From assembly GCA_001799395.1 (NCBI GenBank), contig MGTJ01000009.1:1-56014 (forward strand): a DNA stretch of 56,014 nucleotides, read 5' to 3'. The translations under genes were made by a program, and so were the position numbers. Below, piece after piece: positions 1 through 56,014 of this stretch; the first letter of the stretch is position 1, and the number at the start of each line of letters is the position of its first letter. Under the pieces are notes generated by a model, which was not told the origin of the DNA, ran no database searches, and saw nothing but the letters and a program-made list of their open reading frames with translations. This DNA comes from Desulfobacterales bacterium RIFOXYA12_FULL_46_15 (GTDB lineage Bacteria; Desulfobacterota; Desulfobacteria; Desulfobacterales; Desulfobacteraceae).

Positions 1-1065
1 GAGCTCATGCATTTGAATGCCAAAGAAGGTCTTTCCCTGATAAATGGAACCTCCGGAATGGTGGGCCTTGCCTGTACCGTTATCTCGGAAGCGACGAATA
101 CATTGAAAAATTCCGATATTATAGCTGCTTTTGCCATTGAAACACTCATGGGAAGATTTAATCCCTTTGATCCGATTGTCCATGAACAAAAATACCACCC
201 CGGCCAATATGCCACTGCACTCAATTTAACAAAGCTTCTTAAAGGAAGTGAACTGGCAATTGATGAGCTGGAGCTCTCTATAAAACTTCAGTCGACACTC
301 AAGGAGCATAAAGGGGTTTCCGTGGCGCATATCCCGGTTGAAGATGCTTACTCTATCCGGTGCACGCCTCAGTTTGTAGGGCCTACAAAAGAAGCTGTAC
401 AACATGCCCGTGAAGTCCTTTTAAGAGAACTCAATTCCAGTAATGATAATCCACTGATTTTTACCGAACTTGATACATTCTTTCACAATGGCCATTTCCA
501 TGGCCAGCCCATCTCTTTTGCAATGGATTGTCTGGGAATCGCAATGGTTAACCTCGGGGTTGTCAGTGACAGGCGCATTGATAGATTCATGGACCAGCAC
601 CACAGTACAGGGCTTCCCCCGTTCTTGTGCAAAGAAGATACAGGTGTCCGCATGGGGCTTATGGGCGGTCAGTTCATGACGACCTCCCTTGTGGCTGAAA
701 ACAGAACCCTTGCCGTTCCTGCATCCATCCAGTCCATTACTTCAACCGCTGATTTTCAGGATATTGTCAGCTTTGGCCTCATTGCCGGCAGAAAAGCCAG
801 AAAGATCGTTGAAAACACCAACCACATCCTGAGTTTCGAGCTTCTCTGCGCAGCCCAGGCAGCAGACATCAGAGGGCCTGAGAAATTGAGCCCGGCCGGT
901 AAGATCATGCACAAGGCTGTTCGTGAAACCCTTGGCTACATGGATTACGATAAGGTGTATATTGATGACCTCGAAGAACTTAAAAAGAGAATTGAGTCTG
1001 GTGAGTTTGTAGAAAGGGTTGAAAAAGAAGTGGGTGAGCTTCTGATCGTTCATGAAAAAAAATAA
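1..1065 (+). CDS. MIO-type aromatic amino acid ammonia-lyase or 2,3-aminomutase, 5' truncated by window edge
   Basis: The reading frame is open from base 1, so the first ATG (base 7) is internal and about 150-190 N-terminal residues are missing, including the Ala-Ser-Gly that forms the MIO cofactor. What remains is the C-terminal two thirds of the histidine/phenylalanine ammonia-lyase family: an INGTSGM segment, the HxPGQ region, YSIRCTPQ, ELNSSNDNPL, FHGQPISFAMD, and the ENRT and ELLCAAQ helices. Compared with the true HutH at 38.9-40.4 kb (INGTQLM, MNSSTENPL), the NGTSGM and NSSNDNP forms are closer to what I recall of bacterial tyrosine aminomutase and tyrosine/phenylalanine ammonia-lyases. 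An aminotransferase, Lrp regulator and BKACE follow in the same direction. Family assignment is firm. Lyase versus aminomutase, and the substrate, are inference. Confidence 0.85.
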   Translation, partial: ELMHLNAKEGLSLINGTSGMVGLACTVISEATNTLKNSDIIAAFAIETLMGRFNPFDPIVHEQKYHPGQYATALNLTKLLKGSELAIDELELSIKLQSTLKEHKGVSVAHIPVEDAYSIRCTPQFVGPTKEAVQHAREVLLRELNSSNDNPLIFTELDTFFHNGHFHGQPISFAMDCLGIAMVNLGVVSDRRIDRFMDQHHSTGLPPFLCKEDTGVRMGLMGGQFMTTSLVAENRTLAVPASIQSITSTADFQDIVSFGLIAGRKARKIVENTNHILSFELLCAAQAADIRGPEKLSPAGKIMHKAVRETLGYMDYDKVYIDDLEELKKRIESGEFVERVEKEVGELLIVHEKK

Positions 1066-1100
1066 AGACATAAAAAAACAAGACTTAAGGATAAGACGCC

Positions 1101-2456
1101 ATGCCTAAAGAAACAATAGGGATTGAAGAACAGGTTGAAAAGAAGATAGGAGATGCTTACAGGGAGAAATTCCCGGTTTCAAAAAAGCATCATGAAGAAC
1201 TGATCAATTATATTCCCGGCGGTGCAACCCGAAGTTTAAGCTATTTCAAACCCTTTCCCATCCATGTTGAATATGGTGAGGGCGCCTTTGTTTTCACCCC
1301 TGAAGGACATAAGCTCCTGGATGTCACTAATGCCTATGGCGCCATTGTTCATGGGCATGGTGACCCGGATGTGGTGAAAGCGGTTCAGGACGGTATTGCA
1401 AAAGGGTCCCAGTATTCAAGCCCGACACAAGGCCAGTACAAACTTGCAAAGCTTCTGTGTGAAAGGGTGCCGGGCTTTGACCGGGTCAGGTTTTTAAATT
1501 CCGGAACGGAAGCCACCCTTTTTGCCATGAGAACGGCCAGGGCTTATACAGGAAAAGATAAAATTCTGAAAATGGTCGGCGGTTTTCACGGCACCCATGA
1601 CAGTGTGGCTGCATCAACCAAGAAAAATATCATCACGGCCGGTATCCCCAAAGGCATGACAGAGGATATGATAGAAGTGAGCTTTAATGATTTTGAAACC
1701 TTGGAAAAAAAAGTAAAGGAAAATGCATCAGAGCTGGCCGCCGTGATCATGGAACCCTTTCTGGGAGCCGGCGGGATTGTGCTTCCGAAAAAAGGGTATC
1801 TGGAGCATGCAAGAAAAGTTACTGAGGACCATAAAGTCCTTCTGATTTTTGATGAAATTTTTTCTTTCCGGGTGAATACCGGAGGCTGCCAGAAACTCTG
1901 GGGTGTGACCCCGGATCTGACGACGGTCGGAAAGGTTGTGGGCGGCGGGCTTCCCATTGGTGTATTTGGCGGAAAAAAAGAAATCATGAATATCTACTGC
2001 CATGAAAATACCGACAAACCTCTCTACCATTCCGGGACTTTCAACGGCTATGAAACCGTGATGCAGGCAGGCTATGCAGCCTTGTCCAAATACGATGAAA
2101 AGGCGGTAGCCTATATCAACGGTCTTGGGGCCAGGTTACAGGAAGGGCTTTTAAAAAGCTTTAAAACCAATGGGTTGAAGATCCAGTCCAACCAGATCGG
2201 GTCGCTCTTGAACCTTCATTTTTATAATGAACCCATCACAACGGCGGAGCAGGTTTTAAAATCCGAAGAGAAGCTCCATGCCCTGATGCACCTGTCCCTT
2301 TTAAACAAAGGTGTTTTTACCATCCCAAGGGGATTGTTCATCCTGTCAACAGCCATGACTCATCAGGAAATAGATTTTCTGGTTGAAAAAATAGATGAAA
2401 CCTTAAAAGAATTGTTGCCATTAATTCAAGAAAAATATAACCATTTACTCTCATAA
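1101..2456 (+). CDS. class III PLP aminotransferase, beta-amino acid (beta-phenylalanine) transaminase type
   Basis: This 451-residue protein is a fold-type I, class III aminotransferase related to glutamate-1-semialdehyde aminomutase. Visible motifs are NSGTEA (133-138, phosphate cup), FDE (250-252, Asp251 to the pyridine nitrogen), TTVGK with Lys278 as the Schiff-base lysine, GGGLPIGVFGG and HSGTFNG. The N-terminal motif is PGGATR with Arg44. GSA aminomutases instead read PGGVNSPVR, with the arginine three residues later. From memory, the Variovorax beta-phenylalanine aminotransferase has its carboxylate-binding Arg41 at the same place as Arg44 here, and shares the late LLN...PRG and GSL-N-HF stretches. 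It starts 35 bp after the lyase, with an AAGGA box upstream. The likely reaction converts a beta-amino acid to a beta-keto acid. An alternative is GSA aminomutase (hemL), which the arginine position and context disfavour. Confidence 0.85.
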   Translation: MPKETIGIEEQVEKKIGDAYREKFPVSKKHHEELINYIPGGATRSLSYFKPFPIHVEYGEGAFVFTPEGHKLLDVTNAYGAIVHGHGDPDVVKAVQDGIAKGSQYSSPTQGQYKLAKLLCERVPGFDRVRFLNSGTEATLFAMRTARAYTGKDKILKMVGGFHGTHDSVAASTKKNIITAGIPKGMTEDMIEVSFNDFETLEKKVKENASELAAVIMEPFLGAGGIVLPKKGYLEHARKVTEDHKVLLIFDEIFSFRVNTGGCQKLWGVTPDLTTVGKVVGGGLPIGVFGGKKEIMNIYCHENTDKPLYHSGTFNGYETVMQAGYAALSKYDEKAVAYINGLGARLQEGLLKSFKTNGLKIQSNQIGSLLNLHFYNEPITTAEQVLKSEEKLHALMHLSLLNKGVFTIPRGLFILSTAMTHQEIDFLVEKIDETLKELLPLIQEKYNHLLS

Positions 2457-2492
2457 CAGGGATATAATTTAATTATCAAAGAGAGAGAATAA

Positions 2493-2975
2493 ATGGTTCT
2501 GGACAAAATTGACAAACAGATTTTAAACACACTTCAGGAAAATGGGAAAACAACCAATTCCAAACTGTCTAAAATCGTCGGGATTTCAGCTCCTGCAACG
2601 CTTGAAAGAGTTAAAAGACTTGAGCTTGCAGGAGTCATCTCCCATTTTACGGCCGTGCTGGACCCGGAAAAAATCGGGTTTTCAATCATGGCCATGGTCA
2701 GCATCAGCTTAAGCCTGAGCAACCTGTCGTCTGTGGCAGCCATCAAAAAAAGATTTGTGGAGCTGGATGAAGTGGTGGAGTGCTACCAGATTGCAGGTGC
2801 CAATGATTTTGTCCTTAAGGTGATTGCAAAAGATATTAAAACCTATGGGGAGTTCATGAATAAGAAACTCACCCAGATAGAAGGCATTCAGGTTATCAAA
2901 TCCTCTTTTGTGATCGACAATGTCAAGGAAAAGAAAATGTTCATCCTTGATCTGAATGAGGAATACGGAGTATAG
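2493..2975 (+). CDS. Lrp/AsnC-family transcriptional regulator
   Basis: A 160-residue protein with the standard Lrp/AsnC layout. An N-terminal winged helix-turn-helix covers about residues 4-60 (LDKIDKQILNTL, then SKIVGISAPATLERVKRLE), followed by a RAM/ACT-like ligand-binding domain with the ECYQIAGANDFVLKV strand. It lies 36 bp after the aminotransferase and 32 bp before the BKACE gene, so it is probably co-transcribed with the enzymes. Family members usually bind amino acids, so a local sensor of the amino acid substrate fits; this is inference. The start is preceded by a purine-rich AAGAGAGAG box. The C-terminal residues after about 150 are charged and unremarkable. Confidence 0.9.
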   Translation: MVLDKIDKQILNTLQENGKTTNSKLSKIVGISAPATLERVKRLELAGVISHFTAVLDPEKIGFSIMAMVSISLSLSNLSSVAAIKKRFVELDEVVECYQIAGANDFVLKVIAKDIKTYGEFMNKKLTQIEGIQVIKSSFVIDNVKEKKMFILDLNEEYGV

Positions 2976-3007
2976 AAAACAAAAAAAATCATCAGGAGAA
3001 GTAAATA

Positions 3008-3943
3008 ATGGATAATAAAATTATTATAACAGCCGCCATTACAGGGTCTGTTCATATCCCCACCATGAGTGATTACCTTCCCATAACGCCTGATCAGATT
3101 GTGGAGGATGCAGTCAAAGCCCATGAAGCCGGTGCTGCCATTGCCCATATCCATGTGAGAAACCCGGAAAACGGCTTGCCTGTATCAGACCCGGCTCTTT
3201 TCATGGAGGTTTGCAGCAAGATCAAGAAAAGATGCAATATCATCCTGCTTCCCACCACCGGCGGCGGTATGAACCAGACCACGGAAGAAAAACTGATTCC
3301 TATCAAGCAACTGAGGCCCGAGATGTGTTCTTTTGACCCGGCCCCCTTTAATTTCGGCATTTTCCAGATTGCAGGCCGTTTTAATGAATATAAATATGCC
3401 TGGGAAAAAGACTATCTCGAACTCTGCAAGAATGTCACCTTCAGACCTACCTTCAACGATGATATCATTTATGGGAAGGCTTTCCTTGAAATCGATACCA
3501 AACCGGAACTTGAAATCTATGAACTGGGCCATGTTTCTTATGTAAAATGGCTTCTGGAAGAAAATATGTTGAAGCCTCCGGTACACCTTCAGTTCGTATT
3601 CGGCCCCATGGTGGGATGGATGGTGCCGTCTGTAAAACACCTGGTATTGATTTATGATGAGGCAAAGGAAGTCCTGGGTGAAAATAATTTCACATGGTCT
3701 GTGGCTGCAGGCGGCAGATTCCAGATCCCCATCACCAGTACGGCCATGGCCATGGGCGCACAGAATGTCAGGGTCGGACTTGAAGATTCCATATATGCCG
3801 GTAAAGGTATCATGGCAAAGGCCAGTGCCGATCAGGTCAATATTGTGAAACGGGTGGCAAAGGAGATGAGCCTTGAACCTGCCACTTCTGATGAGGCAAG
3901 ACAGATTCTTCAATTAAAAGGGCTTGATAAGGTTGCATTCTGA
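3008..3943 (+). CDS. BKACE (DUF849) beta-keto acid cleavage enzyme
   Basis: 311 residues, the normal length for the BKACE/3-keto-5-aminohexanoate cleavage family. These zinc-dependent TIM-barrel enzymes condense a beta-keto acid with acetyl-CoA and release acetoacetate plus a new acyl-CoA. The zinc ligands appear as the HIH pair (His47, His49) in AHIHVRNP. A family glutamate is visible in VGLEDS (Glu259), and TTGGG near residue 85 and QFVFGP are also typical. AGGAG precedes the ATG at good spacing. The substrate cannot be read from sequence. A bulky hydrophobic or aromatic beta-keto acid would fit the upstream lyase/aminomutase and beta-aminotransferase. The classical lysine-fermentation Kce role is less likely because no other lysine-fermentation genes are nearby. 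Confidence 0.92.
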   Translation: MDNKIIITAAITGSVHIPTMSDYLPITPDQIVEDAVKAHEAGAAIAHIHVRNPENGLPVSDPALFMEVCSKIKKRCNIILLPTTGGGMNQTTEEKLIPIKQLRPEMCSFDPAPFNFGIFQIAGRFNEYKYAWEKDYLELCKNVTFRPTFNDDIIYGKAFLEIDTKPELEIYELGHVSYVKWLLEENMLKPPVHLQFVFGPMVGWMVPSVKHLVLIYDEAKEVLGENNFTWSVAAGGRFQIPITSTAMAMGAQNVRVGLEDSIYAGKGIMAKASADQVNIVKRVAKEMSLEPATSDEARQILQLKGLDKVAF

Positions 3944-4028
3944 TTTTTTTAGATCCTTTTTTTGTAAAAGTCTTTAAAAGACAGAGGCGATTTGACAGTA
4001 TAATGTGAAATAATAAAGGAGGGCATCG

Positions 4029-5609
4029 TTGAATTATTCAGGTTACGCTTCAATTCATGCTCGGCATATTCCTGATAAGGTTTGCCTGATCGAAAGAACC
4101 CCGGCAACGGGAGGGAGACGATCCTTTACCTGGAAGGAATTTAATGACGAGATCAACAGAACTTCTAATTTTCTGGCAAAAGAGCTGGGGGTCAGGCATG
4201 GAGATTTTGTCATGCACCTTCAGAAAGATTCACTGGAATGGCTTGTCACCTATTATGCAGTTATTCGCCTGGGAGCCGTTGTCGTTCCGTTGAATTTTCG
4301 TTTTGAAACATCTGATGTCCTTTATGCAGCCGAAGTTTGTAAACCGGATGTTTTTATTCTAGGGTCTGAATTTTTAGGCGTTGTCCAGCCCGGGCAAAAA
4401 AATCTGCCGACCATTAAAAATTATATCTGTGTCGGCAAAGATGTCCCCAAAGATATGATCGATTTTAAAACGATCCAGGCATATCCGGATACTTCAGATG
4501 CACTTGTGGAAGTTGACAGAGACCATGATCTTGCCATGATGTTCACCTCCGGTACGACCGGAAAACCCAAACCCGTCCTTCATACCCATTATTCCATCAA
4601 TAATACGGCCATCGGTAATGGAATGACCTATTTCGTCCAGAAGGATGATAATTATTTATTCTTTTTACCTTTATACCACAGCGGTACCATGTTTTTATGG
4701 GCTCCTTTTTATGCAACCGGGGCAACCGGAACGATCATAAGGGATTTCCGTGATCCCAAATGGATTATTGAGGCTGTTGCCGAAGAAAAATGTACGGACG
4801 TGCTTTTTGTAGTTCCCATCGGTATTGCAGTTTTAAATGCCATTGCAAAGGGAGATCTGCAACTGGAGAATTATGATCTTTCTTCCTGGAAATATATGGA
4901 AATAGGTGCTCAGCCCGTACCCTTCGATATCATGAAACTTCTGGTTGAAAAATTGCCCTGCGCCGTATCTAATATTTACGGTATCACCGAAGGCGGAGGC
5001 GGGGGGTTGTTTAATCTGTATCCTGAAGATGTTCTTGCAAGACCCGGTTCCATAGGCAAACCCACCTTTGGGGTTGAGGCCAAAATTGTCGGACCGACAG
5101 GAGAGGAATTACCGGATGGCCAGGTCGGAGAGCTTATCTTCCGCACCCCCCGCATGATGCGGGAATATTATTCAAACCCTGAAAAAACAAAAGAAACCAT
5201 AAAAAATGGTTGGCTTTATACCGGAGATTTATTAAAGAAGGACAAAGAGGGGTATTTCTATATTGTCGACCGGATGAAAGATATGGTTACCAGCGGTGGT
5301 GAGAATATTTTCCCGGTTGAAATTGAAGATGCACTCATGGATCACCCCGACATTGATGATGTAGCATGTATCGGATATCCCGATGACAGGCTGGTGGAAA
5401 TCGTGCTTGCCGTAGTCCAGGTAAAAGAAGGAAAACACCTGTCTGAAGAACAGGTGATCGAGTTTGCAAAGTCCAAATTGTCCCTTTATAAGGTACCCAG
5501 AAAGGTCATTTTTGACCGGGTACCGCGGAATCCCACTGGAAAACTCATGAAACCGCAACTCCGGGAAAAATACACCGGCCGGAAGGAGGCATTTAAAAAA
5601 TTAGATTAA
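4029..5609 (+). CDS. AMP-forming acyl-CoA ligase (ANL superfamily)
   Basis: 526 residues beginning at TTG, chosen because AAAGGAGGG lies just upstream at correct spacing and the N-terminus then aligns with the family. It has the P-loop MFTSGTTGKPKP (about 173-184), the adenine-binding IYGITEGGG, the YTGDLL motif, the hinge DRMKDM, and the A10 lysine motif NPTGKLMKP near residue 510, so both the large and the rotating C-terminal domains are complete. It makes an acyl-CoA from a carboxylate, ATP and CoA. The carboxylate is not evident: an aryl acid escaping the pathway, or acetoacetate released by BKACE, are both possible. It is 85 bp after the BKACE stop and is followed by a hairpin terminator. 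Confidence 0.88.
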   Translation: MNYSGYASIHARHIPDKVCLIERTPATGGRRSFTWKEFNDEINRTSNFLAKELGVRHGDFVMHLQKDSLEWLVTYYAVIRLGAVVVPLNFRFETSDVLYAAEVCKPDVFILGSEFLGVVQPGQKNLPTIKNYICVGKDVPKDMIDFKTIQAYPDTSDALVEVDRDHDLAMMFTSGTTGKPKPVLHTHYSINNTAIGNGMTYFVQKDDNYLFFLPLYHSGTMFLWAPFYATGATGTIIRDFRDPKWIIEAVAEEKCTDVLFVVPIGIAVLNAIAKGDLQLENYDLSSWKYMEIGAQPVPFDIMKLLVEKLPCAVSNIYGITEGGGGGLFNLYPEDVLARPGSIGKPTFGVEAKIVGPTGEELPDGQVGELIFRTPRMMREYYSNPEKTKETIKNGWLYTGDLLKKDKEGYFYIVDRMKDMVTSGGENIFPVEIEDALMDHPDIDDVACIGYPDDRLVEIVLAVVQVKEGKHLSEEQVIEFAKSKLSLYKVPRKVIFDRVPRNPTGKLMKPQLREKYTGRKEAFKKLD

Positions 5610-5610
5610 A

Positions 5611-5643
5611 TAAGTCAAAGCTGTTTTGCTTGACTTCTTTTTG
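5611..5643 (+). terminator. rho-independent terminator after the acyl-CoA ligase
   Basis: An inverted repeat (AAGTCAAAGC ... GCTTGACTT, one bulged A) with a TGTTTT loop is followed by CTTTTTG. It starts two bases after the ligase stop and separates the enzyme genes from the TRAP transporter genes, so the two parts may be transcribed separately or with partial read-through. Confidence 0.6.
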
Positions 5644-5661
5644 AACTGAAAATACGCTGTT

Positions 5662-5738
5662 GTTGAGTTCGACGTGTAAAATGATAATTAGTTTGATTCC
5701 AAAAGTTGAAACAGGTGCAGACCCTTTTGGTTTGCACC
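5662..5738 (+). promoter_or_regulatory. candidate promoter and leader hairpin upstream of dctP
   Basis: A weak sigma70-like pair, TTGTTG then 17 bp then GATAAT, ends around base 5690. Downstream of it is an imperfect 10-bp inverted repeat GGTGCAGACC / GGTTTGCACC (5714-5738) with a short T-rich loop and no U-tract after it. It lies about 40 bp before the dctP start, in the expected 5' untranslated region. It could be an operator or a leader hairpin. The promoter match is poor, so this is tentative. Confidence 0.3.
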
Positions 5739-5778
5739 ACAATTTATAAACTTAACATTAAAGGAAAGGAACTAAGTT

Positions 5779-6858
5779 ATGAAGCTGAAAAGATTTTTAG
5801 TGTTGATGCTTGTTTTAGTAGTCGGATCATTTATGTTCATTGCACCGGCCTCTTCTGAAGAAAAACCGGATCCTCTTGCCAAATGGGCCCCTGCCTTTGA
5901 TCCCAAAGGCGCAAAATTCAAATGTGTAGTTTCAAACGTATCCACACCGGCGCTTGTCGGCACCTATGCCGGGTTTGAAATCCGTGATGAACTCTGGAAA
6001 AGAACCAACGGCCAGATTTATCTGGATTATAAACCCTTATCTATTCTAGGCGGCGAAGTGGAAGTCCTCAACATGGTCCAGATGGGTGCGGTCCAGGGCA
6101 TCAGTGTCAGCTCAGTTGCCTCTACCAACCTCGGACCCAGGTTCGGCGTTGTCAACCTGCCTTTCCTGGTGGACTCATTTGCAAAGCTGGACAAATTCAC
6201 CGGCAACAAGGTTCTTTTCGACCATTTCCTCATGGCAGCCGACCATCAGGGCATGACAGCACTTGATATCACCGGTTACGGCAATTATGGCTGGGCCACC
6301 AATAATCCTGTCAAGACACTTGATGATGCCAAAAAAGTAAAGTTCAGAATCGCCGAAGCCGCCGTTAATCAGCTTTCCTATAAAAACTGGGGATTCAACC
6401 CGGTTTCCATGCCCTGGACCGATGTTCAGGTGGCTCTGAAACAAGGCGTTATCGATGGTCTGGATCATACCCCTGCCGTGTGTAATCTGACCAAGAAATT
6501 TGAGGTTGCCAAGTATTTTACCCAGCTTAATTATGCCCAGGGTCTTTTTATCTGGCTCTTTAACAAAGCCTGGCTGGAAAGTCTTCCCCAGGATTTAAGA
6601 GAGACTTTTATTAAAACCGTACACGATGTCTGCGTTGAGAACAGAAAAAGGACTGCAACCTGGGAAGAAGAACAGATCGCAGCTTCCAAAGCAACCGGTG
6701 TAGAATTCATTAAACTGTCCGATGCCGATATGCAAACCCTGAAAGGACTGAGTAAAGGCACCTACGATACCTATGCCAAGGAAATCAACCAGCTTAACCC
6801 TGGCGACACATACAAACCGGCCAATTATCTCCAGGAAGTTGTGGATTTCCTGAAATAG
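5779..6858 (+). CDS. dctP: TRAP transporter solute-binding protein DctP
   Basis: 359 residues. It has a classical signal peptide (MKLKRF, hydrophobic core to about residue 23, cleavage near APASSEE), then a DctP-type periplasmic binding domain. The segment around KKVKFRIAEA carries the arginine that in this family usually contacts the substrate carboxylate, and WTDVQVALKQGVIDGLD is the conserved hinge helix motif. It captures a carboxylate ligand for the DctQM permease encoded directly downstream. The ligand is not readable. The position behind the amino acid degradation genes suggests an aromatic or other amino/keto acid. Confidence 0.93.
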   Translation: MKLKRFLVLMLVLVVGSFMFIAPASSEEKPDPLAKWAPAFDPKGAKFKCVVSNVSTPALVGTYAGFEIRDELWKRTNGQIYLDYKPLSILGGEVEVLNMVQMGAVQGISVSSVASTNLGPRFGVVNLPFLVDSFAKLDKFTGNKVLFDHFLMAADHQGMTALDITGYGNYGWATNNPVKTLDDAKKVKFRIAEAAVNQLSYKNWGFNPVSMPWTDVQVALKQGVIDGLDHTPAVCNLTKKFEVAKYFTQLNYAQGLFIWLFNKAWLESLPQDLRETFIKTVHDVCVENRKRTATWEEEQIAASKATGVEFIKLSDADMQTLKGLSKGTYDTYAKEINQLNPGDTYKPANYLQEVVDFLK

Positions 6859-6903
6859 CCTGTAATTCAGACATTATTAATTAAAAAGAATAGGACCTGG
6901 TTT

Positions 6904-7398
6904 ATGATTGGAAATATTTCAAAAAAAATAGATACATTCTTGACTCACATTGAAGAATGGAGCCTTTTTATTATTGTTATGGTGTCCCTGATCTCGCTGT
7001 TTGCCAATGTGGTGCTGCGGTACGGGTTCAGCTATACCCTGGCCTGGAGCGAGGAGCTGGGGCGTATTGTCATGATTTATACCACCATGCTGGGAACCAG
7101 TCTTTCAGTAAAAAAAGGGGCTGTGATAAGAATTGATGCTCTGGTCCAGATTGTACCCAAGCTTAAACCAGGCCTGACTTTTTATTCCAATATCCTGATG
7201 ATTTTCTTTTCCGGGATGATGATCTATTACGGGTATACCATGACCCTGCTTCAGTATACCACCCATCAGAAAACCATCATCATGCAGATCCCCCTTGTGA
7301 TTGTCTACGCCATCATGCCGTTGATGGGCATTATGACATTGATCCGGACATTACAGGTATTGGCTCAGGACATTAAAAATTTGAAGCAGCAGAAATAA
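6904..7398 (+). CDS. dctQ: TRAP transporter small permease subunit DctQ
   Basis: 164 residues with four predicted membrane helices (about 18-38, 50-68, 91-110, 127-148) and the AWSEELGR motif after helix 1 that marks DctQ proteins. It pairs with DctM to form the membrane part of the sodium-coupled TRAP importer. It begins 45 bp after dctP and ends 13 bp before dctM, consistent with one transcript. Confidence 0.92.
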   Translation: MIGNISKKIDTFLTHIEEWSLFIIVMVSLISLFANVVLRYGFSYTLAWSEELGRIVMIYTTMLGTSLSVKKGAVIRIDALVQIVPKLKPGLTFYSNILMIFFSGMMIYYGYTMTLLQYTTHQKTIIMQIPLVIVYAIMPLMGIMTLIRTLQVLAQDIKNLKQQK

Positions 7399-7411
7399 AG
7401 GGGGAAGCTCA

Positions 7412-8707
7412 ATGCAATCAAGCGATATCATCATCATGGCGATCCTCCTGGGTTGCCTTATTTCTTATGTACCTGTTTTTTTAAGCCTGTTTATCGCATC
7501 CACCGTTGGGTTTCTGTTTTTCCTGAACATGCCTCTCGGAATGATGGTTCAGACCCTGTTCCGGAGCGTGGATAATTTCGGGCTAATCGTGGTCCTGTTC
7601 TTTGTTCTCTGCGGCAATATCATGACCAAGGGGAAAATGGTGGAAAAACTCATTAGCTTTGCCAATTCCATGGTAAGCTGGCTGCCGGGCGGGCTCGGCA
7701 TGGCCGGTGTCATCGGTTGCGGGCTTTTCGGTGCCATTTCCGGATCAACCGTGGCAACCGTGGTTGCCCTGGGCGGGTTCATGATCCCGGCCCTCCTGAG
7801 AAACGGCTATGATGAAGATTATACCGTCGGGCTTATGACTACCTCCCCGAACCTGGGTGTCATTATACCACCGAGCATCAGTATGATTTTTTATTCCATG
7901 ATCAGCAATGTGTCCCTGGAAGGGCTGTTCCTGACCGGGTTCATACCGGGAATCATCATTATCCTCTGCGTCTGCATCTACACCTATGTATTGTACAGGG
8001 ACCGGAAGGATATCAAGCGGCTGCCGAGGCCGACTCTGGGCCAGATGTTCGGTATTTTCAAAGAAGGTTTCTGGTCCATCATGCTGATTGTGATCATTTT
8101 CGGTGGTATTTTTACCGGTGCCTTCACAGCCAATGAGGCTGCCGTCGTGGCCAGCGTCTATGCCTTTTTTGTGGAGCTGGTGATTTACAAATCCATGAAT
8201 TTCAAGGATGTCAAAGATGTCTGCGTCAGTTCAGCCCTGACAACGGCCACCCTGCTGCTTATCGTAGCCTGTGCCACGGTCTTCGGACGCTACCTGACCT
8301 TTGAAAACATCCCCAACCGGGTGGCGGAACTAGTCATCGGCAGTATACATTCACCATGGGTCTTTCTTTTTGTAATGAATATCCTGCTATTGATTGTCGG
8401 TATGTTCATGGATATCATCTCCGCTACCCTGATCTTGGGGCCGGTCTTTTTGCCTTTGCTCAGTGCTTTTAACGTGGACCCCATGCATTTCGGGCTCCTC
8501 ATGACCGTGAACCTGGCCATCGGGTACTGCACCCCGCCCATGGGGGTCAGCCTTTTCATCGTCGGGTCCATGACCAAGAAGGATATTATTTTTGTTACAA
8601 AGGCGGCCATGCCGACCATGATCATCCAGATCTCTGTGCTGTTCTTTTTAACCTATTTTCCCGGTATAGTGCTTTACCTGCCCAGGCTTTTCGGCTATCA
8701 CAAATAA
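7412..8707 (+). CDS. dctM: TRAP transporter large permease subunit DctM
   Basis: 431 residues, almost entirely hydrophobic, with about 12 membrane segments. It shows DctM landmarks: GLFGAISGSTVATVVALG near residues 107-124, TSPNLGVIIPPSISMI near 147-162, and the second-half repeat with NLAIGYCTPPMGVSLF. These two pseudo-symmetric loops form the substrate and sodium path in TRAP permeases. Its start has an AAGGGGGAAG ribosome-binding site. A strong hairpin terminator follows its stop, closing the transport operon. Confidence 0.95.
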   Translation: MQSSDIIIMAILLGCLISYVPVFLSLFIASTVGFLFFLNMPLGMMVQTLFRSVDNFGLIVVLFFVLCGNIMTKGKMVEKLISFANSMVSWLPGGLGMAGVIGCGLFGAISGSTVATVVALGGFMIPALLRNGYDEDYTVGLMTTSPNLGVIIPPSISMIFYSMISNVSLEGLFLTGFIPGIIIILCVCIYTYVLYRDRKDIKRLPRPTLGQMFGIFKEGFWSIMLIVIIFGGIFTGAFTANEAAVVASVYAFFVELVIYKSMNFKDVKDVCVSSALTTATLLLIVACATVFGRYLTFENIPNRVAELVIGSIHSPWVFLFVMNILLLIVGMFMDIISATLILGPVFLPLLSAFNVDPMHFGLLMTVNLAIGYCTPPMGVSLFIVGSMTKKDIIFVTKAAMPTMIIQISVLFFLTYFPGIVLYLPRLFGYHK

Positions 8708-8729
8708 AACGATGCCGGGATAAAAATTT

Positions 8730-8775
8730 AAAGCCGGTATTCAAAAAGAAAATTTCTCTTGGAATACCGGCTTTT
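8730..8775. terminator. bidirectional terminator between dctM and the response regulator
   Basis: A perfect 13-bp inverted repeat (AAAGCCGGTATTC / GAATACCGGCTTT) with an A/T-rich loop, followed by T residues on the plus strand and preceded by A residues that give U on the minus strand. It lies between the convergent ends of dctM (8707) and the minus-strand regulator (8788) and can serve both. Confidence 0.85.
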
Positions 8776-8787
8776 GATTTATGGGTA

Positions 8788-9345
8788 TTAAACCCCTTTG
8801 TTGGCGATATTTTTATCGTGCTTCAGTCTTTCCTGAATACCCCTTGAAATTTGCCAGTATTTTTCAAAATCGTTCCAGAAGTCTTTGTTTTCATTTTTCC
8901 ACCCCTTTCCGAAACGCTGGTCAAAATGGCTTCCAAGCTTTTCAAATAAGAGTTTCCAGGCAGGTTTTCCCTTGCTTTGTTCTCCCATCAATTCGTTGAT
9001 CAAGGAATCCAGCTCGCTTAAATGTTCTTTGGAAAGATAGGAAACCGCCCCTTTTTTAATGGACTGCATCAAAGATTCCGGGTTCATGGAATTGGCAGTC
9101 AGCATAATGGCGGGAATATTCCTTTCCACACATTCTTCCAGAAGCTTAATACCGTTGACTCCCATGATATCCAGGATGGCTATATCGTATTGAGTCTTCA
9201 TTATTTTTTGTGATGCAGACTCGTAATCCTGGGCAAAATCAACGGTTGCTTCATCCAGTATTTCCTGTATGGTCTCGATGACATCCCATTCATCATCAAC
9301 GGCCAGTATATGTTTTCCTTTTAGAAAAGAAACAGGTTGTGTCAT
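8788..9345 (-). CDS. receiver-domain response regulator with a short C-terminal extension
   Basis: 185 residues. A complete CheY-like receiver domain spans about 10-125: acidic pair Asp17-Asp18, phosphoacceptor Asp59 in AILDI, Thr83, and Lys106 in YLSKE. There is no recognisable DNA-binding or enzymatic output domain. The last 60 residues are rich in Phe, Trp and Lys, and may be a protein-interaction tail. No histidine kinase is adjacent; the nearest is at 17.5 kb. It is transcribed alone, divergently from the adenine deaminase gene. Its role is unknown. Confidence 0.85.
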   Translation of the reverse strand: MTQPVSFLKGKHILAVDDEWDVIETIQEILDEATVDFAQDYESASQKIMKTQYDIAILDIMGVNGIKLLEECVERNIPAIMLTANSMNPESLMQSIKKGAVSYLSKEHLSELDSLINELMGEQSKGKPAWKLLFEKLGSHFDQRFGKGWKNENKDFWNDFEKYWQISRGIQERLKHDKNIANKGV

Positions 9346-9609
9346 ATGATTATCTCCTTATAAAAAGTCATAAAAAAGGCATTGTTTGGAGTTATCGTAT
9401 ATAAATTTTGCAATACCCTTAAAATGATCATGAATGTTAATCCAATAGTTATTTCTTCCTAAGAAAATAAAGTAAACAAAATCAGCGGAAAAGTCAAGCT
9501 ATTCCATGGGTTAGGGGGAAATAAGTCTTTATAATTTCATTGCCTTAAAAAAAGAAATGGCTTAAACTCCCTGATTACGAATAAATTTGAATTAAACTCT
9601 GGAGGATGA

Positions 9610-11751
<2,142 letters not shown>

Positions 11752-11913
11752 ATTCTGTTCTCCTGTCTTATTGCAATTAAATCATTAGAGTTTACATTTG
11801 CAAGTGAAAATCCGGAAGCCGAGTATATCAGCATCAAAATGGTTTGTATATGGATTCGATAGGGGAAATATAAGGGGGGATGGTTACAGGGTATTTTAAT
11901 TGGTATAAAAAGA

Positions 11914-11942
11914 TTGACGACAATCCGGTGATTTTATATGTT
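11914..11942 (+). promoter_or_regulatory. candidate sigma70 promoter of the nitrilase-rfaE2-pgeF operon
   Basis: TTGACG, exactly 17 bp, then TATGTT (5/6 and 4/6 matches to consensus), ending 47 bp before the nitrilase start. It lies in the 238-bp intergenic stretch between the divergent methyltransferase and nitrilase genes, in which I see no other gene. Confidence 0.5.
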
Positions 11943-11989
11943 GAAAAGGTTTTTAACCATTTTAACGGCCGAAAGACAGAGGGAAAAAG

Positions 11990-12775
11990 GTGGAAAATAA
12001 ATTTAGAGCCGGTGTGGTTCAGTTTGATGTGGAGTGCGGCCGGATTGAGGCAAATCTTGAAAAAATATCCGGATATCTTGAAACCCTGGCTTCTGAAAAG
12101 GTTTCCCTTGTCGTTTTGCCTGAGATGTTTTCCTGTTCTTTTGATAATGAAAATTTGAAAGGGCATTCGAAATCAACACAGAAAATTATTGAAAAACTTT
12201 CTTATTTTGCTCTTGATTACAGGATGGCCATTGCAGGAACTCTTCCGGAACAGGAAGAAGGACTGATTTTCAATACCATGGTATTTATTGATACAGATGG
12301 AAAGATAAAAGGGAAATATAGAAAGCTTCATCTTTTCAGGCTGACGGGTGAACATCTTTATTATACAGCCGGGAACAAGATTGTGACCGTGGATTCAACC
12401 CTTGGCCGGATCGGGCTGATGACCTGTTATGATTTAAGGTTTCCTGAGCTTGCAAGATCCCTATTCCTCAACGGGGCTCAGCTCATTGTCATTTCCGCGC
12501 AATGGCCTGAACATAGAAAAGAGCATTGGGAAGCATTGGTCAGGGCAAGGGCTATTGAGAATCAGTTGTTCATGGTCTGCTCCAACCGGACCGGAACGGA
12601 AGCAGGTCTCGCTTTTCCAGGGCTGTCCATGATTGCCGACCCTATGGGAAAAGTCATTGCCCATGCCGGAAACACAGATTCCTGTGCTTTTGCAGAAATC
12701 AATCCTGACGCAGTGAAAGATATGAGAACCCTGATCCCCTGCATAACGGACAGGCGAGTGGAGGTATATGGATAA
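11990..12775 (+). CDS. carbon-nitrogen hydrolase (nitrilase superfamily, omega-amidase-like)
   Basis: 261 residues starting at GTG, with AGAGGGA upstream. The catalytic Glu-Lys-Cys triad is visible: Glu45 in LPEMF, Lys112 in YRKLHLF, and Cys146 in LMTCYDLRFPEL. RARAIENQLF and the late PMGKVI segment are also typical. The KLHLF and CYDLRFPEL forms resemble omega-amidase/Nit2-type enzymes, which hydrolyse alpha-ketoglutaramate or alpha-ketosuccinamate; the exact amide is uncertain. Its end overlaps the rfaE2 start by eight bases, implying translational coupling. Confidence 0.88.
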   Translation: MENKFRAGVVQFDVECGRIEANLEKISGYLETLASEKVSLVVLPEMFSCSFDNENLKGHSKSTQKIIEKLSYFALDYRMAIAGTLPEQEEGLIFNTMVFIDTDGKIKGKYRKLHLFRLTGEHLYYTAGNKIVTVDSTLGRIGLMTCYDLRFPELARSLFLNGAQLIVISAQWPEHRKEHWEALVRARAIENQLFMVCSNRTGTEAGLAFPGLSMIADPMGKVIAHAGNTDSCAFAEINPDAVKDMRTLIPCITDRRVEVYG

Positions 12776-13250
12776 AACTATTGCGTTTCAGGATGTGAAA
12801 CCCCTTTGTGCAGGATATAAAGCAACCGGGAAAAAAATTGTTTTTACCAATGGATGTTTTGATATCCTCCATGCCGGGCATGTGAAATATCTGGTAAAAG
12901 CGGCAGAATTCGGAGATGTTCTTATCCTGGGGTTGAATACCGATCGTTCGGTAAAATGCATTAAAGGGGAAAAACGACCGGTGATCGGGCAGAATCATCG
13001 TGCCTGTTTGCTCTCAGCCCTTTTTTGTGTGGACCATGTGGTTCTGTTTGATGAACCAGACCCAAGGCAATTGATAGAGGCTGTCTGTCCCGATGTCCTG
13101 GTAAAGGGGGCTGACTGGCAGGAAAACGAGATTCTTGGTGGTGATTTTGTAAGGCAAAGCGGGGGAAGGATTGAAAGAGTCGTTCTGGAACCTGATATCT
13201 CTACTACAAGGATAATTGAACGGATAGGTGAACTGTATTATGGAAAATGA
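12768..13250 (+). CDS. rfaE2: D-glycero-beta-D-manno-heptose 1-phosphate adenylyltransferase (stand-alone RfaE domain II)
   Basis: 160 residues. It is a nucleotidyltransferase of the cytidylyltransferase-like fold with FTNGCFDILHAGHVKYL (about 27-43, HxGH motif), GLNTDRSVKCIKG and DISTTRIIERI near the C-terminus (ISTT-R motif). It adenylates heptose 1-phosphate for ADP-heptose, the lipopolysaccharide core precursor. The kinase half (domain I) of the fused HldE is absent, so it must be encoded elsewhere. It overlaps both neighbours, the nitrilase upstream and pgeF downstream. Confidence 0.93.
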   Translation: MDKTIAFQDVKPLCAGYKATGKKIVFTNGCFDILHAGHVKYLVKAAEFGDVLILGLNTDRSVKCIKGEKRPVIGQNHRACLLSALFCVDHVVLFDEPDPRQLIEAVCPDVLVKGADWQENEILGGDFVRQSGGRIERVVLEPDISTTRIIERIGELYYGK

Positions 13251-14013
13251 TGAGATCAAGGTTTATGAATTTGAGCATCTGAAGAAAGTTCCCCATGTTG
13301 TTCACGGGATATTTACCAGAACCGGAGGAACCAGCAGGGGAGTTTATGATTCGCTGAATATCGGTATGGAATCAGGAGATGAGAAGGCTTCCATTTCAAA
13401 TAACAGAAAGCTTATCATCAGGAAAATGGGGATGAAACCCCTTGTTTTTCTGAACCAGATCCACGGGGCTGAGATCAAGGTATTGAAAAAAGATGATAAT
13501 GACCTGTCACAGGTTTTTGAACCGGGAAAAGAAACCTATACGGCTGACGCTATCATTACGGATATGAAAGGGCTGTTCCTGGTTATTCAGGTGGCTGATT
13601 GCCAGTCCGTCATGCTGTATGACCCGGATAAAGAGATCATTGCCAATATCCATTCAGGATGGCGGGGGAGTGTGTTAAACATAATAGGGCAATGCGTTGG
13701 AAAAATGGTTCTGGAATTCGGCTGTCTCCCGGAAAATATCCTGGCCGGTATTTCTCCATCTCTTGGACCCTGTTGTTCGGAATTTATCAATTATAAAAAT
13801 GAAATCCCCGGGTATTTATGGAAATATAAGCATAAGGATAAAGATTTTTTTGATTTCTGGGCCATGAGCCGGGATCAGCTCATGGAAAAAGGGGTGAAAA
13901 ATGAAAACATTCAAAACATGGAAATCTGTACAAAATGTCATACGGATGTGTTTTATTCCTATCGGGGAGAAAAAACTACAGGGCGGTTTGCCTGTGTGAT
14001 TTCCATGATTTGA
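13240..14013 (+). CDS. pgeF: PgeF/YfiH-family protein (peptidoglycan editing factor, purine nucleoside phosphorylase-like)
   Basis: About 257 residues. The chosen ATG (13240) has AGGTGA eight bases upstream and overlaps the rfaE2 stop; a GTG twelve bases earlier is the alternative. Family motifs are HGIFTRTGGTSRG, NQIHG, QVADCQS, NIHSGWRGS and GPSLGPCC-like (GISPSLGPCCSEF), which carry the Cys and His residues of the copper/zinc site. Family members have been described as multicopper oxidase-like, as broad purine nucleoside enzymes, and as removing misincorporated L-Ser from peptidoglycan precursors. Neighbouring rfaE2 is consistent with an envelope role but does not settle it. Confidence 0.9.
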   Translation: MENDEIKVYEFEHLKKVPHVVHGIFTRTGGTSRGVYDSLNIGMESGDEKASISNNRKLIIRKMGMKPLVFLNQIHGAEIKVLKKDDNDLSQVFEPGKETYTADAIITDMKGLFLVIQVADCQSVMLYDPDKEIIANIHSGWRGSVLNIIGQCVGKMVLEFGCLPENILAGISPSLGPCCSEFINYKNEIPGYLWKYKHKDKDFFDFWAMSRDQLMEKGVKNENIQNMEICTKCHTDVFYSYRGEKTTGRFACVISMI

Positions 14014-14030
14014 TTTAGTGTTTTTTCACA

Positions 14031-14059
14031 TTGACTTGAGATTCAGCATGTGCTATTTG
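14031..14059 (+). promoter_or_regulatory. candidate sigma70 promoter of the atpZ-atpI-atpB-atpE cluster
   Basis: TTGACT, 17 bp, then TATTTG, in the 101-bp gap between pgeF and atpZ. The -35 is a 5/6 match and spacing is optimal; the -10 is weak. Transcription would start about 50 bp before the atpZ start. Confidence 0.35.
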
Positions 14060-14114
14060 CTCTCAAGATAAATTGATCTTTGACGGTCGGAAAAAAGGTG
14101 TAGAAAGGCTATCA

Positions 14115-14333
14115 ATGAAGAAGGAAACCGGCAGTGTATTCAGAGAACTCGGATATTTTGCCAGCCTTGGAATGTCTGTGGCGCTTTCCATTTTTTTGGG
14201 TCTTTTTTTAGGCCTCTGGCTGGATAAGAAATTTGATACAGACCCGGTTCTGATGTTTATCGGCCTTGCACTGGGGATTGCTGCAGGGTTCAGCAATATT
14301 GTCAGGGCAGGGAAAAAGGGAAGGAAATTTTAA
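14115..14333 (+). CDS. atpZ: AtpZ/AtpI-family small membrane protein of the F0 locus
   Basis: 72 residues from the ATG that has AAAGG six bases upstream; an in-frame TTG at 14073 is less likely. It has two membrane helices (about 15-35 and 43-62) separated by a short loop WLDKKFDTDP, the signature of AtpZ/AtpQ-type proteins. These assist F0 assembly and have been linked to Mg2+ or Ca2+ handling. Its stop overlaps the ATG of the next gene (TAATG). Confidence 0.85.
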   Translation: MKKETGSVFRELGYFASLGMSVALSIFLGLFLGLWLDKKFDTDPVLMFIGLALGIAAGFSNIVRAGKKGRKF

Positions 14334-14734
14334 TGCAGGATATTCAGAAGGTTGTTGATTTTATTACAACTTCAAACTGGCTGATATTGTTGTCAGCCGG
14401 GTTGGCCGGTCTGATGATGACCCCGGCAAAAGTTGCCTTGGGGATTATTCTCGGCGGTTTGATTGTAGCAATAAATTTTCATCTTCTGAAAAAAACCCTG
14501 AAAAATGTTTTCAGCCCCGAAGTTGTGTCGGAAAAGGGGCGCTCGGTTGTAAGCAGCGCTCTTATTCAATATTACATCCGATTTGGAATAAGCGGGTTCA
14601 TTATTTTTCTGCTTATATCAAAACATATTGTTCATCCGCTAGGTCTTCTGGCAGGTTTATCGGTAGTGGTGGCAAGCATGTTTCTGGCAACCGTGCTTGA
14701 GTTAACAAGATTATTTTTCAAGGAGGCGGTATAA
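14333..14734 (+). CDS. atpI: ATP synthase subunit I (AtpI family)
   Basis: 133 residues with four membrane segments (about 15-30, 34-55, 78-96, 100-122) and little else, as is usual for ATP synthase I proteins, which help assemble the c-ring. It overlaps atpZ by one base and ends two bases before atpB, whose strong AAGGAGG ribosome-binding site lies within its last codons. Confidence 0.85.
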   Translation: MQDIQKVVDFITTSNWLILLSAGLAGLMMTPAKVALGIILGGLIVAINFHLLKKTLKNVFSPEVVSEKGRSVVSSALIQYYIRFGISGFIIFLLISKHIVHPLGLLAGLSVVVASMFLATVLELTRLFFKEAV

Positions 14735-14735
14735 A

Positions 14736-15425
14736 GTGCAACATCCATATTTAATTCTAACTTCATTTTTCGGAATGTTTGGTCTGGACGGATGGGCGGC
14801 AAAACACCCCCATGTAACCTATATGTGGCTTGCAATGATCATCCTGATTTTTTTGGGCTGGCTTGGCGGAAAGAGTATCTCCATGGTTCCGAAGAAAGCA
14901 CAGAATGTATTTGAAGTCCTGATTTCCGGTCTCGAAGAGTTCATGGTCACCATTACCGGAGACGAGGGAAGAAAATCCTTTCCGCTGGTATTAACCATAT
15001 TTATATTTGTCCTTTTCGGCAATCTGATGGGGCTTGTTCCTGCTTTTTTTCCGCCCACTGCAAATATCAATACCACCCTTGCCCTTGCAATCATCGCAGT
15101 TGCATGGAGCCATGTGATCGGTATCCAGCTTCACGGCGTTAAATATATCAAGCATTTTTTAGGTCCCATACCGGCAATGATCCCTCTTTTCCTGCCCATT
15201 GAAATTATCGGCCATACCGCGCGGGTTCTCTCCCTTACCTTTCGTCTTTTCGGAAACATGGCCGGACATGAGCTTGTCACGATTATTCTATTGACTCTTG
15301 GCGGCATGTTCCTGGCACCTTTGCCGGTAATGGCCCTCGGCACTTTTGTGGCTCTGGTTCAGGCACTTGTATTTTTCCTTCTTTCCACCATGTATATTGC
15401 CGGTGCGATAGAAGAGGCACATTAA
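14736..15425 (+). CDS. atpB: F0 ATP synthase subunit a
   Basis: 229 residues, GTG start with AAGGAGG upstream. It is polytopic, with the conserved helix carrying the essential arginine: TFRLFGNMAGHEL, Arg170. PLFLPIEIIGHTARVLSL and the C-terminal FFLLSTMYIAGAIEEAH are also family hallmarks. It forms the ion half-channels that face the c-ring. The F1 genes and the b subunits are not in this window, so the synthase is encoded at two or more loci. Confidence 0.96.
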   Translation: MQHPYLILTSFFGMFGLDGWAAKHPHVTYMWLAMIILIFLGWLGGKSISMVPKKAQNVFEVLISGLEEFMVTITGDEGRKSFPLVLTIFIFVLFGNLMGLVPAFFPPTANINTTLALAIIAVAWSHVIGIQLHGVKYIKHFLGPIPAMIPLFLPIEIIGHTARVLSLTFRLFGNMAGHELVTIILLTLGGMFLAPLPVMALGTFVALVQALVFFLLSTMYIAGAIEEAH

Positions 15426-15498
15426 TCAGGCGTTTTACGGGAAACGGAAGAAGCCCGTTATTTTTATATTAATTTTTTTTACTAATAAGGAGTAAAAC

Positions 15499-15771
15499 AT
15501 GGAATTTCTAGTAAGCAGTGTATGGGCAGCAGGTCTTGCCATTGGTATCGCGGCGTTTGGTGCTTCCATCGGCCAGGGCCTTGGCCTTTCAGCCGCAATG
15601 AGCGGTATTTCAAGAAACCCGGAAGCAGCAGGTAAAATTCAGGTAAACATGCTGATCGGTCTTGCCATGATCGAATCTCTTTGTATTTATGCACTGGTTG
15701 TTGCCCTGATCCTGATGTATGCACATCCCGCATTGACTGATGCAATAAAAGTTGCCTTTGGCGCACATTAA
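15499..15771 (+). CDS. atpE: F0 ATP synthase subunit c, with sodium-type ligand pattern
   Basis: 90 residues, two helices joined by the polar RNPEA loop. The ion-binding carboxylate is Glu59, followed by Ser60, with Tyr64 further along and Gln26 in helix 1. Gln26 and Glu59 are 33 residues apart, as are Gln32 and Glu65 of the Ilyobacter tartaricus sodium c-ring (remembered numbering, with Ser66 and Tyr70). Proton-type rings normally lack the Gln/Ser pair. This suggests sodium coupling or mixed use, but the pattern alone is not proof. AAGGAG precedes the start, and a T-rich terminator follows. Confidence 0.96.
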   Translation: MEFLVSSVWAAGLAIGIAAFGASIGQGLGLSAAMSGISRNPEAAGKIQVNMLIGLAMIESLCIYALVVALILMYAHPALTDAIKVAFGAH

Positions 15772-15801
15772 GCCATACATTCGTAATAGACAGAGATATT
15801 T

Positions 15802-15849
15802 AAAAAAAAAGGGGGGGTAAGGCATATGATGTCTTATCCCCTTTTTTTG
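15802..15849 (+). terminator. rho-independent terminator after atpE
   Basis: A hairpin with stem GGGGGTAAG / CTTATCCCC (one mismatch) flanked by an A-run before and CTTTTTTTG after, 31 bp downstream of the atpE stop. Confidence 0.8.
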
Positions 15850-15973
15850 TAGATGAATTGTTTTTTCTTGCCTGACCTTACCGATATTGCTATATTTTTT
15901 TATGTGTATACAGATGGATGATACAATATTAAGCAAGATTCTAAAATTTTGATGTAATTTTTAAGGTGGCCGA

Positions 15974-16393
15974 ATGAATTCCCAGTCCATTGAGTTAGAC
16001 AGGATAAAGGAAGATTTACCATTACCTAAAATTGTTCGCAAATCATTCCGGGTACCGGTTGAAGATGAAAAAAATATCTGGGTAAGGATCAATGATACCC
16101 GGTACTCGCTTTATGATATATGCCTGATGGGTATGGGTATTACTGTCAAGGATAGCCTGCCGTTTTTTATGGATCAGGATCTCTTGAACTGCGAGTTCCA
16201 TTATTTTGACATTACCGTTAAAGATTTGCATGGCCGTATTATTCATGTTTCCGTCACTTTGGATCAAGGCTGGAAATATGGTATTCAGTGGACAGGTCTT
16301 GACAAAGATAGTTCTGATCAGCTTTCAGCCATCGTTAATAAACTTAAGACCCAATTAATGGAAGATCATCAAAATTCGCTTAATGACATCTGA
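15974..16393 (+). CDS. PilZ-like domain protein
   Basis: 139 residues. RKSFR (Arg22, Arg26) gives the RxxxR half of the PilZ c-di-GMP motif, and DICLMG (48-53) matches DxSxxG except that Ser is replaced by Cys50. The rest is a beta-rich domain (VRIND, CEFHYFDITVKD, VSVTLDQGWKYGIQWTG) with an amphipathic C-terminal helix. It may bind c-di-GMP with altered affinity, or may have lost binding. It lies upstream of a ParA-like ATPase and a histidine kinase on the same strand. Confidence 0.75.
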   Translation: MNSQSIELDRIKEDLPLPKIVRKSFRVPVEDEKNIWVRINDTRYSLYDICLMGMGITVKDSLPFFMDQDLLNCEFHYFDITVKDLHGRIIHVSVTLDQGWKYGIQWTGLDKDSSDQLSAIVNKLKTQLMEDHQNSLNDI

Positions 16394-16452
16394 TTAAAAA
16401 ATATGAATAAAAAAAAAGATATTATGGATAATATCCTTTTACTAGAAATTCC

Positions 16453-16515
16453 ATGAAAAGAATAGCCGCGGTTGCAATCAATGCTATTCTTGAGGAACTT
16501 AAGAAGGAGGATTAG
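16453..16515 (+). CDS. possible 20-residue leader peptide coupled to the ParA-like gene
   Basis: An ATG opens a 20-codon frame (MKRIAAVAINAILEELKKED) whose TAG overlaps the GTG of the next gene (TAGTG). The ribosome-binding site of that gene (AAGAAGGAGG) lies inside the small frame's last codons. No clear ribosome-binding site precedes the small ATG itself. It could be a leader for translational coupling, or chance. Confidence 0.3.
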   Translation: MKRIAAVAINAILEELKKED

Positions 16516-17456
16516 TGGCCATTATTGTCTGTCCGAAATGTGAGAAAAAGCATAATGTGAATTTAGATGCAATAAAAGGAAATGCAATCTCAGGGAAAAA
16601 TATTGCAGCACGATGTAAGGCTTGTGGCCATAAATTTCCTGTAGAACTTGATACGCTTTTTGATCAGGGTAACGAACATACACAAAAATCAAGACCCGCT
16701 ATCCGGAAAATCTGTGTGACCTTAAGCAAGGGCGGTGTCGGTAAGACAACTACATCCGTCAACCTGAGTGCAGGCCTTGCCCTTGCCGGGCATAAGGTCC
16801 TTCTGGTGGATACCGATACCCAGGGTCAGTCTTCCTATATTCTTGGGCAAAAGCCGAAAGCAGGCCTGACTGAACTCCTGACAAAGGAGCTGAGCCCGGA
16901 AGAGTGCATCATCCAGGCCAGGAAGAATCTTTGGCTTCTTTCTGGAGGAAAGTCCCTGGCAGGCGTAAAAAGAATTATAGACCGAAAAAATTTTGGTGCT
17001 GAATGGACTCTTACGGAAGCCTTAAAGGATCTCGATTACCGGTATGATTATGTCATTATTGATACTGCACCAGGTTGGGACCAGTTGATCGTTAATGTTC
17101 TTTTTTATGCAACCGAAGTTCTTGTGCCTGTGGCACTGGAAGTGATGCCGCTTCAAGGTTTGGCCGAATTTATGAAAAGCCTTGGATCAATACAGAAATA
17201 TAGAAAGGAAATTAAGCTGAAATATATTGTTCCGACTTTTCTGGATACAAGAGTGAAAGGTCCGGAAACCATATATTCTCAGCTTAAAAAGCTTTATCCG
17301 GAATATATCTGCATACCCATCCGGTACAGTGAGAGTCTTTCCGAGGCCCCGTCTTATGGGAAATCTATATTTGAGTTCGCTCCTGGCTCCACAGCATCAG
17401 TTGATTACAGGGAGCTTGTAAAAAAAGTGACACAAGATAACACGGCCCTTCTTTAA
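16515..17456 (+). CDS. ParA/Soj-type ATPase with N-terminal zinc ribbon
   Basis: 313 residues, GTG start behind AAGAAGGAGG. Residues 1-45 form an MJ0042-type zinc ribbon (Cys6, Cys9, Cys34, Cys37). A ParA/MinD P-loop ATPase follows, with deviant Walker A KGGVGKTT (72-79), DTDTQGQSS as switch I and IIDTAPG as Walker B. Such ATPases position DNA, chemoreceptors or flagella-associated complexes. No parB is adjacent, so chromosome segregation is not indicated. It is 23 bp ahead of the kinase gene, and the PilZ-like protein upstream suggests a signalling or localisation role. Confidence 0.87.
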   Translation: MAIIVCPKCEKKHNVNLDAIKGNAISGKNIAARCKACGHKFPVELDTLFDQGNEHTQKSRPAIRKICVTLSKGGVGKTTTSVNLSAGLALAGHKVLLVDTDTQGQSSYILGQKPKAGLTELLTKELSPEECIIQARKNLWLLSGGKSLAGVKRIIDRKNFGAEWTLTEALKDLDYRYDYVIIDTAPGWDQLIVNVLFYATEVLVPVALEVMPLQGLAEFMKSLGSIQKYRKEIKLKYIVPTFLDTRVKGPETIYSQLKKLYPEYICIPIRYSESLSEAPSYGKSIFEFAPGSTASVDYRELVKKVTQDNTALL

Positions 17457-17479
17457 TTAGTGTAAATCGGCCGCATCAT

Positions 17480-19543
17480 GTGGTCCAAAAAGGGAAACCA
17501 TCCTTGAAACTCAGGACAAGAATCATAATATCTGTTGTGGTTGCCTGTAGTATTATCAACCTGTTTTTATGTTTTTATTTTACCGAAAAAATAAAAAAAA
17601 ACGATCTTGCAAATCTTTATCAGAGCATTGATAAATCCATTTATATGATGATGCTTGTTAATTCAAGGCCTCTTTATAACGTGGATAGAGAAATGCTTCG
17701 TGTGAATATGGAAACTTTTTTTGAAGATGAAAACATAAGGCGTATTTCCCTTACTGAAAAAGATATTGAGATTGATATCAGACTAGAAAGAAAGGTTTCA
17801 CTCAAGAGAGGCATCGATATTGAGAGAAGATTTGATATCTATTATCAGGGTCTGAAGCTCGGCAATATGGAAGTTGTTTATTCAACCGGCCGCATTGAAG
17901 AAACCCTTGCCGGATTCAGAAACCAGATGCTGTCATTTACATTTACGGTCATCGCCGGCCTGGCCCTGGTGCTGATAGTGGTTGTCAACAGGCTCATGCA
18001 GCCGGTTACCGATCTTGCCAAGGCAGCTTCTGAGATTGCCTCGGGAAATCTTGACAGGGATATTGAACAGGGAGGGCTTGGAGAGGTCGGCGAGCTTTCA
18101 AGAAATTTTGCCGTCATGCGGGATGCCATCAAAGAAAAAATTAATGATCTTGCAAGAACAAACCTGGATCTTGAAAAAGAAATATCTCAAAAGGAAATTA
18201 ATGAAAAGAAAATTTTAAGGCAAAGCATGATTATTTCTTCGGTCAATACTTTTTTTCAAAAATCCATGCTGGCCGACACCTATGAACAGATTTCACAGAT
18301 TTTTATCCCCATCGCCCTTGATGTGATTCCCGGAAAATATTGTTTTATCGGTGAGGTTACAAAGGCAAACAAAGATCTGATGGATATCCTGGCTATTTCA
18401 GAAGGGGCGCTGAAAGATTGCAGGATGGCTGAAGTGAAGGGAAAAACAGTCCCGCTACAGGGGCAGAAAATCAGAGGGATAAGGACTTGTATTATCCACC
18501 AGGATAAAACAATCATTTCAAATGACCCTATGAGCCATCCTGATTTTATAAAATTACCGGATAACCACATCCCCATTGATTCTTTTCTTGGAGTCCCCAT
18601 GAAGCTCGGTTCAGAGATGAAAGGGATCATTGCCTTTGCCGGTAAAAAAGGAGGATATGATAATGATGATAAGGAAGCTGGTGAAATGCTGGCAGTTGCT
18701 CTCGTGGAAGCCTTGAGCCTGAAAAAAAGGGAAGATGAGAAAAAAAATTTAGAAGAGATGATGGTTCAGTCTGAAAAAATGGTTTCCATCGGCGGGCTTG
18801 CAGCCGGGATGGCTCATGAAATCAATAACCCCCTTGCCGGAATTTTACAGAATACCCAGGTCATCCGGAACAGGCTGAAAGAAAATTTGCCGGCAAATGT
18901 GTCAGTTGCAGAGGGATTCGGACTTGACCTGGACACTGTTCAGAAATATATGGAAAAAAGAGATATTTTCAAGATGATTGATTCTATCCTTGATGCCGGG
19001 AAAAGGGCTGCAGCCATTGTTTCCAATATGCTGTCCTTTTCAAGGAAAAGTACATCCGGTTTTATGCCTGAAGATGTCTGTAAACTTCTGGACAAAACCC
19101 TGGAGCTTGCTGAAAGCGATTATAACCTGAAAAAGAAATTTGATTTTAAAAGGATTAAAATAATAAAAGATTATGGGATTGAGATTCCGGAAATCCGGTG
19201 CAAGGCAAGCGAAATTCAACAGGTTTTTTTCAATATCCTGTCCAATGGGGCACAGGCCATGATGTCCTGGGAAAAAAATTCTGATCCTTGTTTTATTTTA
19301 AAGATACTAAAGCAGGATAACACCGTCAGAATCGAAATATCCGATAATGGACCAGGGATGAAAGAAGAAACAAGAAAAAGAATATTTGAACCATTCTTTA
19401 CAACAAAAACTGTGGGTGAGGGGACAGGACTCGGGCTTTCAGTTTCCTATTTCATTATTACTGAAAATCATAAAGGCCGTATTGATGTATCTTCCGGACC
19501 GCTAAAGGGAACAAAATTCACCATCAGCCTGCCTATGGGTTAA
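17480..19543 (+). CDS. membrane sensor histidine kinase with HAMP and GAF-like domain
   Basis: 687 residues from GTG; a TTG eight codons later, with AAAAAGGG upstream, is an equally good start. Order: TM1 (about 14-34), periplasmic region (35-148), TM2 (150-172), HAMP (172-225), coiled coil, GAF-like domain (about 255-410), HisKA with phosphoacceptor His446 in GMAHEINNP, then HATPase_c with NGAQAM (N box), DNGPGM (G1) and GEGTGLGLS (G2). It belongs to the NtrB-like kinases with HEINNP. No cognate response regulator lies beside it. A terminator follows. Confidence 0.93.
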   Translation: MVQKGKPSLKLRTRIIISVVVACSIINLFLCFYFTEKIKKNDLANLYQSIDKSIYMMMLVNSRPLYNVDREMLRVNMETFFEDENIRRISLTEKDIEIDIRLERKVSLKRGIDIERRFDIYYQGLKLGNMEVVYSTGRIEETLAGFRNQMLSFTFTVIAGLALVLIVVVNRLMQPVTDLAKAASEIASGNLDRDIEQGGLGEVGELSRNFAVMRDAIKEKINDLARTNLDLEKEISQKEINEKKILRQSMIISSVNTFFQKSMLADTYEQISQIFIPIALDVIPGKYCFIGEVTKANKDLMDILAISEGALKDCRMAEVKGKTVPLQGQKIRGIRTCIIHQDKTIISNDPMSHPDFIKLPDNHIPIDSFLGVPMKLGSEMKGIIAFAGKKGGYDNDDKEAGEMLAVALVEALSLKKREDEKKNLEEMMVQSEKMVSIGGLAAGMAHEINNPLAGILQNTQVIRNRLKENLPANVSVAEGFGLDLDTVQKYMEKRDIFKMIDSILDAGKRAAAIVSNMLSFSRKSTSGFMPEDVCKLLDKTLELAESDYNLKKKFDFKRIKIIKDYGIEIPEIRCKASEIQQVFFNILSNGAQAMMSWEKNSDPCFILKILKQDNTVRIEISDNGPGMKEETRKRIFEPFFTTKTVGEGTGLGLSVSYFIITENHKGRIDVSSGPLKGTKFTISLPMG

Positions 19544-19560
19544 CCTTCATGGATTCTATG

Positions 19561-19610
19561 AAAAAGGCTTTTGGCTTTCAACCTTCCTGATGAGAGCCAA
19601 AGCCTTTTTC
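19561..19610. terminator. bidirectional terminator between the histidine kinase and the ACT-domain gene
   Basis: A long inverted repeat (AAAAAGGCTTTTGGCTTTC / GAGCCAAAGCCTTTTT) with a short loop, giving U-runs on both strands. It lies between convergent genes ending at 19543 and 19624. Confidence 0.85.
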
Positions 19611-19623
19611 CCTGCTTTTAAAC

Positions 19624-20055
19624 TTACAGCCGGTCAATTTCCTCTCGCTGGATCACTCTTATATTTTTTTCTTTTAATACTTTCAAAGCCTTGTCATAAT
19701 CATCAAAGCGGAAGACCATGACGGCATTCTCACATTGGGGATTTGAAAACGCATACATGTATTCCACATTGACTTCATTTTCACTGAGCGGGTCAAGAAT
19801 CTGATTTAACCCGCCCGGCTTATCCACTACTTCGACGACCATGACCTTGGTCATACCTACGGTAAAGCCTTCCTTTTTCAGGGCTTTTTCAGCTTTTTCA
19901 TTGTCGTTTACCATTAGCCTCAAGACACCAAAATCAGTTGTATCGGCAAGAGACAATGCCCTGATATTGACTCCGGCATCCCTTAAGATCGCAGTTACTT
20001 CTGCGAGACGGCCTTCCTTATTTTCAACGAATATGGATATCTGTTCTGCAAACAT
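19624..20055 (-). CDS. tandem ACT-domain protein
   Basis: 143 residues made of two ACT domains (about 3-68 and 70-140): ISIFVENKEGRLAEVTAILRDAGVNIRAL, then VMVVEVVDKPGGLNQILDPLSENEVNVEYMYA. Stand-alone tandem ACT proteins of this size are often encoded near aryl-CoA ligases or indolepyruvate oxidoreductases and are thought to sense amino acids. It is 39 bp downstream of the crotonase gene on the same strand, so probably co-transcribed. The function is not established. Confidence 0.88.
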   Translation of the reverse strand: MFAEQISIFVENKEGRLAEVTAILRDAGVNIRALSLADTTDFGVLRLMVNDNEKAEKALKKEGFTVGMTKVMVVEVVDKPGGLNQILDPLSENEVNVEYMYAFSNPQCENAVMVFRFDDYDKALKVLKEKNIRVIQREEIDRL

Positions 20056-20094
20056 TATAGTTTACCCCTTAACGTCAATATCTGTTCCAAATGA

Positions 20095-20883
20095 TTAATA
20101 CAGCTTTCCCTTGAATACAGGTTTACGTTTTTCAAGGAAAGCGCCGGTTCCCTCCTTTGCATCTTCACTGACCATGGTAAGGCCAAAAGCATCGTTTTCG
20201 ATCCTGCATCCTGTTTCCAGATCTGTTTTAAGACCGTTCTGGATGACTTCCTTGGCTGATCTCAAGGCAATACTGCCTCTGGAAGCAATGAGTTCTGCCG
20301 TTTTCATAACTTCTTCCATAAGTTTATCATGCTCGCAGATTTTATTGACAATTCCATAAGCCAAGGCTTCCGTGGCCTTGATAGCTTTTCCTGTAAAAAC
20401 CATTTCCCTGGCCCTGTTTACACCTACAAGCCTTGCCAGCCGCTGTGTTCCGCCAAACCCTGGAATTAGCCCCAGGGTGATTTCAGGCAGTCCGAAAATC
20501 GCTTTGTCGGAAGCATAGATAAAATCACAGGCAAGTGCAGCCTCAGATCCTCCGCCTAGAGCAAAACCATTCACAGCCGCAATGGCCGGGATGGGAAGGT
20601 CTTCTATTTTTGAAAAGACCTTCTGGCCTTTTCGTGAAAAAGTTTTTGCCTCAAGCGGATTCATTTTTACAAGCTCGGCAATGTCTGCACCAGCCACAAA
20701 AGCCTTATCACCTGCACCGGTGAGAATCAGAACCCTGATTTCCGCATTTTTCTTTATTTGGTCGAGGGCTATGTCCAGTTCATCAAAAAGTGCATTGTTA
20801 AGGGCGTTCAAAGCTTTGGGCCGGTTAAAAAATAAGGTTGCGACAGGTCCTTTCACCTCAAGGATAATGTTTTCAAATGACAT
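20095..20883 (-). CDS. enoyl-CoA hydratase / crotonase-family protein
   Basis: 262 residues, normal length. The oxyanion-hole segments are AGADIAEL (about 65-72) and ALGGGSEAALACD (about 108-120), and the two catalytic-type glutamates are Glu in GGGSEAALA and in LPEITLGLIPG. These match 3-hydroxybutyryl-CoA dehydratase-type crotonases, which hydrate 2-enoyl-CoA in beta-oxidation or butyrate metabolism. It is 17 bp after the amidase gene. Substrate chain length cannot be told. Confidence 0.92.
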   Translation of the reverse strand: MSFENIILEVKGPVATLFFNRPKALNALNNALFDELDIALDQIKKNAEIRVLILTGAGDKAFVAGADIAELVKMNPLEAKTFSRKGQKVFSKIEDLPIPAIAAVNGFALGGGSEAALACDFIYASDKAIFGLPEITLGLIPGFGGTQRLARLVGVNRAREMVFTGKAIKATEALAYGIVNKICEHDKLMEEVMKTAELIASRGSIALRSAKEVIQNGLKTDLETGCRIENDAFGLTMVSEDAKEGTGAFLEKRKPVFKGKLY

Positions 20884-20900
20884 ATGGTCTCCTTTATGAT

Positions 20901-22793
20901 CTATAAGTGTTTTGGATTTGTTGTATCAATATATTTTTCTATACCATCTGCGATGGATTCACAAACTGCTTTTTGATAGGACTCCTCCATGAGTCTTTTA
21001 CCTTCCGTTTTATTGCTGATAAAGGAAGTTTCAACCAGGATGGAAGGCATTCTGGCTCCAAGAAGAACATAAAACGGTGCCTGCTTAACTCCAAGATCAT
21101 TAATATCAGAGTATTTTGCTTTCATTCCTTTGATTAAATTCTTATGCACGATATTTGCAAGTCTCGTTGATTCTTCAATTTTGGCATTTTTCATCAGATC
21201 GCTTAAAATATAGTCCAGATCTGAAATATTTTTTTCAGAAGTTGCATTTTCTCTGGCAGCTACGGCAATGGCCTGGCTATCGGTGGCAAGATTCAGAAAA
21301 TAAGTTTCAATACCTTTCAGATCTTTATTTTTTGCAGCATTGCAGTGGAGAGAAATAAAGAGATCCGCTCTTTTTGTATTGGCAATGGCGGTCCTTTCTT
21401 CAAGGGTCAGTCTCTTATCTTCATTCCGGGTCAGCAATACCGTACATTTTAAACGCTCTCTTAAAATAACGCTTAATTTCTGGGCCATTTTCAGAACAAG
21501 GTCTTTTTCCCATACATCTTTGTGGAATCCCGGGGCTCCCGGGTCTGATCCGCCATGTCCGGGATCAATAATAATTTTTCTGACGCCCAGGGCAAACTGG
21601 CGTGTGATGTTAGAGGATTGCAGGTTGTCTGTCGTTACGCCGCCTTTGGAGGTCTGTTTTTCAGGCTCAGGTTTCTTGGAATCTGCAAGGGCTGGGGGAT
21701 CTGGAATGGGAGGGCTTCCGTTTGAGCCTTTTCCCCATACATCAATTACAATCCTGAAGGGGTCTTTTAAGGAAAAGACTTTATAATTTTCAAAAGATTT
21801 AATATCCACAACCAGTCTTACGGTGTGGGGAAGAAATTGTCCCGCCCTGGCCTGAATCAGAAGATTGTCATTGATGGGCGTATGTTCGGCAAGATTTTTT
21901 CCCAGCCTTGTCTGTTCAACATCGACATAGAGGCGTTGAAAAGGTTTGTTAATGTCCGGGTCTTTGTTCAAAAGGTTGTGGGAATACTCCCTCTCGTGGC
22001 CGACATTAACCACAATCCTTGTATATTCAGGGTTAGACCAGACCCTTAAGTCTGTGATCACACTGTCACCGGCCGGCGTTGTCTTTACTGTCTGTGGGAT
22101 TTTGGTATCTGTCTCATTCAGAAGCGTATTTTTCTTTGGTTCTAATTTTTCTTCTGCCTGGGAAAGCTCTTTTCCCTCTGATTTACCGTTTTCCTGAATG
22201 GATTTTTGGATCAGGGCATCATTTTTGGTCTGTTCTTTTTTTGAAACCTTTGGACTTGGCTTTAAAGAATCGTTTGAGGAATGTGAAGCAGTCTCTTTTT
22301 CTTCAGCAGCAGCAGCAGGAGAAGCAGCAGCAGGAGAAGCAGCAGCAGGAGGAGAAGCAGGAGAAGATGTTGCAAACGGGGCCGAAGGGTTAATGGATTT
22401 TAGAAGCGTTTTAGCAGGCCCGCTGTAGGCACTCTGGGAATATTGGTTCCTCAGTCTTGCAAGAAGACTGGAAGCCTGATCCTGGTAGGTTGCCCTGCCG
22501 GATATCTTTGCAAGGTCCAGGCTTAACTGGGCCGCCTTATACATGCCTGCCGGAGCCCATGAACTTTCCGGGTACAGTCTTTGGATATTTTCATATTTTG
22601 AAATACAATTGAGCCATTCAGTTTCTTTTTTCTTCAGGGATTCTGAGGCTTTCAGGTTTTTATAACAATCGTCTGCCTTAAGATAATGTTCCTTGGCATT
22701 ATCGGAAAATCCATGGGCAGGGAGGAGGAAAAGACCTGAAAACAGAGCTAAAAAAATCAGGATTGTCTGTATGGATGGTTTAAATACCTGCAT
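20901..22793 (-). CDS. amiC: N-acetylmuramoyl-L-alanine amidase (AmiC type, AMIN domain)
   Basis: 630 residues. An N-terminal signal peptide (about 8-30) is followed by a tetratricopeptide-like helical region (35-135). Next come an Ala/Pro/Ser-rich linker with SPAAA repeats (about 140-165), a charged linker, an AMIN domain (about 245-350) and the zinc-dependent Amidase_3 domain (about 405-625). The catalytic domain shows IIDPGHGGSDPGAPG, LTRNEDKRLTLEERTAIAN, SLHCNAA and VETSFISNKTEGK, carrying the zinc His/Glu/His and catalytic Glu. It cleaves the amide between MurNAc and L-Ala in the periplasm during cell separation. It lies 6 bp downstream of mutS on the same strand. Confidence 0.93.
   Translation of the reverse strand: MQVFKPSIQTILIFLALFSGLFLLPAHGFSDNAKEHYLKADDCYKNLKASESLKKKETEWLNCISKYENIQRLYPESSWAPAGMYKAAQLSLDLAKISGRATYQDQASSLLARLRNQYSQSAYSGPAKTLLKSINPSAPFATSSPASPPAAASPAAASPAAAAEEKETASHSSNDSLKPSPKVSKKEQTKNDALIQKSIQENGKSEGKELSQAEEKLEPKKNTLLNETDTKIPQTVKTTPAGDSVITDLRVWSNPEYTRIVVNVGHEREYSHNLLNKDPDINKPFQRLYVDVEQTRLGKNLAEHTPINDNLLIQARAGQFLPHTVRLVVDIKSFENYKVFSLKDPFRIVIDVWGKGSNGSPPIPDPPALADSKKPEPEKQTSKGGVTTDNLQSSNITRQFALGVRKIIIDPGHGGSDPGAPGFHKDVWEKDLVLKMAQKLSVILRERLKCTVLLTRNEDKRLTLEERTAIANTKRADLFISLHCNAAKNKDLKGIETYFLNLATDSQAIAVAARENATSEKNISDLDYILSDLMKNAKIEESTRLANIVHKNLIKGMKAKYSDINDLGVKQAPFYVLLGARMPSILVETSFISNKTEGKRLMEESYQKAVCESIADGIEKYIDTTNPKHL
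22303..22370. repeat. 15-bp trinucleotide-rich repeat coding for SPAAA units in amiC
   Basis: About four imperfect copies of a GCAGCAGCAGGAGAA-like unit. On the minus strand these encode SPAAA pentapeptides in the amidase linker. The run is prone to slippage in steps of 15 or 3 bp, so linker length probably varies among strains while staying in frame. Confidence 0.8.
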
Positions 22794-22799
22794 ATATTT

Positions 22800-25457
22800 T
22801 TATTTTAATGCTTTTTGTTTTAAATCATTTAAAAGGTTCATTGCTTCAAGGGGAGTCATACTGGAAATATCGAGCTTTTCCAATATTTTTTTTATGGATT
22901 GGTCTTCGCTGCCGAATAATTCCATCTGATGGTCCTCAGTTTTCTTTTTTCTTTTTTTCCGGTCAGGCACAGGCAGAATCGAAGATTGAACCATATTGTT
23001 TTTCTGCTCTCTCGCGGATAAGATTCCTTTTGCAATATGGATAACCCTGTCCGGTACTCCGGCAAGCCTTGCCACTTGGATACCATAACTTTTATTAGTC
23101 CCTCCCCGGACAAGCTGCCTTAAAAATACGATATTATCATTAAATTCTTTTACCGCAATATTGTAGTTTTTAATCCTGGGTTTGAGCTCTTCGAGTTTTA
23201 TCAATTCATGATAGTGAGTGGCAAAAAGGGTCTTCACCCCTTTGTCATCAAGATCATGAAGATATTCAGCAACAGCCCAGGCAATGCTCATGCCGTCGTA
23301 GGTGCTGGTGCCCCTTCCGATTTCATCGAGAATGACAAGACTTTTATGGGTGGCATTATTGACGATGTTGGCGGTTTCTTCCATTTCCACCATAAATGTA
23401 CTCTGTCCGGAAGAAAGATTATCAAGGGCGCCGACTCTTGTGAATATCCTGTCCATGATGGGCAGAGAGGCGTTTCTTGCAGGGACAAAAGATCCCATCT
23501 GTGCCATCAGAACCGTTAAGGCCACCTGTCGAAGGATTGTTGATTTGCCGGCCATATTAGGGCCTGTGATGAGCAAAATCTGGTTTTCCGTATTATCCAT
23601 GTAAATGGAATTGGGGACAAACCGTTCCCCCTTGATCAGTTTTTCCACTACCGGATGCCGGCCGTCTTCAATGTTAACGGCATCATCTTCATTGATCAGG
23701 GGTTTTGTATATCCGTTTTCCGAAGCTACAAGGGCAAGCCCCTGGAGTGCATCCACCGTTGCAATGAATTCGGCTGTTTTCAGTATCAGGAAGGATTTTA
23801 ATACTATATTGTCTCTGACACTGCAGAAAATACTGTATTCGAGAGCATTACGCTTTTCCTGGGTATTGAGAATGGTGGATTCAACGGTTTTCATCTCATC
23901 GGTGATGAATCTTTCCGCATTGACAAGGGTCTGCTTCCGGATATAGTGGTCAGGGACTGATTCTGCCTGGGCCTTTGATATTTCAATAAAATATCCGAAT
24001 ACTTTATTATACCTGATTTTCAGTGAGGACAGCTTTGTTTTTTCTTTTTCTTCTGCTTCGGCCTTTGCAATCCAGGATTTTCCATCCCTTGAAATTAAAA
24101 GAAGTTCATCAAGTTCCGGGCTGAAGCCGTCATTAATGAGGCTGCCTTCATTCAAAATATGGGGGGCATCCTCCCGTATGGCATTTTCAATAAGGTCGGC
24201 CAGGGCTTCCAGTTCTTTTAAAATTACATCATGATCCGCCAGCATTTTCCCGTTTATGAGATCATTTCCAAACAGGCTAAGCTCCTTAAAAAGAAGGGGC
24301 AGCCGTTTTAAAGACCGTTTAAGGGCGATCATATCCCTGGCATTTCCCTGACCCATGGAAATTTTGCTGCCAAGGCGTTCAAGATCATAGACGGATTTTA
24401 GATGGTTGATGATCAATTGATGAATATGGGAGGCATTTATAATTTCTTCGATACAGTCAAGGCGTCTGCGGATTTCTTTAATATCGGTCAGGGGATACCG
24501 GACCCAGTTTTTCATCAGCCGTGACCCCATGGCCGTGACGGTCCGGTCAAGGACATGTATGAGAGAGCCCTTTTTTTCCAGTGTCTGAATATTAAAGAGA
24601 AGCTCAAGATTTTTACAGGATTTGTCATCTATCACGAGAAAATTTTTCAGATCATAGGGAGTAATCCGGAAAATATGGGTTGTTTCCTGAAGCTGAGTAT
24701 CCTTTACATAGGAAAGAATAGCGCCAGCAGCAGAAATGGATGCATTCATGGTCCCGATGCCGAAACCTTCGAGTCCCCGGGTATTAAATTTACGGGTAAG
24801 CTGTTCTTTTGCTTCTTCAATATCAAAATGAGCTTTATCAAGATAAGTGATCTGCTTCCCTTGAAATGCCCGGAGAAGCTGTTTGAAAGAAGGGTCTTTC
24901 TCAAAACTTTTGGGCAGAAGGATTTCTTTGGGGTCCACTTTTAAGGCTTCATCTATCAATTGAGGCGGGATTTTTGACTGTCTGCTTTCTATCTCTGTGG
25001 TCTTAAAAGTCCCTGTCGAGATGTCAAGATAGGCAATTCCTGCTGCTTCCCTGGTTTTTGACAGGGCCAGAAGAAAATTATTGGAGGTTTTGTCCAGGAG
25101 TTCTTCATTTAGTATCATACCCGGCGTGATGACCCGGACAACTTCTCTTTTAACCAGCCCTTTGGCGGCTGAAGCATCCTCCATCTGTTCACACACGGCA
25201 ACCTTGCACCCGCCTTCGATGAGTTTTGCTATATAGGTGTCAGCTGCCCGGCATGGGACGCCACACATGGGAACCGGGGCCTCATCGTTTTTATTTCTTG
25301 AGGTCAGGGTGATCTCAAGGATGGAAGAGGCTTTGACGGCATCCTCATTGAACATTTCATAAAAATCTCCCATCCTGTAAAACAGAATAGCATCTTCATA
25401 GGATTTTTTGATGGACAGATACTGCTCCATCATGGGAGTATTTTTTTTCAGGTCCAT
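22800..25457 (-). CDS. mutS: DNA mismatch repair protein MutS
   Basis: 885 residues, full length. The N-terminal mismatch-recognition motif FYEMF (about 30-34, within GDFYEMF) is followed by the connector, lever and clamp domains. The ATPase carries GPNMAGKST as Walker A, the ST-motif region DNLSSGQSTFMVEMEE, DEIGRGTSTYDG as Walker B, and the ATHYHEL segment. Near residue 845 is QMELF, which resembles the beta-clamp-binding motif of MutS proteins. mutL is not in the window. The amiC gene follows 6 bp later. Confidence 0.97.
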   Translation of the reverse strand: MDLKKNTPMMEQYLSIKKSYEDAILFYRMGDFYEMFNEDAVKASSILEITLTSRNKNDEAPVPMCGVPCRAADTYIAKLIEGGCKVAVCEQMEDASAAKGLVKREVVRVITPGMILNEELLDKTSNNFLLALSKTREAAGIAYLDISTGTFKTTEIESRQSKIPPQLIDEALKVDPKEILLPKSFEKDPSFKQLLRAFQGKQITYLDKAHFDIEEAKEQLTRKFNTRGLEGFGIGTMNASISAAGAILSYVKDTQLQETTHIFRITPYDLKNFLVIDDKSCKNLELLFNIQTLEKKGSLIHVLDRTVTAMGSRLMKNWVRYPLTDIKEIRRRLDCIEEIINASHIHQLIINHLKSVYDLERLGSKISMGQGNARDMIALKRSLKRLPLLFKELSLFGNDLINGKMLADHDVILKELEALADLIENAIREDAPHILNEGSLINDGFSPELDELLLISRDGKSWIAKAEAEEKEKTKLSSLKIRYNKVFGYFIEISKAQAESVPDHYIRKQTLVNAERFITDEMKTVESTILNTQEKRNALEYSIFCSVRDNIVLKSFLILKTAEFIATVDALQGLALVASENGYTKPLINEDDAVNIEDGRHPVVEKLIKGERFVPNSIYMDNTENQILLITGPNMAGKSTILRQVALTVLMAQMGSFVPARNASLPIMDRIFTRVGALDNLSSGQSTFMVEMEETANIVNNATHKSLVILDEIGRGTSTYDGMSIAWAVAEYLHDLDDKGVKTLFATHYHELIKLEELKPRIKNYNIAVKEFNDNIVFLRQLVRGGTNKSYGIQVARLAGVPDRVIHIAKGILSAREQKNNMVQSSILPVPDRKKRKKKTEDHQMELFGSEDQSIKKILEKLDISSMTPLEAMNLLNDLKQKALK

Positions 25458-25500
25458 AGGCGATATTTAGAATGCAGGAGCAACCGGCCGCACCTGTGTG

Positions 25501-25914
25501 CTACTCTTCCCGGTCTTGGGTCGCTGGCAGGGCTTCCTGTGAATTGTATACGCCGTCATCCGTGTTTTCAATTTCCTTTTTGATATAAGGGTCATGTTTA
25601 AACACATGCAGTTCTGTTTTTAATATATCGATTTCTTTTTGAAGGCCTGCAATGGTTTTATTTTTATTTTTGATTTGTTTTTTCAGACCAAAATATACAA
25701 AAAAGCCTTTTATTCCGGCAAGAATAAGACCCAGAAGAAAACAGATCCCAAAATAGGCAATATTTTGAACAGGCGGTATAGTCCATTTCCACCCGGTAAT
25801 TTTGAGATCAAGATCAAGGGTGGTGGTTGTGATGAAATAAGCCCGATTCTGATAGATCAGGGTTCCGAGAAGCGCAAGGATTATCACCCAAAAAATAAAT
25901 TTAATTGTTTTCAT
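25501..25914 (-). CDS. LapA-domain-like small membrane protein
   Basis: 137 residues with two membrane helices (about 5-22 and 52-73) and a following charged coiled coil (about 76-108, QIKNKNKTIAGLQKEIDILKTEL). This is the layout of LapA/DUF1049 proteins that act in lipopolysaccharide assembly control. The periplasmic piece between the helices is about 30 residues. It is upstream of mutS, 43 bp away. The C-terminal 30 residues are acidic and likely disordered. Confidence 0.65.
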   Translation of the reverse strand: MKTIKFIFWVIILALLGTLIYQNRAYFITTTTLDLDLKITGWKWTIPPVQNIAYFGICFLLGLILAGIKGFFVYFGLKKQIKNKNKTIAGLQKEIDILKTELHVFKHDPYIKKEIENTDDGVYNSQEALPATQDREE

Positions 25915-26061
25915 TTATCCACTCCATATTGAGTATTATCAAACGTAAATCTTAAGTTTTGGTGATCATAGATTAAATACGGTTTTTTTTCAATTCTTCT
26001 TTTCATTTCAAACCGGCTTGGATATTGAATTAAAGGGTGATATGGACTGCATTTGAGCTAC

Positions 26062-26616
26062 TCAGAGAAAAACAGGGTGAATAGGGGCTATGGATGTGCT
26101 TTTTGAAAACAGGTTCCAGTTCAGATCTCCTGGCAATACACCCTTTTCAACTTCAAAGCAGGAGAAATGAAGATGGGGCGGCAATTGCGGATTTTTCCGG
26201 GTATCACAGATCCTTGCGATGATATCGTTTTTTTTAATCCTGTGGCCGATGAGGAGCCGGCTTTCCGGCAGGATATGGGCATAGGTATAAATCACCCGTG
26301 TTCCTGCAAATTTATGATTTGCCGTCTCAACCACCAGGGTCCTGCCCAGAAAATCATCGCAGATATTGATGATTTGCCCATCTTCCATGGCCGGTATGAT
26401 GATGGTGTCATTAAACCGGCAAATTTCCCGGGGCCGGGTCCTAAAATAGGTAATGTCTATCCCTTCATGGGCCGAAGACCTGGATCCGAAATCCCCCCAC
26501 CATTTATCCCGGGTTGAAAACAGCATTCCGGTGTGGAAGAGCCATTCCACCTGTCTGCCGTTTCCGAGGCGGTTAATGCGGGCAATGGCGGTAAGATACT
26601 CTGAAAACCGTTTCAT
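26062..26616 (-). CDS. M23-family metallopeptidase-like protein
   Basis: 184 residues. The LytM/M23 fold is indicated by SAHEGIDI (zinc His and Asp), VYTYAHI-like (IYTYAHILPES) and PHLHFSCFEV (HxH, the second zinc His). All catalytic positions appear present. There is no signal peptide, which is unusual for a peptidoglycan endopeptidase and suggests a cytoplasmic or non-classical role. Its start overlaps the stop of the CooT-like gene by one base, so the two are translationally coupled. Downstream is a 148-bp gap with no gene visible. Confidence 0.75.
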   Translation of the reverse strand: MKRFSEYLTAIARINRLGNGRQVEWLFHTGMLFSTRDKWWGDFGSRSSAHEGIDITYFRTRPREICRFNDTIIIPAMEDGQIINICDDFLGRTLVVETANHKFAGTRVIYTYAHILPESRLLIGHRIKKNDIIARICDTRKNPQLPPHLHFSCFEVEKGVLPGDLNWNLFSKSTSIAPIHPVFL

Positions 26617-26807
26617 TAAAGAGAATTTAAGATAATCTTATTTCCTGCAAGGTTGATATCTTGAAGTGTGGCTTTGACTTCCATTCTTTCTCCCAGGAGC
26701 CCCTTTAAAAGAAAGATATTTTCACCTTTAGGGGTTACATTTGTCACATTTTCCATGATCAATTCTTCGATATTGTCTTTTTTTAGATAGGCATTGAAGT
26801 CGCACAT
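26616..26807 (-). CDS. CooT-family nickel-binding protein
   Basis: 63 residues starting MCDFNAYL, with the Cys2 that coordinates nickel in CooT dimers. The rest is one small beta-barrel (ENVTNVTPKGENIFLLKGLLGERMEVKA...), the usual size of the family. CooT homologues deliver or buffer nickel for carbon monoxide dehydrogenase. No CODH gene is in the window, but a CODH/acetyl-CoA synthase would be expected in a completely oxidising sulfate reducer. It sits between the phosphodiesterase and M23 genes. Confidence 0.85.
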   Translation of the reverse strand: MCDFNAYLKKDNIEELIMENVTNVTPKGENIFLLKGLLGERMEVKATLQDINLAGNKIILNSL

Positions 26808-26828
26808 AAGGGTTTCCTTTATATATTA

Positions 26829-27476
26829 TTATTCATTTAAGACCATTTTGATGTTGAGCGGCATATCCTTTTTACAATCAATGATCGCCCCGGTAAATGT
26901 TTTATTCGCAGCACAGTTGACAACCACTGTATTTTTCAAATACCCGTATCCTGCCTGTTCGTGAATATGGCCGCATACTACCATCAATGGGGGGTGGTTT
27001 TCAATAAAGCGCCTTAAACAAAAACTGCCGGCACTGAACCGGTTGCCTACCTTATCACAAATTCCCCTCGGAGGCGGATGAGCAACCAGGATAGTGTCCG
27101 GCGTCATCAGGTTTTCAATCTGCCTGAGGCGTCTTGGCTCATTGAGGCAGGACTTTGAAACAAGGGGCAAGGGTAAAGTTCCATTAAGCCCGAGGAATTG
27201 TTTCCCCTGATATTCCACCGGGTCCTGATTTAAAAGACGGATTTTCCCCCTGTGCTTTATCAGGGTTTCAACATATTTCAAATCCGAGTTTCCCCGGACG
27301 GCAAAAACCGGTATGGATATTTTCTCCAGTTGGACAAGGGTTTTCAAAGGGAAACCATACTGGGTCATATCCCCTGCAAGGATCATCAGGTCTGGAGATT
27401 CTTTTTGTACAATCTCCCTGATTTTTTCTATGAGGTCCTTTTTCCCGTGGATATCGGCAACTGCGTAAATCCGCAT
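26829..27476 (-). CDS. calcineurin-like metallophosphoesterase
   Basis: 215 residues with the dinuclear metal motifs of the family: DIHG (8-11), AGD (35-37), RGNSD (about 61-65), a late AHPPPRG, and CGHIHEQ (about 168-174). The size and order resemble YfcE/MJ0936-type phosphodiesterases with broad activity. It is the first gene of a minus-strand group with CooT and M23 and is divergent from the acyl-CoA synthetase gene, with an 87-bp shared upstream region. Confidence 0.88.
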   Translation of the reverse strand: MRIYAVADIHGKKDLIEKIREIVQKESPDLMILAGDMTQYGFPLKTLVQLEKISIPVFAVRGNSDLKYVETLIKHRGKIRLLNQDPVEYQGKQFLGLNGTLPLPLVSKSCLNEPRRLRQIENLMTPDTILVAHPPPRGICDKVGNRFSAGSFCLRRFIENHPPLMVVCGHIHEQAGYGYLKNTVVVNCAANKTFTGAIIDCKKDMPLNIKMVLNE

Positions 27477-27563
27477 GAATAATTCCTTTTCATCTCTTGA
27501 TGAACCATTGTTTGAATTATAAACATGTAAAATACAATCTCCTTAGGAGGGATACTAACATTT

Positions 27564-29315
27564 ATGGATAAAATTGCATTATTAAAAAGGCTTTTGGATC
27601 CGAAAAAAATTGCAGTCATCGGTGCGTCAAAGTCAAAGGAAAAAGTCGGGGGAATTGTTTTCAGGCGGCTCATGGATTCAAGAAGACGCCTTTTCCCCGT
27701 AAATCCAAAGGAATCGGCCATCGACGGGTATAAGGTGAGCCCGGATATCCTGGCATTACCCAGAGATATTGATCTTGCCGTTATCACCGTGTCTGCAGAA
27801 AAGGCCGTGGAATCGGTTGAACAGTGCATTGAAAGGGGAATCCCCAATTATATTATTGTGGCCGGCGGGTTCGGGGAAGTCGGGGCTGAAGGAAGAGGTC
27901 TTGAAGACCGGTTGAAACAGCTTGCAAAAATACATCATATTAATATCCTGGGGCCTAATTCTTTGGGGATATTTCTGCCTGATGAAAATATCGATACGAT
28001 TTTTGTCGAACATGGGGATAAGGCCCTTGACCGGAAAGGAAAGGTGGCCTGCATTGTCCAAAGCGGGTCAGCGGGCGTGGAGGCTCTGGGCTATGCTTCC
28101 AATACCGGTTACGGCATGCGCGCCTTTGTGGGTCTTGGAAATAAATGCGATCTCGATGAAGTGGATTTTCTTTATTATTTTTCCCAGGATGAAAAAACAA
28201 ACTGCCTCGGGTTTTATCTTGAAAATATCGAAAAAGGCAGGGAGTTTTTAACAGCAGCCAGGAAAACCGCAAGGGAAAAACCAGTTGTGGTACTGAAAGC
28301 CGGAATGACCCACACGGCAGCCTCAGCTGTCAGTTCCCATACCGGAAAGCTGGCCGGTTCCGACAACGTGATCAGCGGGGCCTTAAAGCAGTTCGGGATT
28401 CAAAGGGTATATGATGATGAGGAATTCTGTGATGCCACCAAGGTGCTGTCCATGCTGTCCGGCGCCCCGGGCAACCGCGTGGCCGTATTGACTGCTGCAG
28501 GCGGGTATGGGGTCATGTGCACGGATTTTATTGAAAAAAAAGATGCCCGTGCTACCCTGGAAATGGCAAAATTATCCGATGATACTAAAAAAAGGATAAA
28601 GACTGCCACCTTCCCGTTTACAGCCTGTGAAAACCGGATGCATTGGCTTGAAAGCCTTGGCAATAAAAATCCGGATGAGTTTGATGCCAAGCAGCTCGTA
28701 AGCCTTTACTCCATTAAAGTTCCGCAGGGGAGGCGGCTTTTACCGTCCGACACCCTGAATACCAACGATGTCAATCCGCCCTGTGTATTAAAGGTCTGTT
28801 CTTCCGGCATCCTTCATAAAACCGATGTCCAGGGGGTCATCCTGAACAATGACCGGGAGTGCATCACCAATAATCTTGCAATTCTCCGGCATCGTTTTCC
28901 CAATGAGAATATCCTTGTTGAAAACCAGGCAGGATTTATGGGGCCTGAATTCATTGTCGGAATCATCCGGGACCCGGTTCTGGGGCATGCCGTCATGGTC
29001 GGTGCAGGCGGTGTGCTGACGGAAATTTATAATGATACGGCCTTCAGGCTGGCACCCTGTTCCATAATTGATGCGACAGACATGATTGATGAACTTGTTC
29101 TGGCCCCGGTATTTAATAATTTCAGGGGACTGACCCTGGATAAACATAAACTGGCCCTGGCTATTTCTCATATATCCCAACTGGCCCATGACCTGGGGGA
29201 CCGCTTAAACCAGCTCGATATCAACCCCATCGTCTTCAGTAAAGGCGAATGGATCGCCCTTGATGTTAAGGTGGTGCTGGAGCCAAATAATTGCAAGGTC
29301 CCCGCCTGTGCATAA
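27564..29315 (+). CDS. ADP-forming acyl-CoA synthetase-like protein, apparently missing an internal domain
   Basis: 583 residues. A CoA-binding Rossmann domain comes first (about 10-135, IAVIGASKSKEKVGG), then the ligase domain with the phosphohistidine motif SSHTGKLAGS (His259). From GNKNPDEFDAKQLVSLY (about 367) onward is the ATP-grasp domain, ending with VGAGGVLTEIYNDTAFRLAP and DINPIV. Fused acetate-CoA ligases (ADP-forming) are usually near 700 residues. Here the chain goes from PFTACEN (351-357) almost directly to the ATP-grasp start, skipping about 110-130 residues that usually follow the NPVD motif. The frame stays open, so it may be a natural short variant or an in-frame deletion. 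Strong TTAGGAGGG ribosome-binding site. Confidence 0.85.
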   Translation: MDKIALLKRLLDPKKIAVIGASKSKEKVGGIVFRRLMDSRRRLFPVNPKESAIDGYKVSPDILALPRDIDLAVITVSAEKAVESVEQCIERGIPNYIIVAGGFGEVGAEGRGLEDRLKQLAKIHHINILGPNSLGIFLPDENIDTIFVEHGDKALDRKGKVACIVQSGSAGVEALGYASNTGYGMRAFVGLGNKCDLDEVDFLYYFSQDEKTNCLGFYLENIEKGREFLTAARKTAREKPVVVLKAGMTHTAASAVSSHTGKLAGSDNVISGALKQFGIQRVYDDEEFCDATKVLSMLSGAPGNRVAVLTAAGGYGVMCTDFIEKKDARATLEMAKLSDDTKKRIKTATFPFTACENRMHWLESLGNKNPDEFDAKQLVSLYSIKVPQGRRLLPSDTLNTNDVNPPCVLKVCSSGILHKTDVQGVILNNDRECITNNLAILRHRFPNENILVENQAGFMGPEFIVGIIRDPVLGHAVMVGAGGVLTEIYNDTAFRLAPCSIIDATDMIDELVLAPVFNNFRGLTLDKHKLALAISHISQLAHDLGDRLNQLDINPIVFSKGEWIALDVKVVLEPNNCKVPACA

Positions 29316-29323
29316 AAAAAATC

Positions 29324-29620
29324 TTATTCTTCTCTTTCCATCTTTATGGCTTTCCTCGGGCAGATAAAGGCACAGATGCCACATCCTTTACAGAATTCAA
29401 GATCAATTTCAATATGGCCGTTGGCCGGGTTACGCGTGATGCAGAGTTCCGGACAGGTGATACGGCAGAGATCGCAGCTTTGGCAGAAATGGTTGCCAAG
29501 ACATCGCTGCGCCTCTTTAACAGCGGAAGGTTCATCCAGTCCTTTTTCAGGCTCAAGATGGAGACGCCGGGATTCTTCAAACTTGCATTCTTTGGGAATA
29601 ATCTGTTTTGTTTCCGTCAT
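29324..29620 (-). CDS. ferredoxin with two 4Fe-4S cluster motifs
   Basis: 98 residues. Two cluster motifs are seen: CQSCDLCRITCP and CKGCGICAFICP, giving eight cysteines, plus an extra Cys in EAQRCL. The segment before them (EPEKGLDEPSAVKEAQRCL) is the kind usually found at the C-terminal end of GltD-like flavoproteins rather than in a free ferredoxin, and such a protein is encoded 32 bp upstream. It probably carries electrons between the Kor enzyme and the flavoprotein. Last gene of the kor operon. Confidence 0.88.
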   Translation of the reverse strand: MTETKQIIPKECKFEESRRLHLEPEKGLDEPSAVKEAQRCLGNHFCQSCDLCRITCPELCITRNPANGHIEIDLEFCKGCGICAFICPRKAIKMEREE

Positions 29621-29652
29621 AATATTTATTTCAACCTTATATAATTTCTTTA

Positions 29653-31053
29653 TTATTTTAATCCGGATAAATACTCATGAACCTTGACGGCTGCTTTTTT
29701 CCCGTCAGCCATGGCTTCCACGACTGTTGAAGACCCAATGGCAAAATCACCGGCTGTAAAAATTTTGGGCAGGTTCGCGGTCAGGATGTCGGCATCCTGC
29801 AGAAAATCTTTGCCTTTCAGCCCCAATCCGTTCTTGATGCTGTCATGATCGGCTTTTTGTCCTACAGCGGAAATAATAATATCCGCAGGTATTATTATTT
29901 CCGATCCCTTGACCTGTATGGGCGTTCGCCGGCCCTGGCCGTCCGGGTCTCCCAGTTCGGTTTTGGCACAGTGAAGGCCTGTGATAACATTGTCTTGGCT
30001 GATAAATTTCAGGGGCATGGTAAAAAACCGGATATCCACACCTTCGTCCAGGGCTGCTTTGACTTCTTCCCTGTCTGCCGGTATTTCCTGGGGTCCGCGG
30101 CGGTAGATCAGGGTGACTTTGACAGCACCTTGTTTCAGGGCGGAGCGGGCCGAATCCATGGCTGCATTGCCTCCGCCCACCACAATGACCTGCCTTCCCG
30201 GTTCGATATTCATACCGTCTGCAATGCTGCGCAAAAACTGTAGGCATTCCCAATACCCTTGATACTCGCCTTCGTTTTCAAGCTCCAGTTTCAATCCTTT
30301 CCGGGTGCCTGTGGCGATGATGATTGCGTCTGTCCCTGTTTTTTCAAGATCGGATAGGGTGATATCCTTTCCAAATTCAATGCCGGTCCGGATGTCCACG
30401 CCGGTCTGCCGGATAAAATCAATATCCCTTTCCAGGATTTCGCGAGGCAGCCGGAATGCAGGAATGGCCCAGGCCGGAAGCCCGCCGGGCCGGTGATAGG
30501 ATTCGATGATCTCCACCTTGTATCCTTTTCTTGCCAGATCATAGGCAGCCGCAAGACCTGATGGCCCTGACCCGATAATGCTCACCTTCTTATTAATGGA
30601 TGCAACGGGTTTAACCGGCGTGAGGGACAAGGGTGCAAAGTCTGCAGCAAATCGTTTCAAAGACCGGATGGATAAGGCATCATCCAGGTTGCCCCGGACA
30701 CAGGCAGATTCGCAGGGGTGATGGCAGACGTACCCGCAGATGGAGGGCAGTGGGTTGGCGGCCCGGATCAGTTCCAGAGCCTCTTTATATTTTTTTCTTG
30801 CGATGAGCCGGACATAGCCGCGGACATCCTGGGAAATCGGGCAGGCGTTCTGACACTTGGGTAAGGGGAGGGTATCTTCCTCTTTTAAATGAACCTGCAT
30901 GTCTTTGTCTGAAAAAATTTTACCTCGCATGCTGTCTATTTCCTGACGCATTTCAGGCATGATTTCGGCAGGGCAGGCGTCCATGCATGCAGCACAAAAG
31001 CTGCAACGTTCAATATCAACAACCGGTTTATGTGTTCTTCCTTCTACGGCCAT
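29653..31053 (-). CDS. GltD-like FAD/NAD(P)-dependent oxidoreductase with N-terminal ferredoxin domain
   Basis: 466 residues. A single 4Fe-4S motif (CSFCAACMDACP, Cys17-Cys27) starts the protein. A Fer4_20 domain follows with CQNACP, CGYVCHHPCESACVRG and its cluster cysteines. Then come two Rossmann dinucleotide folds: VSIIGSGPSGLAAAYDLA for FAD and VIVVGGGNAAMDSARSA for NAD(P)H. A final TAGDFAIGSSTVVEAMADGKKAA closes the FAD site. It should pass electrons between ferredoxin and NAD(P)H for the 2-oxoacid oxidoreductase encoded just upstream. Glutamate synthase activity is unlikely since no large subunit is present. Confidence 0.9.
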   Translation of the reverse strand: MAVEGRTHKPVVDIERCSFCAACMDACPAEIMPEMRQEIDSMRGKIFSDKDMQVHLKEEDTLPLPKCQNACPISQDVRGYVRLIARKKYKEALELIRAANPLPSICGYVCHHPCESACVRGNLDDALSIRSLKRFAADFAPLSLTPVKPVASINKKVSIIGSGPSGLAAAYDLARKGYKVEIIESYHRPGGLPAWAIPAFRLPREILERDIDFIRQTGVDIRTGIEFGKDITLSDLEKTGTDAIIIATGTRKGLKLELENEGEYQGYWECLQFLRSIADGMNIEPGRQVIVVGGGNAAMDSARSALKQGAVKVTLIYRRGPQEIPADREEVKAALDEGVDIRFFTMPLKFISQDNVITGLHCAKTELGDPDGQGRRTPIQVKGSEIIIPADIIISAVGQKADHDSIKNGLGLKGKDFLQDADILTANLPKIFTAGDFAIGSSTVVEAMADGKKAAVKVHEYLSGLK

Positions 31054-31057
31054 GGGT

Positions 31058-31624
31058 TTACTCTTTCCTATTCATATGGTTTTGAATGTTAACTCCGATC
31101 TTTTGCCCCAGCGCCAGGGCTTTTTGGTTGATCGCCAGAAACCGCTCGGCACTGTTTTCTTCCAGCGCTTTTTTGAGGGATGTTTGACTGGTAAGCCCTG
31201 TCAGGACGGCTGAAGCGGCCAGCATAACCATGTTGGCGGCCTGCTTGTTGTTCAGATCCTTGATGGCCCTGTCTGTGGCAGGAACGCCGATCTGGATGGC
31301 CTTGGTCAAAGTTTCAGGTTTGACCAGGAGATCGTCATAGATGACCAATGCATTTTCTTCAGATAGCTGCCCGATTGATTCCTGATAGGCTTTCTGGGAA
31401 AAGGCGATGAGGATATCCGTACTGATCATGTGGGGGAATTTGATTTGATCCTCAGCCACAATCACGTCATACCGGGCGGTTCCGCCCCTGGCCTGGGCGC
31501 CATAGGCACTTGATCCGGCCACCCAGCGGCCGTCTTTGATGGCGGAATGGGCTAAAATCGTTCCGGCCAGCACCACACCCTGTCCGCCGAATCCTATCAG
31601 GCGGACTTGTTTGACTTTACTCAT
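31058..31624 (-). CDS. korC: 2-oxoacid:ferredoxin oxidoreductase gamma subunit
   Basis: 188 residues of the POR gamma/IOR beta family: IGFGGQGVVLAGTILAHSAI at the start, GSSAYGAQARGGTARYDVIV, then KDLNNKQAANMVMLAASAVLTG. It completes the two-subunit catalytic core made by the alpha and beta genes. Its start overlaps the end of the beta gene by eight bases. Confidence 0.92.
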   Translation of the reverse strand: MSKVKQVRLIGFGGQGVVLAGTILAHSAIKDGRWVAGSSAYGAQARGGTARYDVIVAEDQIKFPHMISTDILIAFSQKAYQESIGQLSEENALVIYDDLLVKPETLTKAIQIGVPATDRAIKDLNNKQAANMVMLAASAVLTGLTSQTSLKKALEENSAERFLAINQKALALGQKIGVNIQNHMNRKE

Positions 31625-32378
31625 GGTTAAACTCTCCTGTAATGATCTTGGTCTTTAAAACAGCCTTATCCATTCCTGCCGCTTCTTCCATGGTAATGCA
31701 GTCCTTCATCAGGGCTTTAAGCATCTGTACTGATGAATCGGCCCGGTTTCTGCGGCCATACTGTGTCGGGCAAGGTGAAAGGGCTTCAACAAAGGTAAAG
31801 GTTTCCATATTCAGGGCCTTTTTAATAGCTGCCATCAGGACCAGGGGCTGGGTAACGCTGAAGCGGGCTGCATATTCAGCCCCGGCACCCAATACCAGGC
31901 GGCAGAGGTCAAAGGGGCGGTACGGGTTGCCTTCACCAGTGGTAGCCGTTATGGCACCCAGGGGAGACGTGGATGCCACCTGGCCTCCGGTCATGCCGTA
32001 GATCATATTGTTGGCACAGATCACGGTCAGGTTGGTATTTCTACGGGCTGCATGGATCAGGTGATTGCCGCCGATGGAGGTCAGATCTCCATCCCCGCTG
32101 ATGACGATTACTTTCAGTTTAGGGTTGGCTGCCTTGGCGCCGGTGGCAAAGGCAATGGCCCGGCCGTGAAGGGTATGAAGGGTATCCCCGTTAAAGTGGG
32201 GGCTGGGAATCCAGGCTGCACACCCGATACCGGAAACAAATAGAACGTTTTTCATATCCAGTTGCAGATCTGCAATGGCCCGTAAAATGATGTTCATCAA
32301 AATCCCATGCCCGCAACCCGGGCAGAAGGGGGTTGATTTAATTTCCTGCCGTAAATAGGCATCAAGATCCCTTGCCAT
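31617..32378 (-). CDS. korB: 2-oxoacid:ferredoxin oxidoreductase beta (TPP-binding) subunit
   Basis: 253 residues. The TPP/Mg2+ site is visible as ISGDGDLTSIGGNHLIHAARRN (GDGD then N) and NNMIYGMTGGQ, and the CPGCGHG motif near residue 19 is a cluster-binding type segment. The size and sequence style match KorB of the 2-oxoglutarate or general 2-oxoacid group rather than pyruvate enzymes. Start and stop overlap the neighbouring subunit genes. Confidence 0.92.
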   Translation of the reverse strand: MARDLDAYLRQEIKSTPFCPGCGHGILMNIILRAIADLQLDMKNVLFVSGIGCAAWIPSPHFNGDTLHTLHGRAIAFATGAKAANPKLKVIVISGDGDLTSIGGNHLIHAARRNTNLTVICANNMIYGMTGGQVASTSPLGAITATTGEGNPYRPFDLCRLVLGAGAEYAARFSVTQPLVLMAAIKKALNMETFTFVEALSPCPTQYGRRNRADSSVQMLKALMKDCITMEEAAGMDKAVLKTKIITGEFNHE

Positions 32379-33523
32379 TATAAAATCCTTTCTATGTGCG
32401 CTATGATTTCTTTTGGATGAATAATTCTGCCGTTGGTCTGGTGATAGGGGACGACCTCACAGTCTGCATATTTTTGAATTTCCCCGTAAACCTGTCCGCT
32501 GTTCATTTCCGGAACAAAAAGTTTTTTGCCTTGGGAACTCACTTTTTTAATCAGGTGATCGGCAAAGGGCCAGATGGTTTTTAAACGAAGAAGCCCGGCT
32601 TTTTTACCGGATTTGCGAAGCTGATCCACGGCAAAAAAAGCACTCCGGGCAGTGAACCCATAGGCAATGACGATCACATCCGCGTCATCCAGATAATAAG
32701 ATTCACTCTGTACGATTTTATCCCGGTGATCTAAGATTTTATGGTTAAGGCGGCCCACCAGTTTTTCCTGCACACCGGGGTCATCGGTTTTGCGGACCCC
32801 GAATTCATTATGGGTGGACCCTGTGACCGTAATGCTTTCACCTTCTCCAAAAGACGGCATGGGCGGTACCCCGTCTTTTTCTTCTGTGCCAAAGGGGGCT
32901 GCCCCGCTTTTTTTATATCGGTTTATTATCCGGACAGTGGGGCCGACATCCATACGTTCCCGAAGATGGCCCACAGCTTCATCGCTCATGACAAAAACCG
33001 GAACCCGGTATTGCTCGGAAAGATTAAAGGCATCAATGGTCTGGTCATACATCTCCTGAACCGACCAGGGTGAAAAGGCTATGATCTCATAATCCCCATG
33101 AGATCCCCATTTAGCCTGCATCAGATCACCGCTCCCGACCTTGGTGGCCTGACCCGTACAGGGGCCGGCCCGTTGAATATCCACAATCACCAATGGTGTT
33201 TCCGTGAAAACACCGTACCCGATGGCTTCCTGCATCAGGCTGAACCCGGGTCCCGATGTTGCGGTCATGGACTTGGCGCCGGACCAGGCCGCTCCCACAA
33301 CCGAGCAGATGGATGCAATTTCATCTTCCATTTGCATGAACACACCGGATACCTCTTTGAGCCGCTGTGACATACGTTCCATGATTTCGCTGGAAGGCGT
33401 GATGGGATAGCCTGCATAATACCGGCAGCCTGCAGCAATGGCACCTTCTGCAGCGGCTTCATTACCTGTAAAAAAATAACTGCCCGGAGGTAGAGTGCTT
33501 TTTATTTCCTGCATTTTGTTCAT
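32378..33523 (-). CDS. korA: 2-oxoacid:ferredoxin oxidoreductase alpha subunit
   Basis: 381 residues, transketolase pyrimidine-binding domain followed by the domain II/C-terminal region: GNEAAAEGAIAAGCRYYAGYPITPSSEIME, MEDEIASI, TSGPGFSLMQEAIGYG and FVPEMNSGQVYGEI. It forms the catalytic core with KorB. The natural substrate could be 2-oxoglutarate, fitting the adjacent histidine pathway that ends in glutamate, or a branched or aryl 2-oxoacid; sequence alone does not decide. First gene of the five-gene operon; three 12-bp repeats lie 73-132 bp upstream. Confidence 0.92.
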   Translation of the reverse strand: MNKMQEIKSTLPPGSYFFTGNEAAAEGAIAAGCRYYAGYPITPSSEIMERMSQRLKEVSGVFMQMEDEIASICSVVGAAWSGAKSMTATSGPGFSLMQEAIGYGVFTETPLVIVDIQRAGPCTGQATKVGSGDLMQAKWGSHGDYEIIAFSPWSVQEMYDQTIDAFNLSEQYRVPVFVMSDEAVGHLRERMDVGPTVRIINRYKKSGAAPFGTEEKDGVPPMPSFGEGESITVTGSTHNEFGVRKTDDPGVQEKLVGRLNHKILDHRDKIVQSESYYLDDADVIVIAYGFTARSAFFAVDQLRKSGKKAGLLRLKTIWPFADHLIKKVSSQGKKLFVPEMNSGQVYGEIQKYADCEVVPYHQTNGRIIHPKEIIAHIERIL

Positions 33524-33595
33524 AAGTCCCCTAAAAATCCAAAAAATTGTTTTTCTTAACGATTTACAACGAAGACATCATAAATGTAATTTAAA

Positions 33596-33655
33596 ATAAA
33601 ATCAAATATAAAATCAAATTTTTTTTGATTAAAGGAATTCCTTATAAAATCAAAT
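33596..33655. repeat. three 12-bp direct repeats in the korA upstream region
   Basis: ATAAAATCAAAT occurs perfectly three times: 33596-33607 and 33608-33619 in tandem, and 33644-33655, exactly 36 bp (three units) after the second. An inverted-looking TTTGATT lies between copies two and three. Position upstream of korA suggests binding sites for a regulator or a curved A/T element. Confidence 0.7.
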
Positions 33656-33679
33656 TCAGAAATTTAGTAAATACAGAGG

Positions 33680-35050
33680 CTATCGAGGTGAGATGAATAT
33701 TTTTCCAGGGTTTTTTCCAGGGATTTTTTTGTACCGGCCATACAGAAGATCATCCATTAAAAGGGCAATTTTCTGGTTCAGGGGATTTCTGGAGATATAA
33801 AACCGGACCGCCTTATGAATCAGGGTATCAGGTTTGGTGTAAGGGCAGGCTGATATGCAAAGGCCACAGTCGGAGCCGATTGTTTTCCAGTATGAAAAGC
33901 ATTTTTCCTGAAGGATGGACCAGTGGCGGACATTCCGGCTGGAAGGCTCCTCACCCTTGCTGATGGATTTGGATGGGCAGTTGTCTGCACATTTTTTACA
34001 GATCCTGCAGAATTCTCCCATGTAAAGGTCAGGCTTCTGCGGGGAATCTGGCAGCTCAAGATCGGTTGTCACAATTGCCAGCCTGACGCAGGGGCCATGG
34101 GTCCGGTGCATGAAGAGTCCCATCCGGCCAAGTTCTCCAAGACCTGATTCAACGGCAATGGGAACACACAGGACATCGTAATTGGCATCATTGTGGGCCC
34201 GGGCCCGGTATCCAAACTGCCGGATATAGGCAGCAACAATGTTGGAAATTTTGGCAGCTTCCACGTATTTTTGGGCTGATTCCTGTAGCACACAGCTTGT
34301 AGGGGATTGTTTGATCATTTCAACCCTCATGGGAACGACGATGGTAATGGCGGTTGTATAGGTCTGGTCGGTTTTGTCGCCCCAGGTTGCTGCATGTCTG
34401 CCTTTATGGCTGTAGTAATGATGGGGTTTTAATTTAAGAAACGCCACATCTGAGGCACCATAGAATTTTGCAAACCCGGTAAGAGTTCTGCTGAAAATAA
34501 CGGCATCTATATTTTTTTGTTCCTTTGCCGGGTTTCCGATTGAAAGCGGGATGGATCTTTCCAGATATTCAAAAGCTGCCCCAAAGACGGGAGCTGTATA
34601 TGGATCATGATAGATTTGTTCCTTTGATCCAAAGTCGGGTTTTCGATGAATCTGGCGGTCCGCGGATTCATTTTCCGGCCGCATGGCATAGTAAATTTTC
34701 ATCAATCCCGGATAGTTCCGGATATTGTTCCTTGCAAACAAGGTATCCCGTTCATCGTATGGGGTTACGTTCCGGATATCTCTCAGGAGCGGGCTATCCG
34801 GAAAATAGCGAAGGATAGATATAAAACAGAAAAGGCAGACAAGGGATATTATGCTGATATTTACAGGACGAAAAGCATCCGGTTCATAAAGAAAAATGAT
34901 CCAGACAAAGGCGTTCAGGAGAAATAAACCCGATGAAATGAAAAATGCCCGGAATTTTTTTTCGTTAAAGGAGGATATGCCAAGCAGGAGAAAAAAAAGA
35001 CTTGTGAGGACAAGGATGATGCCGTTAATATAAATGAGGATGCCGGTCAT
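33680..35050 (-). CDS. membrane-anchored reductive dehalogenase-like corrinoid/FeS protein
   Basis: 456 residues. Three N-terminal membrane helices (about 3-25, 36-54, 63-82) replace the usual TAT signal; no RRxFxK motif is seen. The RdhA-like catalytic region follows: HYYSHKGR (about 211-218, with Tyr residues possibly equivalent to the active-site Tyr), YIRQFGYRARAH, VPIAVESGLGELGRMG and LAIVTTDLELP. Two 4Fe-4S motifs complete it, CRICKKCADNCP (Cys348-Cys358) and a second set of Cys384, Cys395, Cys398 and Cys402. This architecture looks like an RdhB-type anchor fused to RdhA. QueG is a distant relative but lacks the anchor. It lies 23 bp after hutI and may be transcribed with it. Substrate unknown. 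Confidence 0.82.
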   Translation of the reverse strand: MTGILIYINGIILVLTSLFFLLLGISSFNEKKFRAFFISSGLFLLNAFVWIIFLYEPDAFRPVNISIISLVCLFCFISILRYFPDSPLLRDIRNVTPYDERDTLFARNNIRNYPGLMKIYYAMRPENESADRQIHRKPDFGSKEQIYHDPYTAPVFGAAFEYLERSIPLSIGNPAKEQKNIDAVIFSRTLTGFAKFYGASDVAFLKLKPHHYYSHKGRHAATWGDKTDQTYTTAITIVVPMRVEMIKQSPTSCVLQESAQKYVEAAKISNIVAAYIRQFGYRARAHNDANYDVLCVPIAVESGLGELGRMGLFMHRTHGPCVRLAIVTTDLELPDSPQKPDLYMGEFCRICKKCADNCPSKSISKGEEPSSRNVRHWSILQEKCFSYWKTIGSDCGLCISACPYTKPDTLIHKAVRFYISRNPLNQKIALLMDDLLYGRYKKIPGKNPGKIFISPR

Positions 35051-35073
35051 AGATTTTTCTTTGTTAAAATCGG

Positions 35074-36342
35074 TTAATCATCAAGGTTGCGGTGATAGAT
35101 ATGTCCTTTTATCATGATCTTGTCAACAGGAGAAAGCCCGGCAAGGTAGCAGAGATCAGAAGGCTCATCAATGTCCCAGACCACCAGATCGGCATCTTTT
35201 CCCGGTTCAAGGCTACCCTTGGCATGTTCAAGGCCAAGGGCTTTTGCCCCGTTGATGGTTGCACCCAGCAAAGCCTCTTCACAGGTGAGACCAAACAGGA
35301 TACAGGCCATGTTCAGGATAAGCGTCATGGAATGAACCGGGCTTGAGCCCGGATTCAGATCCGTGGACACGGCCATGGGAATTTTCAGATCCCTGAAAAC
35401 CTGAACCAGGGGCTTTTGTTTTTCTTTCAGATAATAAAATGCGCCGGGCAGAAGAACGGCCGTCACCTTATGCCGGGCCATTTTAGTTGCACTGCTCAGG
35501 GATAAATATTCCAGGTGATCACAGGAAAGGGCATTGAACCGGGATGCCAGGGCAGCCCCGCCGGAATCGGATAATTGCTCGGCATGGAGCTTGACCCTGA
35601 GCCCGAGGGCTTTTGCAGCCTGAAAGACTCTTTTTGTCTGTTCAAGGGAAAAGGCAATGCGTTCACAGAACACATCCACGGCAGTTGCAATCCCTTGCTC
35701 TTTTATTTTCGGCAGCATGGTCTTTGTGACCAGATCAATATAACCGTCTGAATTGTCCCTGAATTCCGGAGGCAAGGCATGGGCACCCAGAAAGGTGGGT
35801 TCAATGCGCAGGGGAAATGCTTTTTTCAATTCATGGATGACCTCAAGAATTTTTATTTCCGTCTCAAGATTAAGCCCGTAACCGGATTTGATTTCAAGGG
35901 TGGTGATGCCCTGAAGAAGCAGGGTTTTGACCCTTTTTGAGGCAAGGTGCAGAAGGTCTTCCCGTGATGCGCCCCGTGTGGCTTTGACTGTTGAGGCAAT
36001 CCCCCCGCCCTTTTTTGAAATCTCTTCATAGGTGGCACCGTTAAGACGCATTTCAAATTCATGGGATCTTGATCCGGCCCAGACAAGATGGGTATGACAA
36101 TCCACAAATCCTGGCAGAATCCATCGATCACGGCAGTCAATGATTTCTTTACATCGGGTGCTGTAGTTTTCGGGCAGGTCTTTTTTTTGCCCTGCCCATG
36201 AGATTTTTCCCCCGGAAACAGCCAGTGCTCCGTTTTTGATAATGGAAAGACCCTTACCGGCCATGGTGGCAAGATGGCAGTTTGTAAAACAGGTATCAAT
36301 TTTTTCAGGCAGGGAAATTTTCATCTTTGACAAAGGCTCCAC
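35074..36342 (-). CDS. hutI: imidazolonepropionase
   Basis: 422 residues of the amidohydrolase superfamily: DCHTHLVWAGSRSHEFEMRLNGATYEEI (metal HxH), LEIKSGYGLNLETE, FLGAHALPPE, KLHAEQLSDSGG, DHLEYLS and VSTDLNPGSSP. These are the specific HutI motifs. It opens the imidazolone ring to give N-formimino-glutamate, the third step of histidine breakdown. It starts 5 bp after the hutU stop. Confidence 0.96.
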   Translation of the reverse strand: MEPLSKMKISLPEKIDTCFTNCHLATMAGKGLSIIKNGALAVSGGKISWAGQKKDLPENYSTRCKEIIDCRDRWILPGFVDCHTHLVWAGSRSHEFEMRLNGATYEEISKKGGGIASTVKATRGASREDLLHLASKRVKTLLLQGITTLEIKSGYGLNLETEIKILEVIHELKKAFPLRIEPTFLGAHALPPEFRDNSDGYIDLVTKTMLPKIKEQGIATAVDVFCERIAFSLEQTKRVFQAAKALGLRVKLHAEQLSDSGGAALASRFNALSCDHLEYLSLSSATKMARHKVTAVLLPGAFYYLKEKQKPLVQVFRDLKIPMAVSTDLNPGSSPVHSMTLILNMACILFGLTCEEALLGATINGAKALGLEHAKGSLEPGKDADLVVWDIDEPSDLCYLAGLSPVDKIMIKGHIYHRNLDD

Positions 36343-36347
36343 AAGGT

Positions 36348-38063
36348 TTATGGCCGGTTTCCATGCATATTGACCATGGGAAGTTTGATACCCCTGGTTT
36401 TGGCTACCTCTATGGCAGTTTCATAACCTGCATCGGCATGACGGATGATTCCTGTGCCGGGATCATTCCTGAGGACCGTTGTGAGCCGTTTTTCAGCATC
36501 AGGACTGCCGTCGGCCACTGTCACCTGGCCGGCATGGAGGGCATATCCGATACCGACACCGCCGCCATCATGAAAAGACACCCATGCGGCGCCAGAGGCC
36601 ACGCTGGTCATGCAGTTGAGCAAAGCCCAGTCTGCTACGGCATCCGACCCGTCTTTCATGGCTTCGGTTTCCCGGTAAGGGGAAGCAACCGACCCGCAGT
36701 CCAGATGGTCTCTTCCAATGACGATAGGCGCTTTGACTTTTTTATCCCGGACAAGATCATTAAAGAGCTTGCCTGCTTTTTCCCTTTCCCCATATCCAAG
36801 CCAGCAGATTCTTGCTGGAAGTCCCATATGTTCCACTTTTTCTTCAGCCATTTTCAGCCAGTTGACCATTTTTGTTTTTTCCGGGAAAAGCTTCATCAGT
36901 TCCCGGTCCGTTACCTTGATGTCTTCGGGGTCGCCGGAAAGGGCGGCCCACCGGAAAGGTCCTTCTCCGTTACAGAACAGCTCACGGATATAGGCAGGCA
37001 CAAACCCGGGATAATCCATGGCATTGTCAACCCCCCGTTTCATGGCCTGTGCCCTCAGGTTGTTCCCGTAATCAAAGGCTATGGCCCCTTGATTCTTCAT
37101 TTCAAGGATAGCCTTTACATGGTCGGCCATGGAATTTAGGGCCATATCCTTATAGGTTTTTGGGTCGGTTTTGCGAAGGCGTAATGCCTCTTCAAAGGAA
37201 AGTCCTTTGGGGAAGTATCCGTTGAGTTCGTCATGGGCGCTGGTCTGGTCGGTAATGACATCCGGGATAAATCCTTTTTGTATCATGGAAGTAAGGATAT
37301 CCCCGATATTGGCACAAAGACCGATGGAAAGGGGCTTTTTATTGCCTGCCGCTTCTTTAGCCTTGAGAATGGCGTCATCAAGGCTTATCGCTTCAATGTC
37401 CAGGTATCGTTTTTCAAGTCTTTTGGCAATGCGGGTCGGGTTGATTTCAACACAGACGGCAACCCCGCCGGCCATGGTGACCGAAAGGGGCTGGGCGCCG
37501 CCCATGCCTCCGAGACCTGCGGTTACGACGATTTTTCCGCCAAGATCCGAATTATAATGCTTCTGTCCAAGTGCGGCAAATGTTTCATAAGTGCCCTGGA
37601 GAATTCCCTGAGTCCCGATATAAATCCATGATCCTGCCGTCATCTGGCCGTACATGATAAGCCCTTTTTTGTCCAGTTCGTGGAAATAATCCCAGTTTGC
37701 CCATTTGGGGACAATATTGGCATTGGCAATGAGAACCCTGGGTGAGCTTTCATGGGTTTTGAGAACTCCTACAGGTTTTCCGGACTGAATCAGCAGAGTT
37801 TCATCATTTTCAAGGTCCAGCAGGGTTCGGACAATAGCGTCAAAACAATTCCAATTCCTGGCTGCTTTGCCAAGCCCCCCGTAAACGATGAGCTGATCCG
37901 GGTTTTCACCGTTGTCCGGATCAAGGTTGTTGCACAGCATGCGCAGGGCTGCTTCCTGGTACCATCCCTTGCAGTGCAGTTCAGTGCCCCTGGGGGCTCT
38001 TACCGGGCGGGCAACTCCGCATCCGATGTTCAGGTCTTTTAAAATTTTCTCCTTATTTGTCAT
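36348..38063 (-). CDS. hutU: urocanate hydratase
   Basis: 571 residues from the ATG at 38063, which has GGGAGGAAAA upstream on the minus strand; the open frame continues further upstream but only into non-homologous residues over the promoter and hutC. NAD-dependent urocanase motifs: [71 protein letters not shown] and the conserved GNNLRAQA and [14 protein letters not shown]. It converts urocanate to imidazolone propionate. First gene of the minus-strand hutU-hutI unit. Confidence 0.97.
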
Positions 38064-38082
38064 GATTTTCCTCCCGATAGGG

Positions 38083-38141
38083 TTGACTTTTATTTTTGAA
38101 TTCGATACTACTTGTCTATACAAGTATAGATGTGATGTCAA
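38083..38141. promoter_or_regulatory. divergent hutU / hutC promoter region with HutC-type operator
   Basis: The 112-bp region between hutU and hutC holds a palindrome at 38111-38130 in which CTTGTCTATACAAG and TCTATACAAGTATAGA overlap, as expected for a GntR/HutC operator. On the minus strand, TTGACA (38141-38136) is followed 15 bp later by TATAGA, inside the palindrome. On the plus strand, TTGACT (38083-38088) lies 16-17 bp before GATACT/TACTAC, just ahead of it. Binding there would block both promoters. Confidence 0.7.
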
Positions 38142-38175
38142 GTTATTTTTAATTTTAGGAGAAACAGGAAATTCA

Positions 38176-38895
38176 ATGTCTGTATCAGAACAACCCTTTG
38201 CCTTGTTTGAGAGGATCAAGAAAAGTATTGTCAATGATATCGAATCGGGCAAGCTGAAACAGGGCGACAAAATTCCGTCGGAAACCGAGCTGACAAGGAT
38301 GTTTAATACCTCCAGGATGACGGCAAACCGCGCCTTGAAAGAACTCACGGAAGAAGGCAGGATTGTCCGGGCACAGGGTGTGGGCAGTTTTGTGGCAAGA
38401 CCCAAACCCGAGGCTGCCCTTCTTGAGATTAAAAGCATTGCAAAGGAAATTGCCGAATGGGGAGGGTACCATTCTTCAGAAATCCTGGTGCTGCGGGAAG
38501 AAAAAGCGAATGGGGAAATTGCAAAGAAAATGGGGCTAAACTCCATGGACCCAGTCTTTCATTCCATTATCCTTCATAAGGACAGGGATATCTGTGTCCA
38601 GCATTCTGAACGGTTTATAAACCCAAAGGTTGCTCCCGACTATTTGAAACAGGATTTTAATACCATAACCCCCAGCGAATACCTTTTGGAAGTCGCTCCG
38701 GTCCAACAGGCAGAACATATTATTGAAGCAATGAACTGTAGAAAGGAAATTCAGAAGCGATTGAAAATCAAACCGGGTGAGCCTTGCCTGTCTCTGACAC
38801 GGCGGACCTGGTCGTTTGATATGGTGGCCACCTACAGCATCATCATATCTCCTGGATCAAGATATAAACTGAAGGGAAAATTTACACGAGGATAA
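38176..38895 (+). CDS. hutC: histidine utilization repressor HutC (GntR family)
   Basis: 239 residues from the ATG at 38176, which follows AGGAGAAACAGGAA; the longer open frame back to 37912 runs through the operator and hutU and is not real. A GntR winged helix-turn-helix (about 8-75, [25 protein letters not shown]) precedes a UTRA ligand-binding domain (about 90-230, ending [17 protein letters not shown]). Family members release DNA on binding urocanate. It is 5 bp from hutH and faces hutU across the operator. Confidence 0.95.
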
Positions 38896-38900
38896 AAGAT

Positions 38901-40433
38901 ATGAAGGAACAAATCGTATTGCATGGGGATGGGTTTTTGCTTGAAGACCTGGTTCGGATCGCACGGCATAATGTGGGAATTAAGATATCAGAGGAATCTG
39001 TGTCCAGGATACATAAGGCAAGAAAACTGATTGATGAATGGGTCAAAAACGGAGAAAGAATTTATGGGGTCACAACCGGATTTGGAGCCCTTTCCGGTGT
39101 AACGATTTCCTATGAGGATACGAGAAAGCTTCAGAAAAAAATCCTTTTCAGCCATTCTGCAGGCGTCGGGAAATATCTGGATGAAGATGTGGTCAGGGCC
39201 ATGATCGCCCTGCGGGTCAATGATTTTTGCCGCGGCAATTCCGGGCTGAGACTTGAAACCATTGAAAAACTTGCCCGGCTCTTAAATGACGGTATTATTC
39301 CGGTTGTCCCGGAAAAAGGATCAGTGGGAGCGAGCGGAGATCTGGTTCCCATGGCCCATCTTTCCCTTGTATTGATCGGGGAAGGGGAAGCCTGTATAAA
39401 TGGAAAAAAAATGACCGGTGCCGAGGCCTTGAGAAAAAAGAAGATAGAGCCCCTGGAACTTGAGGCAGGTGAGGGGATCGCCCTTATCAACGGCACCCAG
39501 CTCATGATTGCCCTGGGGTGCCTTGCCCTTCATGATGCTTTGAATCTCTGTAAACATGCCGACATTGCCGCCGGCATGAGTCTTGAAACCCTGATGGGGA
39601 CGCGGTCTGCTTTTGATCCCAGGATTCACCGGGCAAGACCCCATAAAGGCCAGATCATGGCAGCCGACAATATGCTGAGGATTACGGCCAATTCAGAGAT
39701 TATTTCTTCCCATAAAGACTGCTCACGGGTCCAGGATGCATATACCCTGAGATGCTCGCCCCAGGTTCATGGGGCTTCCTGGGACGCTTTCGCTTATGTG
39801 GACAATGTGATCCGGGTGGAGATGAATTCATCCACTGAAAACCCTTTGATTTTCCCTGAATCAGAAGAATTTCTTTCCGGCGGGAATTTTCACGGTCAGC
39901 CCCTGGCCCTGGCCTGTGATTTTCTGGGTATTGCCATTGCAGAACTGGCCAATATTTCGGAACGTAGAATCGAAAGGCTGGTGAACCCACAGCTTTCAGG
40001 GCTTCCTGCCTTTCTGGTGGAAGACGGCGGGCTGAATTCCGGGTTCATGATCGCCCAGTATGCCGCCGCTTCACTGGTTTCCGAGAACAAGGTCCTGGCC
40101 CATCCGGCATCGGTGGATTCCATTCCCACGTCTGCAAACAAGGAGGACCATGTGTCCATGGGCTCCATTGCGGCCCGTAAGTGCCGGGAAATTGTTGCGA
40201 ACGTGGAAGACGTCATTGCCATTGAACTTTTATGTGCTGCCCAGGCCATTGATCTTTTCACCAATATGAAGGCAGGGGACGGCACCCTTGCAGCCTATGA
40301 GGTCATCCGAAGCAAGGTGGGCTATATGAAAGAAGACCGGCTCCTGTCCAAAGATATTGCCATAGTAAAGGAACTTCTCTTAAGCGGCAGTATTGTCAAG
40401 GCAGTAGAAAATAAAGTAGGCAAACTCTATTAG
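38901..40433 (+). CDS. hutH: histidine ammonia-lyase
   Basis: 510 residues, full length. MIO-forming Ala144-Ser145-Gly146 in GSVGASGDLVPMAH, the active-site tyrosine in RIYGVTTGFG (Tyr55), ALINGTQLM, RVQDAYTLRCSPQVHG, GGNFHGQP and IELLCAAQA. It deaminates histidine to urocanate. It differs clearly from the lyase at the window start in the NGTQ versus NGTS motif, so the window carries two diverged members of the family. Confidence 0.97.
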   Translation: MKEQIVLHGDGFLLEDLVRIARHNVGIKISEESVSRIHKARKLIDEWVKNGERIYGVTTGFGALSGVTISYEDTRKLQKKILFSHSAGVGKYLDEDVVRAMIALRVNDFCRGNSGLRLETIEKLARLLNDGIIPVVPEKGSVGASGDLVPMAHLSLVLIGEGEACINGKKMTGAEALRKKKIEPLELEAGEGIALINGTQLMIALGCLALHDALNLCKHADIAAGMSLETLMGTRSAFDPRIHRARPHKGQIMAADNMLRITANSEIISSHKDCSRVQDAYTLRCSPQVHGASWDAFAYVDNVIRVEMNSSTENPLIFPESEEFLSGGNFHGQPLALACDFLGIAIAELANISERRIERLVNPQLSGLPAFLVEDGGLNSGFMIAQYAAASLVSENKVLAHPASVDSIPTSANKEDHVSMGSIAARKCREIVANVEDVIAIELLCAAQAIDLFTNMKAGDGTLAAYEVIRSKVGYMKEDRLLSKDIAIVKELLLSGSIVKAVENKVGKLY

Positions 40434-40447
40434 TCCTTAAAATCAGG

Positions 40448-40497
40448 GGTCTATATTAAGGGGAGATCTTGACAAGCTTGAGATCTCCCCATAGACC
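40448..40497. terminator. large hairpin between hutH and the UPF0280 gene
   Basis: A perfect 10-bp inverted repeat GGGGAGATCT / AGATCTCCCC (40460-40469, 40481-40490) with an 11-base loop, extended outward by GGTCTAT / ATAGACC across a 5-base bulge. It overlaps the last codons of the minus-strand UPF0280 gene. No long U-run follows on either side, so it may be a weak terminator or an RNA-stabilising hairpin for the convergent transcripts. Confidence 0.55.
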
Positions 40498-41190
40498 GAT
40501 GTTTTCCCCGATAATGATAACGATTCCCTGGACACCGGGGACTTTTTTCCCTGCATCAATGGCATTTTCAATATCACGTCCGGTCCGAACCATATTGCCT
40601 ATTTTTGTGGCAACCGCATCGGCAAGGCTGCAGGAATCCGACAATATGGTCACAGCGTCGGCCTTTCCAAAGCTTTTTGAATGCCCGAAGGTTCCGGACG
40701 ACGTGCATAATCCATAGGATTTGTCCCTTTTTTCAATCCTGATACCAGTGGTGATGCTGAAAGGGGAATTTTTGGCATAAATGCTGAAAATGGTTTCCGA
40801 ATCCGATTTGATAAAAATATCGCCCCCGTTTTCAACCACCACCTCACGGGTACGGCTGAGCAGCCCGGTTCCGGTAAATTCCGCAACAGCGCCTGCCACG
40901 GCTGCCATGGGGCCCACCTGGGCCATTTGTCCGGCCTTTATCATATTCGTGATGATGGGAGGAACAGGAAAAAGATTTTTGACCGGGACAAGGGATGTGG
41001 CAAATTCCGGGTGAAATTGAATATAGGTTTCAATCTGATTCCTGCAGTCAAGAACGGATTTTAAGGCCATATCCGTCAGATCGGTTTCTGCCTGAATATT
41101 CAGATTGGTCTCTTTGACCGTGATATTAAAGGAGATGAGTCCTTTTTTCCGATGCAGGTTTCTATAAGTACGATTCTCAAACATTTTCAA
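40456..41190 (-). CDS. UPF0280 family protein (ApbE-like fold)
   Basis: 244 residues. The signature is VGPMAAVAGAVAEFTG (about 92-107), with ENGGDIFIKS and GTFGHSKSFGKADAVTILSDSCSLADAVATKIGN later. These segments resemble the flavin-transferase ApbE fold, but function is unestablished. The start overlaps the dGTPase-like gene end by 14 bp, so the two are coupled. Confidence 0.85.
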   Translation of the reverse strand: MKMFENRTYRNLHRKKGLISFNITVKETNLNIQAETDLTDMALKSVLDCRNQIETYIQFHPEFATSLVPVKNLFPVPPIITNMIKAGQMAQVGPMAAVAGAVAEFTGTGLLSRTREVVVENGGDIFIKSDSETIFSIYAKNSPFSITTGIRIEKRDKSYGLCTSSGTFGHSKSFGKADAVTILSDSCSLADAVATKIGNMVRTGRDIENAIDAGKKVPGVQGIVIIIGENIGLWGDLKLVKISP

Positions 41191-42346
41191 TGCTTTCCGG
41201 TTTTAAATAGTCCGGCGCCTGGCGGATAAAATAGGAATCGGTCATGCCGGAGATATAGTCCCGTACAATTTCAGGATGGGAATGAAGGTTCTGGTAGCCG
41301 GAAGACATGCCGGACAGAAAATCGGTAAAAACAACGGATTGCAGATTTTCTGTTTCAAGATCAATCATGTATTTTTCAAACAGGAACGAGAAAATATCGC
41401 CAATGGTAGAAAGATGCTTTTTAATAACCGGGTTTTTATAAATATGCTGATAGTTAAAGGCCTTGAGAGCTTTCAATGCCCTGGAGACCTTATCGGAAAA
41501 ACCGATAAAGGACTGATCAAGGCTGTTTTTGATGAGATCCGTCACAAGGCTGAAGACAATGGTACCATTGGTCCGGCCGAGAACTTGGGCGCACTCCCCG
41601 GGGATATCTTCACGCTTCACCAGGTTCAGCCGGATGGCATCCTCAAGATCACGGCCGATATAGCTGATGGTATCGGCCATCCGTACGACGCAGCCTTCCA
41701 TGGTCATGGGGATTTCATCACAAGTTTTTTTCTGTTTTAAATTTTCCAGCCAGGTGTCAAATTCCTTGAAGGTTCGATTCCCCTGAGGTGTCAGCCGGAT
41801 GGAGTGCACTTCACCATTGTGGCATACAATGGCATCCATGGTCTGGAGACTTAAATTCCATCCCTTACCGTTTTTTTCAATCCTGTCGAGAAACTGGATG
41901 CTTTGAAGGCTATGATGGAAAAAACCCGCTCCATGGTCATGGGTCAGCTTTGACAGAAACCGTTCACCGTCATGTCCAAAGGGGGGATGCCCGATATCGT
42001 GGCCCAGGCTTGCCGCCTCAATCAGGTCTTCATTCAAACCCAGATACCGGCCAACGGTTCTGGCAATCCTTGAAACAAGCTGGACATGAATCACCCTGTG
42101 GGTGAGATGATCATTGTTAATCAGGGAAAAGACCTGGGTTTTATCAATATACCGGGTATATGAAAGGGAATTCAGGATGCGGTCTGCATCGGCGGAAAAA
42201 GGTTGCCGGTACTCATTTGCTGCAAATTCTTCATTTTTGCGCCGAAGGGCTGTATGGCTGAAGCAGGCCAGGGAACTAAAATTTTCTTTCTCCCTTGAAT
42301 TCAGGAGAGCTTTAAATTCCCCGGCTTTTTCAAAATTGTCATTCAA
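41177..42346 (-). CDS. dGTP triphosphohydrolase-like HD-domain protein
   Basis: 389 residues. HD metal motif: LTHRVIHVQLVSRIART (His), then LIEAASLGHDIGHPPFGHDGE (His-Asp), and VVRMADTISYIGRDLEDAI (last Asp), matching deoxyguanosinetriphosphate triphosphohydrolase-like family 2. It removes triphosphate from dNTPs, often as a tetramer regulated by nucleotides. It is 8 bp after the Mrp gene on the minus strand. Confidence 0.92.
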   Translation of the reverse strand: MNDNFEKAGEFKALLNSREKENFSSLACFSHTALRRKNEEFAANEYRQPFSADADRILNSLSYTRYIDKTQVFSLINNDHLTHRVIHVQLVSRIARTVGRYLGLNEDLIEAASLGHDIGHPPFGHDGERFLSKLTHDHGAGFFHHSLQSIQFLDRIEKNGKGWNLSLQTMDAIVCHNGEVHSIRLTPQGNRTFKEFDTWLENLKQKKTCDEIPMTMEGCVVRMADTISYIGRDLEDAIRLNLVKREDIPGECAQVLGRTNGTIVFSLVTDLIKNSLDQSFIGFSDKVSRALKALKAFNYQHIYKNPVIKKHLSTIGDIFSFLFEKYMIDLETENLQSVVFTDFLSGMSSGYQNLHSHPEIVRDYISGMTDSYFIRQAPDYLKPESIENV

Positions 42347-42354
42347 TAGTATAA

Positions 42355-43227
42355 TTACAATTGTCTGGTAATATTTTCCACAACCTTGTCAAAGGCCCTT
42401 GTAAATTCTGTATCCCTTTTCTGAAGCATAATGGGAACACCGCTGTCTCCGGAAACAACGACATCCGTATCAAAGGGGATGGAGCCTAAAAAGGTAAGTC
42501 CCTGGGATTTAGCCGTTTTTTCACCACCGCCGGAGCTGAAAAGATTGATGGGTTCATGGCAGTGCGGGCATTTAAACCCTGCCATATTTTCCACAATGCC
42601 AAGGGTTTTTAACCTGACTGTCTTGCAAAAGGAAATGGATTTCCGGATATCGGCCAGGGCCACTTCCTGGGGGGTTGTCACAATGACACCCAACGCTTCC
42701 GGAATGGTCTGAACAACGGTCAGCGGCTCATCACCGGTTCCAGGAGGGGCATCGATAATCAGAAAATCAAGATCTCCCCATTCCACTGAACTGACAAACT
42801 GTCTGATCATTCCTGTTTTTGCAGGCCCCCGCCAGATGATGGCCTGGTCCTTGTCCTGCATCAGGGCCTGTACGGAAACGACCTTCAAGTTCTCATTAAC
42901 CTGTTTGGGGAGAAGAAGATGGTCTTCGGAAATATCCAGGATTTCCGTCAACCCCAGCATCTGGGCAATGGACGGACCGTGTACATCAACGTCCATCAGG
43001 CCTGTTTTATATCCTTTTTGGGAAAGACTGGCGGCAAGGTTCGCAGATACACTGCTTTTTCCCACTCCGCCTTTTCCGCTTAGAACAAAGATTTTGTGTT
43101 TTATTCGTGAAAGAGAGGTCTTGATCGCCTCATCTTCTTTTTTCTGCCGGGAGGCCATATCGTTGCCGCCGCCTTGTGAAGGGCAGCCGCTGGTTTTTTT
43201 GGCCTTATCAACGCTTTCATGAATCAT
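42355..43227 (-). CDS. Mrp/NBP35-type iron-sulfur cluster carrier ATPase
   Basis: 290 residues. Deviant Walker A SGKGGVGKSS (about 49-58), DVDVHGPSIAQMLG, IIDAPPGTGDEPL as Walker B, and FKCPHCHEP with the CxxC pair that bridges the cluster at the dimer interface. An N-terminal Cys-containing stretch (SGCPSQGGG) resembles that of other deltaproteobacterial Mrp proteins. It carries Fe-S clusters to apoproteins, useful with the many FeS enzymes encoded here. Confidence 0.93.
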   Translation of the reverse strand: MIHESVDKAKKTSGCPSQGGGNDMASRQKKEDEAIKTSLSRIKHKIFVLSGKGGVGKSSVSANLAASLSQKGYKTGLMDVDVHGPSIAQMLGLTEILDISEDHLLLPKQVNENLKVVSVQALMQDKDQAIIWRGPAKTGMIRQFVSSVEWGDLDFLIIDAPPGTGDEPLTVVQTIPEALGVIVTTPQEVALADIRKSISFCKTVRLKTLGIVENMAGFKCPHCHEPINLFSSGGGEKTAKSQGLTFLGSIPFDTDVVVSGDSGVPIMLQKRDTEFTRAFDKVVENITRQL

Positions 43228-43285
43228 TTTATAAAATCTCCTTTGACAATATGATTAACAAGTCAAATCATTATGGTCATTTTCT

Positions 43286-44047
43286 TTACTCTGTCAACCG
43301 GAACATAGTGTCTTTTATGAGAGGATCAGTCTCAAAATCCGTAATCTCCAGGGTCATTATCCTGTTTTCTTTATCTTTGATCCAAAGTTTTACCGGGATG
43401 GAACCGGTCTCAAGGGGTTTATAGTTTAAGACATGGATTTCATATAAAAGCTTTCCAAAATTATCCAGGGATTGAATCCTGGTTATTTTTTGAGTGCTGT
43501 CGAAATTCAGGTATTGCGATTGCCCTTTCTCTTTTTGCCGGGTGATAATGGCGGCAAGGGATGAGTCTGACGGGGAAAAATAGGCATCATCAAAATCTTT
43601 TAAGGGAAGGTGACCAAGCAAGATGGAAATCAATTCGGACATTTTCATCGGGACTCCGAGATAATCTTCCAGATCCGTGTCATCCGAGTCGGATATATAT
43701 AGGTCGTGTTTTCCGGTATGAGAAAAAAAACTGATTTTTTCACCAGTGGAAACGAATGTTTCTACAGGGTTTCCGGATAAAAGAAAAGTCATCCTGATTT
43801 TATCCGGGTGGACAGCGGCCCATGCCGTTCGATACCGGTCCTTTTTACCCGGTGTCTCAAGCGTTGCCCAGCCTTTCCCCTTGCTTGCGGTAATGTGACG
43901 GTTAAGGGATCGTGCCTCATTGGACATTAAAAAGGCCTTTTTATCCATTTGGGGATCGGTAACGGGTCTTGACGGCATACAGCCTGAAATAAAAAGGATC
44001 AGGGCTGCAAGGATAAAGACTGCGGGCAAGCGGCGCCGGTTATTCAT
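43286..44047 (-). CDS. outer membrane lipoprotein-like protein (LolB/DUF4292-like)
   Basis: 253 residues. A lipoprotein signal peptide ends with the lipobox ISGC (Cys23). The rest is beta-rich with WATLETPGKKDRYRTAWAAVHPDKIRMTFLL and SIPVKLWIKDKENRIMTLEITDFETDP, resembling LolB-like or DUF4292 lipoproteins. Its start overlaps the TPR gene end by four bases. Function unknown; a lipid- or lipoprotein-handling role would be a guess. Confidence 0.7.
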   Translation of the reverse strand: MNNRRRLPAVFILAALILFISGCMPSRPVTDPQMDKKAFLMSNEARSLNRHITASKGKGWATLETPGKKDRYRTAWAAVHPDKIRMTFLLSGNPVETFVSTGEKISFFSHTGKHDLYISDSDDTDLEDYLGVPMKMSELISILLGHLPLKDFDDAYFSPSDSSLAAIITRQKEKGQSQYLNFDSTQKITRIQSLDNFGKLLYEIHVLNYKPLETGSIPVKLWIKDKENRIMTLEITDFETDPLIKDTMFRLTE

Positions 44048-45795
44048 TTGAATTGCTTTTGCATGGTTTTGATTTTTTTTTGAATCTGAATGACAATGTC
44101 TTTATTATCTTCCCCGGCATTGGATAAGGCCTTTTTATAGGTCTCAAGGGCATCTTTCAGCCTGTCGGTTTTTTGGTAGGCATCACCAAGGTGGTCGGCA
44201 ATGATGGTTTCAAATGAAGTCAGTTCTGCTGCTTTTTCAAGATATTCAACAGCCTTGTTATAATCGCCTCTCTTGTAATAGACCCATCCCAGGCTGTCAA
44301 CGATATATCCATCGTCCGGTTTCAGCTCATAGGCTTTTTGAATCAGTGCCAAAGCCTCATCCAGATGAATGCCTTTGTCTGCATAGGTATACCCGAGATA
44401 ATTCAGGGCTCCGGCATCCTCTGGGTCAAGCTGAATGATTTTTTCCATAGTCAGGATACTCTCATCCTTAAGGCCTGCCTTATCCTGAACCGCACCCAGC
44501 TTGAATAAAAGAGAGGTGTTGTCGACGGATTCTTCAAGACCTTTTTTTAAGACAGCAAAGGCTTTTTCAAACCGGCCTTCCTTTTCAAAAAAGGAGGCAA
44601 GATAAGTTATTATATCAATATCTTTTGGATATGTTAGGACCTTGTCCTCAAGATATTCCACAGCAGTTTGATTTTCTCCGATTTTTTTATAAAGAAAAGC
44701 AGTCCGGATAATTGTTTTTTTATATTGCGGATGTTCGGGTTTGATTTTTCTAAAATGGACAATGGCTGTTTTAAAATCATCATTTGCTTCATGGGCCATG
44801 CCTGCGAAAAAATTCAGGGTTGAATTTTCAGGCTCTGCTTTCAGCATTTCGGAAAAAACAATGACAGCGTCCTTGTATTTTTTTTTGGAGATATATTCTT
44901 CTACGGCAACCATGGCCAGTTTTGAATTTTTTTCAATTTCACGCCCGAGCTTTATGAAAATGTCTCTTGCTTCCCTCACCATTTTATTTTTGTAATAATG
45001 GAGGGCCATGCCGATTTCTGCTTGTTCATTATCCGGGTCAATGTCCAGTATTTCTTTGTAATAATCCAGTATCGCCTGCTTGTTTTGAACCGGACTTTCG
45101 ATGTTTAAGATCTCTATGAGCTGAAATCTCGACTCAATAAGGTCAGGCTCAAGTTCAATGGTTCTTAGAAATTGGATTTTTGCTTGATCATAGTCTTTCT
45201 GATTCACATAGATGACACCCAGGTAATAAAAGGCCACATAATAATCGGGAAATTGTGTGGTCATTTTTTCAAACAACTCCCGGGCGTTCTGATAGTTTTC
45301 CTTTTCAAGATAGAGTTTGCCGAGACGAAAAAACGCTTCCTTGTTTTCAGGGTCAAGGGAAAGGATTTTGTTAAGCGTCTCAAGGAGTTCTTTTTCACCA
45401 AGGGTATCTTTTTTCAATTCGAGGAGAAGCATCAGTGCATCGGGATTTTCAGGATTTATCCGGATGAGTTTTTCAGCAGCGGCCAATGCCTTCCCGGTAT
45501 CCTGATTCCTTAAGTAAAGACCGACGAGATCCCAGGTGATGACAAAGGATTCAGGGTCCACGGACAGGGCCTTTTCAAGCGCGACCACGGCTTTATCAAA
45601 CTCATTGTTTTTAATCAGAAATCGTGATTCAAGATAATAATAATTTGCAGATAAATCCTTTTCTTCACTGGTTGCATGGCCTTGATCCGTTTGGTGGGGC
45701 CCCTGTTGTGCCCGGTTAGGGTCTACCGGCACACAGCCTGTCAGATGGAAGATAAAAACAAAGAGATAAAAAATATATACGAGGTTTTTTTTCAT
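44044..45795 (-). CDS. TPR-repeat lipoprotein
   Basis: 583 residues. Lipobox LTGC (Cys about 21) and then roughly fourteen tetratricopeptide repeats from residue 50 to 575, seen as recurrent DPENKEAFFRLGKLYLEKENYQNA, AGALNYLGYTYADKG and DGYIVDSLGWVYYKRGDYNKAVEYLEKA units. The family provides protein-interaction scaffolds in the envelope. It lies between rpoH and the LolB-like gene on the minus strand and is probably co-transcribed with the latter. Confidence 0.88.
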   Translation of the reverse strand: MKKNLVYIFYLFVFIFHLTGCVPVDPNRAQQGPHQTDQGHATSEEKDLSANYYYLESRFLIKNNEFDKAVVALEKALSVDPESFVITWDLVGLYLRNQDTGKALAAAEKLIRINPENPDALMLLLELKKDTLGEKELLETLNKILSLDPENKEAFFRLGKLYLEKENYQNARELFEKMTTQFPDYYVAFYYLGVIYVNQKDYDQAKIQFLRTIELEPDLIESRFQLIEILNIESPVQNKQAILDYYKEILDIDPDNEQAEIGMALHYYKNKMVREARDIFIKLGREIEKNSKLAMVAVEEYISKKKYKDAVIVFSEMLKAEPENSTLNFFAGMAHEANDDFKTAIVHFRKIKPEHPQYKKTIIRTAFLYKKIGENQTAVEYLEDKVLTYPKDIDIITYLASFFEKEGRFEKAFAVLKKGLEESVDNTSLLFKLGAVQDKAGLKDESILTMEKIIQLDPEDAGALNYLGYTYADKGIHLDEALALIQKAYELKPDDGYIVDSLGWVYYKRGDYNKAVEYLEKAAELTSFETIIADHLGDAYQKTDRLKDALETYKKALSNAGEDNKDIVIQIQKKIKTMQKQFK

Positions 45796-45830
45796 AAGTC
45801 GCAGTCTCTTTTAAAGAATAGCAGTGATGG

Positions 45831-46787
45831 TTACCTGGTGTGGTCATACATATCAAAATCAGGCATATCTTTTTTAAAAAAAGCCTTCATTTTTTTTAAA
45901 ATATTATTTTCAATCTGGCGAACCCGTTCGCGTGATATAGTGTATTCTTCTCCTATTTCCTGGAGAGTTTCAGGGCTGTCGGAAAAAATACGGCGTTCAA
46001 AGATTTCCAGTTCTCTTTCGTTCAGGCCTTTTTTAAACTCATCAACCTTGGCATGAAGAATGTCTTCAATTTCTTTTTTTGCCATCTGATCTTCAGATGA
46101 ATCCGTCTCAAGATTGATAAATTCAATTCTTTCAGTATTTGAATCGGTTTTTAAGGGTTCATCAAGGCTTAAGTCCCAGTTGTCAAGCCTCTGGTCCATA
46201 TCAACAACTTCTTTTATTGATACTCCCAGCCGTTCCGATAACAATTTTGGCTTTGGATCAAACCCCTGCTCAATCAGTCGTCTTTTTTCTTTTTTCAGCC
46301 TGAAAAAAAGTTTTCGCTGTCCCTGGGTGGTTCCGATTTTTACCATCCGCCAGTTGTCCATGATGAATTTGAGGATATAGGCTTTTATCCAGAAAGAAGC
46401 ATAATATGAGAATTTTACGTTTTTATAGGGGTCGAATTTTTTGACGGCTTGAACAAGCCCGATATTGCCCTCCTGAATCAGATCAAGAAGATTCTGCATC
46501 CAGATTCTCTGAAATTCCAGGGCAATTTTAACTACCAGGCGCAAATTGGACGTCGTCATGATGTAAGCTGCTTCCTGGTCACCTTCCTCCTGGATGCGTT
46601 TCCCCAGTTCAAGTTCCTGATCTCGTGTCAAGAGCTTATATCTGCTGATTTCATTCAGATAACTTTGAATGGGATCGGATTTTACAAGGGCTTTTGAACT
46701 TGAAATTTTTGTCTTATTTGCAGGGATATAGAGATCTCCCCTGGTAAGTCGTGTGTTATTTTGATTGTCCTGATTGATGTCGTTCAC
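45831..46787 (-). CDS. rpoH: RNA polymerase sigma-32 type heat shock sigma factor
   Basis: 318 residues. Regions 2.1-2.4 (SNLRLVVKIALEFQR, LLDLIQEGNIGLVQAVKKFDPYKNVKFSYYASFWIKAYI) and 4.2 (TLQEIGEEYTISRERVRQIENNILKKMK) are complete. Just after region 2 is GQRKLFFRLKK, the RpoH box, which separates it from RpoD and RpoS. N-terminal 35 residues are polar and variable. It is 35 bp upstream of the TPR gene. Its targets cannot be seen here. Confidence 0.92.
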   Translation of the reverse strand: MNDINQDNQNNTRLTRGDLYIPANKTKISSSKALVKSDPIQSYLNEISRYKLLTRDQELELGKRIQEEGDQEAAYIMTTSNLRLVVKIALEFQRIWMQNLLDLIQEGNIGLVQAVKKFDPYKNVKFSYYASFWIKAYILKFIMDNWRMVKIGTTQGQRKLFFRLKKEKRRLIEQGFDPKPKLLSERLGVSIKEVVDMDQRLDNWDLSLDEPLKTDSNTERIEFINLETDSSEDQMAKKEIEDILHAKVDEFKKGLNERELEIFERRIFSDSPETLQEIGEEYTISRERVRQIENNILKKMKAFFKKDMPDFDMYDHTR

Positions 46788-46896
46788 CTTTAATAATACC
46801 TTCGATCGTTTTAATAAAAAAGAAGTATATCATTATCCTGATTGTGATAAAAGTAATATATTTGTTACTCTAAAAATTTCCAACCTAATTTTTTTA

Positions 46897-46925
46897 TGGA
46901 CAACCCGCACTATATCTGGTAAAAG
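46897..46925 (+). promoter_or_regulatory. candidate promoter of tRNA-Arg
   Basis: TGGACA, 17 bp, then TAAAAG (both 4/6 or better), with the -10 end 18 bases ahead of the mature tRNA 5' end. The position is right for a tRNA promoter; the sequence match is moderate. Confidence 0.4.
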
Positions 46926-46943
46926 AATTTTTTGTTTGCATTG

Positions 46944-47020
<77 letters not shown>

Positions 47021-47034
47021 CTGATAGATATCAA

Positions 47035-47067
47035 GGGTTTTCAGCTTTTAGCCGAAAACCTTTTTTA
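47035..47067 (+). terminator. rho-independent terminator after tRNA-Arg
   Basis: GGTTTTC / GAAAACC stem with inner GC pairs and a TTTTA loop, followed by TTTTTT, 15 bp after the tRNA. Confidence 0.75.
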
Positions 47068-47169
47068 TTTCAGATGACATATAGGTGACACCTGGTCTTT
47101 TTTGTTTTTCGGCGGCCTTCGTTGTGTCTCGCCCGCCCGGTGAACAGCAGCGTTATCATTTAAAAGAGC

Positions 47170-47204
47170 TTGACAAATCGTACGATATTGCGTACCTTTA
47201 TAGA
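47170..47204 (+). promoter_or_regulatory. promoter/operator of the YefM-YoeB module
   Basis: TTGACA at 47170-47175 is followed by inverted repeats around GTAC: TCGTACGA (47178-47185) and GTACG ... CGTAC. Candidates for the -10 are TACCTT (17-bp spacer) or the overlapping TATAGA farther on. YefM-type antitoxins bind GTAC-containing palindromes at their own promoter, so this fits autoregulation. Confidence 0.5.
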
Positions 47205-47221
47205 AAATGTAGAGGTGAAAT

Positions 47222-47464
47222 ATGGCAACGTTATCTGCAACAGAAGCAAGAAAAAAATTATATAGACTCATTGATGAAACCTCAACAACCCATGAACCAA
47301 TTATGATTACTGGAAAAAGGGGTAATGCAGTTCTCGTCTCTGAAAGTGACTGGAAAGCAATCCAAGAGACAATGTTTTTAGTAAATATTCCTGGGATGAG
47401 AGAATCTATACTGGAAGGATTAAAAACCCCGGTTGAGGATTGCAAAGAGGAACTTGATTGGTGA
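47222..47464 (+). CDS. yefM: YefM/Phd-family antitoxin
   Basis: 80 residues. N-terminal Phd/YefM DNA-binding fold: ATLSATEARKKLYRLIDETS, PIMITGKRGNAVLVSESDWKAIQETM. The C-terminal stretch after about residue 55 (NIPGMRESILEG) is the toxin-neutralising tail. It overlaps the toxin gene start by four bases (GTGA), normal for the module. Located just behind a tRNA gene. Confidence 0.92.
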   Translation: MATLSATEARKKLYRLIDETSTTHEPIMITGKRGNAVLVSESDWKAIQETMFLVNIPGMRESILEGLKTPVEDCKEELDW

Positions 47465-47724
47465 ATTGGCGAGTCGTTTTTACGAAACAAGCTCAAAAAG
47501 ACGCAAAAAAAATATCCTCTTCTGATTTGAAAAAAAAAGTGGTGGCGTTAATTGATATACTTCAAACAGACCCTTTTCAAGTTCCTCCTCCATATGAAAA
47601 ACTTATTGGTGATTTATCTGGGGCATATTCACGTAGAATAAATATACAGCATAGATTAGTATACCAAGTTCTCAGTGAAGAACAGATTGTTAAAGTCCTT
47701 CGTATGTGGACCCACTATGAGTAA
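47461..47724 (+). CDS. yoeB: YoeB-family mRNA interferase toxin
   Basis: 87 residues from GTG at 47461. YoeB features are NWRVVFTKQAQKDAKKI at the start, a KLIGDLSGAYSRRINIQHRLVYQVL stretch with the catalytic arginines and a glutamate before it (PYEKL), and a final HYE tail where YoeB has its catalytic His-Tyr. It would cleave mRNA on the ribosome, neutralised by the upstream antitoxin. Sequence appears intact. Confidence 0.93.
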   Translation: MNWRVVFTKQAQKDAKKISSSDLKKKVVALIDILQTDPFQVPPPYEKLIGDLSGAYSRRINIQHRLVYQVLSEEQIVKVLRMWTHYE

Positions 47725-48038
47725 ATCATAAAATAAGGCAATTACCTGATCAACCCAATGAAGCTGAAGGTCAATAAATCAAAGAGCGGAGTCAATCTGC
47801 CCTGGAAATCCGTATTCCAGGGCTTTCCTTTCACCGCAAAGCTTAAACGGCTTAAATGGAGATTCAGGCCCTACGCTGGTTTGTTTCGATTTGCTCCAAT
47901 TGTAAGTCCGTAAGAGATAATGAAGGTGTATGGCATCCAATCGATTATAACCCGGTTCCATGGGAATTTTAATAAAAGATTGATTTACAAACCAGTGGTC
48001 GTTATATTCGGCATATTATCCATTTAAAAGAGGAACGT
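47725..48038. other. 314-bp gap with a short basic ORF and a hairpin
   Basis: No recognisable gene. A 51-codon plus-strand frame (47758-47913) is rich in Lys, Arg and Phe and has no clear ribosome-binding site, and it may be a decayed remnant. An 8-bp perfect inverted repeat CCCTGGAA / TTCCAGGG (47800-47822) within it could act as a transcription end for the toxin module. Nothing else seen. Confidence 0.3.
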
Positions 48039-49337
48039 ATGATTATTGTAACAACACATAAAGGATCGGATTTTGACGCCATGGCCTCCCTTGTGGCGGC
48101 AACCCTGCTTTACCCCGGAGCCAAACCGGTTCTTCCAACATCCATCAACGGCAATCTGAAAACATTTTTATCCATTCATAAAGACCTGTTTGATTTTTAT
48201 TCGCCCAGTGATATCACCCTCGAGCATGTAGAAAAACTGGTGGTGGTGGATACCCATTCCTGGGACCGGCTGGAAGGTATGGAAAAGCTCAAGGATAAGA
48301 AGGATCTCGACATTGTGGTCTGGGACCATCACACAGAAGGAGACATGGATGCTGCTGAGAAGCATGTGGTTGAAACAGGTGCCACGGTCACGCTTCTCAT
48401 CAATGAAATAAAAAAACGCAGAACCCTTATTACCCCGATACAGGCGACACTGTTTCTGATGGGGCTTTATGAGGACACCGGCAATCTGACGTTTCCGTCA
48501 ACCCTTGCCGATGACGCCTATGCCGCAGGGTTTCTGCTGGACCGCAGGGCTGATCTCAACATTCTTTCCACCTTTTTAAGACAGGCTTACGGCAAAAAGC
48601 AGAAAGACATTCTCTTTGAAATGATCCAGAAGGCAGATAGAAAAGAAGTTGCCGGTTTTTCCATCAGTATTGCCAGGATGGATGTCGAGGGGCGGATTCA
48701 GAATCTGGCCATGGTGCTTCAGATGTACCGGGAAATCGTCAATGTGGATGTGGCCTTTGGTATTTTTAAAGATGTGGAACGTAACAAATGTATGATTATC
48801 GGCAGGAGCAATGTGGATGAAATCAATATCGGCATTCTCATGCGCAGCCTTGGCGGAGGGGGACATCCCGGAGCCGGATCAGCCCTTTTGCATGCAGTTA
48901 ACCCGGATACTGTTGAAGAAATGCTGATGGAGCTTATTTCAGGAAACCAGTATTCTTCCATCCGGTTGTCCGATATCATGTCTTACCCGGTTGTTACCGT
49001 GATGGAGGATACCAAAATAGAAGAAGTGGTCATGATTTTGCGGGATATGGGATGCACGGGCGTACCGGTTGTCGATAAGGATGAAAATGTCGTGGGCATC
49101 ATTTCCCGGCGGGATTTTAAGAAAATCAGGAAAACCAATCACATGCAGTCTCCGGTCAAGGCTTTTATGAGCAGAAAAGTGGTCACCATTGATCATTCCA
49201 AAAGCGCTGTGGAGGCAGCCAAACTGATGATCAAACATGATATCGGGCGCCTGCCGGTCATAAAGGATGGCAGGCTCATCGGGATTATCACCCGGTCCGA
49301 TGCCATGATGTATTTTTATGATTTGCTGCCGGATTGA
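48039..49337 (+). CDS. DHH/DHHA1 phosphoesterase with tandem CBS domains
   Basis: 432 residues. DHH domain with THKGSDFDAMAS near the start and the WDHHTEG motif (about residue 96), DHHA1 with SLGGGGHPGAGSALL (about 272-286), then two CBS motifs (about 307-362 and 370-430, LSDIMSYPVVTV and VKAFMSRKVVTI). This is the N-terminal half of the deltaproteobacterial A-adding tRNA nucleotidyltransferase/poly(A) polymerase proteins; their C-terminal nucleotidyltransferase domain is absent and the frame simply ends. It may act as a nucleotide-regulated phosphodiesterase. It converges on and overlaps oleC by 22 bp. AGAGGAACG precedes the ATG. Confidence 0.85.
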   Translation: MIIVTTHKGSDFDAMASLVAATLLYPGAKPVLPTSINGNLKTFLSIHKDLFDFYSPSDITLEHVEKLVVVDTHSWDRLEGMEKLKDKKDLDIVVWDHHTEGDMDAAEKHVVETGATVTLLINEIKKRRTLITPIQATLFLMGLYEDTGNLTFPSTLADDAYAAGFLLDRRADLNILSTFLRQAYGKKQKDILFEMIQKADRKEVAGFSISIARMDVEGRIQNLAMVLQMYREIVNVDVAFGIFKDVERNKCMIIGRSNVDEINIGILMRSLGGGGHPGAGSALLHAVNPDTVEEMLMELISGNQYSSIRLSDIMSYPVVTVMEDTKIEEVVMILRDMGCTGVPVVDKDENVVGIISRRDFKKIRKTNHMQSPVKAFMSRKVVTIDHSKSAVEAAKLMIKHDIGRLPVIKDGRLIGIITRSDAMMYFYDLLPD

Positions 49338-50983
49338 AGCTTCAGCTTTTTCCTGGCTTTTTCAGCAAGTTTTTCCCTGAATATTTTTGAGTTGTGACGG
49401 ATGTCCACGGGAAATGATTTTTCAATGAAAATATGCTCGATTCCTGAGGTCAGCGGGTTGGACCGGGCAAGGGCAAGAAGTTCCCCGGTCAAGGCTTTTT
49501 CATCTTTTACGGCTGAATAAGGCTCAATAAAGATGACGGGTGTTTCGTCATTCCTTGGTCCGACACCGGCCAGGGCGCTCCTGAAAACCTTTTCATGGTT
49601 GTTGAAGACGGCTTCCACAGGAATGGTGAAAAGTGTTTCTTTGCGTGTCACGACTCTATGGCTTTTTCTGCCGCAGAACCATATCCTTCCTTTTGAATCC
49701 CTCCATCCGAGATCGCCCATGCGATGCCATATCCTGCCATCGGAATCTTGGATTTTTGAAAGCAGGTCAGCCTCCCGGTTATTGAAATAATGTTCTGTTA
49801 CAAGGTCTGCCTTTACCATGATTTCCCCAACCTGTTTTTCCGGTACCTTGATTGTGTCATGGATCTGGGTAATGGGGCTGTCCGTAATCCGGATGATTTC
49901 AACCCGGGTATTGCATATGGGTCTGCCGATACAAAGGCCATATCCTTTTTCAGAAAGGGTTTTTGTTTCCAAAAGAATTTCATTGGAGCTGATGGATATG
50001 ACGGGAACAGCTTCTGTGGCACCATAGGGGGTATGAACTTCAGCCTTGCCGGAAAGCATAAAGGCAAACTGTTCAATATTGGCCGGGCTTACAGGAGCAC
50101 CGGCAGAGATGACCCGTCGCAGGGACGGCAGTTTGACCTGGTTTTGCTTTCCATATTTTCCCAGGCGGTTTAACAGGGCAGGAGAGGCAAACATATTGGT
50201 GACGCCGTGGTTTTCAATGGCTTCGATAATTTTTTGGGGATTTGCAAGGGCCGGTTTGGTCGGGTCCATATCCGGGATAACGGCGGTCATACCAAGAGCC
50301 GGATCAAAAAGGGCAAACAAGGGAAAGGTCGGCAGATCAATTTCATCCGGCCCGATCCTGAAATGCTCTTGTATCTGTCTGATCTGGGCATCAAAATTGC
50401 CATGGGTGTATACCACACCTTTGGCAGGACCTGTGGAACCGGTGGTGAAGACAATGGCGGCAATTTCATCCCGGGTTGTGCGGGCCTGCAAATAGGGCTT
50501 GTAAGGACCCGACATCAATTGGTTAAGGGTATGTCCCCCCCAGAACCATCTGTTGCCTACCGTCACCCAGTGTTTGACGGATTTAAAATAGTGGGGTTTC
50601 AGTTTGCGCAGAAGATGAGCCTTTTCTATCCCGATAAAGGCCACTGGTTTTCCTTCTTCAAGGCATTGAAGCATCCTTTCGATTCCCATGCCTGGATCGA
50701 CTACCACAGGGATGGCGCCTAGTTTGAACATGGCAAACACAATGATGAAAAATTCCATACCCGGCCGGACCATCAGGATGGTTCTTGTCCCCCGGATAAT
50801 GCCGATCCGTTCAAGACCGTAGGCCAGGCGGTCGGATTCCTGCTCAAGTTGGGTAAACGTTATCTGGCTGTATAGGACCCTGCCGTTTTTATCTCTTCCA
50901 GCCGGGTAAACGACTGCTCTTTTGAATGGATAGGCTTCCTGTGCTTTTTTCAGGCCCAGTGCAATATTGGTATAGGAGGTCAT
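49316..50983 (-). CDS. oleC: OleC-type AMP-dependent synthetase (beta-lactone synthetase)
   Basis: 555 residues of the ANL superfamily: P-loop FTTGSTGPAKGVVYTH (about 179-194), PLFALFDPALGMTAVIPDMDPTKPA, SAGAPVSP, YGATEAVPV, GDLGWRDSKGRIWFCGRKSHRVV and the C-terminal hinge with IRHNSKIFREKL. The PFALFDPA-like and DMDPTKPA stretches are typical of OleC. It makes the beta-lactone from a 2-alkyl-3-hydroxy acid, then OleB decarboxylates it to an alkene. Last gene of the minus-strand operon; its start overlaps the ORF upstream by four bases. Confidence 0.9.
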   Translation of the reverse strand: MTSYTNIALGLKKAQEAYPFKRAVVYPAGRDKNGRVLYSQITFTQLEQESDRLAYGLERIGIIRGTRTILMVRPGMEFFIIVFAMFKLGAIPVVVDPGMGIERMLQCLEEGKPVAFIGIEKAHLLRKLKPHYFKSVKHWVTVGNRWFWGGHTLNQLMSGPYKPYLQARTTRDEIAAIVFTTGSTGPAKGVVYTHGNFDAQIRQIQEHFRIGPDEIDLPTFPLFALFDPALGMTAVIPDMDPTKPALANPQKIIEAIENHGVTNMFASPALLNRLGKYGKQNQVKLPSLRRVISAGAPVSPANIEQFAFMLSGKAEVHTPYGATEAVPVISISSNEILLETKTLSEKGYGLCIGRPICNTRVEIIRITDSPITQIHDTIKVPEKQVGEIMVKADLVTEHYFNNREADLLSKIQDSDGRIWHRMGDLGWRDSKGRIWFCGRKSHRVVTRKETLFTIPVEAVFNNHEKVFRSALAGVGPRNDETPVIFIEPYSAVKDEKALTGELLALARSNPLTSGIEHIFIEKSFPVDIRHNSKIFREKLAEKARKKLKLQSGSKS

Positions 50984-51762
50984 AAGAATTTCTTTTTCAG
51001 CTTGTACAGGGTTCCTTGTATCAGACCCGGTGGAGGTTTTTCTTCTTCTATTGATTTAGTCAGTTCCCGGGCAGGAACAAGGGCAGCTCCTGCAAGGTCA
51101 GTCAATTCCTTGTTTTTTTCATTTATCTGGATCATTGCCTGTTCCTTGTTTACACGAAACAGAACATAGATTTCTTTAACCGGTTTTTCGATTTTTAAAA
51201 AGCTTTTTTGCAGATTTATTTTTGCTTTTTCCCAGACTGCTTTTTCTTTTTCTGCAATTTTTCCCTGTTCAGGATATTGTTTTGCAATATCATCTATCCT
51301 TGCAATCTCTTTGTCCATTAAACCGATTTCAGTATTGCAGTTCAGGATGGCGGCATAAAGATCCGGAAAATTGTCAAAACAGAACCGGATCATTTCTTCC
51401 GGAAGGTTGATATTCTTCAGTTCAAGTTTTTGATAATCAGCTTTTAAGGATTCAGGGTCTTTGGGTGCAAAATAAAATTTATAAACCACCAATGAGGATG
51501 CTCCCATAGCGGTCAGGATAAGAAATAGAATAAAAACCAGTTTTTTTGAAAACCATTTTCTTTTCTTTTTTTCAGTATTTTTTTCCTTTTGGATCTGAGA
51601 ATCATCCTTGGCAACCGGAGAGCCTTTTTTTCCTTTTTTATCGTCAGGCTTTTTTCCTTTTTTATCTTCTGATCTTTCCCCTTTATCTTTTCTGTCAGAT
51701 TTCTTTTTGGAAGATTCTGTTTGGCCGCCGTCTTTTTTTTTCTTTTTCAAAAATTCAAGCAT
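50980..51762 (-). CDS. unknown lysine-rich membrane protein in the ole operon
   Basis: 260 residues. Residues 1-70 are almost only Lys, Asp, Ser, Glu and Gly (repeated KKGKK/DKK runs). One membrane helix lies at about 76-97, followed by a helical periplasmic-side or cytoplasmic domain rich in Glu and Lys (LKADYQKLELKNINLPEEM, EKEKAVWEKAKINLQKSFLKI). No family recognised. It overlaps oleC by four bases and is 50 bp from oleB, so it is part of the operon. It might anchor the Ole complex, but this is a guess. oleD would be expected in such an operon but this protein has no Rossmann fold. Confidence 0.75.
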   Translation of the reverse strand: MLEFLKKKKKDGGQTESSKKKSDRKDKGERSEDKKGKKPDDKKGKKGSPVAKDDSQIQKEKNTEKKKRKWFSKKLVFILFLILTAMGASSLVVYKFYFAPKDPESLKADYQKLELKNINLPEEMIRFCFDNFPDLYAAILNCNTEIGLMDKEIARIDDIAKQYPEQGKIAEKEKAVWEKAKINLQKSFLKIEKPVKEIYVLFRVNKEQAMIQINEKNKELTDLAGAALVPARELTKSIEEEKPPPGLIQGTLYKLKKKFL

Positions 51763-51812
51763 GATTGTTTATCACCCCTCAAGCCGGCTGAATATCAGGA
51801 TCATGACCAGGC

Positions 51813-52727
51813 TTATGAAGTTAAAAAAGCGTTGATCAGACAAGCGGTTTCTCCAGGTTTATCTTCAAACAGATAATGGCCTGCATCTTGAAACACATGG
51901 GTTTCGGATCTTGGAAACCGTTGTTTGAATTCATTTAAAAACGTCAGATCAAATATAAAATCCTTTGCTCCCCATAAAAACATGAGGTTTGATCCGGGCA
52001 GCATCTTTAAATTGCGGTCCACATGATCGACCATGGCATAACTCCGGTCTTTTTCATCTATCGGTATATCCTGGACAAATTTTAAGGTGGCAATCCTGTT
52101 TTGCCATGAATTATAGGGTTCAACAAAGCCTTTTTTGACTTTTCCCGGTAACCTGTTTTCACAGGCAAGATACAGGGCGCCTCTGGCAAACACGTTCAAC
52201 CCGAGGACTGCCGGGACTGCAAAAAAACGGATATATTTGATGATCTTTAAAACAAGGGGAAAGGTTTTTTCCTTTGGCAGGAAAAACCCGGAAGTATTGG
52301 TGATAATGATCTTATCTATTTTTTCGGGATGGCGGACTGCAAAGGCAAGCCCGATCATGCCGCCCCAGTCGTGGACAACAAGATTTATTTTTTCAGTGAT
52401 GTTCAGGTCCCTGATAAAGGTTTCAAGATCAATCACCCGGGATTCAAGGGTGTAGGCATATGTTTTTGCATCCGGCTTGTCTGAAAAGCCGCATCCGATA
52501 TGATCGGGTGCAATGGCCCTGAAATTTTGTGAAAGACTCATGATGAGGTTTCGAAAATAAAAGGACCAGGTGGGATTGCCGTGAATCATGATTACCGGCT
52601 TTCCCCGGCCCTTATCAATATAATGAAGCGCATGGCCCCTGATATTCATAAATTTTGATTCAAAGGGGTAAATCTCGTCAAAGGCCCGGGTGGAGGTCAG
52701 TATCCCGTTAATGGTTCTTTCTACCAT
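51813..52727 (-). CDS. oleB: OleB-type alpha/beta hydrolase (beta-lactone decarboxylase)
   Basis: 304 residues, haloalkane dehalogenase-like fold. HGNPTWSFYFRN (Asn51, Trp54) provides the anion site, VHDWGGMIG carries nucleophile Asp120, the acid lies in the cap-following part, and AGHYLFED gives His284. The sequence resembles HLD-III/OleB rather than true dehalogenases, and the neighbours oleA and oleC support the role of removing CO2 from the beta-lactone. Its start overlaps the oleA end by seven bases. Confidence 0.88.
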   Translation of the reverse strand: MVERTINGILTSTRAFDEIYPFESKFMNIRGHALHYIDKGRGKPVIMIHGNPTWSFYFRNLIMSLSQNFRAIAPDHIGCGFSDKPDAKTYAYTLESRVIDLETFIRDLNITEKINLVVHDWGGMIGLAFAVRHPEKIDKIIITNTSGFFLPKEKTFPLVLKIIKYIRFFAVPAVLGLNVFARGALYLACENRLPGKVKKGFVEPYNSWQNRIATLKFVQDIPIDEKDRSYAMVDHVDRNLKMLPGSNLMFLWGAKDFIFDLTFLNEFKQRFPRSETHVFQDAGHYLFEDKPGETACLINAFLTS

Positions 52728-53785
52728 TGGACACCCAGAATATAACAGTTCAGACCTGAACCTACACCGATAAAGGTCACAAAATCACCTGGTTTTAAGA
52801 ATCCTCTTTCATCTGCAATGGCAGCAGTGATGGGAAGCGAAACAGTGCCGATATTCCCGAGGAAAGGGAAGGTGCAGAAATCTTTTTTAATGTCCTGGTT
52901 CAGCGCCTGGTAAAATTTTTGATGATGGATGGCCCCGACCTGGTGACCGATGAATTTATCCGGCTGATGGTCTGAAAGATTGAATTCTTTTTTAAACTCC
53001 ATAAAGGTTTTTTGCGCCAAAGCCACACCATGCTCAAGGACAGCCTGTGCCCTGGTTCTCATGATGACCCTGGAATGGGTGGGCATACCGGTTTCTTCAA
53101 ACCCCCAGTGGCAGAGATCGTGATGCTGAATGGCATTCCTGACCACTCCTCCTTTGAGGGCATGTTTCCGGTTGTCCGGATTACCGATACTCCCGTCGGT
53201 CAGAAGCACGGCAGCCGCACCCGAACCTCCGGTCATGGTGGCAATGGTATCTTTGTAGAAATCAATGCTTTTATGGGCATTGATCTCATCAACGGTTGAA
53301 TCCACAATCTGACGGGCGCTTTCACAGGAAACCACCAGACCTGCCTTGATATTGCCAAGCTCGATTTCATTGGCAATATGGACCATACCGGTGATCATGC
53401 CGAGACAGGCGCTTTTGACGTCAAAGATATGGGCATTCTCCCCCAGGTTCAGCCGGTCTGCAATACAGCAGGATGTGGCTGGTTCAAATCCGTCCTGGCA
53501 GACACCGCAAAAGGCAAGGGTACCTATTTCACGGGGATGGATTTCCGCTTCATCCAGGGCTTTTTGTGCGGCAATGGCAGCGTGTTCGGCCAAAGTATGT
53601 TCCTTGTCCCAGTATCTTCTTTCGCGGATACCAGTCAAGGCTTCAAGCTGACCCGGTTCAAACCCGACCGCCCTGTAAAACGGCATGAGCTTTTTTTCAA
53701 GTTCTGCGGTGGTGACCACGTGAGGTGGAAGTTCATATCCGAATGATTCAATAAATACCTTTGAATACTTCATGTCTTGCTCCAA
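52721..53785 (-). CDS. oleA: OleA, thiolase-fold acyl-CoA head-to-head condensing enzyme
   Basis: 354 residues of the thiolase superfamily. Catalytic Cys127 (SACLG), His281 (GHQVG) and Asn311 (GNIGT) form the triad, and Glu101 (DGFEPAT) matches the OleA-specific base. The spacing of Glu to Cys (26) and of His to Asn (30) equals that of the Xanthomonas campestris OleA positions I recall (Glu117, Cys143, His285, Asn315). LTGIRERRYW and IATMTGGSGAAAVLLTDG are further OleA-type segments. It joins two acyl-CoAs head to head to a 2-alkyl-3-keto acid. Overlaps the PfaC-like gene end by 16 bp. Confidence 0.93.
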   Translation of the reverse strand: MEQDMKYSKVFIESFGYELPPHVVTTAELEKKLMPFYRAVGFEPGQLEALTGIRERRYWDKEHTLAEHAAIAAQKALDEAEIHPREIGTLAFCGVCQDGFEPATSCCIADRLNLGENAHIFDVKSACLGMITGMVHIANEIELGNIKAGLVVSCESARQIVDSTVDEINAHKSIDFYKDTIATMTGGSGAAAVLLTDGSIGNPDNRKHALKGGVVRNAIQHHDLCHWGFEETGMPTHSRVIMRTRAQAVLEHGVALAQKTFMEFKKEFNLSDHQPDKFIGHQVGAIHHQKFYQALNQDIKKDFCTFPFLGNIGTVSLPITAAIADERGFLKPGDFVTFIGVGSGLNCYILGVQW

Positions 53786-56014
53786 AAAAATTCCAAATCG
53801 GTTTGGGTCAGGCCTGAGAGTTTCATGCCCATATTCCGGTACAGAACAATCCTTAAACCATCGGAAAACATGTGGGCATCTGCCAGAACATAAGGTTCAG
53901 GGCCATAGGCCATTTTTTTTATCTCAATTTCATACCGGGCCTTTTTTGTCTTTGGTGTCACAGGACCCCGGCATTTCAAGTCACTTTCATTACCCGGCAC
54001 AACATCATAATAGACATCATCCCGGTCGCTTACCCAGCCCATTCTCTGGGTAAAAATTCTTAAGGCATGGGCACAGCATTCATACATGAGGGTGCCCGGC
54101 ATAACCGGATCATCAATAAAATGACAGGTTAAAAACCAGTCGTCCGGGTGGATGTCGGCCTCGGCAATAATGGAACCGAGACCAAACCGGCCGCCTTTCG
54201 GGTCAAATTCAAGAACCCTGTCGATGAGGTGCATCCTGCCGCCCGGGAGAAAAAGGTTTTTCCCAAGCTGCTTTCCCTTGAAATGAGGCCCGAAGGCAAG
54301 GCCTAAATCTCCGGATCTCAGGGCATTGACCGCTTCTTCTGAAAATCCTGTTTTTGAAACCGGGACAAGACAGGAAATTTCAGACCGGGTTTCCATCTTT
54401 TTCAAATCTTCATTTTTCAGGATAATACCGCCTGAATTTTCGACCTCTTTTTCCGTAAAAAATCCTGCACAGCCGTCCCTCATTGAAATCAGGAGCCGGT
54501 TGCCGATATATCCTTTATAATGGAAAAAAAACAGATATACATCCCCTTGTTTTAAAAAACGGTCTATTTCAATATGGTATTCAATGGTTTCCCCGGGTCC
54601 TGGCAAAGTTCCATGGAAGGTTACTTTGGCATCCAGGAGCCGGTATTTTCTTTTGCCCTTTATCACATGGTCTATGCCGAGCCAGGCACATAGAAACAGA
54701 TCTGCCTGGCCTGCTTCAATGGAAATGGAAACCGGGGCTTTGCCTCCGTCAAGATACCAGGCGTTTTCTTTGACATCATGCTGGGTAATGATTTTACCCG
54801 AAGTCAGGGAGAGCATCTCCCCCTTGATCTCCATGATCCTGTCCACCAGCATCAGGGGTTCGGCCGGAAGCCTGACCCGGACAGGATAGGTGTCGATGAT
54901 GTCAAAAGCCTTTCCAAGAACATGCCCGGCTTTTCCAACAGCATATTCAAGGCAGTCTTTTCTATCCAGGAAGGGAAGGACGGGCAAGGGTCTTTCTTTG
55001 CCTGTGAAATATTCCTGCGCTGAACCGGATATGCCGGGCCGGTCATTTATCAGGGTGGACGCTTGTCTTTTTGAATTTTCAATGATATGGCCGGCGAGAA
55101 GCGTCAGGGCTTTAAATTGTTTCTCCATTTCCAGCAGGGTATTTTTTGAGAGTTCAAGGAATTTTTCATGGGCAGAAGCGGTTCCAGGGTCTATGAGTGT
55201 AAAAAGGCCGGGGGCCGCATCGGGGGGAGAGCCGGCAAGAGCTTCAGGAAAGACCCGGTTTTTTTGAAGCTTCATAACGACTTCTTCTGAAATAACCCCT
55301 CTGCTGGTTTTCAGAATTATCTTTTCCCCGGCAATGGCACTGCTGCCGGTATGTATTTTTTTTCCAGCATAAAAATTTTCATCAATCTGGTTTTCTCCCC
55401 TCTTATATTCTTCAAGAATAATATGGGAAGAAGTACCGGCCAGGGTTATGGAGGCAACGCAGGCTTTTCTTGAAACCTCATGATCCTTTAAATTCCGGGG
55501 GAAGGGACTGTCCGGAGTGGATGGGCCGGACGGCAGCCGCCCATGATAAAGGCATAAAGCTGATTTAATGACTGAGAACAGGGAAGAGACCGCTCCGGTA
55601 TTTCCAATTATAGAAGCTATGGAGGTGATATGGATACTGTCCCCACAGGATGCTTTTGAGATAATCTTGTTCAGTGCAGCAGCTTCGGCTGTGTCATGAT
55701 CAAGAACCCCGGATGATGAGGTTTCATACAGGCCGATGTCTGAAAGGCCGGTTTTTGCATCTGTCAGCGCAGATTCAAGGGACCGGGCATAGAGGGTTTC
55801 AAGGATTTTTGGGTCAGGAAGGGCTTCGCCAGGAACAGGTCCTCCTGCAGAACCTGAAATCCCATTGATTACGCCATATATCCGATCATTATCCGCTATT
55901 GCCTGGCCCAATCGTTTCAGGACAAGGGCGGCAGCGCCTTCAGAAGGCAGGATTTCGCCGGAATGGGGTTTTGCCTTGTCATTAAGGGCAAATTGCCGGA
56001 TATCCCCGGCAAGA
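53770..56014 (-). CDS. PfaC-like polyunsaturated fatty acid synthase: chain-length factor and two FabA-like domains, 5' truncated by window edge
   Basis: The frame is open to base 56014, so the visible 748 residues are only the C-terminal part. They begin in a ketosynthase-fold domain (LPSEGAAALVLKRL, DNDRIYGVINGI). In that domain the HGTGT and NIGHT histidines are replaced (TSSSGV, IIGNTG), as in chain-length factors rather than active ketosynthases. A linker leads to a first hotdog domain (LMLVDRIMEI, NAWYLDGGKAP) that has Gly where FabA has its His. The second hotdog domain (DDWFLTCHFIDDPVMPGTLMYE) keeps the FabA-like His and an acidic residue 14 further on. This is the KS-CLF-DH-DH pattern of PfaC, whose N-terminal KS would lie outside. 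Confidence 0.82.
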   Translation of the reverse strand, partial: LAGDIRQFALNDKAKPHSGEILPSEGAAALVLKRLGQAIADNDRIYGVINGISGSAGGPVPGEALPDPKILETLYARSLESALTDAKTGLSDIGLYETSSSGVLDHDTAEAAALNKIISKASCGDSIHITSIASIIGNTGAVSSLFSVIKSALCLYHGRLPSGPSTPDSPFPRNLKDHEVSRKACVASITLAGTSSHIILEEYKRGENQIDENFYAGKKIHTGSSAIAGEKIILKTSRGVISEEVVMKLQKNRVFPEALAGSPPDAAPGLFTLIDPGTASAHEKFLELSKNTLLEMEKQFKALTLLAGHIIENSKRQASTLINDRPGISGSAQEYFTGKERPLPVLPFLDRKDCLEYAVGKAGHVLGKAFDIIDTYPVRVRLPAEPLMLVDRIMEIKGEMLSLTSGKIITQHDVKENAWYLDGGKAPVSISIEAGQADLFLCAWLGIDHVIKGKRKYRLLDAKVTFHGTLPGPGETIEYHIEIDRFLKQGDVYLFFFHYKGYIGNRLLISMRDGCAGFFTEKEVENSGGIILKNEDLKKMETRSEISCLVPVSKTGFSEEAVNALRSGDLGLAFGPHFKGKQLGKNLFLPGGRMHLIDRVLEFDPKGGRFGLGSIIAEADIHPDDWFLTCHFIDDPVMPGTLMYECCAHALRIFTQRMGWVSDRDDVYYDVVPGNESDLKCRGPVTPKTKKARYEIEIKKMAYGPEPYVLADAHMFSDGLRIVLYRNMGMKLSGLTQTDLEFFWSKT

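Follow-up and report, generated by a model that had tools for sequence, protein, structure and literature searches.

A conserved operon of sulfate-reducing Desulfobacteraceae with a predicted role in anaerobic L-phenylalanine degradation to benzoyl-CoA and acetoacetate

Which compound is degraded by an operon that joins a MIO-family lyase, a class III aminotransferase and a beta-keto acid cleavage enzyme (BKACE)? The window analysed here, 56,014 nucleotides from Desulfobacterales bacterium RIFOXYA12_FULL_46_15, is the start of contig C9 and opens with eight genes of the ORF list for lyase, aminotransferase, Lrp/AsnC, BKACE, CoA ligase, DctP, DctQ and DctM. All of them lie on the plus strand, as the first-pass annotation had stated, with stop-to-next-start gaps of 35, 36, 32, 85, 169, 45 and 13 bp, and all eight proteins score above their cut-offs in a Pfam profile search (Table 1). 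From the genes present, their order and conservation, the family placement and active-site residues of their products, the co-occurrence with bamA and one bamQ–bamA linkage we propose, with a probability of roughly 0.6, that this operon of sulfate-reducing Desulfobacteraceae serves the anaerobic degradation of L-phenylalanine to benzoyl-CoA and acetoacetate, where we infer every substrate and product of the pathway.

Table 1: Genes of the operon and the adjoining response-regulator gene, with the evidence for each assignment.
Feature	Position	Strand	Evidence
MIO-family aminomutase-like lyase, C-terminal 354 residues, 5' truncated	1..1065	+	contig overlap, AdmH match, pocket, tree, TIGR04475
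Class III aminotransferase, beta-amino-acid type; R44, R410, PLP lysine K278	1101..2456	+	Pfam, alignment, tree vs GSAM
Lrp/AsnC-family regulator	2493..2975	+	Pfam; 27/30 loci
BKACE (beta-keto acid cleavage enzyme), H47/H49 + R-VGLED	3008..3943	+	Pfam, motifs; 30/30 loci
Acyl/aryl-CoA ligase, TTG start	4029..5609	+	Pfam; 29/30 loci; 73% relative in Desulfococcus multivorans beside same TRAP importer
TRAP importer substrate-binding protein DctP	5779..6858	+	Pfam; 77% to D. multivorans
TRAP importer small membrane subunit DctQ	6904..7398	+	Pfam; 65% to D. multivorans
TRAP importer large membrane subunit DctM	7412..8707	+	Pfam; 78% to D. multivorans
Stand-alone response-regulator receiver protein	8788..9345	-	Pfam; 58% relative in D. 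multivorans

To look at the conservation of the locus, 43 related Desulfobacteraceae loci were cut out, anchored on the lyase gene, and the 30 with at least 4.8 kb downstream were counted. All 30 contain lyase, aminotransferase and BKACE in one and the same order, and the variable members are Lrp (27 loci), the ligase (29) and DctP/Q/M (25/24/24), the TRAP importer being replaced by another one in some of the other loci. The grouping is far beyond chance, and the conserved neighbourhood that had been expected in related genomes is thus confirmed. The response-regulator gene is convergent with the operon and adjoins it in many loci. One cultured strain carrying the operon is Desulfobacula toluolica.

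The missing upstream part of the lyase, whose recovery had been suggested as a check, was found on the minus strand (1-615) of contig C67 of the same genome, which shares an exact overlap of 57 bases with C9 and supplies 205 residues of the N-terminus, of which 19 are common to both contigs. The joined protein has 540 residues, starts with an ATG behind AAGGAGG and contains the MIO triad T148-S149-G150 as well as the catalytic loop tyrosine Y59, and already its truncated part falls into the MIO ammonia-lyase/aminomutase family (PF00221, 333.6 bits; cut-off 27.3). Its best PDB match is AdmH (PaPAM) from Pantoea agglomerans (3unv; 468.7 bits, 45.5% identity), which also has the catalytic tyrosine. 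Both share a branch with a support of 100/99 in a 22-row tree with long branches for AdmH and SgTAM, set apart from six HutH-type proteins, SgTAM and a third MIO clade; a grouping with plain HutH, named beforehand as evidence against an aminomutase, was not observed. The ring pocket is nearly identical, with I89, F411, F438 and Q439 corresponding to V108, F428, F455 and Q456 of AdmH, and the same four sites are H, Y, N, Q in SgTAM and H, Y, K, E in HutH. As the pocket His of tyrosine aminomutase and HutH is Ile in 34 and Val in 5 of 39 sequences, tyrosine, originally suggested as a second substrate, is unlikely. This exchange and the profile scores led us to reject the lyase as HutH (TIGR01225, 460.1 bits; cut-off 539.15) and as tyrosine 2,3-aminomutase (TIGR03832, 456.1 bits; cut-off 501); the true HutH of the genome is encoded at 38901-40433 (TIGR01225, 696.9 bits). 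The joined lyase also misses the phenylalanine aminomutase equivalog TIGR04475 (663.1 bits; cut-off 800), a cut-off reached in none of the 86 family genomes, and we file it as AdmH-like and not as this equivalog. The proposed MIO aminomutase is backed by AdmH clade and pocket and weakened by the missed cut-off, with mutase or lyase activity being unreadable from sequence; which of the two results depends on loop dynamics, as described in PMC6413883.

Existing records label the lyase gene as histidine ammonia-lyase, aromatic amino acid lyase or predicted phenylalanine ammonia-lyase and in a few cases as phenylalanine aminomutase, and give no pathway. If it were a plain phenylalanine ammonia-lyase, the ligase would form cinnamoyl-CoA and beta-oxidation would lead to benzoyl-CoA, while aminotransferase and BKACE would serve something else. 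AdmH-type enzymes also release some cinnamate, and one source gives the D. toluolica copy the name ‘Pal: predicted phenylalanine ammonia-...’. A beta-oxidation of cinnamate has moreover been proposed for D. multivorans (PMC5109826). We nevertheless consider this unlikely, as genes for hydratase, dehydrogenase and thiolase are absent among the eight operon genes, the lyase is accompanied by aminotransferase and BKACE in 30/30 loci but by the ligase in 29, and TIGR01226 gives 257 bits (cut-off 519). The closest relative with a solved structure, AdmH, is itself biosynthetic and provides beta-phenylalanine for andrimid. A corresponding role in natural product formation is highly improbable for the lyase of the window, whose operon context looks catabolic, because the beta-phenylalanine formed would be broken down again by transaminase and BKACE, and visual inspection of the listed ORFs revealed no gene resembling a peptide synthetase.

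In an alignment with VpAT (PDB 4ao9), a beta-phenylalanine aminotransferase, Arg44 of the window's aminotransferase falls on Arg41, in agreement with its first-pass placement. The equivalents of the VpAT substrate arginines R41 and R398 (R44 and R410) are kept together with the PLP lysine K278 in 39/39 sequences, and the site of GSAM Arg32 is Ser in all of them. For the first substrate arginine a role has been described with R36 of StoTA (PMC10589169). Raw identity to GSAM (34-37%; 31% to the genome's own HemL) is no lower than to VpAT, MesAT (2yku) and StoTA (34-35%), and the PDB bit scores are nearly tied. In the tree, a branch with 100/99 support divides GSAM, together with the genome's own HemL, from the beta-transaminases, and the enzyme falls on the side of the latter; the clustering with hemL that would have spoken against the reading did not occur. 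The enzyme forms a branch separate from VpAT and MesAT, with whose two substrate arginines and PLP lysine its own residues are aligned. An assignment as hemL was rejected on the basis of tree, Ser exchange and TIGR00713 score (343.9 bits; cut-off 527.3); the own HemL lies on another contig (C89) and reaches 643.8 bits.

The BKACE belongs to its family (PF05853, 283.3 bits; cut-off 24.8) and shows both motifs reported for it, H47-I-H49 and a VGLED that starts at residue 256. HIHVR is found in 34 of 35 full-length copies, HLHVR in one and RVGLED in 33; the protein stays below the cut-off of NF053538 (335 vs 430). Benzoylacetate is included in the substrates of BKACE subgroup G3 (PMC4922564, tabulating Bastard et al. 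2014), with which the enzyme can be compared by family and catalytic motifs; its own substrate is unreadable from sequence.

Taken together, the AdmH-like enzyme would shift the amino group of phenylalanine to give beta-phenylalanine, which the aminotransferase would likely convert into benzoylacetate, and BKACE would then form benzoyl-CoA and acetoacetate from benzoylacetate and acetyl-CoA. After activation of the acetoacetate, a thiolase would split it into two acetyl-CoA, one of which replaces the acetyl-CoA spent, and BKACE would also capture benzoylacetate ahead of its decarboxylation to acetophenone. For Paraburkholderia strains it has been published that beta-phenylalanine is transaminated (S)-selectively, yielding an unstable beta-keto acid from which they form substantial acetophenone, and no BKACE is named in the accessible part of that work (PMC6150868). 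The chain from phenylalanine through lyase, aminotransferase and BKACE remains the best reading, as in the first-pass annotation, whereas tyrosine, the ligase step and the claim of a route without cinnamate call for correction. The latter was too strong: since MIO aminomutases first take the amino group off and then add it back at the beta carbon (PMC6413883), cinnamate would still occur, bound to the enzyme.

Alternatively, the operon ligase could activate benzoylacetate for cleavage by a thiolase, as is known from Aromatoleum, where a benzoylacetate-CoA ligase and then a thiolase follow acetophenone carboxylase (PMC4729919); BKACE would in that case be left to another beta-keto acid. This is very unlikely, as BKACE occurs in 30/30 loci and the ligase in 29/30, with one locus (G001) keeping BKACE and lacking the ligase, and as the 73% relative of the ligase in D. 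multivorans lies in a cluster (at 2.77 Mbp of that genome) made on phenylacetate and phenylpyruvate (PMC5109826), where lyase, aminotransferase and BKACE are absent from the 39 kb examined. With the ligase missing from the G001 locus and its relative located in that cluster, the enzyme probably takes no part in the phenylalanine chain. Because D. multivorans has ligase and importer in this cluster (identities in Table 1), these two and the response regulator resemble an attached module for the uptake and activation of aromatic acids (phenylacetate or phenylpyruvate in D. multivorans); in the window organism it may take up phenylalanine or related acids.

The same enzymes might also act on another substrate, namely imported beta-phenylalanine or a ring-substituted phenylalanine, while phenylalanine itself would be degraded via phenylpyruvate and phenylacetyl-CoA. 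In line with this, D. toluolica was reported to raise IorAB/AtoAD with phenylalanine and phenylacetate, and published proteomic data on this species (cited in PMC5109826) link phenylalanine to IorAB and the route via phenylacetyl-CoA, which speaks against our reading; the attachment of a TRAP importer in 24/30 loci and its replacement by another TRAP elsewhere would fit as well. An external beta-amino acid, however, would need no aminomutase, yet the lyase is always found with aminotransferase and BKACE given room (in loci anchored on the lyase), and the lyase pocket closely copies AdmH. Furthermore, the operon TRAP of D. toluolica (M/Q/P) shows 90/75/79% identity to a relative TRAP, and the operon TRAP is probably the importer called phenylalanine/phenylacetate importing. 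We therefore regard this alternative as fairly unlikely.

Benzoyl-CoA as the product of the phenylalanine route gains support from the distribution of the ring-cleavage gene bamA and from one physical linkage to bamQ and bamA, which belong to benzoyl-CoA ring degradation. Among 86 genomes 44 have both lyase and bamA, 6 only the lyase, 2 only bamA and 34 neither (Fisher p 1.9e-15), a co-occurrence for which shared descent is a confounder; fragments below the cut-off make up 7 of the 46 bamA calls, and the strict table is 37/13/2/34 (p 9.5e-11). Within one genus (g4) both genes occur together in the same 2 of 19 genomes. In a single genome, G001, bamQ, an unnamed gene, an SDR gene, bamA, TRAP, lyase, an EamA permease, aminotransferase and BKACE follow each other on one strand, bamQ with 482 bits (cut-off 339) and bamA with 476 (cut-off 464), the latter with a match confined to positions 2-301 of 360. 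The assembly to which the window belongs (96.4% complete, 250 contigs) weakens the case for this product, as no bamA (TIGR03200) exceeds the cut-off there (best E 3.0e-20), and it contains genes taken for bamB/bamC relatives with 56-60% identity.

The predicted logic resembles lysine fermentation, which runs from lysine 2,3-aminomutase to the founding BKACE, Kce, and in which an alpha-to-beta aminomutation is followed by deamination to a beta-keto acid and BKACE cleavage. In that pathway radical/B12 enzymes serve as aminomutases and a dehydrogenase removes the amine, whereas the window encodes a MIO enzyme together with a class III aminotransferase and its predicted acyl-CoA is benzoyl-CoA. 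Kce itself forms acetoacetate and an acyl-CoA from a beta-keto acid and acetyl-CoA (PMC4922564). The described anaerobic routes from phenylalanine to benzoyl-CoA that we found, as in Aromatoleum, Thauera and Azoarcus, all go through phenylacetyl-CoA and on via phenylglyoxylate, according to PMC9765128 and PMC5109826. They share start and end with our proposal but involve two decarboxylations with oxidations, whereas the predicted route would keep the side-chain carbons as acetoacetate, with transamination as its sole redox step. At about even odds, Desulfobacula, Desulfotignum and relatives harbour a widespread oxygen-free route started by an aminomutase, from phenylalanine via (S)-beta-phenylalanine and benzoylacetate to benzoyl-CoA and acetoacetate, redox-neutral apart from the transamination and with the side chain retained as acetyl units; no such route from phenylalanine to benzoyl-CoA was found in the literature searched. 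If true, it would answer what becomes of the unstable beta-keto acid from beta-phenylalanine, called uncertain in the 2018 Paraburkholderia paper (PMC6150868), it would be the first physiological role for the reaction of BKACE with benzoylacetate and a catabolic role for MIO aminomutases, and a second phenylalanine route consisting of aminomutase, beta-transaminase and BKACE would change the reading of Desulfobacteraceae genomes.

The operon at the start of the window (table below) would carry phenylalanine to benzoyl-CoA. In the predicted route the lyase converts L-phenylalanine into (S)-beta-phenylalanine with cinnamate staying enzyme-bound, transamination gives benzoylacetate, BKACE forms benzoyl-CoA and acetoacetate from benzoylacetate and acetyl-CoA, and acetoacetate would yield two acetyl-CoA by enzymes encoded elsewhere than in the operon. 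The genes are separated by gaps of 13–169 bp. The missing upstream part of the lyase gene was found on the minus strand of contig C67, which shares an exact 57-base overlap with contig C9, at whose base 1 the window starts. The joined protein has 540 residues, its ATG is preceded by AAGGAGG, and it has Tyr59 in the loop and TSG at 148–150 as the MIO triad. The window encodes a true HutH elsewhere, which makes the operon lyase the second of two different MIO enzymes. The two genes are spaced 32–39 kb apart here and in ten relatives examined (73 kb in G060), and from this similar spacing the stretch is syntenic. The response regulator adjoins the operon in many loci and is also found beside the TRAP importer of Desulfococcus multivorans; it may control the importer module.

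Features of the window (strand given where reported)
Feature	Position	Strand	Remarks
Operon of 8 co-directional genes	1–8707		MIO lyase (5' end cut off), class III aminotransferase, Lrp/AsnC, BKACE, acyl-CoA ligase, DctP, DctQ, DctM
Receiver-only response regulator	8788–9345	-	convergent with operon
hut region	35074–40433		hutH with hutI-, hutU- and GntR/HutC-regulator-like genes (last three named by eye)
True HutH	38901–40433		696.9 bits, over TIGR01225 cut-off
ole-like genes	about 49316–56013	-	oleA-, oleB- and oleC-like (by eye; long-chain olefin synthesis), adjoining a large dehydratase/ketosynthase-like protein

The solved protein nearest to the lyase is the phenylalanine aminomutase AdmH (468.7 bits), followed by the tyrosine aminomutase SgTAM (371) and HutH (290). 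When clustering with HutH was tested in a tree of 22 rows, the lyase paired with AdmH instead (100/99, the AdmH and SgTAM branches being long), apart from SgTAM, from six HutH-type rows (the HutH of this genome plus five matches from the phylum regarded as HutH) and from a third clade of five MIO proteins of the family. We compared the residues that line the pocket in AdmH-type enzymes across 39 lyase sequences, those of the window and of 38 out of 42 copies (partial copies excluded). All 39 retain F428, F455 and Q456 of AdmH, and the position occupied by His in SgTAM and HutH and by Val108 in AdmH is Ile in 34 and Val in 5. The pocket thus favours phenylalanine, while tyrosine and histidine as substrates were rejected on the replacement of this His. 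From the first-pass annotation, which had named phenylalanine or tyrosine, only the former is retained. TIGR03194 (4-hydroxybenzoyl-CoA reductase) as a marker of a tyrosine route was uninformative, its cut-off being reached in 0/86 genomes of the Desulfobacteraceae. The lyase scores 663 versus the curated phenylalanine aminomutase cut-off of 800, and loop dynamics are reported to decide between lyase and mutase outcome (PMC6413883). The third MIO clade (loci L076–L085 and L087–L093) shows 33–36% identity to the operon lyase and lies outside the HutH and AdmH groups in the tree; its five tree members have an S-H pocket motif, and the triad is ASG in the one sequence inspected for it.

For the aminotransferase the best PDB matches are nearly tied, with the S. 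thermophilus transaminase StoTA at 277.9 bits and the hemL product GSAM at 273.4, followed by the beta-phenylalanine aminotransferases MesAT (251) and VpAT (249). Discriminating residues are clearer than these scores. The comparison covered the enzyme of the window and 38 out of 40 copies, with partial copies excluded; all 39 have R44 and R410 in the places of Arg41 and Arg398 of VpAT, and Ser in the column of GSAM Arg32. StoTA has the first of these arginines but lacks the second, whereas the operon enzyme has both; for StoTA R36, which aligns with R44, a role in binding the carboxyl group of the substrate has been proposed (PMC10589169). Clustering with hemL was also tested: in a tree of 21 rows with long branches the operon proteins share one side of a 100/99 branch with VpAT, MesAT, StoTA and ForI, and GSAM and the genome's own HemL (contig C89, 643.8 bits) are located on the other. 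A hemL identity was therefore ruled out by the residues, the tree and this separate HemL.

BKACE shows the family match and intact motifs. The segment SFDPAPFNFG is present in 33 of 35 full-length copies, with SYDPAPFNFG in one and neither in another, whereas the PDB relatives 3lot, 3e02 and 8rio possess FNMGSMNF or similar at this place, making it a candidate specificity segment. In the published classification of the BKACE family, benzoylacetate and beta-ketohexanoate are assigned to one subgroup within G3 (PMC4922564).

The lyase is present in 50 of the 86 family genomes, each best match having at least 81% identity, fragments included. Around family MIO matches 60 stretches were cut, 43 with the operon lyase (leaving out the window's own genome G000 and six genomes having fragments) and 17 with the third clade. 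Gene order was counted in the 30 of these 43 loci with at least 4.8 kb downstream. Its recurrence in relatives could be confirmed, as lyase, aminotransferase and BKACE follow in the same order in 30/30 loci; 29 loci have the ligase and 27 the Lrp gene, and 27 carry all five in order. For the importer the counts are 25 for DctP and 24 each for DctQ and DctM, some stretches stopping short of it, and in L043, L060, L064 and L073 a different TRAP importer occupies the same place. Because the first three genes are constant and the others vary, we regard lyase, aminotransferase and BKACE as an inseparable core in these loci, which are anchored on the lyase. In L074 (G070:C189) lyase, DctP and DctM are split over frames, by assembly errors or decay. 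Among 27 named loci the genus, where given, is Desulfobacula or Desulfotignum, the remaining ones being labelled just Desulfobacteraceae, Desulfobacterales, Deltaproteobacteria or Proteobacteria. In a phylum survey of 395 evenly drawn genomes 32 match the lyase at E ≤ 1e-95, with an orthologue solely in G000 and the other 31 at 36–42% identity.

The operon tail is most plausibly an aromatic-acid uptake and activation module able to occur without the core, as suggested by its arrangement in G246, taken to be D. multivorans. Here, at 2.78 Mb, a TRAP importer is 90/75/79% identical (DctM/Q/P) to that of the D. toluolica operon, together with a ligase (73%) and a response regulator (58%) related to those of the window, and no lyase, aminotransferase or BKACE is present in the 39 kb read at 2.76–2.80 Mb (L183/L184). 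This region coincides with a published phenylacetate/phenylpyruvate cluster, which is described to include one of two alternative phenylacetyl-CoA ligases and further enzymes made specifically on these two substrates (PMC5109826). The 73% relative is a candidate for the detected ligase. We infer that DctM9Q9P9 of D. toluolica is the operon TRAP, because of the identities and of one such DctM in G055, taken to be its genome, at E ≤ 1e-150 (4/25 candidates scored). Neither the ligase nor DctP has a PDB match close enough to name a substrate. The ligase might activate acetoacetate, but its setting in D. multivorans points to an aromatic acid. Ligase and importer do belong to the one-strand operon as first proposed, but the ligase is probably not a step of the pathway, being missing from the G001 run described below and found without the core in G246.

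A link to benzoyl-CoA degradation is seen in the distribution of bamA (TIGR03200), which is above cut-off in 39 of the 86 genomes, or in 46 with 7 fragments (98.9–349.9 bits; next match 89.8). Lyase and bamA occur together in 44 genomes, lyase only in 6, bamA only in 2 and neither in 34 (Fisher 1.9e-15), and without fragments the counts are 37/13/2/34 (9.5e-11), the genomes being related and not independent in both tables. In genus g4 the lyase occurs in 2 of 19 genomes, and bamA is confined to the same 2 (1 in 171). On one strand of G001:C7 (L049, L159) bamQ (482.1 bits, cut-off 338.65), an unnamed gene, an SDR gene, bamA (476.2, cut-off 464.45), DctP, DctQ, DctM, lyase, an EamA permease, aminotransferase and BKACE follow each other, without Lrp and ligase and with a thiolase-domain and an OB-fold zinc-ribbon gene upstream. 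The bamQ, SDR and bamA products are 76–84% identical to those of the D. toluolica bam region. The G001 relative of the operon TRAP is located on C8 (L185), where the 15 kb examined contain nothing else of the operon. The weak point of this link is that the TIGR03200 search found no bamA over cut-off in G000. The gene is present in G046, a near relative with a 98% identical lyase. G000 does encode 56–60% relatives of putative bamB and bamC (60% in the bamB search), taken as such in D. toluolica from their position beside bamA; the bamB-like genes get no bam name from NCBIfam. On contig C220 (L166) such relatives (56–58%) have a ligase, a TRAP importer and a gene resembling hydroxybenzoyl-CoA reductase nearby, and the group may represent a further pathway for aromatic acids in this genome.

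AdmH forms the (S)-product. Known beta-phenylalanine transamination is (S)-selective (PMC6150868), which fits a product of this type. Anaerobic phenylalanine degradation is known to proceed via phenylacetyl-CoA and phenylglyoxylate (PMC9765128). Benzoylacetate is also an intermediate of ethylbenzene and acetophenone degradation, where cleavage follows CoA ligation (PMC4729919). The titles and abstract openings surveyed, with few subscription papers among them, describe no pathway combining aminomutase, beta-transaminase and BKACE. Among the top 120 (down to 73%) out of 3929 protein matches, a few source records already call the lyase gene phenylalanine aminomutase, and all enzyme families are known; new is their combination and the predicted flow. 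The strongest contrary fact is that the phenylalanine proteome of D. toluolica has been interpreted via IorAB and phenylacetyl-CoA (PMC5109826). Thus, the operon could represent a second route for phenylalanine or could serve a related substrate.
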